NCBI RefSeq assembly: GCF_024213555.1
Contig: NZ_JANAVO010000012.1
Location: 1-64,000, forward strand
Reading direction: 5' to 3'
Source: Allokutzneria sp. A3M-2-11 16
GTDB lineage: Bacteria > Actinomycetota > Actinomycetes > Mycobacteriales > Pseudonocardiaceae
DNA: 64,000 bases
The translations under genes and the position numbers were made by a program. Of the stretch, positions 1 through 64,000 are shown piece after piece. Under the pieces are notes generated by a model that worked only from the letters and a program-made list of their open reading frames with translations, was not told the origin of the DNA and made no database searches. The stretch's first letter is position 1. Each line of letters begins with the position of its first letter.

Positions 1-73
1 GGGCCGGGGTTTCATCCCGTGCCCCCGAGAGGCCCAAGGGCACGCGCAAGGGGCCCCAGGTCAAGCCGACCCC
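1..73 (-). repeat. Partial 13E12-associated hairpin leader (copy 1, cut by window edge)
   Basis: This is the reverse complement of the first 73 nt of the 119-nt hairpin found complete at 11745-11863 and 38797-38915. It includes the arm that reads GGGGTCGGCTTGACCTGGGG on the minus strand. The other arm lies off the left edge. Positions 74-110 continue the similarity, with a tail carrying several copies of GAGCTGGAAGCCCAG-like sequence up to about 160. By analogy with the other two copies, a DUF222-HNH gene probably lies to the left, reading leftward. The element follows directly on the 3' end of the rhamnosidase gene. Confidence 0.75.
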
Positions 74-186
74 ACGCTGGTACCGGCGCGAGCTGGAAGC
101 CCAACTCCGCTGGAAGCCCAGCTCACGCGAGCTGGAAGCCCAGCCCCGCCGGAAGCCCCAGCCCACGAACGCCAAAAGCCGAAACC

Positions 187-3100
187 TCAGCGATCCCCCT
201 GTGGCAGCCCACCCGAACACAACAACCGCACAGGCCCGAAAAGCCCACTCCGAACCTGTCCCGCATAAACCCCCGAAGTCGGCGAAGCATCATCCAGATA
301 CCCCGCCAAAGTCCCCCGCACCACTACCTCGACAACATTCTCCCCATCCGCCACCAATTCGCTCACATCAACCCGCCAAGGCCCCCACGCCAATTCCCCG
401 GCAAAAGACCCGTTCACCGAAACCGACGCCACCCCGCGCACCGACCCCAGATCGAGCATCTGCCGCCCGCCGACAGAAGCGGTGAACGTCGTCCGGTACC
501 GAACCTCTCCACCGAGGTTGCGCAGGCCGAGGGAGGCCCAGTCCGCCAAGGGGAACTCCGCCTCCACTACGGATACCGAGAGCGGCCCGTCGACCAGCGC
601 GCCGCCACGGCGACCGTCGACCGCCGAGACGAACAGGGTCACCGAGTCACCGGCGCGAGCGGGGGAAGGCAACCGCAGAAGACCGTCCTCGACCTTGATC
701 TCCTGCGCGTCGAACACCGCGACCATGTCCAAAGTGGACGGTATCTGGACGGAGACGGTCCCGGGTGGCACCTGGAAACGCAGCTTCTCGGTGCGGGAAA
801 CGCCGGGCGCGATGTCGGGGATCACAGGCACGACAACGCCGGACGACGATACCGCGGGGTCGAGCCAGGAGGCGCCGGGCAGCGGATGCGGCCGGGGGTA
901 GGCGCACACGAAACGCGGATCGCGGCGGTGTTCACGACGCAGCTCCGCGGAAGTCCAGCCGGGGCCGCTGCGAAGCCCGAGCGAACCGGAGTCGAGGGTC
1001 GCGGCGGTGCCGTGGCTGCTCTGGTGGGTCACGCGGAGCACCACGGTGTTCGAGCCGATCAGTAGGTGCGGCGCCAAATCGTAGGTGTGCAGCCGAATCT
1101 CGCGGTGCTCGGGATACGGGTTGAAGTCGCCCTGCCTGCCGACCTCGACACCGTTGATCAGCACGCTGCACGCGCCGTCCGAACCGACCAGGACCGACCC
1201 GTCGGCCGGAACAGCATCGAGCGAGAACGACAGCGACATGTCGTGCGTGGCTCCGATGACCACCGGGCGGTCCGGGCGAATCCACTCTGGACGGAGGTAT
1301 GCGGCGACATCGGTGACGACGGCGAAAGACGCCCGCAGTGGGCCGGACTGCGTCGCGGTCAGCTCGATGACGAGTTCACCGCCGGACACGAGCGGGCTCA
1401 CGGTTTGGTGGCCGTCACCGGACACCGGCAGCTCGACACCGTTGAGCAGCACGCGGCGCGGAGCGCTCGCGCCGACCACGAGGTGCGCTGCCTCGGAAAG
1501 CGCGATGTGCGTGCGCACAGCGACTGTCTGACCGGCCCGGACATCACGCCAGTCGAGGAACTCCTCGGGAACCTGTCCCTTGGGGCCCAAGGTATCCGAG
1601 TGCAGGGGGTCCTTGCGGATGCCGCGCGTGAGCGACCATTCGACGGACCGCCACGCACCATCGCCGTCGTGCACGCAAGCGAAGGGGCCGTATGAGGCGA
1701 TCACCGGCTCCCACGAATCCCCAACGCCGTGGGACAGCCGCCAGATCTCGATGGGCAGCACACCGGTGCGGGACGGCGCAGCCAGATCCCCGCGCGAATT
1801 GTCCAATGTAGACGAAGTAAGGCCGGTCCACGGACCCACGACCTCGACAACGGACTCGACCGGGCCGAACGGCACAGCGGTGGCCGGGGGAAGCGAGGCG
1901 GAAATGACCACCAGGGCAACGGAACCGTCATCGAACGGAACCTCGAACGTGCCGTCCGGTTCGATGGACAGCTCGGTGCGCGTGCCACGCCCCGGAGCCC
2001 AGCTTTGTGCGCGCACGTCGGAGATGCCCGAGATCCGGACGCGCGCCACGCGGTCGCCCGGCGGGCGGAAGGAGTAGCCGTGCGTGCGGAGCTGCTCGTT
2101 GTAGCCCTGCCAGTCGAACTCCACGCCGTTGGACCACCAGTAGCCCTCGCCGAGGTCCAGCATGGGTGCCGCGGTCCCGCTGACATCGTCGTGAGCGGTC
2201 AGCGCGAGCACATACGCGTCGCCGACCCGCCGCAACAGATGTGGCGCATCCGCCGAAACCCGAATGGGTCCACTTTGGACGGCTGCTGGGACGTCCTCCA
2301 CCGAAGCGACCAACGTGACTGGGAAATCGGGCACCGTCCCGTCGAGGAACAGCGAGGGGACGCGCCCGACGCAGATCACGCGTCCGCCCTCGGCGATGAA
2401 CTCCACCAGGCGCCGAGCCGCGGCGGCGTGCAGCGTGTGCACGGCGGGCAGGACGACCGTGCGGAACTCCTCCTCGCCGACGCGAAGGCGCCCACCGGCC
2501 AACACCGAAGCCCCGGCGATCGTCGCCTCGTCGAAGACGTCGTGGTCGATCCCGGCCCGCTCCAGCACTCCGGGCTTCTCCGCGAACCACGTGCCGACGC
2601 CGTTGAGCGCCAGGAAAGCCTCGTTCGCCTCGTGCGCCGCGGCGAGGGGGCCGTCCAGGGTCAGGTGCCCCTGAACCGTCGAGGTGGGGGAGAGCAGCAC
2701 GACATCGCAGACGTGCTGCCCCGCCGTGAGCACCGAGCACAGACGGCTGACCGCGGTGGAGAACACGTGGTAGGACGGCCAGTACGGCTGGCGCCAACAG
2801 GTCGACGGCGGCGCCCACTCCCACCAACCGCCCACAGTGGAGTAATAGACCGCGTGCGGGTCGTAGAGGTTGGCGCCGCGCCTGAGGAACGGGGCGAGCC
2901 AGTCGTAGGTCTCCTCCAGGGTGCCGCCCCAGCCCGAGGAGTGGAACGCCTCGATCCAAGTCCGGCCGTGGCCGTTGGCGTGCGCCAGCGAACTGTGCAC
3001 CTTGGCGTCGCCCCAGTGATCACTGCCGGGGGCGCCGTACCCGGAATGCGTGTCGAGGTAGTCCCCGTACAGCCGCACACCGCCCGCCGGATCGCCTTCA

Positions 3101-4017
3101 CGCGCGGGCGTCGGCTGGTCGAAGCCGCAGATCAGCCCGCGCGACCGGTACCACTCGTCGTGCTGGTCGAAGAACCCGCGCCGCGCAAGGAAAGCACGGT
3201 GCGCGTGGTAGTCGCGCCGAACCCGCACGGCCTCCGGCGACGCGTCGTCCTCCCACAGCGCCCACAGCCGCGGGACGAGGTCGTAGCCGTACGCGGCGGC
3301 GAAGGTCGTCGCGAAGTCCGTGCCCCACGTGGGCATCGCGGGCAGCTCGTCCTGGAAGAAGCCGCCGATGCTGCGGCCGAACCAGTGGCCGACGCCGCGT
3401 TCGAGCGTGCCGTGCACCTTGTCGAGCAGGGCCGCGCAAGCCTCGGTGGAGAAGTAGTCGAAACCGCTCACTCCACTGTGGACCAATACGATCCGGGCCG
3501 AGCCACCGGACCAGCGGGCCGCGCCTCCGGCGAGCGGGACGGCGGTCCGCTCGCCGGAAGGCAGGATCGCATACGCCGCAAGGGGTTCGTGGCCTTCCGG
3601 TGGGGAGACGGTCATCTTCCCCGAGGTCTCCACGAACGTCCGGTAGAGCGCCCGCCCGGAGAACCCGGGGTTGGCCGAGATCAGCCTGCCCTGGAAGTTC
3701 GCCCCGGAGAAGCCGATCTGGTCGTAGAGCCACAGCGTGAAGCCGAGTTCGTCGGCGTCGGCGCACGCCCCGTCGAACAACTCGATCCACTCGGGTGTGA
3801 GGAACGCCGGATCGTCGGCCACCGAACCGAACATCGGTCCGGTGGGGGCCAGGCAGAGCACGACGGCCTGCCTGACCCCGCCCGCCACGAGCTTCTCCAT
3901 CTGCTCGCGAAGCCGTTCCCTGGTCACCTTCGCGCCGCTCCACCACCAGATCGGCAGTGGCCCGTACTCCGGAGCCGGATCGGTGAACCGGGCGAGCAAC
4001 TCAGGGATTCCGTTCAT
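187..4017 (-). CDS. Alpha-L-rhamnosidase-like glycoside hydrolase (GH106 type)
   Basis: The protein has 1276 residues, the length of large GH106 alpha-L-rhamnosidases, which release L-rhamnose from plant glycosides and polysaccharides. The N-terminal part has the family's PLPIWWWSG opening, a TIM-barrel-like region with FFQDELPAMPTWGTDF around residue 220, and WLAPFLRRGANLYDPHAVYYS around residue 375. The C-terminal third looks like beta-sandwich carbohydrate-binding modules, with repeated 'VLINGVEV' and 'VSVNGSFAGEL' patterns. No signal peptide is evident, so it may act inside the cell on imported rhamnosides. Its start overlaps the stop of the upstream transporter by ATGA, and the neighbouring rhamnose isomerase, aldolase and kinase fix the substrate assignment. 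The 3' end becomes very C-poor on the sense strand near the hairpin repeat at position 1. The family call is from motif recognition; the exact specificity is inferred. Confidence 0.82.
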   Translation of the reverse strand: MNGIPELLARFTDPAPEYGPLPIWWWSGAKVTRERLREQMEKLVAGGVRQAVVLCLAPTGPMFGSVADDPAFLTPEWIELFDGACADADELGFTLWLYDQIGFSGANFQGRLISANPGFSGRALYRTFVETSGKMTVSPPEGHEPLAAYAILPSGERTAVPLAGGAARWSGGSARIVLVHSGVSGFDYFSTEACAALLDKVHGTLERGVGHWFGRSIGGFFQDELPAMPTWGTDFATTFAAAYGYDLVPRLWALWEDDASPEAVRVRRDYHAHRAFLARRGFFDQHDEWYRSRGLICGFDQPTPAREGDPAGGVRLYGDYLDTHSGYGAPGSDHWGDAKVHSSLAHANGHGRTWIEAFHSSGWGGTLEETYDWLAPFLRRGANLYDPHAVYYSTVGGWWEWAPPSTCWRQPYWPSYHVFSTAVSRLCSVLTAGQHVCDVVLLSPTSTVQGHLTLDGPLAAAHEANEAFLALNGVGTWFAEKPGVLERAGIDHDVFDEATIAGASVLAGGRLRVGEEEFRTVVLPAVHTLHAAAARRLVEFIAEGGRVICVGRVPSLFLDGTVPDFPVTLVASVEDVPAAVQSGPIRVSADAPHLLRRVGDAYVLALTAHDDVSGTAAPMLDLGEGYWWSNGVEFDWQGYNEQLRTHGYSFRPPGDRVARVRISGISDVRAQSWAPGRGTRTELSIEPDGTFEVPFDDGSVALVVISASLPPATAVPFGPVESVVEVVGPWTGLTSSTLDNSRGDLAAPSRTGVLPIEIWRLSHGVGDSWEPVIASYGPFACVHDGDGAWRSVEWSLTRGIRKDPLHSDTLGPKGQVPEEFLDWRDVRAGQTVAVRTHIALSEAAHLVVGASAPRRVLLNGVELPVSGDGHQTVSPLVSGGELVIELTATQSGPLRASFAVVTDVAAYLRPEWIRPDRPVVIGATHDMSLSFSLDAVPADGSVLVGSDGACSVLINGVEVGRQGDFNPYPEHREIRLHTYDLAPHLLIGSNTVVLRVTHQSSHGTAATLDSGSLGLRSGPGWTSAELRREHRRDPRFVCAYPRPHPLPGASWLDPAVSSSGVVVPVIPDIAPGVSRTEKLRFQVPPGTVSVQIPSTLDMVAVFDAQEIKVEDGLLRLPSPARAGDSVTLFVSAVDGRRGGALVDGPLSVSVVEAEFPLADWASLGLRNLGGEVRYRTTFTASVGGRQMLDLGSVRGVASVSVNGSFAGELAWGPWRVDVSELVADGENVVEVVVRGTLAGYLDDASPTSGVYAGQVRSGLFGPVRLLCSGGLPQGDR

Positions 4018-5333
4018 GCGGCGACGCCACGCTCCTTCTCGATGTCCTCAAGGGATTTGCCGACGGTGTCCGGCATGAAGAAGAAGCCGACGATCCCGCT
4101 GACCAACAGGAAGGCCGTCAGCAGTGTCGCGACCGGGCCGATGGAGGCCGAGGCCAGCAGCGGCACGAAGAAGCTCCAGATGCCCAGCAGCACCCTGGCG
4201 ACGCCGAAGGTCAAGCCCTGCGCGGTGCCGCGCAACATGGTCGGGAACAGCTCCTGGCTGAACACCTTGTAGGTCGCCTCACCCGCGATCGCCGCGCCCA
4301 TCCCGAAGAGCACGATGTTGGCGATCACCGTGGGAACGGTGAACGGCAGCACCAGGAACAGCGCGTACGCCACGATCTGCATCAGGGAACCGACAGCCCA
4401 CATCATGCGACGGCGTTGGTAGCTCTTGTCGTTGAGACGCATGAAGATGGTGACTGTCCCGATGATGGCGATGACGAACCCCGCGCAGCTGAGCGCCACC
4501 CCCGCCGCCTGTGAGCCCGCGTCGAGAGTCGTCACGATGTAGGGGGTGAAGATGCCTGCGGTGCCCGCCGCCAGGCCCCAGAACGTGTAGATGGTGCCGG
4601 TCCACATCAGGGCGCGCAGGTTCTGGCCGCTGAACAGGGCCTTGACCTGGACGGAAGGGGAGGGCTTCGAAGATCCGCTCGCGGGATCGAGCGACGTCGT
4701 CGAGGTGGACACCGCGCTCTGCCAGCGAGCCGACTCCGCGATGCCCTGGCGCAGCGCCCAGGTCACCACGGCGACGACGAACAGGGACAGGAACACGATC
4801 CTGGTGCCGGTGATGCCCATCGGGGTCAGGGCGAGCGCCAGCAGCAGCACCACCACGGGCCCCAGGTTCCACGCGACCTGTGTCAGCCCGATGAGGCGTC
4901 CTCGGCCCTTCGCCGGTGCGAGCTCACCGACCAGCGCGAGCGAGGTGGGCACGTCCGCGCCCACCGCGACGCCGACGACGAAGGTGCCGACGAACAGCAT
5001 GGGCGCGCTGAAAGATCCCGCGATGAGCAGGACGCCCAGCGCGTAGACGATCAGGTCCCACTTGTAGATCCGCTTGCGGCCGAGCTTGTCGCCGAGCCGC
5101 CCGCCGATGAACGCGCCGATCGCGCAGCCGATGGCGTTCGGCCCGATCGCGGCGAGGATGCCGACCCCGGTGCTGGTCAGCCCCAGTTCCGCCTGGAACA
5201 TGCTCATCCCCGCGCCGAGCGCGACGATCGAGCCCGCGTCCAGGTAGGACGCCATCGCGGCCAGCACCGAGATCTTCCACTGCTGCCTGCTGATCGTGCG
5301 GTCGTCCTCGCGGACGCTCTGGGGTGCGGTCAT
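4014..5333 (-). CDS. MFS transporter, probable rhamnose/rhamnoside permease
   Basis: A 439-residue major facilitator protein with about 12 hydrophobic segments. The loop after TM2 carries the family motif GGRLGDKLGRKRIYKWD (residues about 78-95), and the second half has the expected ELFPTMLRGTAQG segment of sugar-porter-like members. It is transcribed ahead of the rhamnosidase with an ATGA overlap and is divergent from the rhamnose isomerase operon. That arrangement supports uptake of L-rhamnose or a rhamnoside across the cytoplasmic membrane. The C-terminal tail (SLEDIEKERG) is cytoplasmic and charged. The substrate is inferred from neighbours; the family is clear. Confidence 0.85.
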   Translation of the reverse strand: MTAPQSVREDDRTISRQQWKISVLAAMASYLDAGSIVALGAGMSMFQAELGLTSTGVGILAAIGPNAIGCAIGAFIGGRLGDKLGRKRIYKWDLIVYALGVLLIAGSFSAPMLFVGTFVVGVAVGADVPTSLALVGELAPAKGRGRLIGLTQVAWNLGPVVVLLLALALTPMGITGTRIVFLSLFVVAVVTWALRQGIAESARWQSAVSTSTTSLDPASGSSKPSPSVQVKALFSGQNLRALMWTGTIYTFWGLAAGTAGIFTPYIVTTLDAGSQAAGVALSCAGFVIAIIGTVTIFMRLNDKSYQRRRMMWAVGSLMQIVAYALFLVLPFTVPTVIANIVLFGMGAAIAGEATYKVFSQELFPTMLRGTAQGLTFGVARVLLGIWSFFVPLLASASIGPVATLLTAFLLVSGIVGFFFMPDTVGKSLEDIEKERGVAA

Positions 5334-5471
5334 GGCGACTCCTCGTCTTCCAACGGCGACACTGCCGTGCGACCCCGCTCACAAAATGAAACGTATTAAT
5401 CGGCACTGTAACCACGGCCCACTGGGGCACACAAGACAGGGCTGACCGAGTTGTTACCTGCGGGTGCGCTG

Positions 5472-5611
5472 GTCTTCAAGTCCCCCGAACCCGGCTCCCA
5501 GCCGTCTTCAACCGCCCCCAACTCCCGACGCCGCGCGCGCGTGCGCTGGGGCGGGCTGGGGTTGGGGGCGGTTGAAGACTTATTTTGGGTGGGTAGGGCG
5601 TACTTGAAGAC
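5472..5611. repeat. Nested inverted repeat between divergent rhamnose units
   Basis: Two perfect inverted repeats share one centre. The outer arms are GTCTTCAAGT (5472-5481) and ACTTGAAGAC (5602-5611). The inner arms are GTCTTCAACCGCCCCCAAC (5504-5522) and GTTGGGGGCGGTTGAAGAC (5561-5579). All four arms begin or end with GTCTTCAA/TTGAAGAC. The inner 19-bp stem encloses a 38-nt GC-rich loop. The structure could extrude as a cruciform, form an RNA hairpin, or be a miniature mobile element; the sequence does not decide. Confidence 0.8.
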
Positions 5612-5669
5612 TGCGGGACCGGTGCGGGCGCGTTGGGTTGACGGTCGGAGTGAGGCGGCTTTACGGTGG

Positions 5670-5681
5670 TGAAACCTTTCA
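5670..5681. promoter_or_regulatory. Candidate operator upstream of rhamnose isomerase
   Basis: TGAAACCTTTCA is a 12-bp dyad with arms TGAAA and TTTCA, located 26 nt before the isomerase start codon. A related TGAAACG half-site lies on the transporter side near 5388. A shared half-site on both sides of a divergent sugar locus is what a common catabolic repressor would use. The assignment is inference. Confidence 0.35.
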
Positions 5682-5706
5682 ATTGCGCCTTGGGGGAGGA
5701 GCTACG

Positions 5707-6873
5707 ATGCCACTGCTGGACGAGGTTCGCGCGGCACTGGCCGGACAGCGGATCGAGACGCCGTCCTGGGCCTACGCGAACTCGGGCACCCGGTTCAAGG
5801 TCTTCCCGCAGCCCGGTGTCCCGCGCGACCCCTGGGAGAAGATCGCCGACGCCGCGACGGTGCACCGGCTGACCGGGGTGGCTCCGACCGTCGCGCTGCA
5901 CATCCCCTGGGACAAGGTGGAGGACTACGGCGAGCTCGCCGCCTACGCCGGGGAACAGGGCGTGGCGCTGGGCGCGATCAACTCCAACGTCTTCCAGGAC
6001 AACGACTACAAGCTGGGCTCGGTCACCAACCCGGACGCGCGAATCCGCCGCAAGGCGATCGACCACCTGCTGGAGTGCGTCGACATCATGGACGCCACCG
6101 GCTCGCGCGACCTCAAGCTGTGGTTCTCCGACGGGACGAACTACCCGGGCCAGGACTCGATCCGCGCGCGGCAGGACCGGCTCGCCGAAGCCCTCCGCGA
6201 GGTGTACGACCGGCTCGGCCCGGACCAGCGGATGTTGTTGGAGTACAAGCTCTTCGAACCCGCCTTCTACACCATGGACGTGCCGGACTGGGGCACCTCG
6301 TACGCGCACTGCGTGGAGCTGGGCGAGAAGGCCACCGTCTGCATCGACACCGGCCACCACGCGCCGGGCACCAACATCGAGTTCATCGTCGCGTTCCTGT
6401 TGCGCGCCAACAAGCTCGGCGCGTTCGACTTCAACTCGCGGTTCTACGCCGATGACGACCTGATGGTGGGCGCGGCCGACCCCTTCCAGCTGTTCCGGAT
6501 CATGCACGAGATCGTCTCCGCCGACGCGCTGCGGCCCGAGGCGGGGATCGCGTTCATGTTGGACCAGTGCCACAACATCGAGGCGAAGATCCCCGCGATC
6601 ATCCGCTCCGTGCTCAACGTCCAGGAGGCCACCGCGAAGGCGCTGCTGGTCGACGCGGAAGCCCTTGTGGCGGCACAGAACTCCGGTGACGTGCTCGGTG
6701 CGAACGCGGTGCTGATGGACGCCTTCTCCACCGATGTCCGCCCGCTGCTGCGGGAGGTGCGCGCGGAGGCCGGGCTGGACCCGGACCCGGTTGCGGCCTA
6801 CCGCGCTTCGGGCTATCAAGAACGAATCGAGGCTGACCGCGTGGGCGGTACACAGGCGGGTTGGGGAGCATGA
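5707..6873 (+). CDS. rhaI: L-rhamnose isomerase (RhaI type)
   Basis: A 388-residue TIM-barrel sugar isomerase converting L-rhamnose to L-rhamnulose in the cytoplasm. Recognisable features are the metal-binding region around LLEYKLFEPAFYTMD, the DTGHHAPGTNIEF segment, and DFNSRFYADDDLMVG, which matches the rhamnose-isomerase branch of xylose-isomerase-like proteins. ATG 5707 is chosen because a strong GGAGGAG ribosome site precedes it by about 6 nt. The next gene starts within its stop codon (ATGA overlap at 6870), so the two are translationally coupled. It is the first gene of the rhamnose catabolic operon. Confidence 0.9.
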   Translation: MPLLDEVRAALAGQRIETPSWAYANSGTRFKVFPQPGVPRDPWEKIADAATVHRLTGVAPTVALHIPWDKVEDYGELAAYAGEQGVALGAINSNVFQDNDYKLGSVTNPDARIRRKAIDHLLECVDIMDATGSRDLKLWFSDGTNYPGQDSIRARQDRLAEALREVYDRLGPDQRMLLEYKLFEPAFYTMDVPDWGTSYAHCVELGEKATVCIDTGHHAPGTNIEFIVAFLLRANKLGAFDFNSRFYADDDLMVGAADPFQLFRIMHEIVSADALRPEAGIAFMLDQCHNIEAKIPAIIRSVLNVQEATAKALLVDAEALVAAQNSGDVLGANAVLMDAFSTDVRPLLREVRAEAGLDPDPVAAYRASGYQERIEADRVGGTQAGWGA

Positions 6874-8900
6874 GCACCCTTCAGGAACTGCTGGAGCGCA
6901 GCAACCGGCTCGGGGGCGATCCGCGCTTCACGAACTACGCGGGCGGGAACACCTCCGCGAAGGGCACTGCCACCGACCCGGTCACCGGTGGACCGGTGGA
7001 TCTGTTGTGGGTCAAGGGTTCTGGCGGTGACCTCGGCACGCTGACCGAGTCCGGGCTGGCGACGCTGCGGCTGGACCGCATGCGCGCGCTCGTCGACGTG
7101 TACCCCGGCGTCGAGCGCGAGGACGAGATGGTCGCCGCGTTCGACTTCTGCCTGCACGGCAAGGGCGACGCGGCCCCGTCGATCGACACCGCGATGCACG
7201 GGCTCGTCGACGCCGCGCACGTCGACCACCTGCACCCGGACTCCGGGATCGCGATCGCGTGCGCCGCCGACGGCGAGGCGCTGACCAAGGAGATCTTCGG
7301 TGACCGCGTTGTCTGGGTTGCCTGGCGCAGGCCGGGTTTCCAGCTGGGGCTGGACATCGCGGCGGTCAAGGAGGCCAACCCGCGCGCGATCGGCGTGATC
7401 CTCGGCGGGCACGGCATCACCGCGTGGGGCGAGACCTCGGCGGAGTGCGAAGCCCGCTCGCTGGAGATCATCCGCACCGCGCAGGAGTACATCGACGCGC
7501 GCGGCGCAGCCGAACCTTTTGGCTCTGTGAAGCCAGGATTCGAGCCGCTGCCGGTCGCGGAGCGCCGCGCGCGGGCCGCCGCGCTGGCCCCGGTGATCCG
7601 CGGGCTGGCCTCGACCGACCGCGCGCAGGTCGGCCACTTCACCGACTCCGACGAGGTGCTGGACTTCCTCGCCAGGGAGAAGCTGGCGCCGCTCGCCGCG
7701 CTCGGCACCTCGTGCCCGGACCACTTCCTCCGGACCAAGGTCGCGCCGCTCGTGCTCGACCTGCCTGCGGACGCGCCGTTGGAGGACGCGATCGCGCGGC
7801 TGCGCGAGCTGCACGCGGCCTACCGCGAGGAGTACCGCGCCTACTACGAGCGGCACGCGACACCGGACTCGCCTGCCATGCGCGGCGCGGACCCCGCGAT
7901 CGTGCTCCTGCCCGGCGTCGGGATGTTCTCCTTTGGTGCCAACAAGCAGACCGCTCGCGTTGCGGGCGAGTTCTACGTCAACGCGATCAACGTGATGCGC
8001 GGCGCGGAAGCGATTTCGAGCTACGCGCCGATCCCCGAGTCGGAGAAGTTCCGCATCGAGTACTGGGCACTGGAAGAGGCGAAACTCGCCCGCATGCCCA
8101 AGCCGAAGCCACTGGCCGCGCGGGTCGCGTTCGTGACCGGCGGCGGCTCGGGCATCGGCCGTGCGATCGCGCAGCGGCTGGCCGCTGAAGGCGCATGCGT
8201 GGTTGTCGCCGACCGCGATGCTTCCTCGGCCTCCGAGGTCGCCGCGTCGCTGGGCTCGACCGATGTCGCGGTGCCGGTCACCGTGGACGTCACATCGAGC
8301 GAAGCCGTTGCGGCTGCGGTGGATGCGGCCGTGCTGGCCTTCGGTGGCGTGGACCTGGTGGTCAACAACGCGGGCCTGTCGATCTCGAAACCGTTGCTGG
8401 AGACCACCGACGCGGATTGGGACGTTCAGCACGGCGTCATGGCGCGCGGCTCGTTCCTGGTCGCGCGCGCGGCGGCGAAGGCGATGATCGCGCAGGGCAT
8501 GGGCGGCGACATCGTCTACATCGCCTCGAAGAACGGCGTGTTCGCCGGGCCGAACAACCTCGCGTACGGGTCGGCCAAGGCCGATCAGGCGCACCAGGTC
8601 CGGCTCCTCGCGGCCGAGTTGGGCGAGCACGGCATCAAGGTCAACGGCGTCAACCCGGACGGCGTCGTCCGCGGCTCGGGGATCTTCGCGGGCGGCTGGG
8701 GTGCCCAGCGCGCGGCGGTCTACGGCGTCGCCGAGGAGGACCTGGGCGCGTTCTACGCCAAGCGGACCCTGCTCAAGCGCGAGGTGCTGCCGGAGCACGT
8801 CGCCGCCGCCGTTTTCGTGCTGACCGCTGGAGAGCTGTCGCACACCACCGGACTGCACATTCCCGTCGACGCGGGCGTTGCCGCCGCGTTCCTGCGCTGA
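6870..8900 (+). CDS. Bifunctional rhamnulose-1-phosphate aldolase / short-chain dehydrogenase
   Basis: A 676-residue fusion. The N-terminal part (about 1-400) is a class II aldolase/adducin fold with FTNYAGGNTSAKG, a DHLHPDSGIA segment and GGHGITAW supplying the zinc histidines. The C-terminal part (about 415-676) is a short-chain dehydrogenase with the Rossmann motif TGGGSGIGRA, NNAG, and the catalytic Tyr-Lys pair in YGSAKADQ. Known fusions of this type (RhaEW-like) cleave rhamnulose-1-phosphate to dihydroxyacetone phosphate and L-lactaldehyde and then oxidise the lactaldehyde. ATG 6870 overlaps the isomerase stop. An in-frame GTG at 6861 is less likely. Confidence 0.9.
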   Translation: MSTLQELLERSNRLGGDPRFTNYAGGNTSAKGTATDPVTGGPVDLLWVKGSGGDLGTLTESGLATLRLDRMRALVDVYPGVEREDEMVAAFDFCLHGKGDAAPSIDTAMHGLVDAAHVDHLHPDSGIAIACAADGEALTKEIFGDRVVWVAWRRPGFQLGLDIAAVKEANPRAIGVILGGHGITAWGETSAECEARSLEIIRTAQEYIDARGAAEPFGSVKPGFEPLPVAERRARAAALAPVIRGLASTDRAQVGHFTDSDEVLDFLAREKLAPLAALGTSCPDHFLRTKVAPLVLDLPADAPLEDAIARLRELHAAYREEYRAYYERHATPDSPAMRGADPAIVLLPGVGMFSFGANKQTARVAGEFYVNAINVMRGAEAISSYAPIPESEKFRIEYWALEEAKLARMPKPKPLAARVAFVTGGGSGIGRAIAQRLAAEGACVVVADRDASSASEVAASLGSTDVAVPVTVDVTSSEAVAAAVDAAVLAFGGVDLVVNNAGLSISKPLLETTDADWDVQHGVMARGSFLVARAAAKAMIAQGMGGDIVYIASKNGVFAGPNNLAYGSAKADQAHQVRLLAAELGEHGIKVNGVNPDGVVRGSGIFAGGWGAQRAAVYGVAEEDLGAFYAKRTLLKREVLPEHVAAAVFVLTAGELSHTTGLHIPVDAGVAAAFLR

Positions 8901-8910
8901 GGAGGTCCAG

Positions 8911-10335
8911 ATGGATCGCGTTCCCCCACGGCGAACCAAGGTCGGCCTGGTCGCCGGTGGACTCGGCGCCTATTGGCCGCAGTTCCCGAACCTGTTGCCG
9001 CAGCTGCGAAAATCGGCGGCGCGGGTGTCGGAGCGGCTGGGCGAGATCGGTGACATCGACGTGGTGGACGTCGGGTTCATCTCCGACGCGCAGGAGGGCG
9101 CCGCCGCGGCGGAGAAACTGCGCGTCGCGGGCTGCGACCTGATCATCGGCTTCCTCACCACGTACATGACGGCGTCGATGCTCGTGCCGGTGGCGCAGCG
9201 CAGTGGTGCACCGGTGCTGCTGATCAACCTGCAACCCACCGAGAAGATGGACCACGCGTCCTTCGACACCGGCGCGTGGCTGGCGTACTGCGGCGCGTGC
9301 CCGCTGCCGGAGATGGCCAACGCCTTCCGCCGGGCGGGCGTGGAGTTCCGCAGCGTGTCCGGCTACGTGGAGGACGAGCGCGCGTGGACGCGGATCGCCC
9401 GGTGGGTGCGGGCGGCCGGGGTGCGCGGGGCGCTGCGGCACGGCAGGCACGGGCTGATGGGGCACCTCTACCCGGGCATGCTGGACGTGTCCACGGATCT
9501 GACCTCGGTGTCGGCGCAGCTCGGCGGGCACGTGGAGGTGCTGGAACTCGACGATCTGCGCGTCCGGGTCGCCGCCGTGACCGACGCCGAGGTGGCTTCC
9601 CGGATGGAGCTGGCGCGCTCGGTCTTCGAGCTGGACTCCTCGGTGGTCGATGAGGATTTCGCTTGGGGCGCCAAGGTTTCCGTCGGGTTGGACCGGCTGG
9701 TCTCGGACTTCGCGCTCGACTCGCTCGCGTACTACCACCGAGGGCTCGACGGCGAGCAGCACGAGCGGTTGGGCGCGGGCATGATCCTGGGCGCCTCGCT
9801 GCTCACCGCGCGCGGTGTCCCGGCGGCGGGCGAGTACGAGCTGCGCAACTCCCTGGCGATGCTGATCATGGACCGGCTCGGCGCCGGCGGGTCGTTCACC
9901 GAGCTGCAGGCGTTGAACTTCGTTGACAACGTGGTGGAGATGGGCCACGACGGCCCGGCGCACCTGGCGATCAGCGCGCGGCGACCGCTGCTGCGCGGGC
10001 TCGGCGTCTACCACGGCAAGCGCGGCTGGGGCGTGTCCGTGGAGTTCGACGTGCGGCAGGGACCGGTGACGGTGTTCGGCCTCGGGCAGGAGCGCGACGG
10101 CAGCTACGTGATGGTGGCCGCCGAGGGCACCGTCGTGCCGGGGCCGTTGCTGGAGATCGGGAACACGACGTCCCGGGTCGACTTCGGTTGCGATCCCGGC
10201 GAGTGGACCGACGCCTGGAGCGCGTCCGGCGTCGACCACCACTGGGCGCTCGGGACCGGGCACCAGGCAGCGGAACTGCGCTGCGTCGCAGAGCTGATCG
10301 GGGTGGAGTTCCGCGAAGTCCGGGTCAGCCCGTGA
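8911..10335 (+). CDS. L-fucose/L-arabinose isomerase-family protein
   Basis: A 474-residue protein starting at ATG 8911, with GGAGGT directly upstream. It opens with KVGLVAGGLGAYWPQFPN and has the fold signature of the fucose/arabinose isomerase family, with an NLQPTEKMDHASFDTGAW segment and a C-terminal EWTDAWSASGVDHHWALG region supplying a conserved histidine pair. It sits between the aldolase and the kinase of a rhamnose operon that already has a dedicated isomerase. It may handle a second sugar, such as another 6-deoxyhexose released by the rhamnosidase, or act on a rhamnose analogue. The function is inferred; the family is moderately certain. Confidence 0.75.
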   Translation: MDRVPPRRTKVGLVAGGLGAYWPQFPNLLPQLRKSAARVSERLGEIGDIDVVDVGFISDAQEGAAAAEKLRVAGCDLIIGFLTTYMTASMLVPVAQRSGAPVLLINLQPTEKMDHASFDTGAWLAYCGACPLPEMANAFRRAGVEFRSVSGYVEDERAWTRIARWVRAAGVRGALRHGRHGLMGHLYPGMLDVSTDLTSVSAQLGGHVEVLELDDLRVRVAAVTDAEVASRMELARSVFELDSSVVDEDFAWGAKVSVGLDRLVSDFALDSLAYYHRGLDGEQHERLGAGMILGASLLTARGVPAAGEYELRNSLAMLIMDRLGAGGSFTELQALNFVDNVVEMGHDGPAHLAISARRPLLRGLGVYHGKRGWGVSVEFDVRQGPVTVFGLGQERDGSYVMVAAEGTVVPGPLLEIGNTTSRVDFGCDPGEWTDAWSASGVDHHWALGTGHQAAELRCVAELIGVEFREVRVSP

Positions 10336-11672
10336 GGGTCGCCGCGGTCGACCTCGGCGCCTCCAGCGGCCGGGTGATGGTCGGCGAGCTGCGCGACTCG
10401 GAACTGGTTTTGACGGAGGTGCACCGGTTTTGGAATGGGCCGGTGCGCCTCGGTGATCGGCTTCACTGGGACATTTTGGCTCTGTACCAAGGGATTCTGG
10501 AAGGACTGCGCGCGGCGGGGCCGGTGGACAGCATCGGCATCGACTCGTGGGGGGTCGACTACGGGCTCTTGTCGTCCGATGGTGCGCTGCTCGGCAATCC
10601 CGTGCACTACCGCGACTCGCGAACTGCCGGAGTCGACTCTTCGTATCCGGTTCCCGCCGCGGAGTTGTACGCGCGCACGGGCGTGCAGGTCCTGCCGTTC
10701 AACACGATCTACCAGCTCGCGGTGGAGCCGCTGCTGGCGTCGGCCTCCCAGTTGCTGATGATCCCGGATCTGTTGGCGTACTGGCTCACCGGTTCGGTGG
10801 GCGCCGAGGTCACCAATGCGTCGACAACTGGGCTCCTGGATGTGCGTCGTCGTGAGTGGGACACCTCGCTGATGCGCCGCGTCGGGCTCGATCCGTCGCT
10901 GTTCGGTTCGTTGCGCGAGCCCGGTTCGCGCATCGGCTCGCTTCAGTCGCACATCGGGTTGGGGCCCGTTCCCGTCGTGGCGGTCGGCTCCCACGACACC
11001 GCGTCCGCTGTCGTCGGTGTCCCCGCCTCGTCGCCTCGGTTCGCTTACATCTCGTGCGGGACGTGGTCACTCGTCGGCCTATCCCTGTCTGCGCCGGTGC
11101 TCTCCTCGGCCAGTAGCGCGGCGAACTTCTCGAACGAGTTGGGTGTTGACGGCACAGTTCGGTATTTGCGCAATGTGATGGGTCTTTGGTTGTTGCAGGA
11201 GTGCTTGCGCTCTTGGGATCTTCCGCTTCCGCCTTTGTTGTCTGCGGCGGCCACGCCTTTCGGTTCTGTTGTGGACGCGGCGGAGTTCTTCGCGCCTGGG
11301 GATATGCCTGCGCGGATCGCGGCGGCTTGCTCGCGGACTGGGCAGCCGGTGCCTTCAACGCCTGCGGAGACTGTTCGGTGCATTTTGGACAGTTTGGCTT
11401 TGGCGCATCGGCGGGCATTGCGTTCAGCCATGGAGTTGGCTGGGCGGGAGGTGGATGTGGTGCACGTCGTGGGTGGTGGGGCACGGAATTCGCTTTTGTG
11501 TCAGCTGACCGCGGATGCTTGTGGGGTGCCGGTGGTGGCCGGGCCGGTTGAGGGGGCTGCGGTGGGGAATGCGTTGGTGCAGCTCGGGGTTCGGGGGGTT
11601 CGGTGTGGGGAGTCGGTTCGGTATGAGCCTCGGGGTGGGGGGTGGGAGGCTTTGGAGGCTCGGCTGTTTTGA
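10332..11672 (+). CDS. rhaB: Rhamnulokinase (FGGY family)
   Basis: A 446-residue sugar kinase that phosphorylates L-rhamnulose with ATP. GTG 10332 overlaps the previous stop (GTGA). The N-terminal phosphate-binding DLGASSGRVMVGEL, SIGIDSWGVDYGLL around residue 60, the ATPase segment SCGTWSLVGLSL, NFSNELGVDGTVRYL, and the adenosine loop VVGGGARNSLLCQLTADA are typical of RhaB. The C-terminus is short: the usual ARALG..GGLAELR stretch after the last glycine-rich loop is missing, although the remnant at 13495-13851 has it. From about 11100 onward the coding strand is strikingly C-poor and G/T-rich up to the hairpin repeat that follows. Confidence 0.9.
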   Translation: MRVAAVDLGASSGRVMVGELRDSELVLTEVHRFWNGPVRLGDRLHWDILALYQGILEGLRAAGPVDSIGIDSWGVDYGLLSSDGALLGNPVHYRDSRTAGVDSSYPVPAAELYARTGVQVLPFNTIYQLAVEPLLASASQLLMIPDLLAYWLTGSVGAEVTNASTTGLLDVRRREWDTSLMRRVGLDPSLFGSLREPGSRIGSLQSHIGLGPVPVVAVGSHDTASAVVGVPASSPRFAYISCGTWSLVGLSLSAPVLSSASSAANFSNELGVDGTVRYLRNVMGLWLLQECLRSWDLPLPPLLSAAATPFGSVVDAAEFFAPGDMPARIAAACSRTGQPVPSTPAETVRCILDSLALAHRRALRSAMELAGREVDVVHVVGGGARNSLLCQLTADACGVPVVAGPVEGAAVGNALVQLGVRGVRCGESVRYEPRGGGWEALEARLF

Positions 11673-11744
11673 GTTCTGTTGGGTTTCCGGCTTGGCTGGG
11701 CTTCCAGCTGGGCTTGGGTTCCAGCTTGCGTCGGTACCAGCGGT

Positions 11745-11863
11745 GGGGTCGGCTTGACCTGGGGGCCCCTTGCGCGTGCCCTTGGGCCTCTCAGGGGCAC
11801 GGGATGAAACCCCGGCCCTCGCGGAAAGCGTATGGCACGCGCACCCCAGGTAAAGCCGACCCC
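11745..11863 (+). repeat. 119-nt hairpin of 13E12-like element (copy A)
   Basis: The outer arms are GGGGTCGGCTTGACCTGGGG (11745-11764) and CCCCAGGTAAAGCCGACCCC (11844-11863), 19 of 20 positions paired. Just inside, TGCGCGTGCC pairs with GGCACGCGCA. The loop carries a third small stem (GTGCCC/GGGGCAC class). Copy 3 differs at only a few positions, mostly in unpaired parts, which points to a conserved folded RNA or DNA structure rather than chance. Confidence 0.85.
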
Positions 11864-11950
11864 ATTCCCAGCGGCGGCCCGCTTTCGCTGGAACTTGCGT
11901 TGTTTTGCTTTTCGAGCGCCTGGCAATTCACCCTGTAGAGCCATGATCCA

Positions 11951-11972
11951 CTATTTTCTTACGGTAAAATAG
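11951..11972. promoter_or_regulatory. Dyad overlapping the DUF222-HNH leader (copy A)
   Basis: CTATTTT (11951-11957) and AAAATAG (11966-11972) form a 7-bp dyad ending 4 nt before the ATG at 11977. In the other copy the corresponding arms are CTATTATT and AGAATAG (38994-39015). The outer CTATT/AATAG pairing is kept while the inside varies. It could be an autoregulatory operator or a -10-like element (TAAAAT); inference only. Confidence 0.4.
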
Positions 11973-11976
11973 AGGC

Positions 11977-13113
11977 ATGCTTCCTGTAGATCCCGACCAT
12001 AAACTGATGGTCTACTTCACCGCGATGGGGAAAGCCTCGGCGGACTTCGCGGTCGTGCTGATGGAGTACGTCGCTCAGCTTGAACTATGTGATCGCGAGT
12101 TCGCCGAAGAAATCCTCATGCGACTACTCGTCATCTCCAAGACCAAGGCCGCCCGGCTCCTGCAACGCGCGGAAGACCTCACCGGTCGGCCTGTGGTGTT
12201 GCGGGCGCTGGCCGAAGGCCGTATCGACGAAGGCAAAGCGTTGATGATCGTCGACCTGCTCTCCACCCTGTCTGCTGTGCACGCCGCGATCGCCGAGCAG
12301 GACTTCCTCGCCTTCGCCGAGACCCACAACTACACCGCGACGCGGCGGCATGCGGTCCGGTTCATCGACAAGCTCGACCCGAAAGCCGCTGAACGCCGCC
12401 ACAAGGAGAAGCGCAAGCAGAGGTTGGTGGAGAAGATCCCCCAAGACGACGGCATGTGCCTGTTGCGCATGTTCTTCCCCGCTCTGCAAGCCTCCCTGAT
12501 CTACGACCGGATCGACCGGATCGCCAGAGCCTTGCCGAAGGATCACCGGACGTTGGATCAGAAACGGGCCGATGTCACCATGGATGTGTTGATGGGCAAG
12601 GAAACCGGCGCACCCCAAGGCCAGGTCACCGTCTACCTCACCATGCCCATGGGCTCCTTCCTCGGTCTCAGCAACGAGCCCGCGATCCTGCACGGCTACG
12701 GACCCCTGCCCGCCAAGATCGCCCGCGATGTCGCCGCGAACGGGATCTGGAAACGCATCCTCACCGACCCGGTCACCGGCATCGCCGAAGATGTCACCAC
12801 CTACCGGCCCTCAGCAAAGCAGCGGGAGTTGATCCACGCCCGCTACCCCACGTGCACCGCCATCGGCTGCAACAGGCCCGCACACCGCTGCGACCTGGAC
12901 CACTGCTGCCCCTTCGACGGCACCAACACGACGGTCGACAACTTGCGGCCGAAGTGCCGCAGGCACCACCGCATGAAGCACGAATCCAACTGGAAGTGCG
13001 AGAACCTGCCGGACGGTCGGCACGTCTGGACCACACCCAACGGCAAGACCGCCGAAACCGAAGCCGTGCCGATCGCCGAACCCGTGCTGATCGACGAGCC
13101 CGCGCCGTTCTAG
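11977..13113 (+). CDS. DUF222 / HNH endonuclease family protein (13E12 type), copy A
   Basis: A 378-residue protein with an N-terminal DUF222 helical region (about 25-250) and a C-terminal HNH nuclease domain (about 290-345). The HNH motif reads HRCDLDHCCPFDGTNTT, followed by NLRPKCRRHHRMKH, with paired cysteines (CTAIGC, KC) for zinc. It differs from copy B at 39020-40156 at roughly twenty residues. Such proteins are presumed DNA nicking or cleaving enzymes; in mycobacteria they form a repeated family of unproven function. The gene sits downstream of the hairpin leader and stops exactly where homology to copy B ends. Confidence 0.9.
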   Translation: MLPVDPDHKLMVYFTAMGKASADFAVVLMEYVAQLELCDREFAEEILMRLLVISKTKAARLLQRAEDLTGRPVVLRALAEGRIDEGKALMIVDLLSTLSAVHAAIAEQDFLAFAETHNYTATRRHAVRFIDKLDPKAAERRHKEKRKQRLVEKIPQDDGMCLLRMFFPALQASLIYDRIDRIARALPKDHRTLDQKRADVTMDVLMGKETGAPQGQVTVYLTMPMGSFLGLSNEPAILHGYGPLPAKIARDVAANGIWKRILTDPVTGIAEDVTTYRPSAKQRELIHARYPTCTAIGCNRPAHRCDLDHCCPFDGTNTTVDNLRPKCRRHHRMKHESNWKCENLPDGRHVWTTPNGKTAETEAVPIAEPVLIDEPAPF

Positions 13114-13499
13114 TCAGACGGAGTGCCACCACTTGGTCAGCAGCGGGACATTGCACCACTCCAAGCGCAAGGGGCGTGCACCGTGCTCGGTCACGAGGGC
13201 GGCGACGCAGTCGGTGAGCGCGTCGTCGAGGACGTCGAAGGTGGCGGTGGGGACGGCGCTGGCGGGGGCGGGGAGCACGCGGACCTGGTCGGGCGGGATC
13301 GGCGGGATGTCCATGTCGTGCAGCAGCTTCCGCTGGAAGTCGTCGATCACCGCGATCTCCACGATGCCGGGCCACGACCACAGGACCAGCCGGTTGACCT
13401 CGGTACCGGCCAAGATCAGGTGATATGTCCGTTCCGGGACACGATCTCCTCGACGGTCACGGTGACGGCGTTGATCTTCTGGTCCTCGGGGACCGAGGC
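13114..13499 (-). pseudogene. Truncated, frameshifted copy of the hypothetical gene at 14931-15686
   Basis: The minus strand reads LAGTEVNRLVLWSWPGI and later LLTKWWHSV, matching the C-terminal half of the protein at 14931-15686 almost residue for residue. Homology runs from the shared stop up to about 13497 (SVPED in the parent) and then stops abruptly. The frame breaks once, at the G-run 13436-13438, where restoring one G (a C on the coding strand) rejoins the two halves. It abuts the stop codon of the DUF222-HNH gene on one side and the rhamnulokinase remnant on the other. It is gene debris from a duplication. Confidence 0.8.
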
Positions 13500-13851
13500 G
13501 AACTTCTCGAACGAGCTGGGCGTGGACGGCACGGTTCGCTATCTCCGCAACGTGATGGGCCTGGGGCTGTTCCAGGAATGCGTGCGGGAGGTGGACGTGG
13601 TGCACATGGTCGGCGGTGGCGCGAAGAACGAGCTGCTGTGCCAGCTGACCGCCGACGCGTGCGGACTGCCCGTCGTCGCCGCGCCGACCGAGACGACCGC
13701 CGTGGGCAACGTTCTCGTGCAGGCCCGGGCTCTGGGTGCGGTGGACGGCGGGCTGGCCGAGTTGCGGACGCTGGCGTCCGGAAGCGTGCGGCGCCATCTC
13801 CCTTCCGGTTCGGCAGCTTCCTGGGCAGCCCTCGCCCACCGCGTCCGGTGA
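13495..13851 (+). pseudogene. Rhamnulokinase C-terminal remnant with internal deletion
   Basis: The plus strand encodes ANFSNELGVDGTVRYLRNVMG, then EVDVVHMVGGGAKNELLCQL and TTAVGNVLVQARALG, matching RhaB. About 70 residues of the parent (from LRSWDLP to MELAG) are missing between the two blocks, and there is no N-terminal half. The remnant keeps the canonical C-terminal ARALGAVDGGLAELR tail that intact rhaB at 10332-11672 lacks, so it is not a simple copy of that gene. It looks like the residue of a second, more typical rhamnulokinase. Confidence 0.82.
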
Positions 13852-13852
13852 G

Positions 13853-14349
13853 TCAGATCGACTCGTCGAGGTACTCGTCCCAGAGCGCCTTCTGCGACGG
13901 GTGGAAGCACACCCCGTGGAAGAACGCCTCGGTGCAGACGTCCAGATCGCCCTGCTCGATGTCGTCGAACCGGAAGATCTTGAGCTTGTGCAGTGCGAAC
14001 CCCTGCGGGGAGTCGGCGGGCCGATAGGGCACGGCGACCTCCATCACCCTCAGCTCGGCCGGACCGTATTCCACGAGCTGGGCGGAGAGGGCGTCGAACC
14101 GTCCCACCCCGAGGTTGACGTAGGCGTCGGTGACCAGTGTCGCGCGAACGGCTCCGAAGGGGTTGCCCGCCAGTGCTTCCTGGGCGACCGCCGCGGCGTC
14201 GTTCCCTCGTCGAGTGAGGAGTAGGTGATCCGGACGACTCGTCCGTCGGGCAGCTCGTATGCCAGCTGTGGGCTCAGGACGTCCCCGTTGAAGACGGTCA
14301 GGGCGCCGTATCCCGCGACGGCACCGGCCAGGATGGCGGTCTGGTACAT
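13853..14349 (-). pseudogene. Frameshifted paralogue of the hypothetical protein at 14357-14836
   Basis: The protein starts MYQTAILAGAVAGYG at 14349 and ends WDEYLDESI at 13853. It parallels its neighbour throughout: VEYGPAELRVMEVAVPYR matches VEYGPVRQRMQLVLPYR, and ALHKLKIFRFDDI matches ALHEIGVLDFDNI. The frame is lost at the CCC run 14204-14206. One extra base there would give a continuous product of about 165 residues. It begins 7 nt after the neighbour's stop, so the two form a tandem duplicate. Function unknown. A sequencing error in the homopolymer is possible. Confidence 0.7.
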
Positions 14350-14356
14350 GATCGTT

Positions 14357-14836
14357 TTAGTCCCAGTTCTCGAAGTATTTGTCCCACAGCTCCGCGTACG
14401 CCGGCTGTGACTCGATCCCGGCGAAGATCGCGTCGAGGATCGGGGCCTCGTCGGCGTCGGCGATGTTGTCGAAGTCGAGCACCCCGATCTCGTGCAGGGC
14501 GAATCCGCACGGGGAATGGGCGTCGCGGTAGGGAAGAACCAGCTGCATCCGCTGCCGCACCGGGCCGTACTCCACGATGTCGATCAGCAGCGCCTCCTTC
14601 ACGACGGGGATGAGCGGGACGCGGCCGTTGACGACGATCGCCGCGCGAGTGGCCTCGTGCTCGTTGTTCTCAAGGGCGTTCCGGGCTTGTGCCTCCACAA
14701 AGAAGGTGGCCTGGAAGCTCCGTCCGTCCGCCTGCTCATATCCCATGAGCGGAGGCAGGATCTCCCCGTCGGAGAGGGTGGTGGCGGCGAGTGCCGTGAC
14801 GACACCGGCCAGGTAGGCGGCTTGCAACATGATCAT
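14357..14836 (-). CDS. Hypothetical protein, intact member of a tandem pair
   Basis: About 159 residues, taking ATG 14836 (MIMLQAAYLAG) as start because it aligns with MYQTAILAG of the downstream paralogue; an upstream in-frame start at 14887 is less likely. It has a short hydrophobic N-terminus, which could be a signal or anchor, followed by a soluble alpha/beta-looking part containing VEYGPVRQRMQLVLPYRDAH and a C-terminal acidic stretch. I do not recognise the family. It may be cotranscribed with the genes to its right (15686-14931 and the PAP2 gene). Confidence 0.55.
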   Translation of the reverse strand: MIMLQAAYLAGVVTALAATTLSDGEILPPLMGYEQADGRSFQATFFVEAQARNALENNEHEATRAAIVVNGRVPLIPVVKEALLIDIVEYGPVRQRMQLVLPYRDAHSPCGFALHEIGVLDFDNIADADEAPILDAIFAGIESQPAYAELWDKYFENWD

Positions 14837-14930
14837 CACAGTAGCGAGAACCGCAGGTCGGAGGCCCTCGATCGGTGTTCGGAGCATTCGGCGTTCGGTC
14901 CGGGGAAGCGAACCGCGGTCCGAACGCGGG

Positions 14931-15686
14931 TCAGACGGAGTGCCACCACTTGGTGAACATCGGGTAGTCGTTCCACTCCAAGCGCAAAGGGCGTTCGGAG
15001 TGCTCGGTCATGAGGGCGGCGACGCAGTCGGTGAGCGCATTGTCGAGCACGTCGAAGGTGGCGGTGGGGACGGCGCTGCCGTAGGCGGGGAACACACGGA
15101 CCTGGCCGGGCGGGATCGTCGGGGCGTTCATGTCGTGCAGCAGCTTCCGCTGGAAGTCGTCGATCACCACGACGTCCACGATGCCCGGCCACGACCACAG
15201 GATCAGCCGGTTGACCTCGGTACCGGCCAGGATCAGGTGGTTGACCCGGTGCGGGGACACGATGTCATCGACGATCACGTCGACGGCGTGGATCCTGCTG
15301 TCCTCGGGGACCGAGGTTAGGTCGAGGATGTTCGGCCGGAACGGTGTTACGCATCGCGGCCACACGTGTTCGGAGGAGACCAAGCCGAGCATGTGCAGCG
15401 GGGACGGCACGCGTGCGGTCCACCTGTCGGACATCGCGGTGAGGACGATGGCGACGAGAGAGTCCCTCTGGTCACCCGGCGCGAGGACGACGAGTGCGCG
15501 TCCGGATCGGCCGTCCTCGTCCCACTCGATGTCGACGCGTCCCAGGGTGTCGTTCTGGCTGAGCACCGCCTCGTGGAGCTCGTAGTCCTGGGCCAGGGCG
15601 TGGTCCGCGATCTTCTGGAGCAACTCGGGCACCTGGCGCGGGTGGCGGTCGTGCATCAGGCCGGACTGCCAGTACCGGTAGGTCAT
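14931..15686 (-). CDS. Hypothetical protein (251 aa)
   Basis: It starts at ATG 15686, overlapping the stop of the PAP2 gene by ATGA, so it is translationally coupled to it. The N-terminal MTYRYWQSGLMHDRHPRQVPE is followed by a mixed alpha/beta protein without transmembrane segments. The C-terminal half (about 120-251, including LAGTEVNRLILWSWPGIVD and the ending FTKWWHSV) is also present as a degraded copy at 13114-13499. I do not recognise the family. The repeated loss and duplication of this gene and its neighbours marks the segment as unstable. Confidence 0.65.
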   Translation of the reverse strand: MTYRYWQSGLMHDRHPRQVPELLQKIADHALAQDYELHEAVLSQNDTLGRVDIEWDEDGRSGRALVVLAPGDQRDSLVAIVLTAMSDRWTARVPSPLHMLGLVSSEHVWPRCVTPFRPNILDLTSVPEDSRIHAVDVIVDDIVSPHRVNHLILAGTEVNRLILWSWPGIVDVVVIDDFQRKLLHDMNAPTIPPGQVRVFPAYGSAVPTATFDVLDNALTDCVAALMTEHSERPLRLEWNDYPMFTKWWHSV

Positions 15687-16333
15687 CGGGGCACTCCCAG
15701 GGCGCAGGTGCAGTCGGGGCCGGAGTCGCAGCCGCGGGTGGCGACGGCCGTGCGCCACGCGAGCACGGCGGCGGGGATCGCGGCGAGGACGTCGAGGGTG
15801 TAGTGGCAGTGCTGGACGAGTAGCGCGGGGATCATCACGGCCACGGTCGCGGCGCCCAGGCGGCGCAGCCACGGGCGGTCGGCGGCCAGGAACAACAGGG
15901 CCGCGGTGGCGGTGTGGCCGGAGAAGAACAGGTCGTGGTCGATGTACTGGCCGGGGCCGAGCACGAAGATCGGGTCGCGCAGCGGGATGATCCCGTCCGG
16001 GGGCTCCAGGGGGATCAGCGCGATGGTGACCATGCGGAACAACACCATCAGCCAGTACGCCCGCAGCGCGGTGACCAGGCGTTCCCGCTGGTTCCGGAGG
16101 GTGAACAGGACCGCGGCGAGCGAACCGTAGGTGAGCACGAAGATCGGCTCGGACAGGTCCGCGGCGGGCAGCAGGTCCAGCAGCGGGTCGGCGAGGCGGG
16201 TGCCGGGGCGGGCCTGCGCCCAGGTCAGGAACGCCGAACAGGCCGCGAGCACCGCGACCAGCATGGCCACCTCGACGGCGAGCCGCAGGGAGGTCAGCGG
16301 GCGACACCGCTCGAAGGTCTGGCTCGCGGTCAC
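15683..16333 (-). CDS. PAP2-superfamily membrane phosphatase / sphingomyelin-synthase-like protein
   Basis: A 216-residue integral membrane protein with about five or six hydrophobic segments. Near residue 135 it carries DHDLFFSGHTA, and about 40 residues later HCHYTLDVLAA. These are the conserved histidine motifs of PAP2 phosphatases, in the spacing typical of the sphingomyelin-synthase-like (PAP2_C) branch. It probably hydrolyses or transfers a phospholipid or prenyl-phosphate head group at the membrane. The start is GTG 16333. It overlaps the downstream hypothetical gene and lies 38 nt after the degenerate PKS gene on the same strand. Confidence 0.75.
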   Translation of the reverse strand: MTASQTFERCRPLTSLRLAVEVAMLVAVLAACSAFLTWAQARPGTRLADPLLDLLPAADLSEPIFVLTYGSLAAVLFTLRNQRERLVTALRAYWLMVLFRMVTIALIPLEPPDGIIPLRDPIFVLGPGQYIDHDLFFSGHTATAALLFLAADRPWLRRLGAATVAVMIPALLVQHCHYTLDVLAAIPAAVLAWRTAVATRGCDSGPDCTCALGVPR

Positions 16334-16371
16334 GGATCAGAAGACAATCATGCCGTCCGGAACACGTCCAG

Positions 16372-18912
16372 TCAGGCGCCCGCGATGCCGAAGCGGTTCG
16401 CCAGGTAGGCGGACAACGCGCCGGGGGAACCGTTCGTCCACAGTGGATGGTCGGGGATGAGCAGGCCGAGCGCCCGCTCCACCCGGAGCCGCAGTTCGGC
16501 GGCCACGGCCTCGTCGACGCCCAGCTCCAGCAGGGGGGTGCCGGAGTCGATCAGCACGCTCTCCGGGAGGCCGAGCACCGCGCGGAGGTGGCGGATCAGG
16601 TCGTGCTCCACGTCGGCGCGGGTCAGCGGATCGTGTTGCGCGCCGCGCGGTGCCTTCTGGCGGCCGGACAGCTGGACGTCCTTGATCACCAACAGCACGG
16701 TGCCCTCGCGGTCGGTGACGGTGACGGTGCCCGACAGCTCGGTCAGCTCGCATCGGCAGTACGTGGCGCGCCGGAGATCACCGTGCACCCGCAGCATCCC
16801 GGCCGACACCGGCAGCAGACCGGCCCCGAGCATGTGCAGGCAGGCGTCGAGCAGCACCGGGTGCACGACGAACCGGGTGGAAGCGCCGCGCACGGCCCGC
16901 GGCACGCGCACGCGGGCGAGGCCGGGGCCGAGGAGGCCGACGATCGCGGTGAACGCCGGGCCGTGGTGGATGCCGTGGCTGCGCGAGGTCTCATACAGCT
17001 CGGCGGGGTCGGTGGGCACGCCGTCGATCTCCACGGGCGGCTCCTGGCGGAACTCCACGTAGTGGCGGACGGCGGCCGTGGCGAGGCGGGTCCACTCGCT
17101 GCCCGCGCGGCCGAAGACCTCGATCTTCGCCCGCTCGTCGTCTGTCGGGGTGAGCTGCGTCGAGATCGTCGTGCGGCGCCCCAACTCGACCCGGTGGTGC
17201 AGCTCGACGCCACGCACCTCGACGGCGTGTGGAGGGCAGTCGAAGTGCTCGGTGGCCGCTGCGAGGACCATCTCGAAGTACGCGGCGCTGGTCAGGACCG
17301 GGACGTCGTCGATGCGGTGGTCGGCCAGCCACGGCAGCTCGGCGGTGCCGATCTCCGCCTGCCACACGCGCCTGCGGGTCGCGGGCACCTCGACGCGCGT
17401 GCCCAGCAGCGGATGCGCCTCCACCCGCGCGGGCGCGGGCGGGAACACCGTGCGGTCCCAAGCGGTCGGCGGCAGGTCGAGCAGTTCGCCGTGGGTGATC
17501 ACGGTGTCCACGCCGGGCGACTTCGGGCCCGCGCGCAGCGCCGCGACGAGCTGATCGATGTCGGAGGCGGTCACCACGGCCTGCACGGCGCGGGGCCGCC
17601 GCCGGGCGAGGGTGTAGGCGACATCTTGGAGGCAGCTGTCCGCGCCGTCGCCCTCCAACCAGTCGGCCAGCCGCGTCGCGGTCTCGGCGAGCGCGAGCGG
17701 TGTGCTCGCCGACAGGGGCACCACTACCCGGCTAGGCAATGGTTTGCGCGGCGTCGGGGTGCGCGGCGGGGCGGGTTCGAGCAGCACGTGCGCGTTGCCC
17801 CCGTGTTCGTCCATTGTGGACACTGCGGCGAGGCGGGCGGTGTCGGGCCACACGGTCGGCCTGGTGGGCACGGTCAGCCCGGTGTCCTCGGCGGACAGCG
17901 ACGGGTGCCACGCGGTGAAGTGCGGTGTCGGCGGGATGATCCCGGCGCGCACCGCGAGCACCGCCTTGATCAGCCCGGCCATCCCGGACACGGGACCGGT
18001 GTGCCCGAGGTTGGACTTCACCGCGCCGAGCGCGCACCGGTAGACCTTGCTGAGCGCGGTGAACTCGGCGGCGTCCTCGGCGAGCACCCCGCTGCCGTGC
18101 GTCTCCACGAACCCGACCTCGTCCCCGCGCGCCTCGGCGGCGGCGAGCGCCTGGCCGAACACGGTGGCCAGATCGCTGCGACCGATGGCGGAGGAACGGA
18201 TCACCGCGAGCACGCGGTCGTTGTCGTACAAGGCATCCGTGAGCCGCTTGAGCACGACGACGCCGCAGCCCTCGCTGCGCACGAAGCCGTCGGAGCGCGC
18301 CTCGAAGGCCCGGCAGCGGCCGGAGGTGGACAGGACTCCCTTGGTGGACAAGGAGATCGACTCCGCCGGGTCCAGCACGAGCGTGGCCGCGCCGACCAGG
18401 GCGACGTCGCAGTCGCGGGCCCGCAGGCTCGCCGAAGCCAGGTGCAGCGCGGCCAGCGCGGAGGAGTCCCCGGCGTCCACCGCGACGCTCGGGCCGGACA
18501 GGCCGAGCAGGGTCGCGATCCGCCCGGCGCCCGACCCGGTGGTGAACAGCCCGGCGTCGGCGTTGGGCAGTCCGGCGTGCTCCAGCGCCTCCACCGCGAC
18601 CTGCGCCAGCAGCCGGTCGCGCTGGTCGAACCCGGGGGTGCCGCCGAAGAACGCCGCGTCGAAGGCGTGCGGGTCGTGCAGGAACCCGCCCCACGAGGAC
18701 GACGTGCGGCCGGGCACCAGGGGTTCGGGATCGAAGAGCGCGTCGACGTCCCAGCGGTCGGCGGGGATCTCGGTGACCGCGTCGTGGCCCTCGACGAGCA
18801 GCCGCCAGTACGCCGAGGGCGAGTCGGCGCCGCCCGGCAGGCGGCAGCCGATGCCGAGCACCGCGAGGGGTTCGGCGGGCGGGAGTTCGGAGAGCGGTGC
18901 GGTGTGGTTCAC
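16372..18912 (-). CDS. Degenerate PKS-like protein KS-DH-ACP lacking AT and key catalytic residues
   Basis: An intact 846-residue frame from GTG 18912. The KS domain (about 12-385) keeps both histidines (VETHGSG, KSNLGHTG), but the nucleophile loop TACSS is AGDSS: Asp149 replaces cysteine (codon 18466-18468). The usual DPQQR is DQRDR. There is no AT. A short linker leads into a DH-like fold (about 495-735) in which HxxxGxxxxP has become HRIDDVPVLT, while DACLH is kept. The C-terminal ACP (about 760-846) has LGVDEAV: Glu801 replaces the phosphopantetheine serine (16510-16512). Every swinging-arm and acyl-binding nucleophile is gone, yet the frame is open. It lies beside the active PKS genes on the opposite strand. 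It may be a scaffold, a decoy or a regulatory PKS relative. Confidence 0.85.
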   Translation of the reverse strand: MNHTAPLSELPPAEPLAVLGIGCRLPGGADSPSAYWRLLVEGHDAVTEIPADRWDVDALFDPEPLVPGRTSSSWGGFLHDPHAFDAAFFGGTPGFDQRDRLLAQVAVEALEHAGLPNADAGLFTTGSGAGRIATLLGLSGPSVAVDAGDSSALAALHLASASLRARDCDVALVGAATLVLDPAESISLSTKGVLSTSGRCRAFEARSDGFVRSEGCGVVVLKRLTDALYDNDRVLAVIRSSAIGRSDLATVFGQALAAAEARGDEVGFVETHGSGVLAEDAAEFTALSKVYRCALGAVKSNLGHTGPVSGMAGLIKAVLAVRAGIIPPTPHFTAWHPSLSAEDTGLTVPTRPTVWPDTARLAAVSTMDEHGGNAHVLLEPAPPRTPTPRKPLPSRVVVPLSASTPLALAETATRLADWLEGDGADSCLQDVAYTLARRRPRAVQAVVTASDIDQLVAALRAGPKSPGVDTVITHGELLDLPPTAWDRTVFPPAPARVEAHPLLGTRVEVPATRRRVWQAEIGTAELPWLADHRIDDVPVLTSAAYFEMVLAAATEHFDCPPHAVEVRGVELHHRVELGRRTTISTQLTPTDDERAKIEVFGRAGSEWTRLATAAVRHYVEFRQEPPVEIDGVPTDPAELYETSRSHGIHHGPAFTAIVGLLGPGLARVRVPRAVRGASTRFVVHPVLLDACLHMLGAGLLPVSAGMLRVHGDLRRATYCRCELTELSGTVTVTDREGTVLLVIKDVQLSGRQKAPRGAQHDPLTRADVEHDLIRHLRAVLGLPESVLIDSGTPLLELGVDEAVAAELRLRVERALGLLIPDHPLWTNGSPGALSAYLANRFGIAGA

Positions 18913-19184
18913 CGATGCGGCTCCAGTGCTGGGACGGGCGAGGGGTGGGCGAAAGTTACAGCACGGAAGTGACCGGAAAGGGGGTCACCTGCGGCTGAGG
19001 CCCAATCCGGACAGAGAACTGAAGTAGATTCACCCATTCGGGTGGCAACATTAGGTGTTTTCCCGGGGAATGTGGACGTGAAGCCACCTCAAGAAGGCGT
19101 CAAGGGATACTTTTGCAAGTTTTTTCTTGCGCTCTGCCGGGCGCGGAAATCCGGGTGCGCGCGGCGCCGGGATGAGGTGTTCTG

Positions 19185-19910
19185 ATGATCATGGAATTCG
19201 GCTCCGGTTGGGACAGCGCGGCCACCCTCGTCGACGGCCGCTGGGTCGAGCGCAGGCCGCGCCGCCCGGAGGTGGCGCCCCGGCTCCTCGCGGAGGCCCG
19301 CCTCCTGTCGTGGCTGGCGCCCCTGCTGCCGCTGCCCGTGCCCCGGCCGGTGATCTTCAGCGCGGAGCCGTTGGTGCTGCGGCACGAACTCGTGCCCGGC
19401 GAGCCCGCCGAGCGACTGGCCGCCGTCGACGGGCGCGTGCTCGGCCGGTTCCTGCGCGCCCTGCACGACGTCGACCCCGTCGAACCCGTGCACGAGGCCG
19501 ATCTGGGTGAGCTGGACCGGTTTCGCGAGGAGGTGGTCCCGCTGCTGCCAGACTGCCCGCGCGCGACCGCCCTTCTCGACGAGTTTCGGTCTGTGTCGAA
19601 GGATTGCCTGGTGCACGGCGACCTGGGGCCGGAACACGTCTTGTGCCGGGACGGTGCTGTCAGCGGGGTGATCGACTGGACGGACGCGCACCTCGGCGAC
19701 CCGGCGATCGACCTCGCGTGGGCGCTGTTCGGCACCCCGCCCGAGTTCGCCCACGCGCTGGCGGAAACCTATGGGGTGTCAGGGAAACTGCGGCGGCGCG
19801 CGCTCCTGTGGCATCGGCTCGGGCCGTGGTACGAGGTGACCCACGGCCTCGACACCGGGCGGCCCGAGCTGGTGCGCGACGGCATCGCCGGGATCGTCTC
19901 CCGGCTCTGA
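19185..19910 (+). CDS. Aminoglycoside phosphotransferase-family kinase
   Basis: A 241-residue APH/choline-kinase-fold protein. The catalytic loop is LVHGDLGPEHVL, with His where the usual Asn sits. The metal-binding segment is VIDWTDAHLGDPAIDLAW. GAGG lies about 9 nt before ATG 19185. It is divergent from the degenerate PKS gene and 111 nt upstream of the first large PKS gene. In this position it may phosphorylate the cluster product, as a self-resistance step like macrolide phosphotransferases, or phosphorylate a biosynthetic intermediate. The family is secure; the role is inferred. Confidence 0.82.
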   Translation: MIMEFGSGWDSAATLVDGRWVERRPRRPEVAPRLLAEARLLSWLAPLLPLPVPRPVIFSAEPLVLRHELVPGEPAERLAAVDGRVLGRFLRALHDVDPVEPVHEADLGELDRFREEVVPLLPDCPRATALLDEFRSVSKDCLVHGDLGPEHVLCRDGAVSGVIDWTDAHLGDPAIDLAWALFGTPPEFAHALAETYGVSGKLRRRALLWHRLGPWYEVTHGLDTGRPELVRDGIAGIVSRL

Positions 19911-20021
19911 CCCACCGCACGTTCACTCGTTCAGCGGCGGTTTTCTCTGGCCTATGCCCATGTACGGTCCCCGGGGGGCGGATCCACGGGTACCGAACGC
20001 ACTAGCGCATGAGGTGTGGCC

Positions 20022-23000
20022 ATGGATCTGTCGTCCGCCGCTGTCGAAGAGTGGATCGTCGGCCGCGTCGCCGCGCTGTGCGGTGGCGAGGTCGGACCGA
20101 ACGATCCGTTCACGCGGCACGGGATGGACTCCCGGGGGCTCACCGGTCTGACCGCGGAGTTGGGCGAGCTGCTCGGCCGCGCGGTGTCGGCCACCCTCGT
20201 CTGGACCCACCCGACGCCGCGCGAGCTGGCCAGGCACCTCGCCGACCCCGAGCCCGCGCGTGCTGAGCTGCCGGTTTTCCGGACCGCTGAGCCGATCGCG
20301 ATCGTGGGGCTCGCCTGCCGACTACCCGGCGGGGCGAGCCCGGAGGAGTTCTGGCGGCTGCTCCGCGAAGGACGCGACGCCGTCGTGGACGCGCCCGCCG
20401 CGCGCGGCACGACCGGCAGGGGCGGGTTCCTCGACCGGATCGACGAGTTCGACGCCGCGTTCTTCGACATCTCCCCGCGCGAGGCGGCGCACGTGGACCC
20501 GCAGCAGCGGCTCGCCCTGGAGCTGGCGTGGGAAGCGCTGGAGAACGCGGGCATCCCGCCGCGCGGGCTCGCGGGCGGGCGGACCGGTGTCTTCGTCGGC
20601 GCGATGTGGGGCGAGTACAGCGCCGCGCCCGACCAGCTCGGCCAGCATTCCCTGGCGGGCACCGATCCGAGCGTGATCCCGGCGCGGATCTCCTACGCGC
20701 TCGGGCTGCGCGGGCCGAGCCTCCAGGTCAATACCGCGTGCTCGTCGTCGCTGGTCGCGGTCCACCTCGCCGCGCAGAGCCTGCGGGAGGGCGACTGCGA
20801 TCTCGCGCTCGTCGGCGGGGTGAGCCTGATGCTCGACCCCACGACCGGCGTCGCGCTGCGGGAACTCGGCGCGCTCGCCCCGGACGGCCGCTCGAAGGCG
20901 TTCGACGCGCGCGCTGACGGGTACGGGCGCGGCGAGGGCGGCGGGTTCGTGGTGCTCAAACGGCTGAGCGAGGCCACGGGGGACCGCGTGCTGGCCGTGA
21001 TCCGGGGCAGCGCGGTCAACAACGACGGCGCGAGCAACGGTCTCACCGCCCCGAACCCCTTGGCGCAGCAGGAGGTTCTGCGCAGCGCCTATCAGCGCGC
21101 GGGGATCAGTCCGGCGGACGTGCAGTACGTGGAGGCGCACGGGACTGGCACCGAGCTGGGCGATCCGATCGAGGCCAGCGCGCTGAACGCGGTGCTGTGC
21201 GTCGATCGGCCCGCGGAGAAGCCGTTGCGGATCGGCTCGGTGAAGTCCAGCATCGGCCACCTTGAGGCGGCTGCCGGGATGGCGGGACTGATCAAGGTCG
21301 TGCTGGCGATGCGGCACCGTGCGCTCCCGCCGAGCCTGGCCTTCGAGGAGCCCAACCCGCACATCCCGTTCGAGGACTGGCGACTGCGGGTGCAGCAGGA
21401 TCTCACTGAGTGGACCGATGAGCGCCTCCTCGCCGGGGTGAGCGCTTTCGGCTTCGGCGGCACCAACTGCCACGTCGTCCTTGAAGGCGGTCCTTCACCG
21501 GAGCCGCGAGTGTCCGCGGGTGAGGCGGTGTTCGTCTTCGGCGGTCAGGGTTCGCAGTGGCCGGGCATGGCCGCCGACCTGCTGCGCGACGAACCTGTGT
21601 TCCGGCGGGCGTTCGAGCGTTGCGACGCGGTGATCGCGCCGAGGATCGGGCGCTCGCTCACCACGTTGCTGGACGACGACTGGCTGACCGACACCGCCAT
21701 CGCGCAGCCCGCGATCTTCGCCATGCAGGTCGCGCTCGTGGAACTGCTGCGCTCGCGCGGTGTCGAGCCGGTCGCGGTCACGGGCAGCAGCATGGGCGAG
21801 GTCGCGGCGGCCTGGACGGCGGGCGCGCTGGACCTGGAGACGGCGGCGGTGCTGATGTGCGAGCGCAGCCGGATCGCGAGCGGGCTCAGCGGCTCCGGGG
21901 CGATGGCCGCGCTGGAACTGCCCGAAGCGGACGTGGCGGACCTGGTGCGGGGCAAGGACGTGTGGACCGCCGGGGTCGCGGGTCCGCGCTCGACGGTGAT
22001 CTCCGGAGACGCGGCGGCCGTGCGGCAGGTGATGGACGCTGCCGTCCGATCTGGGCGGATTCGGGTGGATTACGCGTCCCACAGCCCTTATGTGGAGCCG
22101 ATCTTGCCCTCGTTGCGAGCAGCGCTCGCCGGAATCCAGGGCAGCACGTGCCGAATCCCGTTCTATTCGGCGGTGACCGGGGGTGAGCTGCCCGGCGAGG
22201 CACTGGACGCGGAGCACTGGGTGCGCACCGAGCGCGATCCGTGGCGGCTGTCGTCGGCGCTGGAGGCGTTGCTCGCGAACGGGCACACCGTGTTCGTCGA
22301 TGTGAACCCGCACGCTGTTCTCGTTGAGCCGCTTGAACAAGTCATCGCCGACTCAGGGAAGGCCGCCGTCGCGGTGGCCGCGTTGCGGCGGGGGACCACC
22401 GTGCCCAGGGGGTCTCGGCAACAGTTGCTCTTCCTTTCGGCCAGGACCGAAGATGCACTGCGGCGGGCCGCCTTCGATGTGGCAGAGTGGTTGATGGCAA
22501 ACAACAATTCCGCCCCGAACGACGTTTGCCACACGCTCTCGGCACGGCGTAGCCACCACGAGTTCCGGCTGTCCGTCGCCGGGGACACGCACGCCGCGAT
22601 GGCCGATGCCCTGCGCACGGCCGAGTTCTCCCGCGCTTGGGCGGACGACGCGGTGTTCGTCTTCTCCGGGCAAGGCACGCAGTGGAGTGGGATGGGTCGC
22701 GCGCTGCTCGAACGAGAACCGGCGTTCCGCGCCGCCGTCGAGTCCTGCGACGACCTGTTCGCGCCCATGGCGGGCTGGTCCCTGATCGATGCCGTGAACG
22801 GCGAGCTGACCGACACCGATGTCATCCAGCCGGTGCTCTTCGCGATTCAGGTCGGACTGGTCGAGTTGTTGCGGGAACACGGCATCAGCCCGGCTGCGGT
22901 GATCGGGCACAGCGTCGGAGAGGTGGCCGCGGCCTACGCTGCCGGGGTGCTTCGCTTGGAGGAGGCGGTTCGCGTCGTCTACCACCGCGGGCGCTTGATG

Positions 23001-26000
23001 CGTCGCACTGCCGGGCTGGGCCGCATGGTGTCGGTGGCCATGTCGGAGGAAACCGCGCGGGAGCTGCCCGAGGTGCGTGCGGGCCGGGTGGACATCGCCG
23101 CCGTCAACGATCCCAGTTCCGTTGTGCTCGCGGGTGACGTGAGTGGACTCGGCGGGCGGGAACTCCGCGTCGACTACGCATTCCACAGCCGCCACATGGA
23201 TTCGATCCTGGATGAGCTGGCCGAAGCGCTCAGCGACCTTTCCCCGCAGCCGCCGACGATTCCGGTCTACAGTTCCGGAGATCGGTTCGACGCCGAGCAC
23301 TGGGTGCGCAATGTCCGTGACACCGTTCGGTTCGCGGACCATGTGAGTGAGGCGGTCTCGGCGGAGCATCGGCTGTATGTGGAGATCGGGCCGCATCCGG
23401 CACTCGTGGACAACATCGAGGAATGTGTTGCCGCCGAAGGACAGTACGGGCGAGCGGTTGGTGTTCTCCGCCGTGGCGAAGACACTGTGCTCCGGGCTTT
23501 GGGTGACCTGTACCGACATGGCCTCGACGTGTCCTTTGTAGACGGATCATTGATCGATCTGCCGGGATATCCGTGGCAGCGGGAGCGGTACTGGCACTCC
23601 GGCGCGCATGCTCGCGATGACCGCTTGCACACCCTTGAGTGGCGGCGGCGTGAACACCACGAGCCGGTCACCTCCGTTTCTGGGACTTGGTTGGTGCTGC
23701 GCGATGAACTCGGGGTCGGCGCGGCGGTGGCGGAGCGGCTGCGTTCGTACGGCGCGGAGTGCGTGGATTCGGTGGCAGCGCTGACCGCGGCGCCTGCGGG
23801 GGTGGTGTGGCCGTACGGTGCGCATGTCGACGTCGAGGAGCTGCGTGGGTGGCGGGATCTGCCGCGGTTATGGCTGGTCACGCGTGATCATCGGCAGGCG
23901 TCGTTGTGGGGCCTGGGGAAGTCGCTCGCGTTGCGGCATCCCGAGTTCGACTGGGCTCGCGTTGAATTCAGCGATGTTGATCTGCTCGTGCGAGAGCTGG
24001 CTGCGGACTCCGATGAGACCGACGTGGAGTTGCGGTCGGATGGTCGTTACGTGGCAAGGGTTGTGCGCGCCGCCGATGCCGTGGGACGCGATGGCGGTCT
24101 GACGTTCCGCGACAACGGGACGTATCTGGTGGTCGACGCTTCCCTTGAAGTGCCGCGGGGGCAGGTCGTCGGCTCGTATGGCGGCGAGCGGCTGAGCGGC
24201 ATCGTGTACGGCGGTGGGCAGGCTGATGTCGCGTGGCAGCTGCACGAGCTGTCGCTTGAGCACGATCTCGACTTCTTCGTGCTGTTGTCGTCGGGTGCCT
24301 CGCTGCTCGGTGATGGGCCGGACGCGGAGAGCGGGGCTGTCTTCGACGCGATCGCGCGGCACCGACGAGAACTGGGGCTGCCCGCGTTCAGCGTCGGTGG
24401 TGATCACCGTGTGCTGAGCGGTGTCCTCCCGTCCGCCCCGGCCCAGCTCACGGTTGTGGACCTCGATGTGCGGCAGTGGTTGGAGGTGCATCCGGCTGCT
24501 GCGGGAACACCGCTGCTGTCGGAGCTTCCCAGGGACACGGTGCGCGGGCCGAGCCTGGATCTCCGCACGGTCACGCCGAGGCTGCTGGAGGAGCACCTGG
24601 TCGAGCAGCTGGCCAGGACGCTGCACCAGGAACCGTCCACTGTGGATGTGTCGACGCCGTTCCGCAGCCTCGGGCTGGAGTCGCTGATGGCGGTGGAGCT
24701 GCGCAACCGCCTGGAGAACAGCATCGGTGTGCGGTTGTCCGTCGCGCTGTTGTTCACCTACTCCACCGTGTCCGAGCTGGCCGAGTACCTCTTGGCCGAA
24801 CGCTCGGGCGAGAGTGTTCCGGAGCAGCGGCGGGACACGACGACGGAGCCGATCGCCATCGTCGGGATGGGCTTGCGGGTGCCGGGCGGAGCCGATGACC
24901 CGGAGTCGTTCTGGCGCCTGCTCGAAGACCGGGTGGACGCCGTGACCGAGGTCCCGGAGCACCGTTGGCCGCGTTCCGAGGGGCCCGCGGGCTGGGGCGG
25001 ATTCCTGTCCGAGGTGGACGGTTTCGACGCCGAGTTCTTCGGGATCTCACCCCGGGAGGCCAAGAGCCTCGACCCGCAACAGCGCCTGCTGCTCGAAGTC
25101 ACCTGGGAGGCGCTGGAGCGCGCGGGCACGCCGCCGGAAGGGCTGACCGGGTCGAGCACCGGGGTGTTCGTCGGCATGGTGGTCAACGATTACGACAAGC
25201 TCAACGCGGAGCGGGACATCTACACCGTGACGGGCAACGGGCACTCCTTCCCCGCGGGGCGGCTGTCCTACCAGCTCGGCGCGCAGGGCCCGAGCATGAC
25301 TGTGGACACCGCCTGTTCGTCCTCGCTCGTCGCCATCCACCTCGCCTGCCAGAGCTTGCGCGCGGGGGAGAGCACGCTCGCGCTCGCGGGTGGCGTGAAC
25401 CTGATGCTCGATCCCGACATGTCCGACATGCTCGCCGGGTCGAACGCGTTGTCCCCGGACGGCCGGTGCCGTACCTTCGACTCCCGCGCGAACGGATACG
25501 TGCGCGGCGAGGGCTGCGGAATGCTTGTGCTGAAACGGCTTTCCGACGCCGAGGCTGACGGCGATCCCGTGCTCGCCCTGATCCGGGGCTCGGCGGTGAA
25601 CTCCGACGGACGGTCTTCCGGTCTGACCGCGCCGAACGTCACCGCGCAGAAGGCGGTGCTGCGTCAGGCATTGCGGAACGCGGGCGCCGAGGCGAGCGAG
25701 ATCGGCTACGTGGAGACGCACGGCACGGGCACTCCGCTTGGCGATCCGATCGAGGTGACCGCCCTCGCCGACGTCCTCGACGGTGATCGCTGCGTGCTCG
25801 GTGCTGTCAAGACCAACATCGGCCACCTGGAGTCGGCGGCCGGGGTCGTGGGTGTGATCAAGACCGTGCTGGTGATGCAGCGGGAACGCATTCCGGCCAA
25901 CCTGCACATGCGCACGCTCAACCCGCGTATCGACCTGACCGGGACGCCGCTGGAGATCGCTTCCGAGCCCGTGGAATGGCGACCGGGCAAGCTCGCCGGG

Positions 26001-28349
26001 GTCAGCTCGTTCGGCATCAGCGGCACCAATGCGCACGTCATCCTGGCTGAGCCACCCCGGCTGCCCGAACCCGAGGTCGATGGCCCGGCGCTGCTGCCGA
26101 TCTCGGCGCGCACGGAGCCCGCACTGCGTGCTCTCGCGGCGTCCTATGTGGACTTTGCCCTCGGCGGGTTGGCGGACATGGCGTACACGGCGGCCTTCCG
26201 GCGTCACCACCACCCGCACAGGGCTGTGTTCGTCGCGGACTCTGTTCAGGACTTGGAGGCGAAGGCCCAGGCGTTCGCTCGCGGAGAGGCACCTGCCGGA
26301 GTGGTGAGCGGGCGAGCTTCCGGGAGGCCCAAGGTGGTCTTCGTCTTTCCCGGGCAGGGTTCGCAGTGGGTGGGCATGGGACGCGATCTTTATGCGGCTC
26401 AACCGGCATTCGCGGAGGCGCTTCGCAGGTGTGATGAGGCGATCCACGCGGAGGCGGGGTGGTCGGTGATCGACGTGCTGCACGCGGAGACAACGGACAA
26501 CCTCGGTCAGGTCGGCGTGATCCAGCCGGTGTTGTTCGCGATGGAGGTCGCGCTCGCCGAACTGTGGCGGGAGTACGGTGTCAGCCCGGATGTCGTGGTC
26601 GGGCACAGCATGGGCGAAGTGGCCGCGGCGCACATCGCCGGATCACTGTCCCTTGTGGACGCTGTGAAGGTGATCTGCCGACGCAGCAGGCTGTTGGATC
26701 GGATCAGCGGGCAAGGCGCGATGGCGCTGGTCGAACTGTCGCTCAGTGAAACCGAAGCCGCACTGTCCACTGTGTCCGCTGAGGTCTCGGTCGCCGCCGC
26801 CAACGGGCCGCGCTCGACGATCATCTCCGGTACCGCGACGGTGGTGGACAGCGTGTTGCTGCGGCTGACCGAGGCGGGAGTGTTCTGCCGCAGGGTTCGG
26901 GTCGAGGTCGCCTCGCACAGCCCTCAGGTGGACCAGCTCACGGCTGACCTCCTGGACGTGCTCAAGGACATTTCCCCTGTTCCCGGTTCGATTCCGCTCC
27001 GCTCCACGGTGACCGGCGAGGCGGTCGACGGCGCGGGCATGGATGCGAAGTACTGGGTGCGCAACCTCCGCGCGCCCGTGCTCTTCGGGCCAGTCGTCGA
27101 GGAACTGCTGAACGACGGGCCAACAGTGTTCGTTGAGGTCAGCCCGCATCCGGTGCTGCTGCCGTCCATTGACGAAGTGTTGACCGAGGGCAGTGCCACG
27201 GTCGCTTCGCTGCGCCGGGACCGCCCGGTTTTCCTTGAAGCAGTCGGTGCGGTGCACGTCCACGGCGTCCCGGTGCGGTGGGCCGAAGCCGGGCGATGCG
27301 TTGCGCTGCCGACGTATCCGTGGCAGCGCTCGCGGTATTGGGCTGACCCGGCTCCTCGTGGGAGACGCACCGGTGGGCATCCGTTGCTCGGTGAGGCGGT
27401 GGAGCTGGCGACGCAGCCAGGTGTGCGGGTGTTCAGCGGCAGGCTGGACGCGGCGTACTTGGCAGATCATCGAGTGCACGGGCGCGCGGTGCTGCCAGGA
27501 GCGGCAAGCGTCGAGATGGTGTTGTACGCCACGCAGTCCAAGACGTTGGTGGACATTGACTTCGAGCGCCTGGTGGGCGACCAGCCGGAGGTGCAGCTCG
27601 TCCTGTCGGGAGAAGGGTTCGAGCTGTTCTCCCGCTCGGAGGCCGGGTGGCAGCGCTTCGCGTCGGGCGAGGTCGGCGTCTCCGGTGAGCCAGTGCGGGC
27701 AAGCCTGCCGAGTTTGCCCATCGAGGTCTCGGTCGCTGATCACTACCGGGAGCAGGCGGAGAAGGGCGTCGAGTACGGCCCCGCTTTCCAAGGCGTCCAA
27801 CGACTGTGGATCGGCGAAGGTGAGGCTGTCGCGCGGGTCGCCGCGACCGGTGGTGGTCACGTCTTCCATCCGGCGTTGCTCGACACGCGTGCTTCCAAGT
27901 CTACGGCGCGCTCGTCGGCGGCTCCACGGCGCTCGTTCCCGTTGGAGTGGAACGGATATCCCTGCATCGACGTCCGCCGAACCAACTATGGGTGCACGCT
28001 CGCGCCACCGGTGACCTCGTGGTGTTCGACGACGAGGAGCACGTCATCGCGGAGATCACAGGTCTGCGGGCGCGGGACCTGCCCGCGCGCAAGCCCTATG
28101 AGGACTGGCTCTACGAGATCAGCTGGCGGCACGCCGAGGCCCTGGAAGCCACGGAGCCGACCGGCAAGTGGCTGGTTCTCGCCGATCACGGCGGTGTCGG
28201 CGCTCAGCTCGCACAACGGTTGCCGGATGCCGTGGTGGCGTACGCGAGTGACGGGCTCGTTGACGACGCCGACTGGGACCGGTTGCTCGACTCCGTGCCG
28301 GACTGCACCGGGATCGTGCACATGTGGGGCGTCGACGCTCTTGAAGTGA
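20022..28349 (+). CDS. Type I modular PKS, ACP-KS-AT-AT-(KR remnant)-ACP-KS-AT-DH, frameshifted in DH
   Basis: ATG 20022 follows GAGG. Domains: ACP 1-75 (HGMDSRGL); KS 85-500 with Cys240; AT 502-800 (GSSMG, Ser590; YASH); a second AT 877-1170 (GHSVG, Ser964; YAFH); a shrunken KR-like region about 1190-1480 without GGLGGLG or the catalytic Tyr; ACP with Ser1554; KS 1608-2020 with Cys1765; AT 2105-2410 (GHSMG, Ser2196; VASH, methylmalonyl-type); DH from 2452 with [10 protein letters not shown]. At 27885-27886 two extra bases (AC) shift the frame inside the second DH motif; removing them restores LLDACFQVYG and joins the frame ending at 29779. Residues from 2622 to the nominal stop at 28349 are therefore out of frame. 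There is no loading AT, so the starter must be supplied in trans or by the N-terminal ACP. Confidence 0.9.
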
Positions 28350-29779
28350 CCACTGTGGACAGTCTCGCGGCGGACCAGTGGCTGACCACGTTCAGCGCTC
28401 TGCGGTTGGTGCGTGCGGTGCTGCGACGCGGGCTCCGGGATACGCCGCGGCTGTGGTTCGTGACCAAGGGCGCGCTGTCCACCTCACCGCTGTCGGGCTT
28501 CGGCCGGACCTTGGACATGGAGCACCCCGAGTTCCGTTCCGTGCGCGTCGAGTTGAACGGGAGCGTGGACGACCTCCTGCCGGAACTGCTGGCGCCGGAC
28601 GGGGAGAACGAGATCGCGCTCGGGCTGTCGGGGCGCCGCGTCGCTCGTCTGACCAGGCGTGAGGTCGGCACGCCTGGCGAGGTCGACTGGAGTGGGACGT
28701 ATCTGATCACTGGTGGTCTTGGCGGCCTGGGCATCGGGATCGCGGAGTGGATGGCTGAACAGGGAGCGCGGCACATCGTGCTGCTCGGCCGGACCGAGCG
28801 ATCGTTGGAAGCTGTGGATGCTTTGCGCGCCAAGGGGGTTGAGGTCGTTGTCGCACAAGCGGACGTGACGCTCCGCGCGGACGTCGCTCGGGTGCTCGCG
28901 GACATTGACCGGCGGATGCCGCCGCTCAAGGGCGTCGTGCACGCGGCGATGGTGCTGGATGACCGCACGATTCTCGATCTCGACGAGGAGCGGTTCGAGC
29001 GAGTGCTGGCGCCTAAAGTGCTGGGCGCGTGGAACCTGCACGAGCTGACCGGCGACCTGGACTTCTTCGTGCTCTACTCCTCGGCGTCCAACATCATCGG
29101 ATCGCCAGGACAGGCGAACTACGCCGCCGCGAACGCGTTCCTCGGCGCGCTCGCTCGGTATCGCACCGCGCTCGGGAAGCCCGCGCTGTGCATTGACTGG
29201 GGGTTGTTCGCCGAGGCCGGGATCATGGCGGATCGCGCGGCGGAGGGCAACCGCCTTGCCGACCGCGGCATCGGCACGCTCACCCCGGAGCAGGGCACGG
29301 AGATCCTTGGCGCGCTGCTCGGCTCCGATGTCGCGCACATCGCCGCCCTCCGGCTGAACTTGCGGCAGTGGCTGGAGTTCTTCCCTGGTGCGGCGGCGAA
29401 TCCGCTGTTCGCCGAGCTGCATGACCGGGAGGAGCCGGTCGAGGCGATGGAGGTCGACGCCGAGTCGGTGGAACCGTTGGTGCGCGACCAGCTCGGGCGG
29501 ATCTTGCACCTCGACCCCGCTCGGATCGATCGGGCAGCGCCGTTCACCAGCATGGGCGTGGACTCGTTGATGGCGCTGGAGCTGCGCAACCGGCTCGAAG
29601 CGGCGCTGGGCGTGCGCCTGTCGGTGACCGTGCTCTTCGCCGCGCCCACCGTCGCCGCGCTGGCCGAGTACTTGATCGACAAGCTCGGTCTCGTTGATGA
29701 GTACGCGGATGTCAGTACCGAGGATCTGCTCGCCCTGCTTGACGAATCGCTCGACCGTGTGGAAGGGGGAAGTGAGTGA
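27947..29779 (+). CDS. PKS continuation: DH end, KR, ACP (downstream of frameshift)
   Basis: This frame continues the second module of the preceding PKS. Homology is already present from 27887 ([12 protein letters not shown]), upstream of the nominal GTG 27947. It contains an active-looking KR: LITGGLGGLGIG, an LDD motif in HAAMVLDDRTI (B-type, D-hydroxyl), YSSASN, and catalytic Tyr in NYAAANAF. An ACP follows with GVDSLMALEL. A C-terminal tail (STEDLLALLDESLDRV) resembles an inter-protein docking helix. GTG of the next PKS overlaps its stop. If the frameshift is real, this part needs separate initiation or recoding to be made; otherwise the two frames are one protein of about 3250 residues. 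Confidence 0.85.
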   Translation: MERISLHRRPPNQLWVHARATGDLVVFDDEEHVIAEITGLRARDLPARKPYEDWLYEISWRHAEALEATEPTGKWLVLADHGGVGAQLAQRLPDAVVAYASDGLVDDADWDRLLDSVPDCTGIVHMWGVDALEVTTVDSLAADQWLTTFSALRLVRAVLRRGLRDTPRLWFVTKGALSTSPLSGFGRTLDMEHPEFRSVRVELNGSVDDLLPELLAPDGENEIALGLSGRRVARLTRREVGTPGEVDWSGTYLITGGLGGLGIGIAEWMAEQGARHIVLLGRTERSLEAVDALRAKGVEVVVAQADVTLRADVARVLADIDRRMPPLKGVVHAAMVLDDRTILDLDEERFERVLAPKVLGAWNLHELTGDLDFFVLYSSASNIIGSPGQANYAAANAFLGALARYRTALGKPALCIDWGLFAEAGIMADRAAEGNRLADRGIGTLTPEQGTEILGALLGSDVAHIAALRLNLRQWLEFFPGAAANPLFAELHDREEPVEAMEVDAESVEPLVRDQLGRILHLDPARIDRAAPFTSMGVDSLMALELRNRLEAALGVRLSVTVLFAAPTVAALAEYLIDKLGLVDEYADVSTEDLLALLDESLDRVEGGSE

Positions 29780-32607
29780 GCGAGGAGAAGTACCGTGCCA
29801 GCCTGGTCCGCGCGGCCGCTGCGATCAAGGACCTGGAGGGGCGGTTGGAGCAGGTGCGCCGGGAGCGCACCGAGCCGATCGCGGTCGTGGGCATGGGCTG
29901 CCGCTTCCCTGGTGACGCCGACGATCCCGAGGCGTTCTGGCGGATGCTGCGCGACGGCGTCGACGCGGTCACCGAGATCCCCTACGAGCGGATCGACCGG
30001 AGAGGGCGGGACGAGCCCGCCTCCGACGCGGGGCGCTGGGGCGCGTTCCTGTCCGATGTGGACGGATTCGACGCGGACTTCTTCGGTGTTCCGCCGCGTG
30101 AGGCCGCGCGCATGGACCCGCAGCACCGCATGGTGCTCGAAGTGGCATGGGATGCCTTGGCGCACGCCGGAATCGTGCCCAGCTCGCTGGCAGGGAGCGC
30201 GACCGGTGTGTTCGTCGGCATGTCCGGCAACGACTATCTCCTGCTGAGTTCCGGCGGGCAGGCGCGGGATGCCCACGTCGGCACCGGGACCGCCCACAGC
30301 TTCGGCCCTGGCAGGTTGTCACACCTCCTCGGATTGCGCGGTCCGAACATGGCGGTGGACACGGCGTGCTCGTCCTCGCTGGTGTCGGTGCACCTGGCGA
30401 TGCAGAGCCTGCGCAGCGGTGAGAGTTCGCTCGCGTTGGCGGGTGGCGTGAACCTCGTGCTGTCGCAGGAGAGCACCGAGACGGTCGCCGACCTCGACGC
30501 GCTGTCGCCGGACGGGCGGTGCCGGAGCTTCGACGCGCGGGCCAACGGGTTCGTGCGCGGAGAGGGCTGCGGGATCGTCGTGTTGAAGCGACTCTCCGAC
30601 GCCGAGGCGGACGGAGATCGGGTACTCGCCGTGCTCCGGGGCGCGGCGGTCAACTCCGATGGGCACTCCGCCGGGCTCACCGCGCCGAACCAGCTCGCAC
30701 AGCGCGACATGCTGCGGCAGGCGTACGCCGACGCGGGTGTGTCCACAAAGGACATCGGCTACATCGAGACGCACGGAACCGGGACTCCGCTCGGCGATCC
30801 GATCGAGTTCGAGGCGTTGGCGGGGGTGGTGGACGGCGAACGGTGCGTGCTCGGCGCGGTGAAGACCAACATCGGCCACCTTGAGGCGGCGGCCGGGATC
30901 GCCGGGCTCATCAAGGTGATCCAGTCGCTGCGGCACGAGAGCATTCCGGGCAACCTCCACTTCACCACGCTCAACCCGCGGATGCGGCTCGCGGGGACAC
31001 CGTTCGTACTGCCGACGTTGCCAGTGCCGTGGCCACGGTCGGAGCGCCCGCGCATCGCCGGGGTCAGCTCGTTCGGGATGAGCGGGACCAACGCCCACAT
31101 CGTGGTCGAGGAGGCGCCTCCGGCTTCCGTCACGGCGGTCGGACCGGCGATCGTGACGATCTCCGCGCGCACCGAACCGGCTCTGCGCGAGCTGATCGCG
31201 GCCTATCGCGGGCTCGATGCGCGCGAGGTCGCTTACACCGCCGCGTTGCGCCGTCAGCACTACGAGTACCGGGCCGCGTTCGTGGACGGCTCGGAGCCGG
31301 GCATCCACCGCGCGGTCGAGAACCCCGGGCCGTTGACGTTCGTGTTCTCCGGTCAGGGCTCGCAATGGGTTGGCATGGGCCGGGAGCTCGTTGATCATCC
31401 GGTTTTCGCGGAGTGCGCCGCGCTCGCGCCGTTCGATCTGCGTGCCGAGCTGGACGGGACGCGGCTCCACGACACGTCGGTCGTCCAGCCGTTGATCTTC
31501 GCTGTGCAGGCCACGTTGGTCGCTCGGCTCGCGTCGTGGGGGATCACGCCGGAAGCCGTGATCGGCCACAGCATCGGCGAGGTGGCCGCGGCGTACGCGG
31601 CCGGGGCTCTGACGTTGTCCGATGCGATGCGGCTCGCGGTGACTCGTGGCCGGATCATGAGCCGTGCCAGCACTTCTGGTCGGATGACCGCCGTTCGCGC
31701 TACGCCTGGAGCCGTTCGCGTGCACGGTGCTGTCTCGATCGCTGCGGTCAACGACAGCGGGTCCGTCGTGCTCGCCGGGCCGGAGCGCGAGCTGGACGAG
31801 GCGGTGGCGCGCATCGGTGGGCGGGCGCGGAAGCTCGATGTGCGCTATGCCTTCCACTCGCCGGAGATGGCGCCGCTGGCCGATTCGCTGGAGCGCGAGT
31901 TGGTGGGACTTGAAGACGCCCCGACCACCGTGCCGATGTTCAGTTCGGTCACCGGCAAGGCGATCACGGAGCTGGGGCCGCGGTACTGGGCGGCCAATGT
32001 GCGCGAACCCGTGCTCTTCGCCGATGCGGTCGGCTCGGCGATCGAGGCCGGTTCGCGGATCTTCCTGGAGATCGGGCCGCACCCGGTGCTGATCGGGCAC
32101 GTGCGACAGGGTTTGACCGACCACGCGGTGGACGGCGCGGTGATCCCCACGCTCCGGCGGGACGGGGCGGAACTCCTCGACGCGGTGGGCGGTCTGTACA
32201 CCAGCGGCTACGACGTCGACTTCGCCAAGATCGTGCCGAAGGGAGCGGTGGTCACGTTGCCGCGCTATCCCTGGCAGCACCGGTCGTACTGGCTGGACTC
32301 GGCCTCGGAGCGGACGGCGCAGCCGAACTGGCTCGACCAGATCAACGCGCTCGCCCCGGAGGAACGCGTCGCGGCCGTGGAGCTGGCGGTGCGCGCGGAC
32401 GTGGCCACCGTGCTCCGACTGTCCTCTGTGGACGAAGTGCCGGTGGACGGGCCGTTGATGGAACTCGGCGTGGACTCGCTGATGGCCGTTCAGGTGCGGC
32501 ACGAGCTGTCCGCACGGACCGGGGCGGCCCTGCCGGCCATGCTCGCTTTCGATCACCCGACACCCAGGGCGATCGCGCGGTACCTACTAGAGATGGGAAG
32601 CGAATGA
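29776..32607 (+). CDS. Type I PKS, docking-KS-AT-ACP
   Basis: A 943-residue single module. The N-terminal 32 residues (EEKYRASLVRAAAAIKDLEG) form a coiled-coil docking domain that should pair with the tail of the preceding PKS. The KS has Cys198 in [17 protein letters not shown] and [12 protein letters not shown]. The AT has GHSIG (Ser599) and YAFH, a signature between the malonyl HAFH and methylmalonyl YASH types, so the extender is uncertain. The ACP carries Ser901 in GVDSLMAVQV. There are no reductive domains and no thioesterase, so release must be done by another protein. GTG 29776 overlaps the upstream stop; the GST-like gene overlaps its end by ATGA. Confidence 0.9.
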   Translation: MSEEKYRASLVRAAAAIKDLEGRLEQVRRERTEPIAVVGMGCRFPGDADDPEAFWRMLRDGVDAVTEIPYERIDRRGRDEPASDAGRWGAFLSDVDGFDADFFGVPPREAARMDPQHRMVLEVAWDALAHAGIVPSSLAGSATGVFVGMSGNDYLLLSSGGQARDAHVGTGTAHSFGPGRLSHLLGLRGPNMAVDTACSSSLVSVHLAMQSLRSGESSLALAGGVNLVLSQESTETVADLDALSPDGRCRSFDARANGFVRGEGCGIVVLKRLSDAEADGDRVLAVLRGAAVNSDGHSAGLTAPNQLAQRDMLRQAYADAGVSTKDIGYIETHGTGTPLGDPIEFEALAGVVDGERCVLGAVKTNIGHLEAAAGIAGLIKVIQSLRHESIPGNLHFTTLNPRMRLAGTPFVLPTLPVPWPRSERPRIAGVSSFGMSGTNAHIVVEEAPPASVTAVGPAIVTISARTEPALRELIAAYRGLDAREVAYTAALRRQHYEYRAAFVDGSEPGIHRAVENPGPLTFVFSGQGSQWVGMGRELVDHPVFAECAALAPFDLRAELDGTRLHDTSVVQPLIFAVQATLVARLASWGITPEAVIGHSIGEVAAAYAAGALTLSDAMRLAVTRGRIMSRASTSGRMTAVRATPGAVRVHGAVSIAAVNDSGSVVLAGPERELDEAVARIGGRARKLDVRYAFHSPEMAPLADSLERELVGLEDAPTTVPMFSSVTGKAITELGPRYWAANVREPVLFADAVGSAIEAGSRIFLEIGPHPVLIGHVRQGLTDHAVDGAVIPTLRRDGAELLDAVGGLYTSGYDVDFAKIVPKGAVVTLPRYPWQHRSYWLDSASERTAQPNWLDQINALAPEERVAAVELAVRADVATVLRLSSVDEVPVDGPLMELGVDSLMAVQVRHELSARTGAALPAMLAFDHPTPRAIARYLLEMGSE

Positions 32608-33272
32608 AGGTCTACGGAACGGAAACGGGCGCCGCCACCCACCCGGTGCTGCTGACGTTCGCCGAGAAGGGGCACGAGCCCGAGCTCATCCACACCAGTG
32701 TGCTCGGCGGCGCCGACAAGTCGCCGGAGAACCTGGCGCGGCAGCCCTTCGGCGAGGTTCCGGTCCTGGACGACGACGGTTTCCTGCTCTACGAGTCCCG
32801 CGCGATCATCCGCTACCTGGACCGCCGCCTGCCCGGCCCGTCGCTCACCCCGGCGGACCTCCGCGAGTTCGGGCTGATGGAGCAGTGGATCAACGTCGAG
32901 CAGTACTACGTCAGCGGTCCTGTGTGGACGGTCGTGCGCAGCGGCCCGGTCTACGACCTGATCCGGCGGAGCCCGGCCATCAAGACGATGCCGCCCGCAC
33001 CGGACGACGCCGAGCTGGCCGCGGTGCGGGGCGAGCTGGCGCGCGCCTTCGACGCGGTGGACAAGCACCTGGAGGGGCGGACCTACCTGGCCGGTGAGCA
33101 GTTCAGCCTCGCCGAGATCTGCTGGCTGCCGTACCTGACCTACCTGTTCGCCTCGAACGGCGGCGACCTCGTGCTGGAACGGCCGAACCTGGCGGACTGG
33201 TGGCAGCGGACGAGCTCCCGCCCCACCTGGAAGAAGGTCGGCAAGGTCCTGGACAGGCTGGAGAACGCGTGA
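32604..33272 (+). CDS. Glutathione S-transferase-family protein
   Basis: A 222-residue protein with a thioredoxin-fold N-terminus (cis-Pro in FGEVPVLDDD, then YESRAIIRYL, the glutathione-Ser contact motif) and an all-helical C-terminal domain with FSLAEICWLPYL. Its closest shape is the maleylacetoacetate-isomerase/zeta-like class. Actinomycetes normally use mycothiol, so a GST embedded by overlaps between a PKS and a P450 is more likely a tailoring enzyme (double-bond isomerisation or thiol addition to the polyketide) than a detoxifier. The fold is clear; the reaction is inferred. Confidence 0.85.
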   Translation: MKVYGTETGAATHPVLLTFAEKGHEPELIHTSVLGGADKSPENLARQPFGEVPVLDDDGFLLYESRAIIRYLDRRLPGPSLTPADLREFGLMEQWINVEQYYVSGPVWTVVRSGPVYDLIRRSPAIKTMPPAPDDAELAAVRGELARAFDAVDKHLEGRTYLAGEQFSLAEICWLPYLTYLFASNGGDLVLERPNLADWWQRTSSRPTWKKVGKVLDRLENA

Positions 33273-34450
33273 CTTTCGACCTGTGGGGCGAGCAGGCCCA
33301 CGACGACCCGTTGCCGATCCTGGCGCGGATGCGGGCCGAGGCGCCGGTCGTGCGCCTGTTCGACCCGCACCAGGAAGCTCCCGAGTGGATGGTCACCCGC
33401 TACGACGACGTGGTCGAGCTGTTGCGGGACAACAGGTTCAGCAAGGACAAGCGCAAGCTGCCAGACAAGGCGAAGGACATGTACTTCCGAGTGTCCGAAC
33501 TGGACGCTCTTGACAAGCACATGCTCTTCTCCGACCCGCCGGAGCACACGCGGCTGCGGTCCTTGGTGGCCAAGGCGTTCACGCCGCGCCGCATCCGCGA
33601 CCTGCGGCCGATGATCGTCGAGAGCGCGCGGCGGTTGCTGGAGCCGGTGCGTTCCCGGGGCGAGGCGGACGTGCTGGAGGTCTTCGCCTTCGCGCTGCCG
33701 ATCACCGTGCTCGCCGAGCTGATGGGCGTTCCGGTCGAGGACCAGGACCGCTTCCAGGGCTGGACGAAGACCCTCGCGGCCCCACCCGACTTCGACTCGC
33801 TGCGCCGGATGGCCGTGGAGTTCCACGACTACCTGGTCGCGTTCGTGGACCGGCGCAGGCGGGAACCGACCGACGACCTGACCAGCGCGCTGATCGAGGC
33901 TGAGGAGTCCGGCGACACGCTGGACGTCGTCGAGCTGATCAGCATGCTGTTCCTGCTGATCGCGGCGGGCTACGAGACGACCGGCAACCTGATCGGCAAC
34001 GCGGTGTGGGCGCTGCTGAGCCATCCCGACCAGCTGGAGCGGCTGCGCGGCACCCCGGCGCTGCTGGAGTCCGCCGTCGAGGAGGTGCTGCGGTTCGCCC
34101 CGCCGGTGAAGAACACCATCGGCGCCTACCCGCTGTCCGATGTGGAGTTCGGCGGGCAGGTGATCCCGGCGGGGGAGAAGGTCGTCGCGTCGCTGCTGTC
34201 GGCCAACCACGACCCCAGCCGGTTCGCCGACCCGGGTCGCTTCGACATCACCCGTGCGGCCGACAAACACCTGGCTTTCGGTCTCGGCTCGCACTTCTGC
34301 CTCGGCGCGCAGCTCGCCCGGCTGGAGGCGGCGGTGGCGATCGAGGCGCTGCTGCGCGAGTTCCCGAAGCTCGCGCTGGCCGACGAGCCCACGCGGTGGA
34401 AGGCCGGGGTGTTCGTGCACGGCAGGACCAAGGTGGGCGTCACATGGTGA
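33269..34450 (+). CDS. Cytochrome P450 monooxygenase
   Basis: A 393-residue soluble bacterial P450. The I-helix reads AAGYETTGN, the K-helix ExxR is EEVLRF, and the heme loop is AFGLGSHFCLG with ligand Cys344. GTG 33269 overlaps the GST stop (GTGA). It probably hydroxylates or otherwise oxidises the polyketide after or during chain assembly. A ferredoxin partner is not encoded nearby. The following GNAT gene starts within its last codons. Confidence 0.92.
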   Translation: MTFDLWGEQAHDDPLPILARMRAEAPVVRLFDPHQEAPEWMVTRYDDVVELLRDNRFSKDKRKLPDKAKDMYFRVSELDALDKHMLFSDPPEHTRLRSLVAKAFTPRRIRDLRPMIVESARRLLEPVRSRGEADVLEVFAFALPITVLAELMGVPVEDQDRFQGWTKTLAAPPDFDSLRRMAVEFHDYLVAFVDRRRREPTDDLTSALIEAEESGDTLDVVELISMLFLLIAAGYETTGNLIGNAVWALLSHPDQLERLRGTPALLESAVEEVLRFAPPVKNTIGAYPLSDVEFGGQVIPAGEKVVASLLSANHDPSRFADPGRFDITRAADKHLAFGLGSHFCLGAQLARLEAAVAIEALLREFPKLALADEPTRWKAGVFVHGRTKVGVTW

Positions 34451-35073
34451 CCGCGCGGCGGGCCACGGAGGCCGACCTCGACGAGATCATGCTGGTGGAG
34501 CAGGACTGGGAGGAGTCGCAGCGGGCCAGCCGCGCCAGGATGGCCACGCGGCTGCGCACGTTCGGCGAGGGCTTCCTGATCTTCGAGCGGGACGGGGCGG
34601 TGATCGGCACGCTGATGAGCTTCCCGATGCGCTACGACCCGGCCGAGATCGGCGAGCTGAGCACCTGGGACGCGGTGACCAACAACGGTGACTACCCGCC
34701 GATCGACCTCACCACGGCGAACGCGCTCTACCTGGCGTCGGGTTCGCTGAAGCGGTCCGAGCGCGGCAGCACGGCCTACGAGGCGATGATGGAGGAGGCG
34801 GCGGCGCTCGCGGAACGGCTCGGTCTCTCCTACGTGCTGGCGGGCGCGAAGATCCCCGGCTACGACGCCTACTGCCGTCGCTTCGGGGAGATCGACGCGC
34901 GGGAGTACGCGTTCCAGTGGCTCAACGGCTGCCTGGTGGACCCGTTCCTGGAGATGTACCGCGGGCACGGCTACGTGGTGCCCGACAAGGACCACATCGT
35001 CCCGAACTACTACCCGGACCCGCCGAGCCGCGACTACGGGGCGATCGTCGTCCGGTCGCTGAGCACCGAATGA
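34444..35073 (+). CDS. GNAT-family acyltransferase, last gene of the PKS operon
   Basis: A 209-residue acetyltransferase-fold protein. The N-terminus ARRATEADLDEIMLVEQDW is the usual beta1-alpha1 start; FLIFERDGAVIGTLMSFPM is the central sheet; LGLSYVLAGAKIPGYDAY and a C-terminal FLEMYRGHGY segment follow. It overlaps the P450 by 7 nt (ATG 34444). Because the PKS lacks a thioesterase, a possible role is acyl transfer from the last ACP to an amine, releasing an amide. Plain N-acetylation is equally possible. A stem at 35071-35093 follows directly. Confidence 0.75.
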   Translation: MVTARRATEADLDEIMLVEQDWEESQRASRARMATRLRTFGEGFLIFERDGAVIGTLMSFPMRYDPAEIGELSTWDAVTNNGDYPPIDLTTANALYLASGSLKRSERGSTAYEAMMEEAAALAERLGLSYVLAGAKIPGYDAYCRRFGEIDAREYAFQWLNGCLVDPFLEMYRGHGYVVPDKDHIVPNYYPDPPSRDYGAIVVRSLSTE

Positions 35074-35093
35074 GGACGGAGTTTTCGTCCTCA
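35071..35093 (+). terminator. Stem-loop at the end of the PKS operon
   Basis: TGAGGACG (35071-35078) and CGTCCTCA (35086-35093) form a perfect 8-bp stem with a 7-nt loop. The stem begins at the stop codon of the GNAT gene. There is no long U-tract, as is common for actinomycete terminators. Confidence 0.6.
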
Positions 35094-35134
35094 GGGACCA
35101 AGCGGGAAAGCGCGAACATTTGTAGCGTTTGAGC

Positions 35135-36991
35135 ATGACCCGGCTCCAGTGGACGGACCAGTACCGCCTGCGCGTCCCCGCCGATCCGCGCCTGTCACCG
35201 GACGGCCGCACGGTCGTCTACGTGCTGCACCAGGACGACGAGGACGCCGACGAGGCACGCAGCGCGCTGTGGCTCGTCGGCGTCGAAGGCGGCAGGCCGT
35301 GGCAGCTCACCCTCGGCGACGACGACTCCGCGCCGCGCTGGTCCCCGGATGGCAGCTCGGTCGTTTTCCTGCGCAAGCAACAGTTGTGGCTGATGCCGGT
35401 GGACGGTGGTGAGGCGCGGCAGCTGACCTCGCGCAAGCTCGGTGCCGGTTCGGCGCTGTGGCATCCGTCCGGGAAGAAGCTCGCGTTCTGCGCGCCCGCC
35501 GACCTCGGCGGCGAGGACGTCGATCAGGACAAGCGCCGCACGGAGCCGGTGGTCATCGATCGCATCGACTACAAGGCGGACGGCTCCGGCCTCGTGCGGC
35601 AGCTTCGGAACCACCTGTTCGTCCTGGACCTCGCCGAGGACGCGGCGCCGGAGCAGGTGACCTCCGGTGACTTCCACGTGTCCGGCCCGTCGTGGTCGCC
35701 GGACGGCTCGTTGGTCTACTGCGTGACCGATGGCGATGTCACGCCGCGTTCGACGGTGTTCGTCGGGGACCGCCGCATCGAGGGCGGTGACCAGTTGATC
35801 ACCGGCACGTACTGGTCGCCTTCGGGGTTGTTGTTGACCGCGACCGGCGCCAAGTCCACCGGTCATGTGCGTTTGGTCAGTTCCTCCCTCGATTCCCTGA
35901 CGCCGGGCTTCGACCGCAACGTGATACCTGGTGGGCCTGGGTATCCCGGTGCCGCGCCGCAAGCTCTTGGTTCTTCTGTCGTGTTCGCGGCCCGGGATCG
36001 GGGGTGCACGCACATCTACTCGGTGCCCGCGTCCGGCGGTACTCCGCGCAAGATCATCGGCTCGCCGTCCACCGTGATCAGCGGACTGTCCGTTGTGGAC
36101 TCTCTGCTGTGTTATGTGGAGTCGAGCCCTTCGTCCGCCGGTGATGTCTTTGTGACCACTGTGGACGGTTCTCCTCGTCGACTGACCGACTACCGGCTGC
36201 ACGACGTTTCGCTGTTCGAGCCGTCACCGGTGTCGTTCACGGTCACGGACGGCACTTCGGTGCACGGGTGGCTGTTGCGCGATCCTTCGGCGACCTCGCC
36301 GGGGCCGTTGCTGCTCGACATCCACGGCGGCCCGCACAACGCGTGGTCTCCGGTGTTCGATGGAAAGCACTTCTACCACCAGGTTCTGGTGTCCAAAGGG
36401 TGGTCGGTGCTTCTGCTCAACCCGCGGGCGAGCGACGGCTACGGCTCCTCGTACTTCACCGCGGGGCTCGGCGGATGGGGCGTTGCCGATCAACAGGACT
36501 TCGTCGATCCGGTTCGGTCGTTGATCTCGTCGGGGATCGCGTCCTCCGTCGCGGTGTGCGGCTACAGCTACGGCGGTTTCGCGACGTGCTGGCTCACCGC
36601 CCACACCGACCTGTTCGCGGCGGCGGTCGCCGGGGGTTGTGTGTCCGATCTGACGAGCATGTACGGAACTTCGGACGCCGGGCACTTCATCGGCTCGCGG
36701 GAGTTGCGCGCCCTGCCGCACTCCGATCCCGATGCATTGGCCGCGCAGAACCCGATCGCGTCCGTGCACCGCGTTGAGACTCCGACCTTGTTGCTGCACG
36801 GGGAAAACGACGATCGCTGTCCGATCGGCCAGGCGGAGCAGTGGTTCACCGCGCTGCGCGTTCGCGGAGTGCCGACGCGGCTCGTCCGCTACCCCGGCGC
36901 GAGCCACCTGTTCGTGCTCGTCGGTCGGCCGTCGCACCGCCTGGACTACAACCGCAGGATCGCGGAGTGGGTCGAGGAGCACGCGCGGTGA
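35135..36991 (+). CDS. S9-family serine peptidase (acylaminoacyl-peptidase/prolyl oligopeptidase type)
   Basis: A 618-residue protein with an N-terminal beta-propeller (repeats such as RLSPDGRTVVYV, RWSPDGSSVVFL and SWSPDGSLVYCV) and a C-terminal alpha/beta hydrolase. The nucleophile is Ser478 in GYSYGGF, the acid is one of Asp559/Asp560 in ENDDRCP, and the base is His591 in GASHLF. It cleaves short or N-blocked peptides in the cytoplasm. ATG 35135 is preferred; TAGCGT lies about 8 nt upstream, consistent with a nearly leaderless transcript. It is followed with a GTGA overlap by a GNAT and a racemase-type enolase, suggesting that peptides are processed and freed residues remodelled. Confidence 0.88.
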   Translation: MTRLQWTDQYRLRVPADPRLSPDGRTVVYVLHQDDEDADEARSALWLVGVEGGRPWQLTLGDDDSAPRWSPDGSSVVFLRKQQLWLMPVDGGEARQLTSRKLGAGSALWHPSGKKLAFCAPADLGGEDVDQDKRRTEPVVIDRIDYKADGSGLVRQLRNHLFVLDLAEDAAPEQVTSGDFHVSGPSWSPDGSLVYCVTDGDVTPRSTVFVGDRRIEGGDQLITGTYWSPSGLLLTATGAKSTGHVRLVSSSLDSLTPGFDRNVIPGGPGYPGAAPQALGSSVVFAARDRGCTHIYSVPASGGTPRKIIGSPSTVISGLSVVDSLLCYVESSPSSAGDVFVTTVDGSPRRLTDYRLHDVSLFEPSPVSFTVTDGTSVHGWLLRDPSATSPGPLLLDIHGGPHNAWSPVFDGKHFYHQVLVSKGWSVLLLNPRASDGYGSSYFTAGLGGWGVADQQDFVDPVRSLISSGIASSVAVCGYSYGGFATCWLTAHTDLFAAAVAGGCVSDLTSMYGTSDAGHFIGSRELRALPHSDPDALAAQNPIASVHRVETPTLLLHGENDDRCPIGQAEQWFTALRVRGVPTRLVRYPGASHLFVLVGRPSHRLDYNRRIAEWVEEHAR

Positions 36992-37653
36992 TCGTCTCGC
37001 TGACCGAAGTGGAGCAGTTCGACCAGGTCGCCGCGCTCTTCGGCGAGATCTGGTCCCTCGACATCGCCGCGTCACCGGTTCCCGCGGAGCTGATGTGCGC
37101 GCTCCAGCTCACCGGGAACTACGTCGCCGGTGCATACGCCGGTTCGGAGTTGGTCGGTGCGGCAGTGGGCTTCTTCGACTCCTCCGGTGCCCTGCACTCG
37201 CACGTCGCGGGTGTCCGGGCATCCGCGCGAGGACGCGGTGTCGGGCTCGCACTCAAGCTGCACCAACGGGATTGGGCGCTCGCGCGGGGGATCACGAAGA
37301 TCCACTGGACCTTCGACCCGCTGGTCCGCCGCAACGCGCACTTCAACCTCGTGAAGCTCGGCGCGCGGCCCGTGCGCTACCTGCCGAACTTCTACGGGCC
37401 GATCGGGGAGGGGGAGAGCGACCGGTTCCTGGTCGAGTGGTCGCTGACGTCCTCGCCTCCGCCCGTCGTCGGTCCCTCTCTGACCATCGCCTTGCCCGCT
37501 GACATCGAGGCGTTGCGGCTTTCGGATCCCGCGTCGGCGCTCCGCTGGCGTCTTGCCGTGCGTGAGGCGGTCGAGTTGGCGTTCGCGGAGGGCTACGCCG
37601 TGACCGGGATGACCCCGGACGGTTCGTACGTGTTGACCCTGGAGGCGGAGTGA
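36988..37653 (+). CDS. GNAT-family N-acyltransferase, candidate amino-acid N-succinyltransferase
   Basis: A 221-residue GNAT protein. The acyl-CoA-binding segment is SHVAGVRASARGRGVGLALK (R/Q-x-x-G-x-G/A type), followed by WTFDPLVRRNAHFNLVKLG and YLPNFYG. This set of motifs is seen in acyltransferases encoded next to N-succinylamino-acid racemases. GTG 36988 overlaps the peptidase stop, and the enolase gene overlaps its own stop. In Geobacillus an analogous GNAT succinylates D-amino acids before racemisation and desuccinylation. The same role is proposed here from context. Confidence 0.8.
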   Translation: MIVSLTEVEQFDQVAALFGEIWSLDIAASPVPAELMCALQLTGNYVAGAYAGSELVGAAVGFFDSSGALHSHVAGVRASARGRGVGLALKLHQRDWALARGITKIHWTFDPLVRRNAHFNLVKLGARPVRYLPNFYGPIGEGESDRFLVEWSLTSSPPPVVGPSLTIALPADIEALRLSDPASALRWRLAVREAVELAFAEGYAVTGMTPDGSYVLTLEAE

Positions 37654-38747
37654 AGCTCGAAGGCGTGGAGCTGCGCAGGATCAAGATGCCGCTGCGGACC
37701 CCGTTCCGGACGTCCTTCGGCACCGAGCACGAGCGCGATGTGTTGCTGCTGCGCGCGGTCACCACCGAGTCCGAGGGATGGGGCGAGTGCGTCGCGATGT
37801 CCTCGCCGCTGTACTCGGCGGAGTACGTGTCCGGCGCAGCGTCGGTGATCAAGCGCTTCCTGCTCCCCGCCTTGACCTCTTGTGACGCTGCCCAGGCGTC
37901 GCAGGCCATGTCGCGCTTCAAAGGCCACCCGATGGCGAAGGCCGCGGTGGAGATGGCGTTGCTGGACGCGCAGTTGCGGGCCTCGGGGATGTCCTTCGGC
38001 ACGTACCTCGGCGCTGTCCGTTCCCGTGTCCCGGCCGGGGTTTCGGTCGGTATCGCCCCTGACATCCCCTCGCTGCTGTCCACAGTGGAGGGATTCTTGG
38101 CGGCGGGGTACCAGCGGATCAAGCTCAAGATCGAGCCGGGATGGGACGTCGCTCCGGTGCGCGCTGTCCGTGCGCAGTTCGGTGACGACGTGCTGCTCCA
38201 GGTCGACGCCAACGCGGCCTACACCTTGGCCGACGCCCGCCACCTGGCGCAGCTCGATTCGTTTGACCTGCTGATGATCGAGCAGCCGCTCGCCGAGGAC
38301 GATCTGCGGGATCATGCTTCACTGGCTCGGCTGTTGCGAACGCCTTTGTGTTTGGACGAGTCCATTGTTTCCGCCAAGGCCGCTGCTTTTGCTCTTTCGC
38401 TCGGGGCTTGTCAGGTTGTGAATGTGAAGCCTGGGCGGGTCGGTGGGTATTTGGAGGCTCGGCGGGTGCACGATGTTTGTGCGGCCCATGGTGTGCCTGT
38501 GTGGTGTGGGGGAATGTTGGAGACCGGGCTCGGGCGGGCGGCCAATGTGGCTTTGGCCGCGTTGCCGGGGTTTGTGTTGCCTGGGGATACTTCGGCTTCT
38601 GATCGGTATTATGTGGAGGATGTTACGGAGCCTTTTGTTTTGGAGGACGGGCATGTGCGGGTGCCTGGTGGGGCGGGGTTGGGGGTTGCGCCGGATGGTG
38701 AGGTGTTGGCTTCGCGGACGACGTGGGTGGAGTGGGTGCCGGTGTAG
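37650..38747 (+). CDS. N-succinylamino-acid racemase / o-succinylbenzoate synthase-like enolase
   Basis: A 365-residue enolase-superfamily protein of the MLE/OSBS subgroup. The acid-base lysines are Lys158 and Lys160 in IKLKIEPG and Lys260 in NVKPGRVGG. Metal ligands are Asp186 (QVDAN), Glu211 (MIEQPL) and Asp236 (LDES). Many actinomycete members catalyse both menaquinone OSBS and N-succinylamino-acid racemisation. Linkage to a GNAT and a peptidase, with no menaquinone genes nearby, favours the racemase role. GTG 37650 overlaps the GNAT stop. From about 38345 the coding strand becomes very C-poor and G/T-rich up to the hairpin repeat just after the stop. Confidence 0.88.
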   Translation: MKLEGVELRRIKMPLRTPFRTSFGTEHERDVLLLRAVTTESEGWGECVAMSSPLYSAEYVSGAASVIKRFLLPALTSCDAAQASQAMSRFKGHPMAKAAVEMALLDAQLRASGMSFGTYLGAVRSRVPAGVSVGIAPDIPSLLSTVEGFLAAGYQRIKLKIEPGWDVAPVRAVRAQFGDDVLLQVDANAAYTLADARHLAQLDSFDLLMIEQPLAEDDLRDHASLARLLRTPLCLDESIVSAKAAAFALSLGACQVVNVKPGRVGGYLEARRVHDVCAAHGVPVWCGGMLETGLGRAANVALAALPGFVLPGDTSASDRYYVEDVTEPFVLEDGHVRVPGGAGLGVAPDGEVLASRTTWVEWVPV

Positions 38748-38796
38748 CTTCCTGCTTGTGTGGCTGGGCTTCCAGCTCGCGCCGGTACCAGCGCGT

Positions 38797-38915
38797 GGGG
38801 TCGGCTTGACCTGGGGACCCCTTGCGCGTGCCCTTGGGCCTCTCGGGGGCACGGGATGAAACCCCGGCCCTCGCGACAAGCGTATGGCACGCGCACCCCA
38901 GGTAAAGCCGACCCC
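38797..38915 (+). repeat. 119-nt hairpin of 13E12-like element (copy B)
   Basis: The outer arms GGGGTCGGCTTGACCTGGGG (38797-38816) and CCCCAGGTAAAGCCGACCCC (38896-38915), with the inner TGCGCGTGCC/GGCACGCGCA pair, are the same as in copy A. The length is identical (119 nt) and the loop sequence is almost the same. Changes relative to copy A (for example GGGGA versus GGGGG after the first arm, and GCGACAAG versus GCGGAAAG) leave the stems intact. Confidence 0.85.
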
Positions 38916-38993
38916 GATTTCCAGCGGCGGCTCGCTTTCGCTGGAACTTGCTTTTCGGACGCCTGGGAATTCATCCTTTAGGGCCATGATCCA

Positions 38994-39015
38994 CTATTAT
39001 TGTGCGATAGAATAG
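38994..39015. promoter_or_regulatory. Dyad overlapping the DUF222-HNH leader (copy B)
   Basis: CTATTATT (38994-39001) faces AGAATAG (39009-39015), ending 4 nt before the ATG at 39020. The placement is identical in copy A. The shared outer pairing CTATT/AATAG with diverged centres supports selection on the dyad. Confidence 0.4.
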
Positions 39016-39019
39016 AGGC

Positions 39020-40156
39020 ATGTTCCCTGTAGATCCCGACCATAAACTGATGGTCTCCTTCACCGCGATGGGGAAAGCGTCGGCGGACTTCGCGGTCGTG
39101 TTGATGGAGTATGTCGCTGAGCTTGAACTATGTGATCGTGAGTTCGCCGAAGAAACCCTCATGCGACTACTAGCGGTCTCGAAGACGAAGGCCGCCCGGC
39201 TCCTGCAACGCGCGGAAGACCTGACCGGTCGGCCTGTGGTGTTGCGGGCGCTGGCCGAAGGCCGCGTCGACGAGGGCAAAGCGTTGATGATCGTGGACCT
39301 GCTCTCCACCCTATCTGCGGTGCATGCCGCGATCGCTGAGCAGGACTTCCTCGCCTTCGCCGAGACCCACAACTACACCGCGACTCGTCGGCATGCGGTG
39401 CGGTTCATCACCAAGCTGGACCCGAAGGCCGCCGAGCGCAGGCACCGGGAGAAGCGGAAGCAGAGGTTGGTGGAGAAGATCCCCCAAGACGACGGCATGT
39501 GCCTGCTGCGCATGTTCTTCCCCGCCCTGCAAGCCTCCCTGATCTACGACCGCATCGACCGCATCGCCAGAGCCCTACCCAAGGATCACCGCACCTTGGA
39601 TCAGAAACGGGCCGATGTCACCATGGATGTGTTGATGGGTAAGGAAACCGGTGCACCCCAAGGCCAGGTGACCGTCTACCTCACCATGCCCATGGGCTCG
39701 TTCCTGGGCATGAGCAACGAGCCCGCCATCCTCCACGGTCACGGACCACTGCCCGCGAAGATCGCCCGAGATGTCGCGGCGGGAGGGATCTGGAAACGCA
39801 TCCTCACCGACCCGGTCACCGGGATCGCCGAGGACGTCACCACCTACCGGCCCTCAGCCAAGCAGCGTGAGTTGATCCACGCCCGCTACCCCACCTGCAC
39901 CGCCATCGGCTGCAACAGGCCCGCCCACCGCTGCGATCTGGATCACTGTTGCCCCTTCGACGGCACCAACACCACCATCGACAACCTCCGGCCGAAATGC
40001 AGGCGCCACCACCGGATGAAGCACGAATCCAACTGGAGCTGCGAAAACCTGCCGGACGGGCGGCACGTGTGGACGACACCGAACGGGAAGACCTCGGAGA
40101 CGGAAGCGGAGCCGATCGCGGAACCGGCACCGTTCGACGAGCCCGCGCCGTTCTAG
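39020..40156 (+). CDS. DUF222 / HNH endonuclease family protein (13E12 type), copy B
   Basis: A 378-residue sister of the protein at 11977-13113, with the same DUF222 region and the same HNH core (HRCDLDHCCPFDGTNTT, KCRRHHRMKH). Differences are scattered (for example Y13S, Q33E, I46T, N251G) and mostly conservative, and no stop or indel has arisen. Both copies therefore look functional and recently related. The hairpin leader and dyad precede it as in copy A. Confidence 0.9.
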   Translation: MFPVDPDHKLMVSFTAMGKASADFAVVLMEYVAELELCDREFAEETLMRLLAVSKTKAARLLQRAEDLTGRPVVLRALAEGRVDEGKALMIVDLLSTLSAVHAAIAEQDFLAFAETHNYTATRRHAVRFITKLDPKAAERRHREKRKQRLVEKIPQDDGMCLLRMFFPALQASLIYDRIDRIARALPKDHRTLDQKRADVTMDVLMGKETGAPQGQVTVYLTMPMGSFLGMSNEPAILHGHGPLPAKIARDVAAGGIWKRILTDPVTGIAEDVTTYRPSAKQRELIHARYPTCTAIGCNRPAHRCDLDHCCPFDGTNTTIDNLRPKCRRHHRMKHESNWSCENLPDGRHVWTTPNGKTSETEAEPIAEPAPFDEPAPF

Positions 40157-40207
40157 GACGGTCGGCTTCATTGACCGTGGAGTGCAGCTCGACGGTCAGG
40201 TCGTCGT

Positions 40208-40283
40208 CTAGGTCGTGTCTCGAAGTCATTGCCACTCGTTGATCGCTGCGACTGTGACGGTGGCCTCGTAGCGGACGGCGAGC
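40208..40283 (-). repeat. Left 76-bp inverted remnant of an IS5-type transposase end
   Basis: The minus strand encodes DKLAVRYEATVTVAAINEW, the C-terminal end of IS5-family DDE transposases. The terminal CTAGGTCGTGTCTCGAAGTCA (40208-40228) is the likely element end. The segment is repeated in inverted orientation at 41362-41437 with about one mismatch. Upstream transposase sequence is recognisable for a short distance only (VECGINRL in another frame, near 40330-40350), showing a frameshift. Confidence 0.75.
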
Positions 40284-40807
40284 TTGTCATGCCTTGTCGC
40301 GACTGCACGGTTGCGTTGAGTCGGTTGATCCCGCACTCCACGGCTGGCGCTGTTTGTCGGACCGCCGGAAGCTGGCTTGAGTAAGCGGAGAAACCGATCA
40401 GGGTGTACGCAGCCGAACGTCGTTGACGAACACGTGCGGAGCTTTCGCACCGGGCTGGAGCAGGGGGCACGTGGTCGACACCCCCCTTCGTGCGTGAACC
40501 AACCCACGATGTCGTCGAACGTGCGGAGCGCGCGTTCGTGGTCGGGCACGCACGTGGCGTCGTGGGTGTCTTCCATTCGTCGGAGGTGCAGTACCTCTAC
40601 AACAGGAGACCGGTTCACCTACCCACTCTTCGACGAGCAGCGAGCCGTGACGTACTCCTGGTCCCCCGATACCGTGTAGCCGACGGCCATGCTCAAGGGC
40701 TCGGCACCGGCACAGATGGCGTCAGCCAGAGACCACCTCTACGCCTTCTGGCCTGGTTGTAGACCACGTGTCGCCGACCAGGGCCGAACGAGTGAATAGG
40801 AGCGGGT
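40284..40807. other. Degraded intergenic DNA between IS remnant and SnoaL-like gene
   Basis: A 524-nt stretch with no convincing gene. The first 80 nt hold more transposase debris on the minus strand (CGINRL, then a frame break). The rest has short open frames on both strands with no family resemblance and lower GC than the surroundings. AGGAG at about 40799-40803 serves the next gene. Confidence 0.5.
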
Positions 40808-41209
40808 ATGACCGACGATGTGGCCAGCCAAGTGATCAAGGCTGAGCAGGATCGGATCCAATGTCTCCTCGACGTGGATCGCGGCACCTACGACCGCTTG
40901 CACGCTGCGGAGTACCGGTTGTGCAACCCGACCGGCACCGTGTGGACGAAGGCCGAATACCTGGATCTCCTCACCACCGGGCGGGTCGCCTACCGGGAAC
41001 TGGGGCTGACCGGCGACGTGGACGCCATCGTCGGCACCGACGTCGTCGTCCTCCGCTACCGGTGCGTTATCGAACTCACCGTCGACGGCGCGTACATCCC
41101 GCGGCACGAGGCCTGGCACACCGACGTCTACACCAATGCCAGCGGCACGTGGCGTTGTGTCTGGTCGCAAGCCACCGGCATCATGGACCTTCCGTTGGCC
41201 GCACCCTGA
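40808..41209 (+). CDS. SnoaL-like / DUF4440 nuclear-transport-factor-2 fold protein
   Basis: A 133-residue protein with the NTF2-like pattern: an N-terminal helix (VIKAEQDRIQCLLDVDRGTYDRLH), AAEYRLCNPTGTVWTKAEYLDLL, the strand DVDAIVGTDVVVLRYRCVIEL, and a final HTDVYTNASGTWRCVWSQATG. This fold hosts small-molecule isomerases, hydratases and stress proteins of unknown role. It lies between two inverted IS5-type remnants, so it may be cargo. AGGAG lies 5-9 nt before ATG 40808. Confidence 0.72.
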   Translation: MTDDVASQVIKAEQDRIQCLLDVDRGTYDRLHAAEYRLCNPTGTVWTKAEYLDLLTTGRVAYRELGLTGDVDAIVGTDVVVLRYRCVIELTVDGAYIPRHEAWHTDVYTNASGTWRCVWSQATGIMDLPLAAP

Positions 41210-41361
41210 CCCAGCACGAGGAAGGCGCGGACCGTGGGTTCGTCGTGGAGCAGGCCCTGGTAGTGCGACCTAGCGGACCGGCATAACGTGCCGCTGGGCC
41301 TGGCTGGTCCCAGCAAGTATCGACGGCGGCCTGGTTGCCGTGGTGGTGCTGACCTGGATCG

Positions 41362-41437
41362 GCTCGCCGTCCGCTACGAGGCCACCGTCACAGTCGCAGC
41401 GATCAACGAGTGGCTATGACTTCGAGACACGACCTAG
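41362..41437 (+). repeat. Right 76-bp inverted remnant of an IS5-type transposase end
   Basis: The plus strand encodes LAVRYEATVTVAAINEWL and a stop, then ACTTCGAGACACGACCTAG. It is the inverted partner of 40208-40283. The coding sequence upstream of it (41210-41361) shows no transposase continuation. The whole interval 41210-41550 otherwise contains nothing I can identify. Confidence 0.75.
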
Positions 41438-41550
41438 CTTGAGTTTCAACGTCTGGGTGGTTGGCCAGCACCCTGGTTGATCATTCCTCTTGCGACAGAG
41501 GGAAGATCGAGCCAAGGGCTTCAGTTGATCAATGTGCACCGCCTGCTGGG

Positions 41551-42897
41551 TCAGCCGATCCGGGGGAGCAACCGGCCACTGACGAAGACGAACCCGGCGG
41601 GCCCGCCCTCGCTGACGAACACGTAGACGTCGTGCCTGCCGAGCGGTCCGGGCTCCAGCGTGATCAGGCGGTGCTCGTCCAGCCGCACCAGCTCCCGGAC
41701 GATCGGCTCGGGCATGGTCGCCCGCAGCTCCGGCGCCTCCGCGGACATGCGGGCACTGGCCCGTCCGGACCCGTCGACGGAGATCTCCAACCGGTACGCG
41801 GCCGAACTGTAGGTCCCGGTGACGATCCCCGCGTCCACCGGCCCAGGCGCAGCAGGCGGGCGCTCCGGGGCCGGGAGCCGGACCGGGGCCAGCTCGCCGA
41901 GCACGTGGCCGAGGACCTCGTCGGCGAACGGCCCCACGGTCCCGCCGTTGGTCAGCACGGCGACCGCGACCCCGGCCTGCGGCACCACGCGCAGGAAAGC
42001 GGCCTGGCCCATGGTCCCGCCGTCGTGGCCGAGCACCCGCGCTCCGTCCCAGTCGAAGGACGCCCAACCCGGACCCCAGTGCCTGGCGAAGGAACCGATG
42101 TCCGGAACGTCCACATCGGACTCCCACAGGGTGGTGAGCGCGGCCTCGGACAACAGCTCGCTCCCCTCGAGGTGCGCGGCGGCGAAGCCGACCAGCGACC
42201 GCGCGGTCATGCTGAGCAGCGACCCGGCCGGGGCGATCGACGCGGGCAGGCTCCACACCGGCGCGGGCCCCACGCCCTCGATGTGCCCCAGGGCCGTCCG
42301 GTACAGCAACGCCTCCTCGGGGATCGTGGCCACGTGCGTCAGCTTCAGCCGATCCGCGATGCGCTCCCGCACGACCGCGTGGAAAGGCTTGCCGCGCAAC
42401 ACTTCCACCAGTCTGCCGAGGATCACGTAGCCGGAGTTGCAGTAGGAGAACCCGGTGCCGGGCGGCATGGTCTGCGCCAGTCGGGGCACCACGGTCTCGA
42501 CGTAGGCCGAGATCGCGTCGTCGCCCCGCGTGGTCGGCGTGACGACGTCGCCGTCCAAACCGCTGGTGTGGTTGAGCAGCTGGCGGACGGTGACCCGGTC
42601 ATCGGGCAGCCGGAGGTCCGGCAGGTGCTCGGTGACCGGATCGCCCAGGCTGATCACTCGCTCGTCGACCAGTTGCATGACGAGCGCGGCCGTCCACAGC
42701 TTGGTGATCGAGCCGATCTGGAACAGCGAGTCGGTCGTCGCCGCGACCCCGGTGCCCCGGTTCAGCACGCCCGCGGCCACGTCCACGATCTCGCCGTCGG
42801 CCAGCACCGCGACCGCGGCGCCGGGCACACCGTGCTTGTCGATCAGCCTCGGCACCTCGTCGGCGAGCCACGCCCGGATCCGCTTCATGAACGTCAC
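41551..42897 (-). CDS. Serine beta-lactamase-like hydrolase (S12/class C family)
   Basis: A 448-residue protein of the penicillin-binding-protein/esterase superfamily. Ser63 and Lys66 form SITK, the YxN element is YCNSG near residue 153, and HDGGTMG stands in for KTG. A C-terminal beta-barrel-like extension (about 350-448) is typical of D-aminopeptidase or esterase relatives. No signal peptide is seen, which argues against a periplasmic beta-lactamase and for an intracellular esterase or peptidase. The start could be GTG 42897 or ATG 42888. Confidence 0.85.
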   Translation of the reverse strand: MTFMKRIRAWLADEVPRLIDKHGVPGAAVAVLADGEIVDVAAGVLNRGTGVAATTDSLFQIGSITKLWTAALVMQLVDERVISLGDPVTEHLPDLRLPDDRVTVRQLLNHTSGLDGDVVTPTTRGDDAISAYVETVVPRLAQTMPPGTGFSYCNSGYVILGRLVEVLRGKPFHAVVRERIADRLKLTHVATIPEEALLYRTALGHIEGVGPAPVWSLPASIAPAGSLLSMTARSLVGFAAAHLEGSELLSEAALTTLWESDVDVPDIGSFARHWGPGWASFDWDGARVLGHDGGTMGQAAFLRVVPQAGVAVAVLTNGGTVGPFADEVLGHVLGELAPVRLPAPERPPAAPGPVDAGIVTGTYSSAAYRLEISVDGSGRASARMSAEAPELRATMPEPIVRELVRLDEHRLITLEPGPLGRHDVYVFVSEGGPAGFVFVSGRLLPRIG

Positions 42898-43001
42898 CGT
42901 AGGGGACCGCTCGCCCCAGGATCTCCGTGCTGGAGCACGAAATCACCCGATGCGGATGGTGGCGGCGGACGAAACCGCCCGGATCACCGGCAAAGGTCGC
43001 C

Positions 43002-44174
43002 TCACTGGGTGGCGTAGTGCGTGCGCGCCAGCACCAGCCGGGCCGCCCCGGTCGCCACCTGGTCCGGGTCGAGCCCCGCCAGCGAGACGACCACCGACTC
43101 ACCCTCCTGTTCGTGCAGCGCGCGGGAGACCTCGTCCAGGTAGATCTCCGAGCAGTCCCGCAGCGCCCGCCCGCCGAGCAGCACCACGTCGATGTCCAGC
43201 AACGCCACCAGGTCCGCCGCGGCGACGCCGAGCGTGCGGGCCGCCGTGGCCAGCTCCCGCCTGGCATCGGGGTCGCCGTCCCGGGCCGCCGCGCAGACCG
43301 CGGTGAAGCGCGCCCCGGCCTCGGGCGTCCACACGACGGCCTCGTCCGCCGAGCGCGCGCCGCCGCCGATCGTGGCCGGACCGCACAGCGCCTCGACGCA
43401 GCCCCGCCTGCCGCAGGCGCACAGCGGCCCGTCGACGCTCAGCGTGGTGTGCCCGAACTCGCCCGCGTTGGTCCGCGCGCCGCGGTGGATCCGCCCGCCG
43501 AGCACCAGGCCCGCGCCGATACCGGTGCCCACGTAGACCAGCGCGGCGTCGTTGAGCGTGTCGCCGCGATCCCAGTTCTCCGCCAGGATCGCGGTGTTGG
43601 TGTCCTTGTCCACCAGCACGGGCAGCCCGGTGCGCTCGGCGGCCAGCTCCGCGAGCGGCACCTTGTCCCAGCCCGGCAGGTGGGTCGCGCCCAGCACCGT
43701 TCCGGTGGTGTGGTCCAGCGGTCCGGGCAGGCCGATGCCGAGACCGGTGATCTCGGCCGGGGCCTGCTCCGCCACCATCTCGGCGACCATGTCCGCGAGC
43801 ATGCCCACCGCGGTCTCCGGCTCCAGCGGGGTCCGTTCGTAGGTGCGGGCCCGGCTCGCCACCACCTCGCCGGTCAGGTCGACGAGCACCAGGCGCAGCT
43901 CGTCGCGGTCGATGTGCGCGCCGAGCGCGTGCCTGGCCGAGCCGACCAGCCGCAGCATCGTCCTGGGCTTGCCCCGGCCGTGCACCTCGCGGCGCCCCTC
44001 GCGGACCAGGCCGTCGGCCAGCAACCGTGCGATGATCTTCGAGATCGCCTGGCCGGTGAGCCCCGTGTGCTCGGCGACCTGGACCCGGCTCAGCTCCCCG
44101 CTGCGCCGGACCAGGGAGAGCACGAGGGCGGAGTTGTGGTCCCGGACCACGTCGAGGTTCACGCCTGCAGCCAC
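43002..44174 (-). CDS. ROK-family transcriptional regulator
   Basis: A 390-residue protein with an N-terminal winged helix (about 15-75: LSRVQVAEHTGLTGQAISKII) fused to a ROK domain. The ROK domain has DLTGEVV, IGLPGPLD, GTGIGAGLVLGG, and the zinc/ROK signature CACGRRGCVE around residue 260. ROK repressors sense sugars or sugar phosphates. It is divergent from an oxidoreductase of the Gfo/Idh/MocA family, and an AT-rich dyad lies between them, so it probably controls that gene and itself. GTG 44174 is the start. Confidence 0.9.
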   Translation of the reverse strand: MAAGVNLDVVRDHNSALVLSLVRRSGELSRVQVAEHTGLTGQAISKIIARLLADGLVREGRREVHGRGKPRTMLRLVGSARHALGAHIDRDELRLVLVDLTGEVVASRARTYERTPLEPETAVGMLADMVAEMVAEQAPAEITGLGIGLPGPLDHTTGTVLGATHLPGWDKVPLAELAAERTGLPVLVDKDTNTAILAENWDRGDTLNDAALVYVGTGIGAGLVLGGRIHRGARTNAGEFGHTTLSVDGPLCACGRRGCVEALCGPATIGGGARSADEAVVWTPEAGARFTAVCAAARDGDPDARRELATAARTLGVAAADLVALLDIDVVLLGGRALRDCSEIYLDEVSRALHEQEGESVVVSLAGLDPDQVATGAARLVLARTHYATQ

Positions 44175-44199
44175 CCGCAGATCCTAGATGCCCCCGTGC

Positions 44200-44223
44200 A
44201 TTTAAGCAACGCTGTTGTTAAAT
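44200..44223. promoter_or_regulatory. Candidate ROK operator / promoter
   Basis: ATTTAAGCAACGCTGTTGTTAAAT is AT-rich in a GC-rich background and nearly symmetric: ATTTAA/TTAAAT outside and CAAC/GTTG inside. It fills the 56-nt gap between the divergent ROK and oxidoreductase genes and ends 7 nt before the oxidoreductase ATG, so bound repressor would block both promoters. Confidence 0.6.
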
Positions 44224-44230
44224 TAGGGGC

Positions 44231-45289
44231 ATGAACTCCGAGATCCGCGTCGGCCTGCTCGGCTACGGCATCGCGGGCGCCGTCTTCCACGCGCCGCTGA
44301 TCGCCGCCACCCCGGGGCTGGCCCTCACCTCCGTCGTCACCACCGACCCCGCCAAGCGCGAGCGGCTGCGGCGGGAACACCCGGGCACGACCGCGCTCGA
44401 CTCCGCCGAGCAGCTTTTCGCGGGCGAGCACGACCTGGTCGTGGTCGCCACGCCGAACCGCACCCACGTCGAGCTGGCCACGACCGCGTTGGAGCACGGT
44501 CTGCCGGTCGTCGTCGACAAGCCGTTCGCCCCGACCTCGGCCCAGGCCCGCGAGCTCGCCGCGCTCGCGGAAGCCCGTGGCCTGCCGCTGTCGGTCTTCC
44601 AGAACCGGCGGTGGGACGGCGATTTCCGGACGGTGCGCAAGCTCGTCGAGGACGGAGAGCTCGGGCGCGTGCTGCGCTTCGAGTCGCGCTTCGACCGTTG
44701 GGTGCCGACGCCGAAGCAGGGCTGGCGGGAGCACGCCGGTGCGGAGGAGGCGGGCGGGGTGCTCTTCGACCTCGGCGCGCACCTCGTCGACCAGGCGCTG
44801 GACCTGTTCGGCCCCGTGCGCTCGGTCTACGCCGAGGTCTCCCGACTGCGGCCCGGCGTGCAGGTCGACGACGACTTTTTCGTTGCGCTGCAGCATGTTT
44901 CGGGTGTGCGGTCGCATCTGTGGTCCAGTTCGCTCGCGGCGCAGCGCGGTGCGCGTTTCCGCGTGCTCGGTGATCAAGGGGCCTACGTCAAGCACGGCCT
45001 CGACGGCCAGGAAGCGGCGCTGAAGGCCGGGGCGCGACCGGGCTCGCCCGAGTGGGGACAGGAACCCGAGGACCGCTGGGGCACGCTCGGCGTCGAGGGC
45101 TCGACGCGTCAGGTGGAGACCGAGCGTGGCGCCTACGAGAACTTCTACCGGGGCATGGTCGCGGCGATCCAGGACGGCGCGCCAGTGCCGGTCGCGCCCA
45201 CGGAAGCCGTTGCCGCACTGGAGATCATCGAGGCGGCGCGGTCGTCCGCGGGCTGCGGGCGAGTGGTGGAGCTGGACGCTACACCGTAG
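44231..45289 (+). CDS. Gfo/Idh/MocA-family NAD(P)-dependent oxidoreductase
   Basis: A 352-residue protein with an N-terminal Rossmann fold (VGLLGYGIAGAVFHAPLI), the conserved EHGLPVVVDKPFA, and a C-terminal alpha/beta domain with FDLGAHLVDQALDLFG. The family oxidises or epimerises sugars, inositols or their derivatives. Coupling to a ROK regulator supports a carbohydrate substrate. The stop overlaps the end of the convergent membrane-protein gene by 11 nt. Confidence 0.9.
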   Translation: MNSEIRVGLLGYGIAGAVFHAPLIAATPGLALTSVVTTDPAKRERLRREHPGTTALDSAEQLFAGEHDLVVVATPNRTHVELATTALEHGLPVVVDKPFAPTSAQARELAALAEARGLPLSVFQNRRWDGDFRTVRKLVEDGELGRVLRFESRFDRWVPTPKQGWREHAGAEEAGGVLFDLGAHLVDQALDLFGPVRSVYAEVSRLRPGVQVDDDFFVALQHVSGVRSHLWSSSLAAQRGARFRVLGDQGAYVKHGLDGQEAALKAGARPGSPEWGQEPEDRWGTLGVEGSTRQVETERGAYENFYRGMVAAIQDGAPVPVAPTEAVAALEIIEAARSSAGCGRVVELDATP

Positions 45290-45848
45290 CGACCAGACGG
45301 GCGCCGAGGAGGGCTGCGAAGCCCTCCTGCAGGGCGCGGCGCGGGTGGCGCATGCCGAAGCGCGAGTAACGGAACTCGATGCCGTCGACCATGCGCACGG
45401 TGATCACCACGCGGCGCCAGTGCTGGGTCGCTCGCGCTTCCGCGACCGCGCCGGCCGGGAGCGCCACCAGCGGCCGCACGTCCGGCGACGGCTTGGGCGC
45501 GGCGAACAGGCGGTGCCGCTGCCCGGAGCGGGTGAGGCCGAACAGCGCCAGCACGAACGCGAGCACCTCGCCGATCAACGCCAGCACGCCGTAGAGGAGC
45601 AGCCCGAACAGCAGCAGCGCGCCGGGCAGAGCGAAACCGAAGGCAACCTCCTTCGGCGCGCCCGCGAGGTGCGGGACGAAGCCGACCCACGCGAAGGCGA
45701 GGCACGCGCCGAAGCTCCACCAGAACCACTTCGTCAGGTCCGCGCTGGTCACCGGGCTCGGCCGGAGTTCCCAGCCGGTCGGCGTGAAGGTCACGGTCAC
45801 CCGGCCGTGCCGGTCGGTGCGCACCGCGGCCACCTGCGAGTCGGTCAT
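45279..45848 (-). CDS. Hypothetical membrane protein (two transmembrane segments)
   Basis: A 189-residue protein. The N-terminal 40 residues are soluble, followed by hydrophobic segments about 42-65 (WWSFGACLAFAWVGFVPHLAG) and 70-102 (two closely spaced helices or one long hairpin), then a soluble C-terminal domain with VVITVRMVDGIEFRYSRFG. The layout resembles small actinomycete membrane proteins of unknown function. No partner is evident; the gene on its right is divergent. Confidence 0.65.
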   Translation of the reverse strand: MTDSQVAAVRTDRHGRVTVTFTPTGWELRPSPVTSADLTKWFWWSFGACLAFAWVGFVPHLAGAPKEVAFGFALPGALLLFGLLLYGVLALIGEVLAFVLALFGLTRSGQRHRLFAAPKPSPDVRPLVALPAGAVAEARATQHWRRVVITVRMVDGIEFRYSRFGMRHPRRALQEGFAALLGARLVATV

Positions 45849-45902
45849 GCCGCGGACCTTAGACGCCGGTCACACCCGTCCCCCGAATGAGCTACGCCGG
45901 AG

Positions 45903-45921
45903 TTAGGTTAGGGTCACCTAA
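45903..45921. promoter_or_regulatory. Iron box (IdeR/DmdR1-type operator)
   Basis: TTAGGTTAGGGTCACCTAA matches the 19-bp iron-box consensus of actinobacterial DtxR-family repressors at nearly every position, with arms TTAGGT and ACCTAA. It ends 4 nt before the ribosome site of the siderophore-binding lipoprotein, so iron repression of that gene is expected. Confidence 0.9.
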
Positions 45922-45938
45922 TTGTGGAGGTGGTTGTG

Positions 45939-46919
45939 GTGCGGAGGCTCGTCGGCCTGGTGCTGGGCGTCGGACTGCTCGTGGGGTGCGGTTCGCCGGG
46001 GCCGGGACAGCAGGGCGCGGCATGGTCCTATGTGGACGATCGGGGGATCACCGTGACCGCACCGGAACGCCCGCGGCGGATCGTCGCGCAGGTATCGGCG
46101 GCGGCGGCGCTCAAGGACTTCGGGGTGAACGTCGCGGGCACCTTCGGGCCGCTGCGCACCGGCACCGGCGCGGTCGAGCCGGAGGCGGGCAGCCTCGACC
46201 CGAACGCGGTCACCGACGTCACCGGTCCGGGGTACGGCGAGGTGCGGATCGAGACGCTCACGTCGCTGCGCCCGCAGCTCGTGGTCAGCGGGAAGTACAA
46301 GGAGTTCGCCGGGCTCTGGCACCTCACCGAGGAGCAGGAGAAGGCGGTCCGGCCGATCGCGCCGACCCTCGGCGTCGCGCAGTCGGGGATCTCGCTGCCG
46401 GAGAGCATCCGCAAGTACAAGGAGCTCGCCCGCGCGCTCGGCGGGGACGTGGACTCCGCGCGGGTGAAGGCCGACGAGGAGCGGTTCACCGCTGCGGCAC
46501 AACGACTTCGTTCCCTGGGCGCGCGGATGAGGACGGCGGGCAGGACGATCCTCGCCGTCGGCGGCGTCCAGGACGAGTACTTCGTCGTCGTGCCCGCGCG
46601 CAACCCCGATCTCGACTACTACGTCAAGGAACTGGGGCTGCCGATCACCACGCCGAAGAACCCGGACGTGGCGGGCGGCGGCTACTTCGAGCGGCTGTCG
46701 TGGGAGAACGCGGGCGCCTACAAGGGCGACATCCTCATGTGGGACACGCGCCCCGCCTCCTTCAACCCCGAGCAGATGAAGCGCAACCCGGTCTTCGCCG
46801 CGCTGCCCGCCGCCGCGCAGAACCGCTTCGCCGGGTGGGACGCGGTCGCGCCGATGAGCTACGCCAGCTACGCGAAGATCATGAACAAGCTGGCCGACCA
46901 GATCGCCGCCGCCCTCTAG
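45939..46919 (+). CDS. Siderophore ABC transporter substrate-binding lipoprotein
   Basis: About 326 residues. The N-terminus VRRLVGLVLGVGLLVGCGSPG is a lipoprotein signal with lipobox LVGC. The mature part has the TroA/FecB pattern: VDDRGITVTAPERPRRIVA, then LTSLRPQLVVSGKY, and a C-terminal VAPMSYASYAKIMNKLAD. It binds ferric siderophore outside the membrane. GTG 45939 is preferred because GGAGG (45926-45930) lies 8 nt upstream; GTG 45924 is also in frame. An iron box overlaps the promoter region. No permease or ATPase gene follows, so it must use transporter parts encoded elsewhere. Confidence 0.88.
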   Translation: MRRLVGLVLGVGLLVGCGSPGPGQQGAAWSYVDDRGITVTAPERPRRIVAQVSAAAALKDFGVNVAGTFGPLRTGTGAVEPEAGSLDPNAVTDVTGPGYGEVRIETLTSLRPQLVVSGKYKEFAGLWHLTEEQEKAVRPIAPTLGVAQSGISLPESIRKYKELARALGGDVDSARVKADEERFTAAAQRLRSLGARMRTAGRTILAVGGVQDEYFVVVPARNPDLDYYVKELGLPITTPKNPDVAGGGYFERLSWENAGAYKGDILMWDTRPASFNPEQMKRNPVFAALPAAAQNRFAGWDAVAPMSYASYAKIMNKLADQIAAAL

Positions 46920-47016
46920 GCGAGCAGGCCCTCAGCACTCCGCGCACCAAGTAAACTCTGCCCATGCACTCCACCCGCCCGTCCACCCCATCCCCCGCGC
47001 GCGCCGTCTAGAGAAC

Positions 47017-47079
47017 CCCGTTTCGTACTCATAACGGGAAAAAGAGCGCTCCAAAAACCCGTTTTGAGTACGAAACGGG
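47017..47079. terminator. Long hairpin between convergent genes
   Basis: 22-nt arms (47017-47038 and 47058-47079) pair with a single mismatch around a 19-nt A-rich loop. Each arm begins CCCGTT and contains TTTCGTACTC or its complement. It separates the lipoprotein gene from the convergent esterase gene, so bidirectional termination is the simplest role. The stem length and sharply AT-richer sequence are unusual for a plain terminator, and it could be a dispersed repeat. Confidence 0.65.
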
Positions 47080-47165
47080 ATTTTGGGCTGCGGTGCTGAT
47101 GTTTGGTGTCGCGGTCGTTGGGGGCCGCTTGTGGGACGTGGGCTAGCCCAGCGCGGCGTTCGCGC

Positions 47166-48020
47166 TTACTGGGCCCGGCAGGTCCTGAGGTAGCTGAGGA
47201 ACGAGGCCTGCAGACCAGTCACGTGCGTTTCGCGCAGGACCGCGCTGGTGACGGCTCCGCCGCGGGCGGTCAGGCGGTGCAGGACGGTAGCCGTGTTCTT
47301 CGTGAGGTTCTGGTAGACGGCCAGGTCTCCGAGAAGCTCTTGCTCGTTGAGGGTCACGTGAAGCTTGGCGGCAGGCAGGCTGCCACCCATCTCTTGGAGC
47401 TGGGCGAAGATCTGACTGTCCTCACCGGCGACGCCGGGGCTGCCCGCTCCGATGCTTTCGAAGAGCGTGCTGCCGGTGAGCCAGGTGTAGAGGCTGAAAA
47501 GGCCGCCGTAGGAGTAGCCGAAGAGGCCGTGACCGCTCGTGGCTGTGCCGTAGTCGCGTTCGATCCGCGGGTGCAGTTCCGCGGTGAGGAAGCTCAGGAA
47601 CGCATCGGCGTGGGTGTCGCGCAGTTCGGCGAGGTAGGCGTCGGATTCCTCGCGTGTCCTCGCGCCCAATCGAACTCCCATCTCCACGGCATCGATGAGC
47701 TCCTTGGCGATGGGCTCGCCGGGGGGCACGAGGTCTCTGTTGCGCAGCCGATCCCAGTGCTGTGCGTCTTCGCCCGCGTAGCCGACGCTGACCTGGATGT
47801 AGGGCTGGATCTGCTGCATGGGGTCTTTCTGGGTGACGATGAGCGGAGCCGTCATGCCCACGGCCCAGTTGCCGTCGAGCACGTACACGGCAGGCGCTCG
47901 CGTCGTGGCGGGGTCGTAGCCCGGTGGCGTGGTGACCCAGACGCCGTAGTCGTGCCCTCCGCTGGAGCGCATCTCGAAGTAGTCGGTGTCGGCGAGGCAG
48001 CCGTGCCACATGGTGCTCAT
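47166..48020 (-). CDS. Alpha/beta-hydrolase esterase (IroE/Fes-like putative esterase family)
   Basis: A 284-residue esterase-D-like protein. The opening YGVWVTTPPGYDPATTRAP.VYVLDG and the nucleophile elbow GYSYGGLFSLY (Ser near residue 167) are typical, and His lies in TSAVLRETHVTG. Relatives include the siderophore hydrolases IroE and Fes and various feruloyl-esterase-like enzymes. It is next to an iron-box lipoprotein and an NRPS cluster, so release of iron from an ester-containing siderophore is possible, though no iron box precedes it. AAGGA lies 7 nt before ATG 48020. The divergent TetR gene is probably its regulator. Confidence 0.78.
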   Translation of the reverse strand: MSTMWHGCLADTDYFEMRSSGGHDYGVWVTTPPGYDPATTRAPAVYVLDGNWAVGMTAPLIVTQKDPMQQIQPYIQVSVGYAGEDAQHWDRLRNRDLVPPGEPIAKELIDAVEMGVRLGARTREESDAYLAELRDTHADAFLSFLTAELHPRIERDYGTATSGHGLFGYSYGGLFSLYTWLTGSTLFESIGAGSPGVAGEDSQIFAQLQEMGGSLPAAKLHVTLNEQELLGDLAVYQNLTKNTATVLHRLTARGGAVTSAVLRETHVTGLQASFLSYLRTCRAQ

Positions 48021-48045
48021 CGGAGGTCCTTCACAACACGTCCGT

Positions 48046-48075
48046 CACAGTTTCTTTTCCAATGGATAAACTGTG
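48046..48075. promoter_or_regulatory. Candidate TetR operator
   Basis: CACAGTTT (48046-48053) and AAACTGTG (48068-48075) form a perfect 8-bp dyad with a 14-nt spacer. It sits in the 52-nt gap between the divergent esterase and TetR genes and covers the TetR start region, which fits autorepression together with control of the esterase. Confidence 0.6.
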
Positions 48076-48636
48076 GGAGTGATCCTGTCAAGCACGGCAC
48101 GCGAGCGGCTCCTGGCGCGGCTTCTCGACGCCTTCGGCGAGGCCCTTCCCGCACCGGAGATGTCGCTGCGTGAGATCGCCACCAGGGCCGAGACCAGCCA
48201 CGCCCTCCTGCGATACCACTTCGGGTCACTCCCTGGCGTCCTGGCGGCCATGCTCACGGCGCAGCGATCCCGGGACAACCAGGCACTGCTCGAGGCCGCC
48301 CAGCAGGGCACCTTCGACGACCTCGTCGTGGCGATCTGGCGGGCCTACACCCGCCCGGAGCAGCTGTCGCGTGTCCGCGGCTTCTTCCACGTCGTCGGCC
48401 TGGCCGCGTACAGCCCAGAGAACTTTCGCGAGTTCATCGACTCGCTCGACGACCTGACCAAGATGCTGGCCTCGCTCGCGGAACGCGAAGGGCTCGACAC
48501 CAAGGAAGCGCTGACCACGGCCACCGTCACCATCGCCGCGATTCGTGGCCTGCTCCTCCAGGAGGTCCTGACTCCGGCAGTCCTCTCGGAGGACGCGGTC
48601 GCCTTGATCCTGCGCATGAGCAAGGGCCGGTACTAG
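48073..48636 (+). CDS. TetR-family transcriptional regulator
   Basis: A 187-residue protein. The helix-turn-helix lies at about 29-52 (MSLREIATRAETSHALLRYHFGS), and an all-helical ligand-binding domain follows. GTG 48073 or GTG 48079 can start it; the dyad overlaps both, and no ribosome site is visible, so the message may be leaderless. It is divergent from the esterase. The last 4 nt overlap the convergent winged-helix regulator gene. Confidence 0.85.
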   Translation: MGVILSSTARERLLARLLDAFGEALPAPEMSLREIATRAETSHALLRYHFGSLPGVLAAMLTAQRSRDNQALLEAAQQGTFDDLVVAIWRAYTRPEQLSRVRGFFHVVGLAAYSPENFREFIDSLDDLTKMLASLAEREGLDTKEALTTATVTIAAIRGLLLQEVLTPAVLSEDAVALILRMSKGRY

Positions 48637-49625
48637 GCGAGCAGGTCCATCAGTGCGTCGGCGCGTTCGGTCCGGTTGATCCGCACCGAGCGGCCGACGC
48701 GCTCGCGGTGGATCAGCGCCGCGTCCTCCAGCCGCTCGCAGTGGTAGGTCGTCGTGCTCGGGCCGCACCCGCCGATCGCGGCCAGCTCGCCCATGGTCAA
48801 CGGCCGGTCCAAAGCGCGGAGCAGCGCGGCGCGGACCGGACCGACCACCGCGCTCAGCCCGTCCGTGGTGTTCGTCGAGGTGGCGTCGAACAACCGCCCG
48901 ACTCCGCGCGCCGGGTAGGCCAGCCACGCTTCGTCGCCCACGATCCCGAGCGCGCCCGCGCGGTGCCCGGACAACATCGGCGCGAGCACCAGGTCCCGCC
49001 CCGGCGCGCGCGGCGAACTCGGCTCTGCTGAGGGGATTTCGAGCACTCCGTCGCGGAACCGGGCGGACGGCAGCAGGGTGGAGAGCAACGGTTCCACCGC
49101 CCCGTGCACCACGGCCAGCCCGACGCGCTCCGCCTCGCGCCGCATCACCGCCTCGCCGCGCCGCCACAACGGGGCGAACACCCGCCACGACGCGGCGAGC
49201 ACGCTCACGTAGCTGTCCAGCCACCGGCGCGGGTCGAGCACCGCGGAGCGCCACCGCACCGGCGGGTTGCCGCCGTCGAAGATCTCGTCGAGCCGGGCGA
49301 GCAACAGCTCGGGATCGGTGGCGCGCAACCGTTCCAGCTGCACCGGCACAGGCACCGGGGCATGGGTGGGAGCGGGCAGCAGGCAACTGGGGAGAACGCT
49401 GTGCTGCCCGCTGGCAAGGGGTGCGAGCGCGTGCTGGCTCCCCGGCGGGGCGGCCGTCCGCAGCGCGGAACGCCACGATTCCGGGGCCCCGCGGCGACGT
49501 CCGCCGATCGCGTCGAGTGCCAGTGACAGGACCGTGGTGAGCGGCGCGTAGCCGAGCCGTACGCGCAGCCCGTCGACGTTACCGAGGTCGAACCGGGTGA
49601 CGTTGACGGCCTGTGCGGTGAGCAT
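48633..49625 (-). CDS. Winged-helix (ArsR-like) transcriptional regulator
   Basis: About 330 residues from ATG 49625 (MLTAQAVNVTRFDLG); an in-frame GTG at 49679 would add 18 residues. A long N-terminal domain of unknown ligand is followed by a C-terminal winged helix (about 265-325: LDRPLTMGELAAIGGCGPSTTTYHCERLEDAALIHRERVGR). The layout is the same as the regulator at 52409-53341 that heads the NRPS operon, so the two are distant relatives. It is a stand-alone gene. Confidence 0.78.
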   Translation of the reverse strand: MLTAQAVNVTRFDLGNVDGLRVRLGYAPLTTVLSLALDAIGGRRRGAPESWRSALRTAAPPGSQHALAPLASGQHSVLPSCLLPAPTHAPVPVPVQLERLRATDPELLLARLDEIFDGGNPPVRWRSAVLDPRRWLDSYVSVLAASWRVFAPLWRRGEAVMRREAERVGLAVVHGAVEPLLSTLLPSARFRDGVLEIPSAEPSSPRAPGRDLVLAPMLSGHRAGALGIVGDEAWLAYPARGVGRLFDATSTNTTDGLSAVVGPVRAALLRALDRPLTMGELAAIGGCGPSTTTYHCERLEDAALIHRERVGRSVRINRTERADALMDLLA

Positions 49626-49703
49626 GTCCACCACGGTCGCAGCGGGTTCCGGCCGCCGTATCGACCGACCGGTTGACACGGGTGTCCGTCGCCCGGATTT
49701 GCC

Positions 49704-50885
49704 TCAGCCGTGCCTGCGGAGTGCCTTGGCCACGTCGGCGAGGAAAGCCATGTCGCTGGTGAGGTCGACGCCGCCGGGGACCTCCGCGGGCTGGTGCGCG
49801 CGGGGCGGCTCCTCGCCCGCGGCGGCCGCGGCGGCCAGTGCGGCGGCGAGGACAGCGGCCTCGGTGGCGACGTCGAGGGCGCGACCCGTGAGGCCGCTGT
49901 CGCGGGCCCGGTCGCGGGCGGCCTCGGCGACGCGGTCGTCGACGAAGGGTTGCAGCGCCAGGCGGCCGTCGCGGATCTCGATGACCCTGCGGTACAGGCG
50001 CAGTTCGAGGTCACCGGGCAGCAGCAGCTCCGCGAGCCGGGAAGCCGGTGGCTCCAGGGCGATGTGCGGGCTGGCCCGGTACAGGGCCGTCCACAGTGGA
50101 CGGAGGGTCTGGTAGACGCGGTAGCGGTGCAGCCAGTCGAACAGTTCGGGCAGGCGCAGCCGGGGGCCGACGATGGGCACCATCACGCCCGCGAGGACCA
50201 GCAGCGCCGCCGCCGGGGTGAGGTACTTGTCCAGCGCGCTGAGGCCGTCCTTCGGATAACCGAACCGGAACCGGTCGGAGACGAACACCAGCGCCTTGTG
50301 GACGTGGTAGGCGAACGCGCACGCGGCACCCGCGGCGATCAAGCGCATTCCCAGGCGCATCAACGGGTTCGCCGCCTCCCCGCCCAGTCGCCAGCCGTTG
50401 CGGGCCAGGCTCCAGAACGCGGGGAGCATGTAGCACAGGAAGATCAGCCAGTACTCCAGCACCCACGGCTCGCCGGAGTACCGGCCAGCGAAGCGCGGAT
50501 CGTCCACCGGCAGGTCGGAGAGCGCGAACGCCAGCGCCATGCCCGCGAAGGCCAGCAGCGCGCCGGAGGTGTAGCGGTGGGTCCTGGCCCACACCAGGTC
50601 GTCGGGACGCTTGAGGTGGAGCACGAACACGTGCACGGCCCACGCGACCACCAGCATCAGCGAATGGCCGACGAGGCGGGCGATGTTGGGGACCCCGGTC
50701 AGCTCCGCCAGCGCCGCGTACGGGTCCGGGGTCAGCACGGTCATCGACAGCGCCAGGCAGAACAGCGCCAGCACGACCGCGCGCCGGGCCGGGCTGCCCG
50801 CCCGGTGCTGGCCCTCGGCCATCCGCACCGAGACGAACGCCCAGACCAGCAGCGCGGGCACGACGAACCGCAGCCACTCGATCAT
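49704..50885 (-). CDS. Multi-spanning membrane protein (MAB_1171c/DUF6545-like)
   Basis: 393 residues starting MIEWLRFVVPALLVWAF at ATG 50885. It has about seven hydrophobic segments in the first 240 residues, then a soluble C-terminal domain (about 245-393) with WTALYRASPHIALEP and RLYRRVIEIRDGRLAL. This arrangement defines a family repeatedly found after an XRE regulator and an ImmA/IrrE protease in actinomycetes. It overlaps the protease gene by ATGA. Function unknown; it may be the membrane effector or sensor of that module. Confidence 0.8.
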   Translation of the reverse strand: MIEWLRFVVPALLVWAFVSVRMAEGQHRAGSPARRAVVLALFCLALSMTVLTPDPYAALAELTGVPNIARLVGHSLMLVVAWAVHVFVLHLKRPDDLVWARTHRYTSGALLAFAGMALAFALSDLPVDDPRFAGRYSGEPWVLEYWLIFLCYMLPAFWSLARNGWRLGGEAANPLMRLGMRLIAAGAACAFAYHVHKALVFVSDRFRFGYPKDGLSALDKYLTPAAALLVLAGVMVPIVGPRLRLPELFDWLHRYRVYQTLRPLWTALYRASPHIALEPPASRLAELLLPGDLELRLYRRVIEIRDGRLALQPFVDDRVAEAARDRARDSGLTGRALDVATEAAVLAAALAAAAAAGEEPPRAHQPAEVPGGVDLTSDMAFLADVAKALRRHG

Positions 50886-51472
50886 CGGCGATGGCACCGG
50901 GAGAAGCGGCGCGGCTTCTGCCCCTCGTGCCAGTCCAGCGCCGCGTCGATGCGGTCGGACACCTCGCCGCTGCGCCTGCCCCGGGGGCGCGGTAGCGCCT
51001 GCGCGTGCCGCTGGATCAGCGACGCGAGCAGCTCCGCCTCCTGCTCCTCCGAGGTCAGGTAGCTGGTGCGGCCCAGCACCCTGCGCACCATCGCGGGATC
51101 GAGGTCGGGCAGCAGCAGCGTGGCGTGCTCGGCGAAGGACAGCGGCGCCGGGTAGTGGTCGCAGAGCAGGTGGCTGAGCTCGTGCAGGATGATGTGGTCC
51201 TGGTGCGGCCGCGTGGTCGCCTGCTCGTAGCAGATCACGTCGGCGGTGTCGGTGGCCGCCCACATCCCGAGCACCCCGCCGTCGCTGGCGATCGGCACCA
51301 GGCGGATCGGCCGGGCGCGCTTGTCCGCGACCAGGCGGCACAGCTCCCGCACGTCGAACGGCGCGGGCATGGGCAGTTCGCGGATCCTGGCCTCGCAGCG
51401 CCGCCGCAGCCCGCGCAACCGCCACCGGCGGCGCACCGCGGACGGCGAGAGCCAGGCGGGCGGGTCAGCCAT
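50882..51472 (-). CDS. ImmA/IrrE-family metallopeptidase
   Basis: A 196-residue protein with the zinc-peptidase motif HELSHLLCDH (about residues 96-105) and RARPIRLVPIASDGGVLGMW before it. ImmA/IrrE proteases cleave cognate XRE-type repressors to relieve repression. Its start overlaps the XRE gene by 8 nt and its stop overlaps the membrane-protein gene, so the three form a tight operon. The expected substrate is the protein encoded by 51465-51917. Confidence 0.85.
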   Translation of the reverse strand: MADPPAWLSPSAVRRRWRLRGLRRRCEARIRELPMPAPFDVRELCRLVADKRARPIRLVPIASDGGVLGMWAATDTADVICYEQATTRPHQDHIILHELSHLLCDHYPAPLSFAEHATLLLPDLDPAMVRRVLGRTSYLTSEEQEAELLASLIQRHAQALPRPRGRRSGEVSDRIDAALDWHEGQKPRRFSRCHRR

Positions 51473-51917
51473 CGGCGGGCTCGGGGTCGGGTTCGGGCAG
51501 CCCCTCGATCTCGCGGACCCGGTTCACCATCTCGCTGATGGCGTCGAGGCTCTTGGGCGAGAGCCCCGAGGCGCGCAGCGCCAGCTGCCGCACCGAGCTG
51601 TCCCGCAGCGCGCTGAGCAGCGCCAGCTCCGCGTCGATCCGCTCGGCGACCTCGTCGTCGAAGAAGTAGCCGACCGGGACGCCGAAGAAGCCGGACAGCG
51701 CCTCCAGGTGGCGCTTGGTCGGGTTGTCCCGCACACCGCGCCGCAGCTGCCAGAGGTAGGTGGCGGAGATCGTCACGCCGCCCGCCCTGATCGCGTCGGC
51801 GACCTCCTCGAAGCTGAACTCGCCGCCCTCGCGCGGGCGGATCGTGCGGAAGAGGTGGTCGACCTTCGCCGCCAGAGACGTCTCGCCCCGCGGATCGGTC
51901 ATCCGGGCCTCCTTCAC
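51465..51917 (-). CDS. XRE-family transcriptional regulator
   Basis: A 150-residue protein. The helix-turn-helix domain (about 30-85) includes FEEVADAIRAGG, ISATYLWQLRRGVRDNPTKRHLEALSGFFGVPVGYFF. A C-terminal helical segment (SVRQLALRASGLSPKSLDAISEMV) is the usual tail of XRE regulators paired with ImmA/IrrE proteases. ATG 51917 or the ATG five codons later (51902) may start it. It heads the three-gene operon. Confidence 0.85.
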   Translation of the reverse strand: MKEARMTDPRGETSLAAKVDHLFRTIRPREGGEFSFEEVADAIRAGGVTISATYLWQLRRGVRDNPTKRHLEALSGFFGVPVGYFFDDEVAERIDAELALLSALRDSSVRQLALRASGLSPKSLDAISEMVNRVREIEGLPEPDPEPADG

Positions 51918-52239
51918 CTGATGGTTCCCGGAGGGTACAACGGCCCTGAACCGGCTCGAAGATCATTAACCGGCCTTGGGCCGATCGGCGCGGCGCTGGG
52001 CCGAACGCGGGACACGGCGGTACCGGCGAACGGTGCATCAAAGATCATGACAAATTCGTGGTCCCGATGACGGCCGCTCGGCCCAGAGCGTTTCAACGCC
52101 CGGATACGAAACGACGCCGTAGCCTGGAGTAATTACATTACGGGAGCGTTTTCGGGGTACGGCGATCGGCCTAGTACGAACGTGGCCCCGGGCCACTGAT
52201 TTAGCTTCTTTGTAGCGTGCGTTGACCCTCGTCGTTTTG
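51918..52239. other. Intergenic region upstream of the NRPS regulator
   Basis: A noncoding stretch between the divergent XRE operon and the NRPS regulator. It is AT-richer than its surroundings, with GTAATTAC near 52130 and TTTAGC...TTGTAGCGTGCG near 52200-52222, the latter resembling a -10 region (TAGCGT). No gene is supported. Confidence 0.45.
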
Positions 52240-52272
52240 CCAGTTTATGTTGTCCGCCGATGCATAAACTGG
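52240..52272. promoter_or_regulatory. Candidate operator of the NRPS operon
   Basis: CCAGTTTATG (52240-52249) and CATAAACTGG (52263-52272) form a perfect 10-bp dyad with a 13-nt spacer. It lies about 135 nt upstream of the winged-helix regulator that begins the NRPS operon. The core AGTTT...AAACT resembles the TetR-side dyad at 48046-48075, so one regulator might read both. Confidence 0.6.
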
Positions 52273-52408
52273 CCTTGTCGGCCAGCTCGCATCGTTATTA
52301 CTGGGGATATTTCCGGGGTTTTCCGTCGGGTTCGGGGGCTCGTCACCTCCCGCGATCCGGGCTGCCCCGAGATCCTTCGCCTGAAGTGACGGTGGGGAGG
52401 TGAAGTGC

Positions 52409-53341
52409 ATGCGGGTGCGCTTCACGCTGAACGACCTGGCCAAAATGAGAATGGTCTCGACCCTGGGGCCGGTTGTCGAGGGCGTTTTCGCGCTCGACCT
52501 CCTGCGCGGGCGCGGTAATAGCCAATTCGGCGAATGGCGGAAACAGGTCCGCCGCCGTCTGGCCGCGTCCGGAGCCGCCGGGGAGAACGTGGAAAGGTTG
52601 CTGGCCGAGCGCCGTCCCCTTTCCGAACTGCTGTTTCACGCCGGGCACGCCCCCGATTCCACCGGGGCGGGCGCCGACGAGAGCGGGCGCGTCACCGCGG
52701 CCGTGTACGAGTTCTGCCGGGTGGCGGTGCTGCCGTACTGGAGCGGCGTCTCCGCGCTGCTCCAGGCCGAGCGCGAGGCCCGGGGCCGGATCGCCATCGG
52801 CAGCGGGGTCGAGGGCATGCTCGACACCCTCAACCTGCGGATGTGCGTCGGCGAGGCGGTGCTGGAGGTCCCGGACCGGTCCGGCCGCGAGCTGCGCCTG
52901 GACGGGCGCGGCCTGGTGCTGAGCCCCTCGCTGTTCCTGGCGGGCGGCGAGCACGTGGTGATCGAGAGCGCGGAGCCGGGCGGGCCGCCGACGCTGGTGT
53001 TCGCGATGCCGAGCACCGCGTCCACCCTGGCCGAGCTGTGGGGCACCGCCGAGCCCAACGAGCAGGCGCTGGCCGCGCTGGTCGGGCACACCAGGGCGGC
53101 GGCGCTGCAGGCGCTGATCGAGAGCTGCACCACCGGGACGCTGTCCCAGCGGCTCGGGATCTCCCTTGCGGGAGCGAGCAAGCACGCCACGGTGCTGCGG
53201 CAGGCCGGGCTGATCACCACCGCGCGCAACCGCAACACCGTGCTGCACACGCTCACCCCGCTGGGGCTGGCGCTGCTGCGCAGCCGCGTTCCCGCGCAAC
53301 CACCACGAGGCCAAGCCGCGACTACTGGGAGGGCAGCCTGA
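52409..53341 (+). CDS. Winged-helix transcriptional regulator heading the NRPS operon
   Basis: A 310-residue protein starting at ATG 52409 (MRVRFTLNDLAKMRM), with GGGGAGG 8 nt upstream. An N-terminal domain of about 220 residues is followed by a C-terminal winged helix (GTLSQRLGISLAGASKHATVLRQAGLI and NTVLHTLTPLG), the ArsR-like layout also seen at 48633-49625. Its TGA shares a base with the ATG of the mbtH gene, so regulator and NRPS accessory protein are translationally coupled. That suggests a pathway-specific switch, perhaps sensing the product. Confidence 0.82.
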   Translation: MRVRFTLNDLAKMRMVSTLGPVVEGVFALDLLRGRGNSQFGEWRKQVRRRLAASGAAGENVERLLAERRPLSELLFHAGHAPDSTGAGADESGRVTAAVYEFCRVAVLPYWSGVSALLQAEREARGRIAIGSGVEGMLDTLNLRMCVGEAVLEVPDRSGRELRLDGRGLVLSPSLFLAGGEHVVIESAEPGGPPTLVFAMPSTASTLAELWGTAEPNEQALAALVGHTRAAALQALIESCTTGTLSQRLGISLAGASKHATVLRQAGLITTARNRNTVLHTLTPLGLALLRSRVPAQPPRGQAATTGRAA

Positions 53342-53553
53342 TGAGCACCAACCCGTTCGAAGATCCCGACGGCACCTATCTGGTGCTGGTCAACGACGAG
53401 AACCAGCACTCGCTGTGGCCCGCGTTCGCGGACGTGCCCGAGGGCTGGCGGGTCGCGCTCGCCGCGACCGACCGCGCCACCGCGCTGGAGCACGTCGAGA
53501 AGAACTGGACCGACATGCGGCCGGCCAGCCTGGTCGCGGCGATGGGGGAGTGA
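53341..53553 (+). CDS. MbtH-family NRPS accessory protein
   Basis: 70 residues with the family core NDENQHSLWPAFADVPEGW and NWTDMRP, including the three conserved tryptophans. MbtH proteins bind adenylation domains and are needed for their folding or activity. ATG 53341 overlaps the regulator's stop. It should serve the large NRPS at 55650. Confidence 0.95.
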   Translation: MSTNPFEDPDGTYLVLVNDENQHSLWPAFADVPEGWRVALAATDRATALEHVEKNWTDMRPASLVAAMGE

Positions 53554-53556
53554 GCC

Positions 53557-54492
53557 GTGACGACCGCGACATCCAGCCTCGCCGTGCTGTTCGAGGGCAA
53601 CGGCGAGCCGATCACCGAGCACATCCGCCGTGAGCGCGAGCGCGTCCGCGAACACCTGACGACCGAGGGCGCCGTGCTGCTGCGCGGGTTCTCGGTCGGC
53701 GGGGTCGAAGGGTTCGACGCCGCGGTGCGCGAGCTCTCCGGCGAGCCGCTGACCTACTCGGAGCGCTCGTCGCCGCGCAGCCGCATCAAGGGCAACGTCT
53801 ACACCTCCACCGAGTACCCGGAGCAGGAGGAGATCTTCGCCCACAACGAGAACTCCTACCAGCGGGTGTGGCCGCAGAAGCTGTTCTTCTACTGCGTCCG
53901 GCCACCGCTGACCCACGGCGCGACGCCGCTGGCCTCGACCCGGGAAGTCCTTGCGCGCATTGACGAATCCGTGCGCGAGGAGTTCGTCCGGCGCGGCTGG
54001 ATGGTGGTGCGCAACTACAGCGAGGAACTGGGCCTGCCGTGGCAGGAGGTGTTCAACACCGACGACCGCGACGAGGTCACCGCGCACTGCGCGAACAGCG
54101 GGCTGGCCGCCGAGTGGATCGACGCCGATCGCTTGCGCACCAAGGCCGTTCGCCAGGCCGTGCACACCCATCCGGTGACCGGCGAGCAGGTGTGGTTCAA
54201 CCACGCCACCTTCTTCCACATCAGCACGCTGCCCCAGGAGATCGGGGCCGCGCTGCTGGAGATGTGCGGCGAGGAGAACCTGCCGAACAACACCTACTAC
54301 GGCGACGGCGGGCGCATCCCGGACGACGTGATGGACCACCTGCGGTCCTGTTACCGGGCCGCCACAACGCGTTTCGACTACCGGCAGGACGACGTGCTGG
54401 TGATCGACAACATGCTGTGCACGCACGCCAGGGAACCCTTCACCGGGCCGCGCAAGATCGCGGTGGCGATGGCGGAGCCCTACGGCGGCTGA
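53557..54492 (+). CDS. SyrP-like TauD/TfdA Fe(II)/2-oxoglutarate dioxygenase
   Basis: 311 residues from GTG 53557. The iron-binding residues appear as His96 and Glu98 in FAHNENSYQ and a distal His near 290 in NMLCTHAREPF. KGNVYTSTEYP and the closing FTGPRKIAVAMAEP (2-oxoglutarate Arg) are typical of SyrP-like enzymes, which beta-hydroxylate carrier-bound aspartate or other amino acids in NRPS pathways. It lies 3 nt after mbtH. The substrate is probably a residue loaded on one of the NRPS carrier domains; which one is not visible. Confidence 0.85.
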   Translation: MTTATSSLAVLFEGNGEPITEHIRRERERVREHLTTEGAVLLRGFSVGGVEGFDAAVRELSGEPLTYSERSSPRSRIKGNVYTSTEYPEQEEIFAHNENSYQRVWPQKLFFYCVRPPLTHGATPLASTREVLARIDESVREEFVRRGWMVVRNYSEELGLPWQEVFNTDDRDEVTAHCANSGLAAEWIDADRLRTKAVRQAVHTHPVTGEQVWFNHATFFHISTLPQEIGAALLEMCGEENLPNNTYYGDGGRIPDDVMDHLRSCYRAATTRFDYRQDDVLVIDNMLCTHAREPFTGPRKIAVAMAEPYGG

Positions 54493-54521
54493 CCGCCCTC
54501 TTTAGCCCCCGAGTCAAAGAC

Positions 54522-55613
54522 GTGGAGGCGGCGGTGGGACCGGAGAAGTATCCACTGGAGGAGCCGTCACTTCACGACAAGGAGTTCGGTGTGCTGGAGC
54601 TGAGTCTGCGCGACGCCGAGGTCGCCGCGATCGAGCGGATCGCCGCCGAGGTCGCCCACCGGTACGGCGACATCGAGTCCGCCGAGTTCCACCGGGACAG
54701 CCGCGCCATCGCCGAGGAGCTGCCCCGGCGGGTGCGGGAGGCGCTGCACCGGTTCCGGGCGAGCGAGTCCGACAGCACCTTCGTCACCTCCGGGCTGCCG
54801 GTGGACGACGAGCGGGTGGGGCCGACGCCGCCGGAGTGGCGGGACAACCGCGAACCGTCCAGAACGCTGGTCTACGACGTGGCGTTCTTCCTGATGGCCG
54901 CCCTGCTGGGGGACCCGATCGCCTGGGCCACCCAGCAGGACGGCCGGATCATGCACGACGTCTTCCCCTTGAAGGCGCACGAGAACGAGCAGATCGGCTG
55001 GGGCAGCGCGCAGCTGCTGACCTGGCACACCGAGGACGCGTTCCACCCGCTGCGCACCGACTACCTCGGCCTGATGTGCCTGCGCAACAACGAGCAGGTC
55101 GAGACCACGGTCGCCGATGTGTCCGATTTGGACATTGACCCGCACAACAGGGAGATCCTGTCGCAGAAGCGTTTCCGCTTCGTGCCTGACAACGCCCACC
55201 GACCGCAGAACAACGGTCTGGTGCAGACCGGGCAGGCCGCTGAGTTGTTGCGGCGCAGCCAGGAGCGCGTCGAGAAGGCGATGAGCGATCCCGAGCCGGA
55301 GGCGGTCCTCTTCGGTGGCCCCGAGTTGCCGTACCTGCGGATCGACCCGGAGTACATGCTGGTGCCGGAGGACCCCGAGGAGCGCAAGGCCCTCGACGTG
55401 ATCTCCTCGGCCATCGACGTGGCCATGGGCGGGGTGGTGCTCCAGCCCGGCGACATCATCTTCGTGGACAACTACCGCGCCGTGCACGGCCGCAAGCCGT
55501 TCAAGGCCCGCTTCGACGGGACCGACCGCTGGCTGCGCCGCCTCAACGTCGCGCGGGACCTGCGGAAGTCCCGGGACTGCCGCCTGGACGCGGAGTCCCG
55601 CGTCATCTACTGA
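54522..55613 (+). CDS. VioC/AsnO-family amino-acid beta-hydroxylase
   Basis: About 363 residues from GTG 54522 (GTG 54534 is also possible). The iron triad is His169 and Glu171 in WHTEDAFHP and His322 in AVHGRKPF; LLGDPIAWATQQDGR and FDGTDRWLRRLNV match arginine hydroxylase VioC and asparagine hydroxylase AsnO closely. These enzymes hydroxylate the free L-amino acid at C3. Because the first adenylation domain of the adjacent NRPS has an Asn-type code, 3-hydroxy-L-asparagine is the favoured product. Arginine remains possible. Confidence 0.87.
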   Translation: MEAAVGPEKYPLEEPSLHDKEFGVLELSLRDAEVAAIERIAAEVAHRYGDIESAEFHRDSRAIAEELPRRVREALHRFRASESDSTFVTSGLPVDDERVGPTPPEWRDNREPSRTLVYDVAFFLMAALLGDPIAWATQQDGRIMHDVFPLKAHENEQIGWGSAQLLTWHTEDAFHPLRTDYLGLMCLRNNEQVETTVADVSDLDIDPHNREILSQKRFRFVPDNAHRPQNNGLVQTGQAAELLRRSQERVEKAMSDPEPEAVLFGGPELPYLRIDPEYMLVPEDPEERKALDVISSAIDVAMGGVVLQPGDIIFVDNYRAVHGRKPFKARFDGTDRWLRRLNVARDLRKSRDCRLDAESRVIY

Positions 55614-55649
55614 GCCGCTTCGACGATCGACGAGAAGGCAGGTGCCGGC

Positions 55650-58600
55650 GTGAGCTGGTCTGTGATCGAGATGTTCGGCCAGCGGGTCCGGCTCGCTCCC
55701 ACCGCGACCGCGGTGGTCGGCGCCGAGTCCGTGAGCTACCAGGAGCTGGACCTGCGGGCGAACCGGCTAGCGCACCACCTGCGCGCGCGGGGAGCGGGCC
55801 CCGGCTCGTTCGTCGCCGTCTGCGCGGACCGCTCCGTCGAGCTGATCATCGGGTTGCTCGGCGTGCTCAAGTCGGGTGCCGGTTACCTGCCGCTGGACCC
55901 GGAGCACCCCGCGGACCGCCTGGCGTACATGGTTTCCGACGCCGGTGTGTCCACTGTGCTCACTCAGGATTACCTGCGCGACACGGACTTCTCGTCGTAT
56001 CCCGCCGAGGCGCCGGTAGTGGACATCGCCGCCGAGGACATCGCCTACATCATCTACACCTCGGGCTCGACCGGCCGTCCCAAGGGCGTTCTGGTGGAGC
56101 ACCGGCAGCTCGCGTCCTATTTGGACTTCTGCGTGGAGAACTACCCGGGCCTCACCGGGGCGACGTTGCTGCATTCCTCGCTCGCCTCCGACCTGACGGT
56201 GACGAGCGTGTGGGGTCCGCTCGTGGCGGGCGGTGTGCTCATGGTCGGCGAGCTGGTCGGCGGGGACCCGTTGCCGCTGCGGCCGACCTTTCTGAAGGTC
56301 ACGCCGAGCCACCTGTCGATCCTGCGCGACCTGCCGCCTTCGTACTCGCCGTCGCAGGACCTCGTTGTTGGCGGCGAAGCCTTGCTGGGAACGGCACTCG
56401 CGGAGTGGCGGCGCGCGCACCCGGGCGCCGCGGTGATCAACGAGTACGGGCCGACCGAGGCGACGGTCGGGTGTGTCGTGTACCGCGTGGAGCCGGGCGT
56501 GGGCCTGGGGCCTGACGCGGTCGCGATCGGCCAGGCGATTTCCGGTGCGCAGGCACACGTTCTTGACGACCAGCTGCGTCCGGTGCCGTACGGGGAGATC
56601 GGCGAGCTGTACGTGTCCGGGCTGGGTGTGGCTCGCGGCTATCACGGACGTCCTGCGCTGACCGCCTCGCGGTTCGTCGCGGTGCCCGGCGGTGGGCGGA
56701 TGTACCGCACCGGTGATCTTGTGCGCTATGTGGATGGTGAGCTGGAGTACCGGGGGCGGTCCGACGATCAGATCAAGATCCGTGGCTATCGCATCGAGCC
56801 CGGTGAGGTCGAGTCCGCGCTGATGCGGCACCCCGATGTCTCGCACACGGTTGTGGTGGAGCACTCGGGCGATCTCGTTGCCTACGTGGCACCTTCCGGT
56901 GCTTCGCCGTCTCAGCTCGCGGAGTTCCTGGCCGCCGACCTGCCCGAGTACATGGTGCCATCGGTGTTCGTGCCGCTCGACCGGCTGCCGTTGGCGCCGA
57001 GCGGCAAGATCGACCGCGCCGCGCTGCCGGAGCCGGTGCGGCAGGAGGTGAAGTCCTCCCGCGAGCCGAAGAACGCCACCGAGCAAACGATCGCGGGCAT
57101 CCTCGCCCAGGTGCTCGGCGTGCAGCGGATCGGCGCCGACGACGACTTCTTCGAGCTGGGCGGCAATTCGCTGCTGGCACTGCGGGTGGTGCCGCGGATC
57201 AAGGGCGCCTTCGACGTGAAGCTGCCCGCACGGGTCCTCTTCGACGCGCGCACGGTCGCCGGGCTCGCCGAACTGGTCGAGGCCGCGTCGTCCTCGCCGT
57301 CCTCGTCGGGGGGAGGCGCCGACGCCATCGTGCCGGTCTCGCGCGCCGAGCCCCTGCCGCTGTCGTTCTCCCAGCAGCGGTTCTGGTTCTTCCAGGAGTA
57401 CGACAAGGATTCGGTCGAGTACAACGTCCACTTCGGATTCCGCATTTGCGGGGAGCTGGACGTGCCCGCGCTGACCAAGGCCCTCGACGCGTTGGTCGAG
57501 CGGCACGAGGTGCTGCGCACCGTGATCTCCTCCGGCTTCCAGGTCGTCTCCGGAGAGCGCCCTGGTCTGTCCATTGTGGATGCTTCTCTTGACGAGCTCG
57601 ACCTGGCACTGACCGCCGAGGTCGGTGTGCCGTTCGACCTCGCGCGCGGGCCGGTGATGCGGCAACTCCTTGTCCGGCTTGGTGATCGCGACCACGTCCT
57701 GGTGCTCGGCCTGCACCACGTCGCCGTTGACGGCTGGTCGATGAGCGTGCTGGCCGACGACCTCAGCGCGCTGTACAACGGCACGGCACTGCCCGCGCTG
57801 CCCGTGCAGTACGCCGATTTCGCGGCATGGCAGCGGGCTCGGCTCACCGATGCGGCGTTGGAGCCGCATGTTCGGTACTGGCGGGACCAGCTCGACGGCC
57901 TCGCGCCGCTGCGCCTGCCCACCGATCGGCCGCGTCCCACCGTGAAGTCCACGAACGGCGCGGTCGTCGCCTTCACCTTGCCGGAGCGCTTGACCAGCAA
58001 GCTCAATGAGATCGCCGCCGCGTGCGACGCCACCCTGTACATGACGTTGGTCGCCGCGTGTCAGGTGCTGTTCGCGCGCTACTCCGGGCAGCGCGACATC
58101 GCTGTCGGCACTGCGGTCGCCGGGCGCGACAACGCTTCGCTTGACCGAGTCGTCGGCTGCTTCATCAACACCCTGGTTCTGCGTTCGCAGGTGCGGGAGT
58201 CCTTGTCCTTCAAGGACTTCCTCGGCGAGGTGCGGGAGACCGTGCTCGGCGCGTTCGCGCACCAGGACGTCCCGTTCCAGCGACTGGTCGACGAGCTGTG
58301 CCAGACCCGCGACCCGAGCATGACGCCACTGGTCCAAGCGCTCGTGGTGCTCCAGAACGGTCCTGGCAAGAACCTGCGGTTCGCGGGCGCGACGGCGGAG
58401 CGGATCGAGTTGCCCAACGTCTCCGCGATCTTCGACATCACCGTCGAGTTCGTGCAGCGCGACGGCTCGTTGGACGGCGTGATCCAGTACGACACGACGC
58501 TGTTCGACGCGTCCACTGTGGAGCGTATGGCGGGCCACCTCCGGGTCCTGCTCGAAGGCATCGCGGCGGCCCCCGCTTCGGCCTTGTCCGAGCTGCCTCT

Positions 58601-61600
58601 GCTGACCGATGCCGAGCGGCACCGCCTTCTCGTGGAGTACAACGCCACTGCTTCTCCGGTCTCGGTCGAGCCCGTGCACAGGCTGATTCCGTCCTCGTCG
58701 GCGTTGGCGGTCAACGACCTGACGTACGCGGAGCTTGACCTGCGTGCGAACCAGCTCGCGAACTACCTTGTCGCACAAGGTGTTGGGCCCGATGTGCCGG
58801 TCGGTGTGTGCGCTGACCGCGGCGAGCAGTTCGTCATCGGGGCGCTGGCCGTGCTCAAGGCCGGTGGTGGCTATGTGCCGTTGGACCCCGCGCTGCCGAC
58901 CGCGCGGCGCGACTTCATGATCTCCGACACCGGCGCGCGCCTCGTGCTGGGCTCGTCCGCTTGGCCGGACGTGACGGGTTACCCCTCAACTGATCCCGGT
59001 GTGGAGGTGGGACCGGAGCACTTGGCGTACATCGTCTACACGTCTGGCTCGACCGGTCAGCCGAAGGGCGTCGCGATCGAGCACCGCGCGCTGTCCGACC
59101 TGTGCGCCTGGTTCCGGTCGTACTATTCGATCACGTCCTCGGATTGTGTTTCGCAGTTGATCGCGGTGGGTTTCGACCCCGCGGTCATGGAGATCTGGGG
59201 CACGCTGACCGCGGGTGCACGGCTGGCTGTGCCTGGTGCCGCGGTTCTCGACCACCCGCACGATCTGGTGCGGTGGATGGCTTCCGAGAGCGTGACGCTG
59301 ACGACGCTTCCCGTGGCGCGCTTGGACTCCGTGTTCGAGCAGCTCGACTCGGTGCCGACGTCTCTGCGCGTCGTGACCACCGGCGGCGATGTGCTTCGTC
59401 GGCGTTTTCCGGGCGTGCGCCTGGTCAACCAGTACGGCCCCTCCGAGTCCACTGTGGTCGCGACGTGCGCGTCAGTGTCTCCCGTCGATCACGGGCTGCC
59501 CACGATCGGGAAGCCCGTCGCCAACGCGACCGTTTATGTGCTTGACGAGGCGATGCGCCCGGTGCCCGAAGGCGTTCCCGGCGAGCTCCACATCGGCGGT
59601 GCGGGCCTGGCGCGCGGTTACGTCAACCGGCCCGACCTGACCGCCGCGCGGTTCGTCCAGTTCGCTGGCGAGCGGGTGTACCGCACCGGTGACCTCGTAC
59701 GATGGCTGCCGTCGGGCGAACTCGACTTCCTCGGCCGCGTCGACGACCAGGTCAAGATCCGCGGCCACCGCGTGGAGCCCGGCGAGATCGAGACCGCCCT
59801 GCTCGCCGTCCCCGGCGTCGCCCAAGCGGCCGTGATCGTGCACGAACCCACCCCCGGCACCAAACGCCTCGTCGCCTACGTATCCCCCAAGATCAACGCC
59901 GCGATTGGGGCGCCTAACGCCCTGAACGACCCGTTCAGGGAACCCAACGCCCCGAACGACCCGTTCAGGGAATCTAACGCCCCGAATGCGTCGTTGGGGG
60001 TGGGGGAGGTGCGGCGCGAGCTTGAGGGGCGGTTGCCGGGGTACATGGTGCCCAGCGCGATCGTGGTGCTCGACGAGCTGCCGGTGACCGTGAACGGGAA
60101 GGTGGATCGGCGCGCGCTGCCGGAGCCGGTCGCCGAGGCGGCGGAGGGGTACGTCGCGCCGACCGGCGAGGTCGAGCACGCGCTCGCGCGGATCTGGGCG
60201 GAGACCTTCGGGGTCGAGCGGGTCGGTGTGCGGGACGGGTTCTTCGCGCTCGGCGGCGACTCGATCGTGGCGATCCAGGCGGTGTCCGCGGCGCACCGCG
60301 CCGGGCTGCGGATGACCACGAAGGACCTGTTCCGCTGGCCGACGATCGCCGCGCTCGCCCCGCACGTCACCCAGGATGTGGTCGCCACCCCCAGAGGCGG
60401 CCCTGTGGTCGGAGAAGTACCGCTGACGCCGATTCAGCGGTACTTCTTCGACAACTTCGACGCGCGCGGGACCTTCGACCAGAGCGTCACGATCGACCTG
60501 CCCGCGCCTGTGGACGAGAAAGCGTTGCAGCGAGCGCTGAATGCGTTGGTGGAGCACCACGACGCGCTCCGCATGCGCTTCACCGACGAGGGCGAGCAGT
60601 ACAACGCCGCCAAGGGAACCGAGCTGTTCCGGGCCGAGCTTGAGACGCCCACGCGTCTCAAGCTGACCGCGCACCACTTGGTGGTGGACGGGATCTCGTG
60701 GCGCGTACTGCTGGAGGACTTCCACACGGCCTACCACCAGGCCGATGCCGACCTTGGACCGCGGACCACCTCGTTCCGGGACTGGGCGATCAAGCTGACC
60801 GAGCACGCCGCCTCGGGTGGCTTCGACGACGAGCTGGAGTACTGGCGCGGTGTGACCGCCGAGGCCGATCTCCCGACCGACCACAGTGGACCAAACACAG
60901 TGGACAGTGCTCGGGAGATCCGAGTGCGGTTCGACGCGGAGGTCACCGGCGCATTGCTCCGGGATGTACCGGACGTGTACCGCACGGAGATCAACGACGT
61001 GCTGCTCACCGCGCTGGCGCGCACGCTCTCCGGCTGGACGGGCCGCGATCGAGTGCTGGTCGGCATGGAAGGCCACGGGCGCGAAGACCTCTTCGACGAC
61101 GTGGACCTCGGCCGCACGGTCGGCTGGTTCACCACCTACTTCCCTGCGGTGATCAACGTGCACGCGGCAGCGTGGGGTGGGCTGCTCAAGTCCGTGAAGG
61201 AACAGCTCCGCGCGATTCCCCGCAAGGGCTTGGGCTACGGCGCGCTGCGGTACTGCGCCAAGGCGCTCGGGCCGGAGCTGGAGCCGCAGGTCAGCTTCAA
61301 CTACCTCGGCCAGTTCTCCGGGACGGGCAGGATCGAACTCCACGAGGACGGCGAGGCCGAGCGCCACCACGTGCTGGAGATCGTTGGCCAGGTCGATGAC
61401 GGCGAGCTGGAGTTCTCCTGGCACTACTCGGAGAACCTGCACGACGCCGCGACCGTCGAGCGGCTGGCGGAGGACTTCGCCGCCAACGTGCGCGCGATCG
61501 TCGAGCACTGCGCCGAACCCGGAGCGGGCGGGCGGACGCCATCGGACTTCCCACTCGTCAAGCTCGACCAGTCCACTGTGGACAAGCTGGACGCCGAGGA

Positions 61601-64000
61601 CATCTATCCGTTGACGCCGACGCAGAGCGGTATGCTCTACGACTCGCTGATGAACCCGGGTTCCGGGCTCTACCTGTGCCAGTTCGACGTCACGCTGGAC
61701 GAGGTCGCTGATCCGGACGCGCTGCTGCGGGCCTGGAAGGACACCGCGGCGCGGCTGCCGATCATGCGGACGTCCCTGGTGTGGCGGGATGTCGACGAGC
61801 CGATCCAGGTCGTGCACCGCGAGGCGCACCTGGAGATCACCGAGTACGAGGGTGATCCGGACGGACTCCTGGAGGCTGACCGCGCTCGCGGGCTGGACCT
61901 GGCGGTGGCACCGGTGAGCCGGTTGATGTTCTTCCGGCTCGGGCCGACGAGCGTGCGGTTCGTGTGGACCGCACACCACGCGCTGCTGGACGGGTGGAGC
62001 GGACATCAGCTGCTGTCCGAGGTCTTCGCTACCTACGCGGGCCGTACTCCCGTTGTGCGGCGGCCATTCCGCGACTACGTGGAGTGGACGCAGAGCAAGG
62101 ACGAGACTGCTGCGGAGGAGTACTGGCGGTCGGCGCTGGACGGCTTCGAAGCCCGGACGCCGCTGCCTTTCGACCGTGCTCCGGCCACCGGATATCAGCC
62201 GAAGGCGACCGAAGAGGTGGCGTTCGAGCTGGAGACGGCGGTCTCGCGGCGCCTGCACGAGCGCGCCAAAGACGCTGGGCTCACCCTCAACACGGTGGTG
62301 CAGGGCGCGTGGGCGGTGCTGCTGTCGCGGTACAGCGGCGAACGGGACGTGTGCTTCGGTGCGACCGTCTCCGGGCGCCCGGCGGAGCTGGTGGGCTCCG
62401 AGGACATCCTCGGCCTGTTCATCACCACGTTGCCCGTGAGATCCACTGTGGACAGCGATGTGACGAACTGGTTGCAGCGCTTGCAGGAGGCACAGGTCGA
62501 GGCCCGGGACTTCGAGTCGGTCTCGTTGCCGCAGGTCCAGTCCTGGATTTCGTTGCAGCCAGGCGAAATGCTGTTCGACAGCATCGTGGTGTTCGAGAAC
62601 TACCCCGTGGACCGCGATGCTGCCGCCCGCAACGGGCTGCGAGTGCGGCACGTCGAGGTGACCGAGTCGAACAACTTCCCGCTGAACCTGGTGGCATATC
62701 CCGGGGAGCGACTGGGGTTCGTGCTCCGATACGACCCAGAGCTGTTCGACGCGACCACCGTGCGGCGGCTCACCGAGGTTCTGTCCACTGTGGTCGAAGC
62801 CATCGCGGATGACCGGCCGATCGATGCCCTCCCGGCAGGCGAAGCGGAGCTGCTGCGGAACTGGAACGACACGGCGGCGGACTACCCTGAGGAGTCGGTT
62901 CCCGCGCTGTTCGAGGCGATCGCCGCCGCGCAGCCCGACGCGACCGCGCTGAACGAGTTGACCTACCGCGAGGTCAACGAGCGCGCGAACTCCGTTGCAC
63001 ACCAGCTCATCGAACACGGTGTGCGAGCCGGATCACCGGTGGCCATGCTCATGGAACGTGGGCCGAATACGGTGATCGCGATGCTGGCAGTGCTCAAGGC
63101 CGGTGGTGCCTATGTTCCGCTGCACGCGAGCTATCCGGTGGAGCGAGTGCGGTGGATGATCGAGAACACCGGGGCGGTCCTGCTGCTGACCGACCGCTCG
63201 ACGGAAGACATCGGTTGCCCTGTCGCTTCCCTGGATGCGCAGGGGCCGAAGCACAACCCCGACGTGCAGGTCGTCCAGGACGATCTGGCATACGTCATGT
63301 ACACCTCCGGCTCCACCGGAACGCCGAAGGGCGTTGCGGTGACCCATCGCAACATCGTTGCCCTGGCGGCGGATCGGCGCTGGAGCGGTTCCGGCTTCGA
63401 GCGCAGCCTGTTCCACTCGCCGCACGCCTTCGACGCGTCGACGATGGAGATCTGGGTGCCGCTGTTGGCGGGCGGACGTGTTGTGGTGGCCGAAGGTGAA
63501 CTCACGGTTTCCTTTCTGCGAAAGGCAATCGAGCAGCACGGAGTGACCGGGTTGTGGCTCACGGCGGCACTCTTCGCGATGTACGCGGAGGAAACGCCGG
63601 AGTGCTTCGCGGGATTAGCAGAGGTCATCACCGGCGGTGAGGCGGTCTCGCCGAGTGCTGTCACGAGAGTGCGGGCGCACTGCCCCGGGCTCAGGGTGGT
63701 GAACGGCTACGGACCGACCGAGAACACGACGTTCGCGACGACTCAGCTGCTCACCGACGACCACATTGCCCCGATCGGTCGGCCGATGGACAACACCACG
63801 GCCCACGTGCTCGATCACCGCTTGCGGCCGGTGCCGATCGGCGCGCCAGGCGAGCTTTACCTTGGTGGAGCCGGACTTGCCCGCGGGTACTTCGGCAGAC
63901 CGGGGTTGACGGCAGAACGGTTTGTCGCGGCCGATTCTGGTGAGCGCCTGTACCGCACCGGCGACATCGTGCGGTGGAGTGCCAAGGGGGAACTGGAATA
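55650..64000 (+). CDS. Nonribosomal peptide synthetase A-T-C-A-T-E-C-A... (runs off window)
   Basis: GTG 55650; open to the window end, 2783 codons, so 3' partial. A1 (1-470; [11 protein letters not shown]) has pocket residues D-L-T-K-V-G-E-V-G, close to the Asn code DLTKLGEVG. PCP1 has Ser507 (LGGNSL). C1 has His689-690 in HHVAVDGWS (LCL-like). A2 (about 1025-1490) reads D-P-M-T-V-T-Q-V-V, which I cannot assign. PCP2 has Ser1538 (LGGDSI), followed by an epimerisation domain with His1675-1676 ([10 protein letters not shown]) and FNYLGQF. C2 has His2109-2110 (HHALLDGWS). A3 from about 2415 reads D-A-M-W-V-T-G-T-F, nearest Val. The start with A-T means module 1 loads the first residue; residue 2 becomes D. 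An in-frame repeat array lies in A2. Confidence 0.93.
59913..60002 (+). repeat. In-frame 30-bp palindromic repeat array inside NRPS A2
   Basis: Three units of 30 bp (59913, 59943, 59973) encode [20 protein letters not shown] and [10 protein letters not shown]. The first unit contains a perfect palindrome with arms CCCTGAACG and CGTTCAGGG (59920-59940), the second nearly the same, the third a decayed version. They sit between LVAYVSPK and [16 protein letters not shown], where adenylation domains normally have only a short loop. This looks like insertion of a small dispersed palindromic repeat into coding DNA, tolerated because it is a multiple of three. Confidence 0.85.

Follow-up and report, generated by a model that had tools for sequence, protein, structure and literature searches.

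A gene related to MAS-type polyketide synthases, lacking the condensing cysteine and the carrier serine and retaining a dehydratase His/Asp dyad, is kept by purifying selection in Allokutzneria

In the KSQ loading domains of polyketide synthases (PKSs) the nucleophile of the ketosynthase (KS) is replaced by Gln and both histidines are kept, and the domain is paired with an AT and a functional ACP. The chain-length factor (KS-beta) of type II systems forms a heterodimer with an active KS. A different case is the KS0 of the mupirocin protein MmpE, which, according to the available part of PMC7619045, accepts the chain, loses all product on C215A exchange, and is followed by a functional ACP. Pseudoenzymes at large are portrayed, in the accessible portions of PMC5106787 and PMC10211241, as proteins whose catalytic residues have been lost and whose fold has been retained. 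For mycocerosic acid synthase (MAS), the text of PMC12370991, so far as it is available, gives residue 177 as the KS Cys, 929 as the DH His and 2060 as the crosslinked ACP Ser, and places a dimer-interface loop at residues 127-130. In the titles and abstract openings of the open-licence papers that a search brought up, no description was found of a protein whose KS has Cys changed to Asp and whose ACP has Ser changed to Glu.

This combination is encoded in the window, the whole 64,000-nucleotide stretch of Allokutzneria DNA analysed here, by a gene at 16372-18912 on the minus strand that is open for 846 codons from a GTG start, with a third-position G+C content of 0.94. At E <= 0.001 the protein gave Pfam matches to a ketosynthase, a PKS dehydratase (DH) and a phosphopantetheine-type (PP-binding) domain and none to an AT, ER or KR, and the AT columns of the alignment are empty in all three orthologues, those of the window's own genome (G000), of G002 (92% identity) and of G001 (85%). 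Among solved structures MAS was the top match by sequence (E 1.9e-123), and residue numbering was transferred by sequence alignment of the 846-aa protein to it. The pseudo-ketosynthase domain (residues 13-385; 17758-18876) has lost internal loops; at about residue 468 (17509-17511) comes the approximate junction where the AT of relatives is missing and the post-AT linker begins, then the dehydratase domain (residues 491-750; 16663-17442), and lastly an ACP-like domain (residues 771-840; 16393-16602), which in relatives is preceded by an ER and a KR, both missing here. Asp149 (18466-18468) stands at the KS nucleophile position, aligned with MAS Cys177, and Glu801 (16510-16512) at the phosphopantetheine serine position, aligned with MAS Ser2060; both residues are common to all three genomes of the genus. 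An earlier, sequence-only reading of this DNA had proposed an intact frame with high-GC codon use, an absent AT and acidic residues in place of the KS nucleophile and the ACP serine, and all of this is borne out.

The KS resembles a KSQ domain in having its nucleophile replaced while both histidines, His272 (18097-18099) and His304 (18001-18003), are kept. It is unlike one in bearing Asp and not Gln, in the absence of an AT, in an ACP without its serine, in the missing loops and the attached DH, and in clustering with MAS-type KSs. A KSQ-type decarboxylase is ruled out by the Asp for Gln, the missing AT and the loop losses, and the same reading had likewise held the two apart. The protein shares with the trans-AT KS0 of MmpE, as the available part of PMC7619045 depicts it, the retention of a non-elongating KS, but has neither the nucleophile Cys, which is Asp, nor the ACP serine. 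Alignment with MAS-type relatives shows the KS to be shortened by about 4, 30-32, 3, 9 and up to 8 residues, with the FGxxGTN loop also gone; the largest gap corresponds to MAS residues 118-153 and so spans the dimer-interface loop of MAS.

Several lines of evidence bear on where the gene came from. In a KS tree built from the best 70 of 110 KS rows, the bootstrap of which was not fully settled, the three orthologues and five MAS-type KSs form an eight-row clade (support 99/93, stem 1.17), and immediately outside it branches a group (11 rows, 97/90) that holds the KSs of the PKS encoded alongside. The best ten DH matches from outside the genus in the family search all lie inside open reading frames of 2,057-2,468 aa. 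Judged from these comparisons, the gene derives from an iterative PKS of the MAS type (KS-AT-DH-ER-KR-ACP) that has shed its AT, ER and KR. The protein is like MAS and the MAS-type single-module PKSs in its top structural match, its KS clade, its KS-DH-ACP order and its DH His/Asp dyad, and unlike them in being an 846-aa protein without the full architecture, with Asp for Cys177, Glu for Ser2060 and KS loops missing. Direct descent from the adjacent PKS was considered and rejected: its two KSs scored 288-291 bits (40-41% identity), as against 352-379 bits (42-48%) for the five MAS-type KSs with which the pseudo-KS branches. Rates for the lineage that leads to the genus, computed on a fixed topology and relative to eight intact MAS-type relatives, were 1.39 for the KS (5-95% range 1.16-1.65), 1.01 for the DH (0.78-1.29) and 0.71 for the ACP (0.44-1.12), which is not faster; the KS rate exceeded the DH rate in 98% of bootstrap comparisons. 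The DH stem leading to the genus measures about 0.94 substitutions per site.

The protein had also been called catalytically empty, with the HxxxGxxxxP motif of its DH destroyed, and this view is not supported. The catalytic His532 (17317-17319; MAS His929) and Asp689 (16846-16848; DxxxQ/H) of the DH are present in all three genomes. The Gly of HxxxG, which is Asp in the window and Gly in G001, is likewise missing from six of the ten MAS-type relatives aligned, and the one real departure from the motif is P541T, at a proline found in all ten of these relatives and replaced in all three orthologues. Whether the DH has been kept better than the KS depends on the cut-off. Among columns invariant in 20 relatives, those retained by all three orthologues number 11/11 in the DH and 48/72 in the KS (Fisher p 0.029); with the same relatives the figures are 21/23 and 86/135 at a 90% conservation cut (p 0.008), and 26/37 and 119/187 at 80% (p 0.57). 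With the ten MAS-type relatives alone, two cuts gave 26/33 against 80/123 (p 0.15) and 33/44 against 112/181 (p 0.12). The difference is significant in two of five cuts, and better retention of the DH is suggestive, not proven. There are only three orthologues, which also makes the conservation of any one residue across the genus weak evidence.

The gene is stop-free and intact in all three genomes of the genus, and no match reaching 1e-90 was found in the other 57 of 60 genomes searched. A DH-ACP query recovered an orthologue in 3 of 297 genomes from the family, 2 of 298 from the order and 1 of 394 from the class, the last being that of the window itself; the samples overlap, and every one of these genomes belongs to this genus; the remaining matches at 1e-25 (69 and 28 genomes) have at most 44% identity and usually lie in much longer PKS frames. 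A scan of 84,980 species genomes, made with exact peptide patterns that could miss distant orthologues, returned 33 loci. Both substitutions occur in just one of these, L011, which is G001; L043 covers residues 14-93 only, and in the other 31, where up to three residues per frame were printed for the nucleophile site, all are Cys except three Gln. Homologues sharing the Cys-to-Asp and Ser-to-Glu changes do exist, all those found being within the genus, to which the gene is apparently restricted.

Pairwise dN/dS (Nei-Gojobori) was 0.224 between the window and G002, 0.250 between the window and G001 and 0.246 between G002 and G001; by domain it was 0.21-0.28 in the KS, DH and ACP, and 0.04-0.40 in two short linkers. 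The pseudo-PKS falls inside the range of 11 neighbouring genes (0.07-0.30), which include a PAP2 gene (0.29-0.30), an APH gene (0.20-0.29), an S9 peptidase gene (0.20-0.25) and the gene for a 943-aa PKS (0.14). No stop codon was seen where a rough calculation that assumes equal rates of change would expect about 10 (G002) and 18 (G001) under neutral change, and the indels among orthologues are all in frame, a KS loop near residue 126 differing in length between them. The gene is kept by purifying selection. This agrees with the sequence-only reading, which had argued for selection and against decay; dN/dS is not near 1, and a young pseudogene is ruled out, as far as three genomes allow, by the intact copies, the low dN/dS, the lack of stops and the in-frame indels. 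Purifying selection on the gene favours no single function.

The same reading had tied the role of the gene to the PKS operon beside it. The segment bearing this operon (PKS, GST, P450; 19896-35082, plus strand), some 15 kb in length, adjoins the gene in the window and in G002. The G001 alignment spans the pseudo-PKS and the APH gene and resumes at the S9 peptidase gene after 23 bases, the segment being absent from the locus. Elsewhere in G001, an assembly of 480 contigs with a listed completeness of 95%, a search with the operon's 943-aa PKS and its GST found no near copy of the former (48% identity for the match with the best E-value, 55% for one match confined to the KS) and, at 1e-20, nothing for the latter, while G002 has the GST at 95%. 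Because G001 keeps the gene intact without the operon at the locus, the gene is not tied to the operon, which we read as lying outside the system; the gene does not always sit beside this PKS, one genome of the three providing the exception. The operon had further been described as active and devoid of a thioesterase. No thioesterase match was indeed found in the operon proteins scanned, but the large PKS is a single 3,276-aa frame in G002 and in the window is split near 27.9 kb, inside its DH, into frames at 20016-28349 and 27947-29779, so that it is either broken by a frameshift or misassembled. The supposedly active neighbour is thus the one that is broken (or misassembled) in the window, and the supposedly dead gene is the one that is intact.

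Two neighbours do accompany the gene in each of the three genomes: a PAP2_C (sphingomyelin-synthase-like) gene (15683-16333, minus strand), lying 38 bp downstream, and a divergent APH-family gene (19185-19910, plus strand); S9 and GNAT genes follow farther on. The 38-bp spacing leads us to infer that the pseudo-PKS and PAP2_C genes are co-transcribed. The PAP2_C protein contains FSGHT and HYTLDV stretches, which we take to resemble sphingomyelin-synthase motifs, and the position of its gene downstream of the pseudo-PKS suggests that the pathway concerns lipids or the cell envelope. Matches to PAP2 turned up in this genus alone, in 3 genomes out of 150 sampled from the family (cut-off 1e-12) and in 1 out of 394 from the class (1e-10); in 62 relative loci, many of them short, no homologue was found at 1e-5 of PAP2, two small downstream frames, APH or S9. 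In the window, about 30 kb separates the pseudo-PKS from an esterase gene and its neighbour (47166-48628 in the window, 12738-14500 in L044); in G002 the distance is about 2 kb, and the displacement is a local rearrangement. Two DUF222 genes (11977-13113 and 39020-40156) flank the pseudo-PKS/PKS region, and G001 and G002 also have related frames close to the locus; these genes perhaps mark a rearranging segment. At 55650-63998 a large frame encoding an NRPS, with matches to condensation and AMP-binding domains, runs off the window.

The explanation that we tentatively prefer, at a little less than an even chance, is that the protein is a synthase retired from chain building. Its KS core would stay as a dimer scaffold, and its ACP, having lost the serine, would no longer carry a chain. 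Its DH, probably still active, would be the working part, dehydrating or hydrating a beta-hydroxyacyl or enoyl thioester held on CoA or another carrier, or alternatively binding such an acyl chain. It would act apart from the adjacent PKS; the pathway, shared with the PAP2 enzyme, would probably concern lipids or the cell envelope. In this respect it would differ from pseudoenzymes in general, as the accessible portions of PMC5106787 and PMC10211241 present them, since its DH may remain active. Against this explanation stand the P541T change, the cut-off-dependence of DH retention over the KS and a dN/dS that is equally low in the KS and ACP. All three observations sit comfortably with a wholly non-catalytic pseudoenzyme, a KS-DH dimer serving as scaffold, sensor or decoy in which the DH dyad is kept for structure or by history. 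A KS and an ACP constrained as tightly as the DH are what would be expected of such a scaffold, and the loss of both condensing and carrier functions points the same way. However, a pure scaffold should have no need of the catalytic His and Asp that have survived this DH stem of about 0.94 substitutions per site, and with the proposed partner PKS absent in G001 some other partner would be required. We regard a non-catalytic role as the main rival, a real possibility that falls short of being likely.

Two further accounts carry much less weight. That the gene is an old truncated PKS, slowly decaying and open by chance, would fit the somewhat accelerated KS on the stem, the variable KS loop length near residue 126 and a dN/dS against G002 that exceeds the value for the neighbouring gene of the 943-aa PKS (0.22 as against 0.14). 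It is made quite unlikely by the dN/dS of 0.22-0.25, the absence of the expected stops, the confinement of indels to those in frame and the similar dN/dS of the APH, S9 and GNAT neighbours. An accessory subunit of the adjacent PKS (20016-32607), whether chain-length factor, docking factor or in-trans DH, might be supposed from the position of the gene next to that PKS in the window and G002, and from the KS tree, where the KSs of that PKS branch immediately outside the clade of the three orthologues. It is very improbable: the gene is intact in G001 where the operon is absent from the locus, with neither a near copy of the 943-aa PKS nor a GST match elsewhere, which led us to reject a helper of this PKS, and the PKS carries a DH of its own and has a broken frame in the window.

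A more speculative elaboration, improbable as it stands, is that Asp149, His272 and His304 could form a 2-His-1-carboxylate metal or ligand site in the former KS pocket, on the loop-stripped KS dimer. Alongside an active DH and an 'ACP' that no longer carries, this pocket would serve a lipid pathway specific to the genus, in partnership with the sphingomyelin-synthase-like enzyme; were this so, a PKS would have been turned into a protein of a new kind. On the preferred explanation, of a synthase withdrawn from chain building around a probably live DH, a multidomain PKS has apparently been retired and yet kept by selection, and if so it would show how assembly-line parts can find new uses. It also carries a caution, that a 'dead' PKS gene lying next to a PKS cluster may not belong to that cluster.
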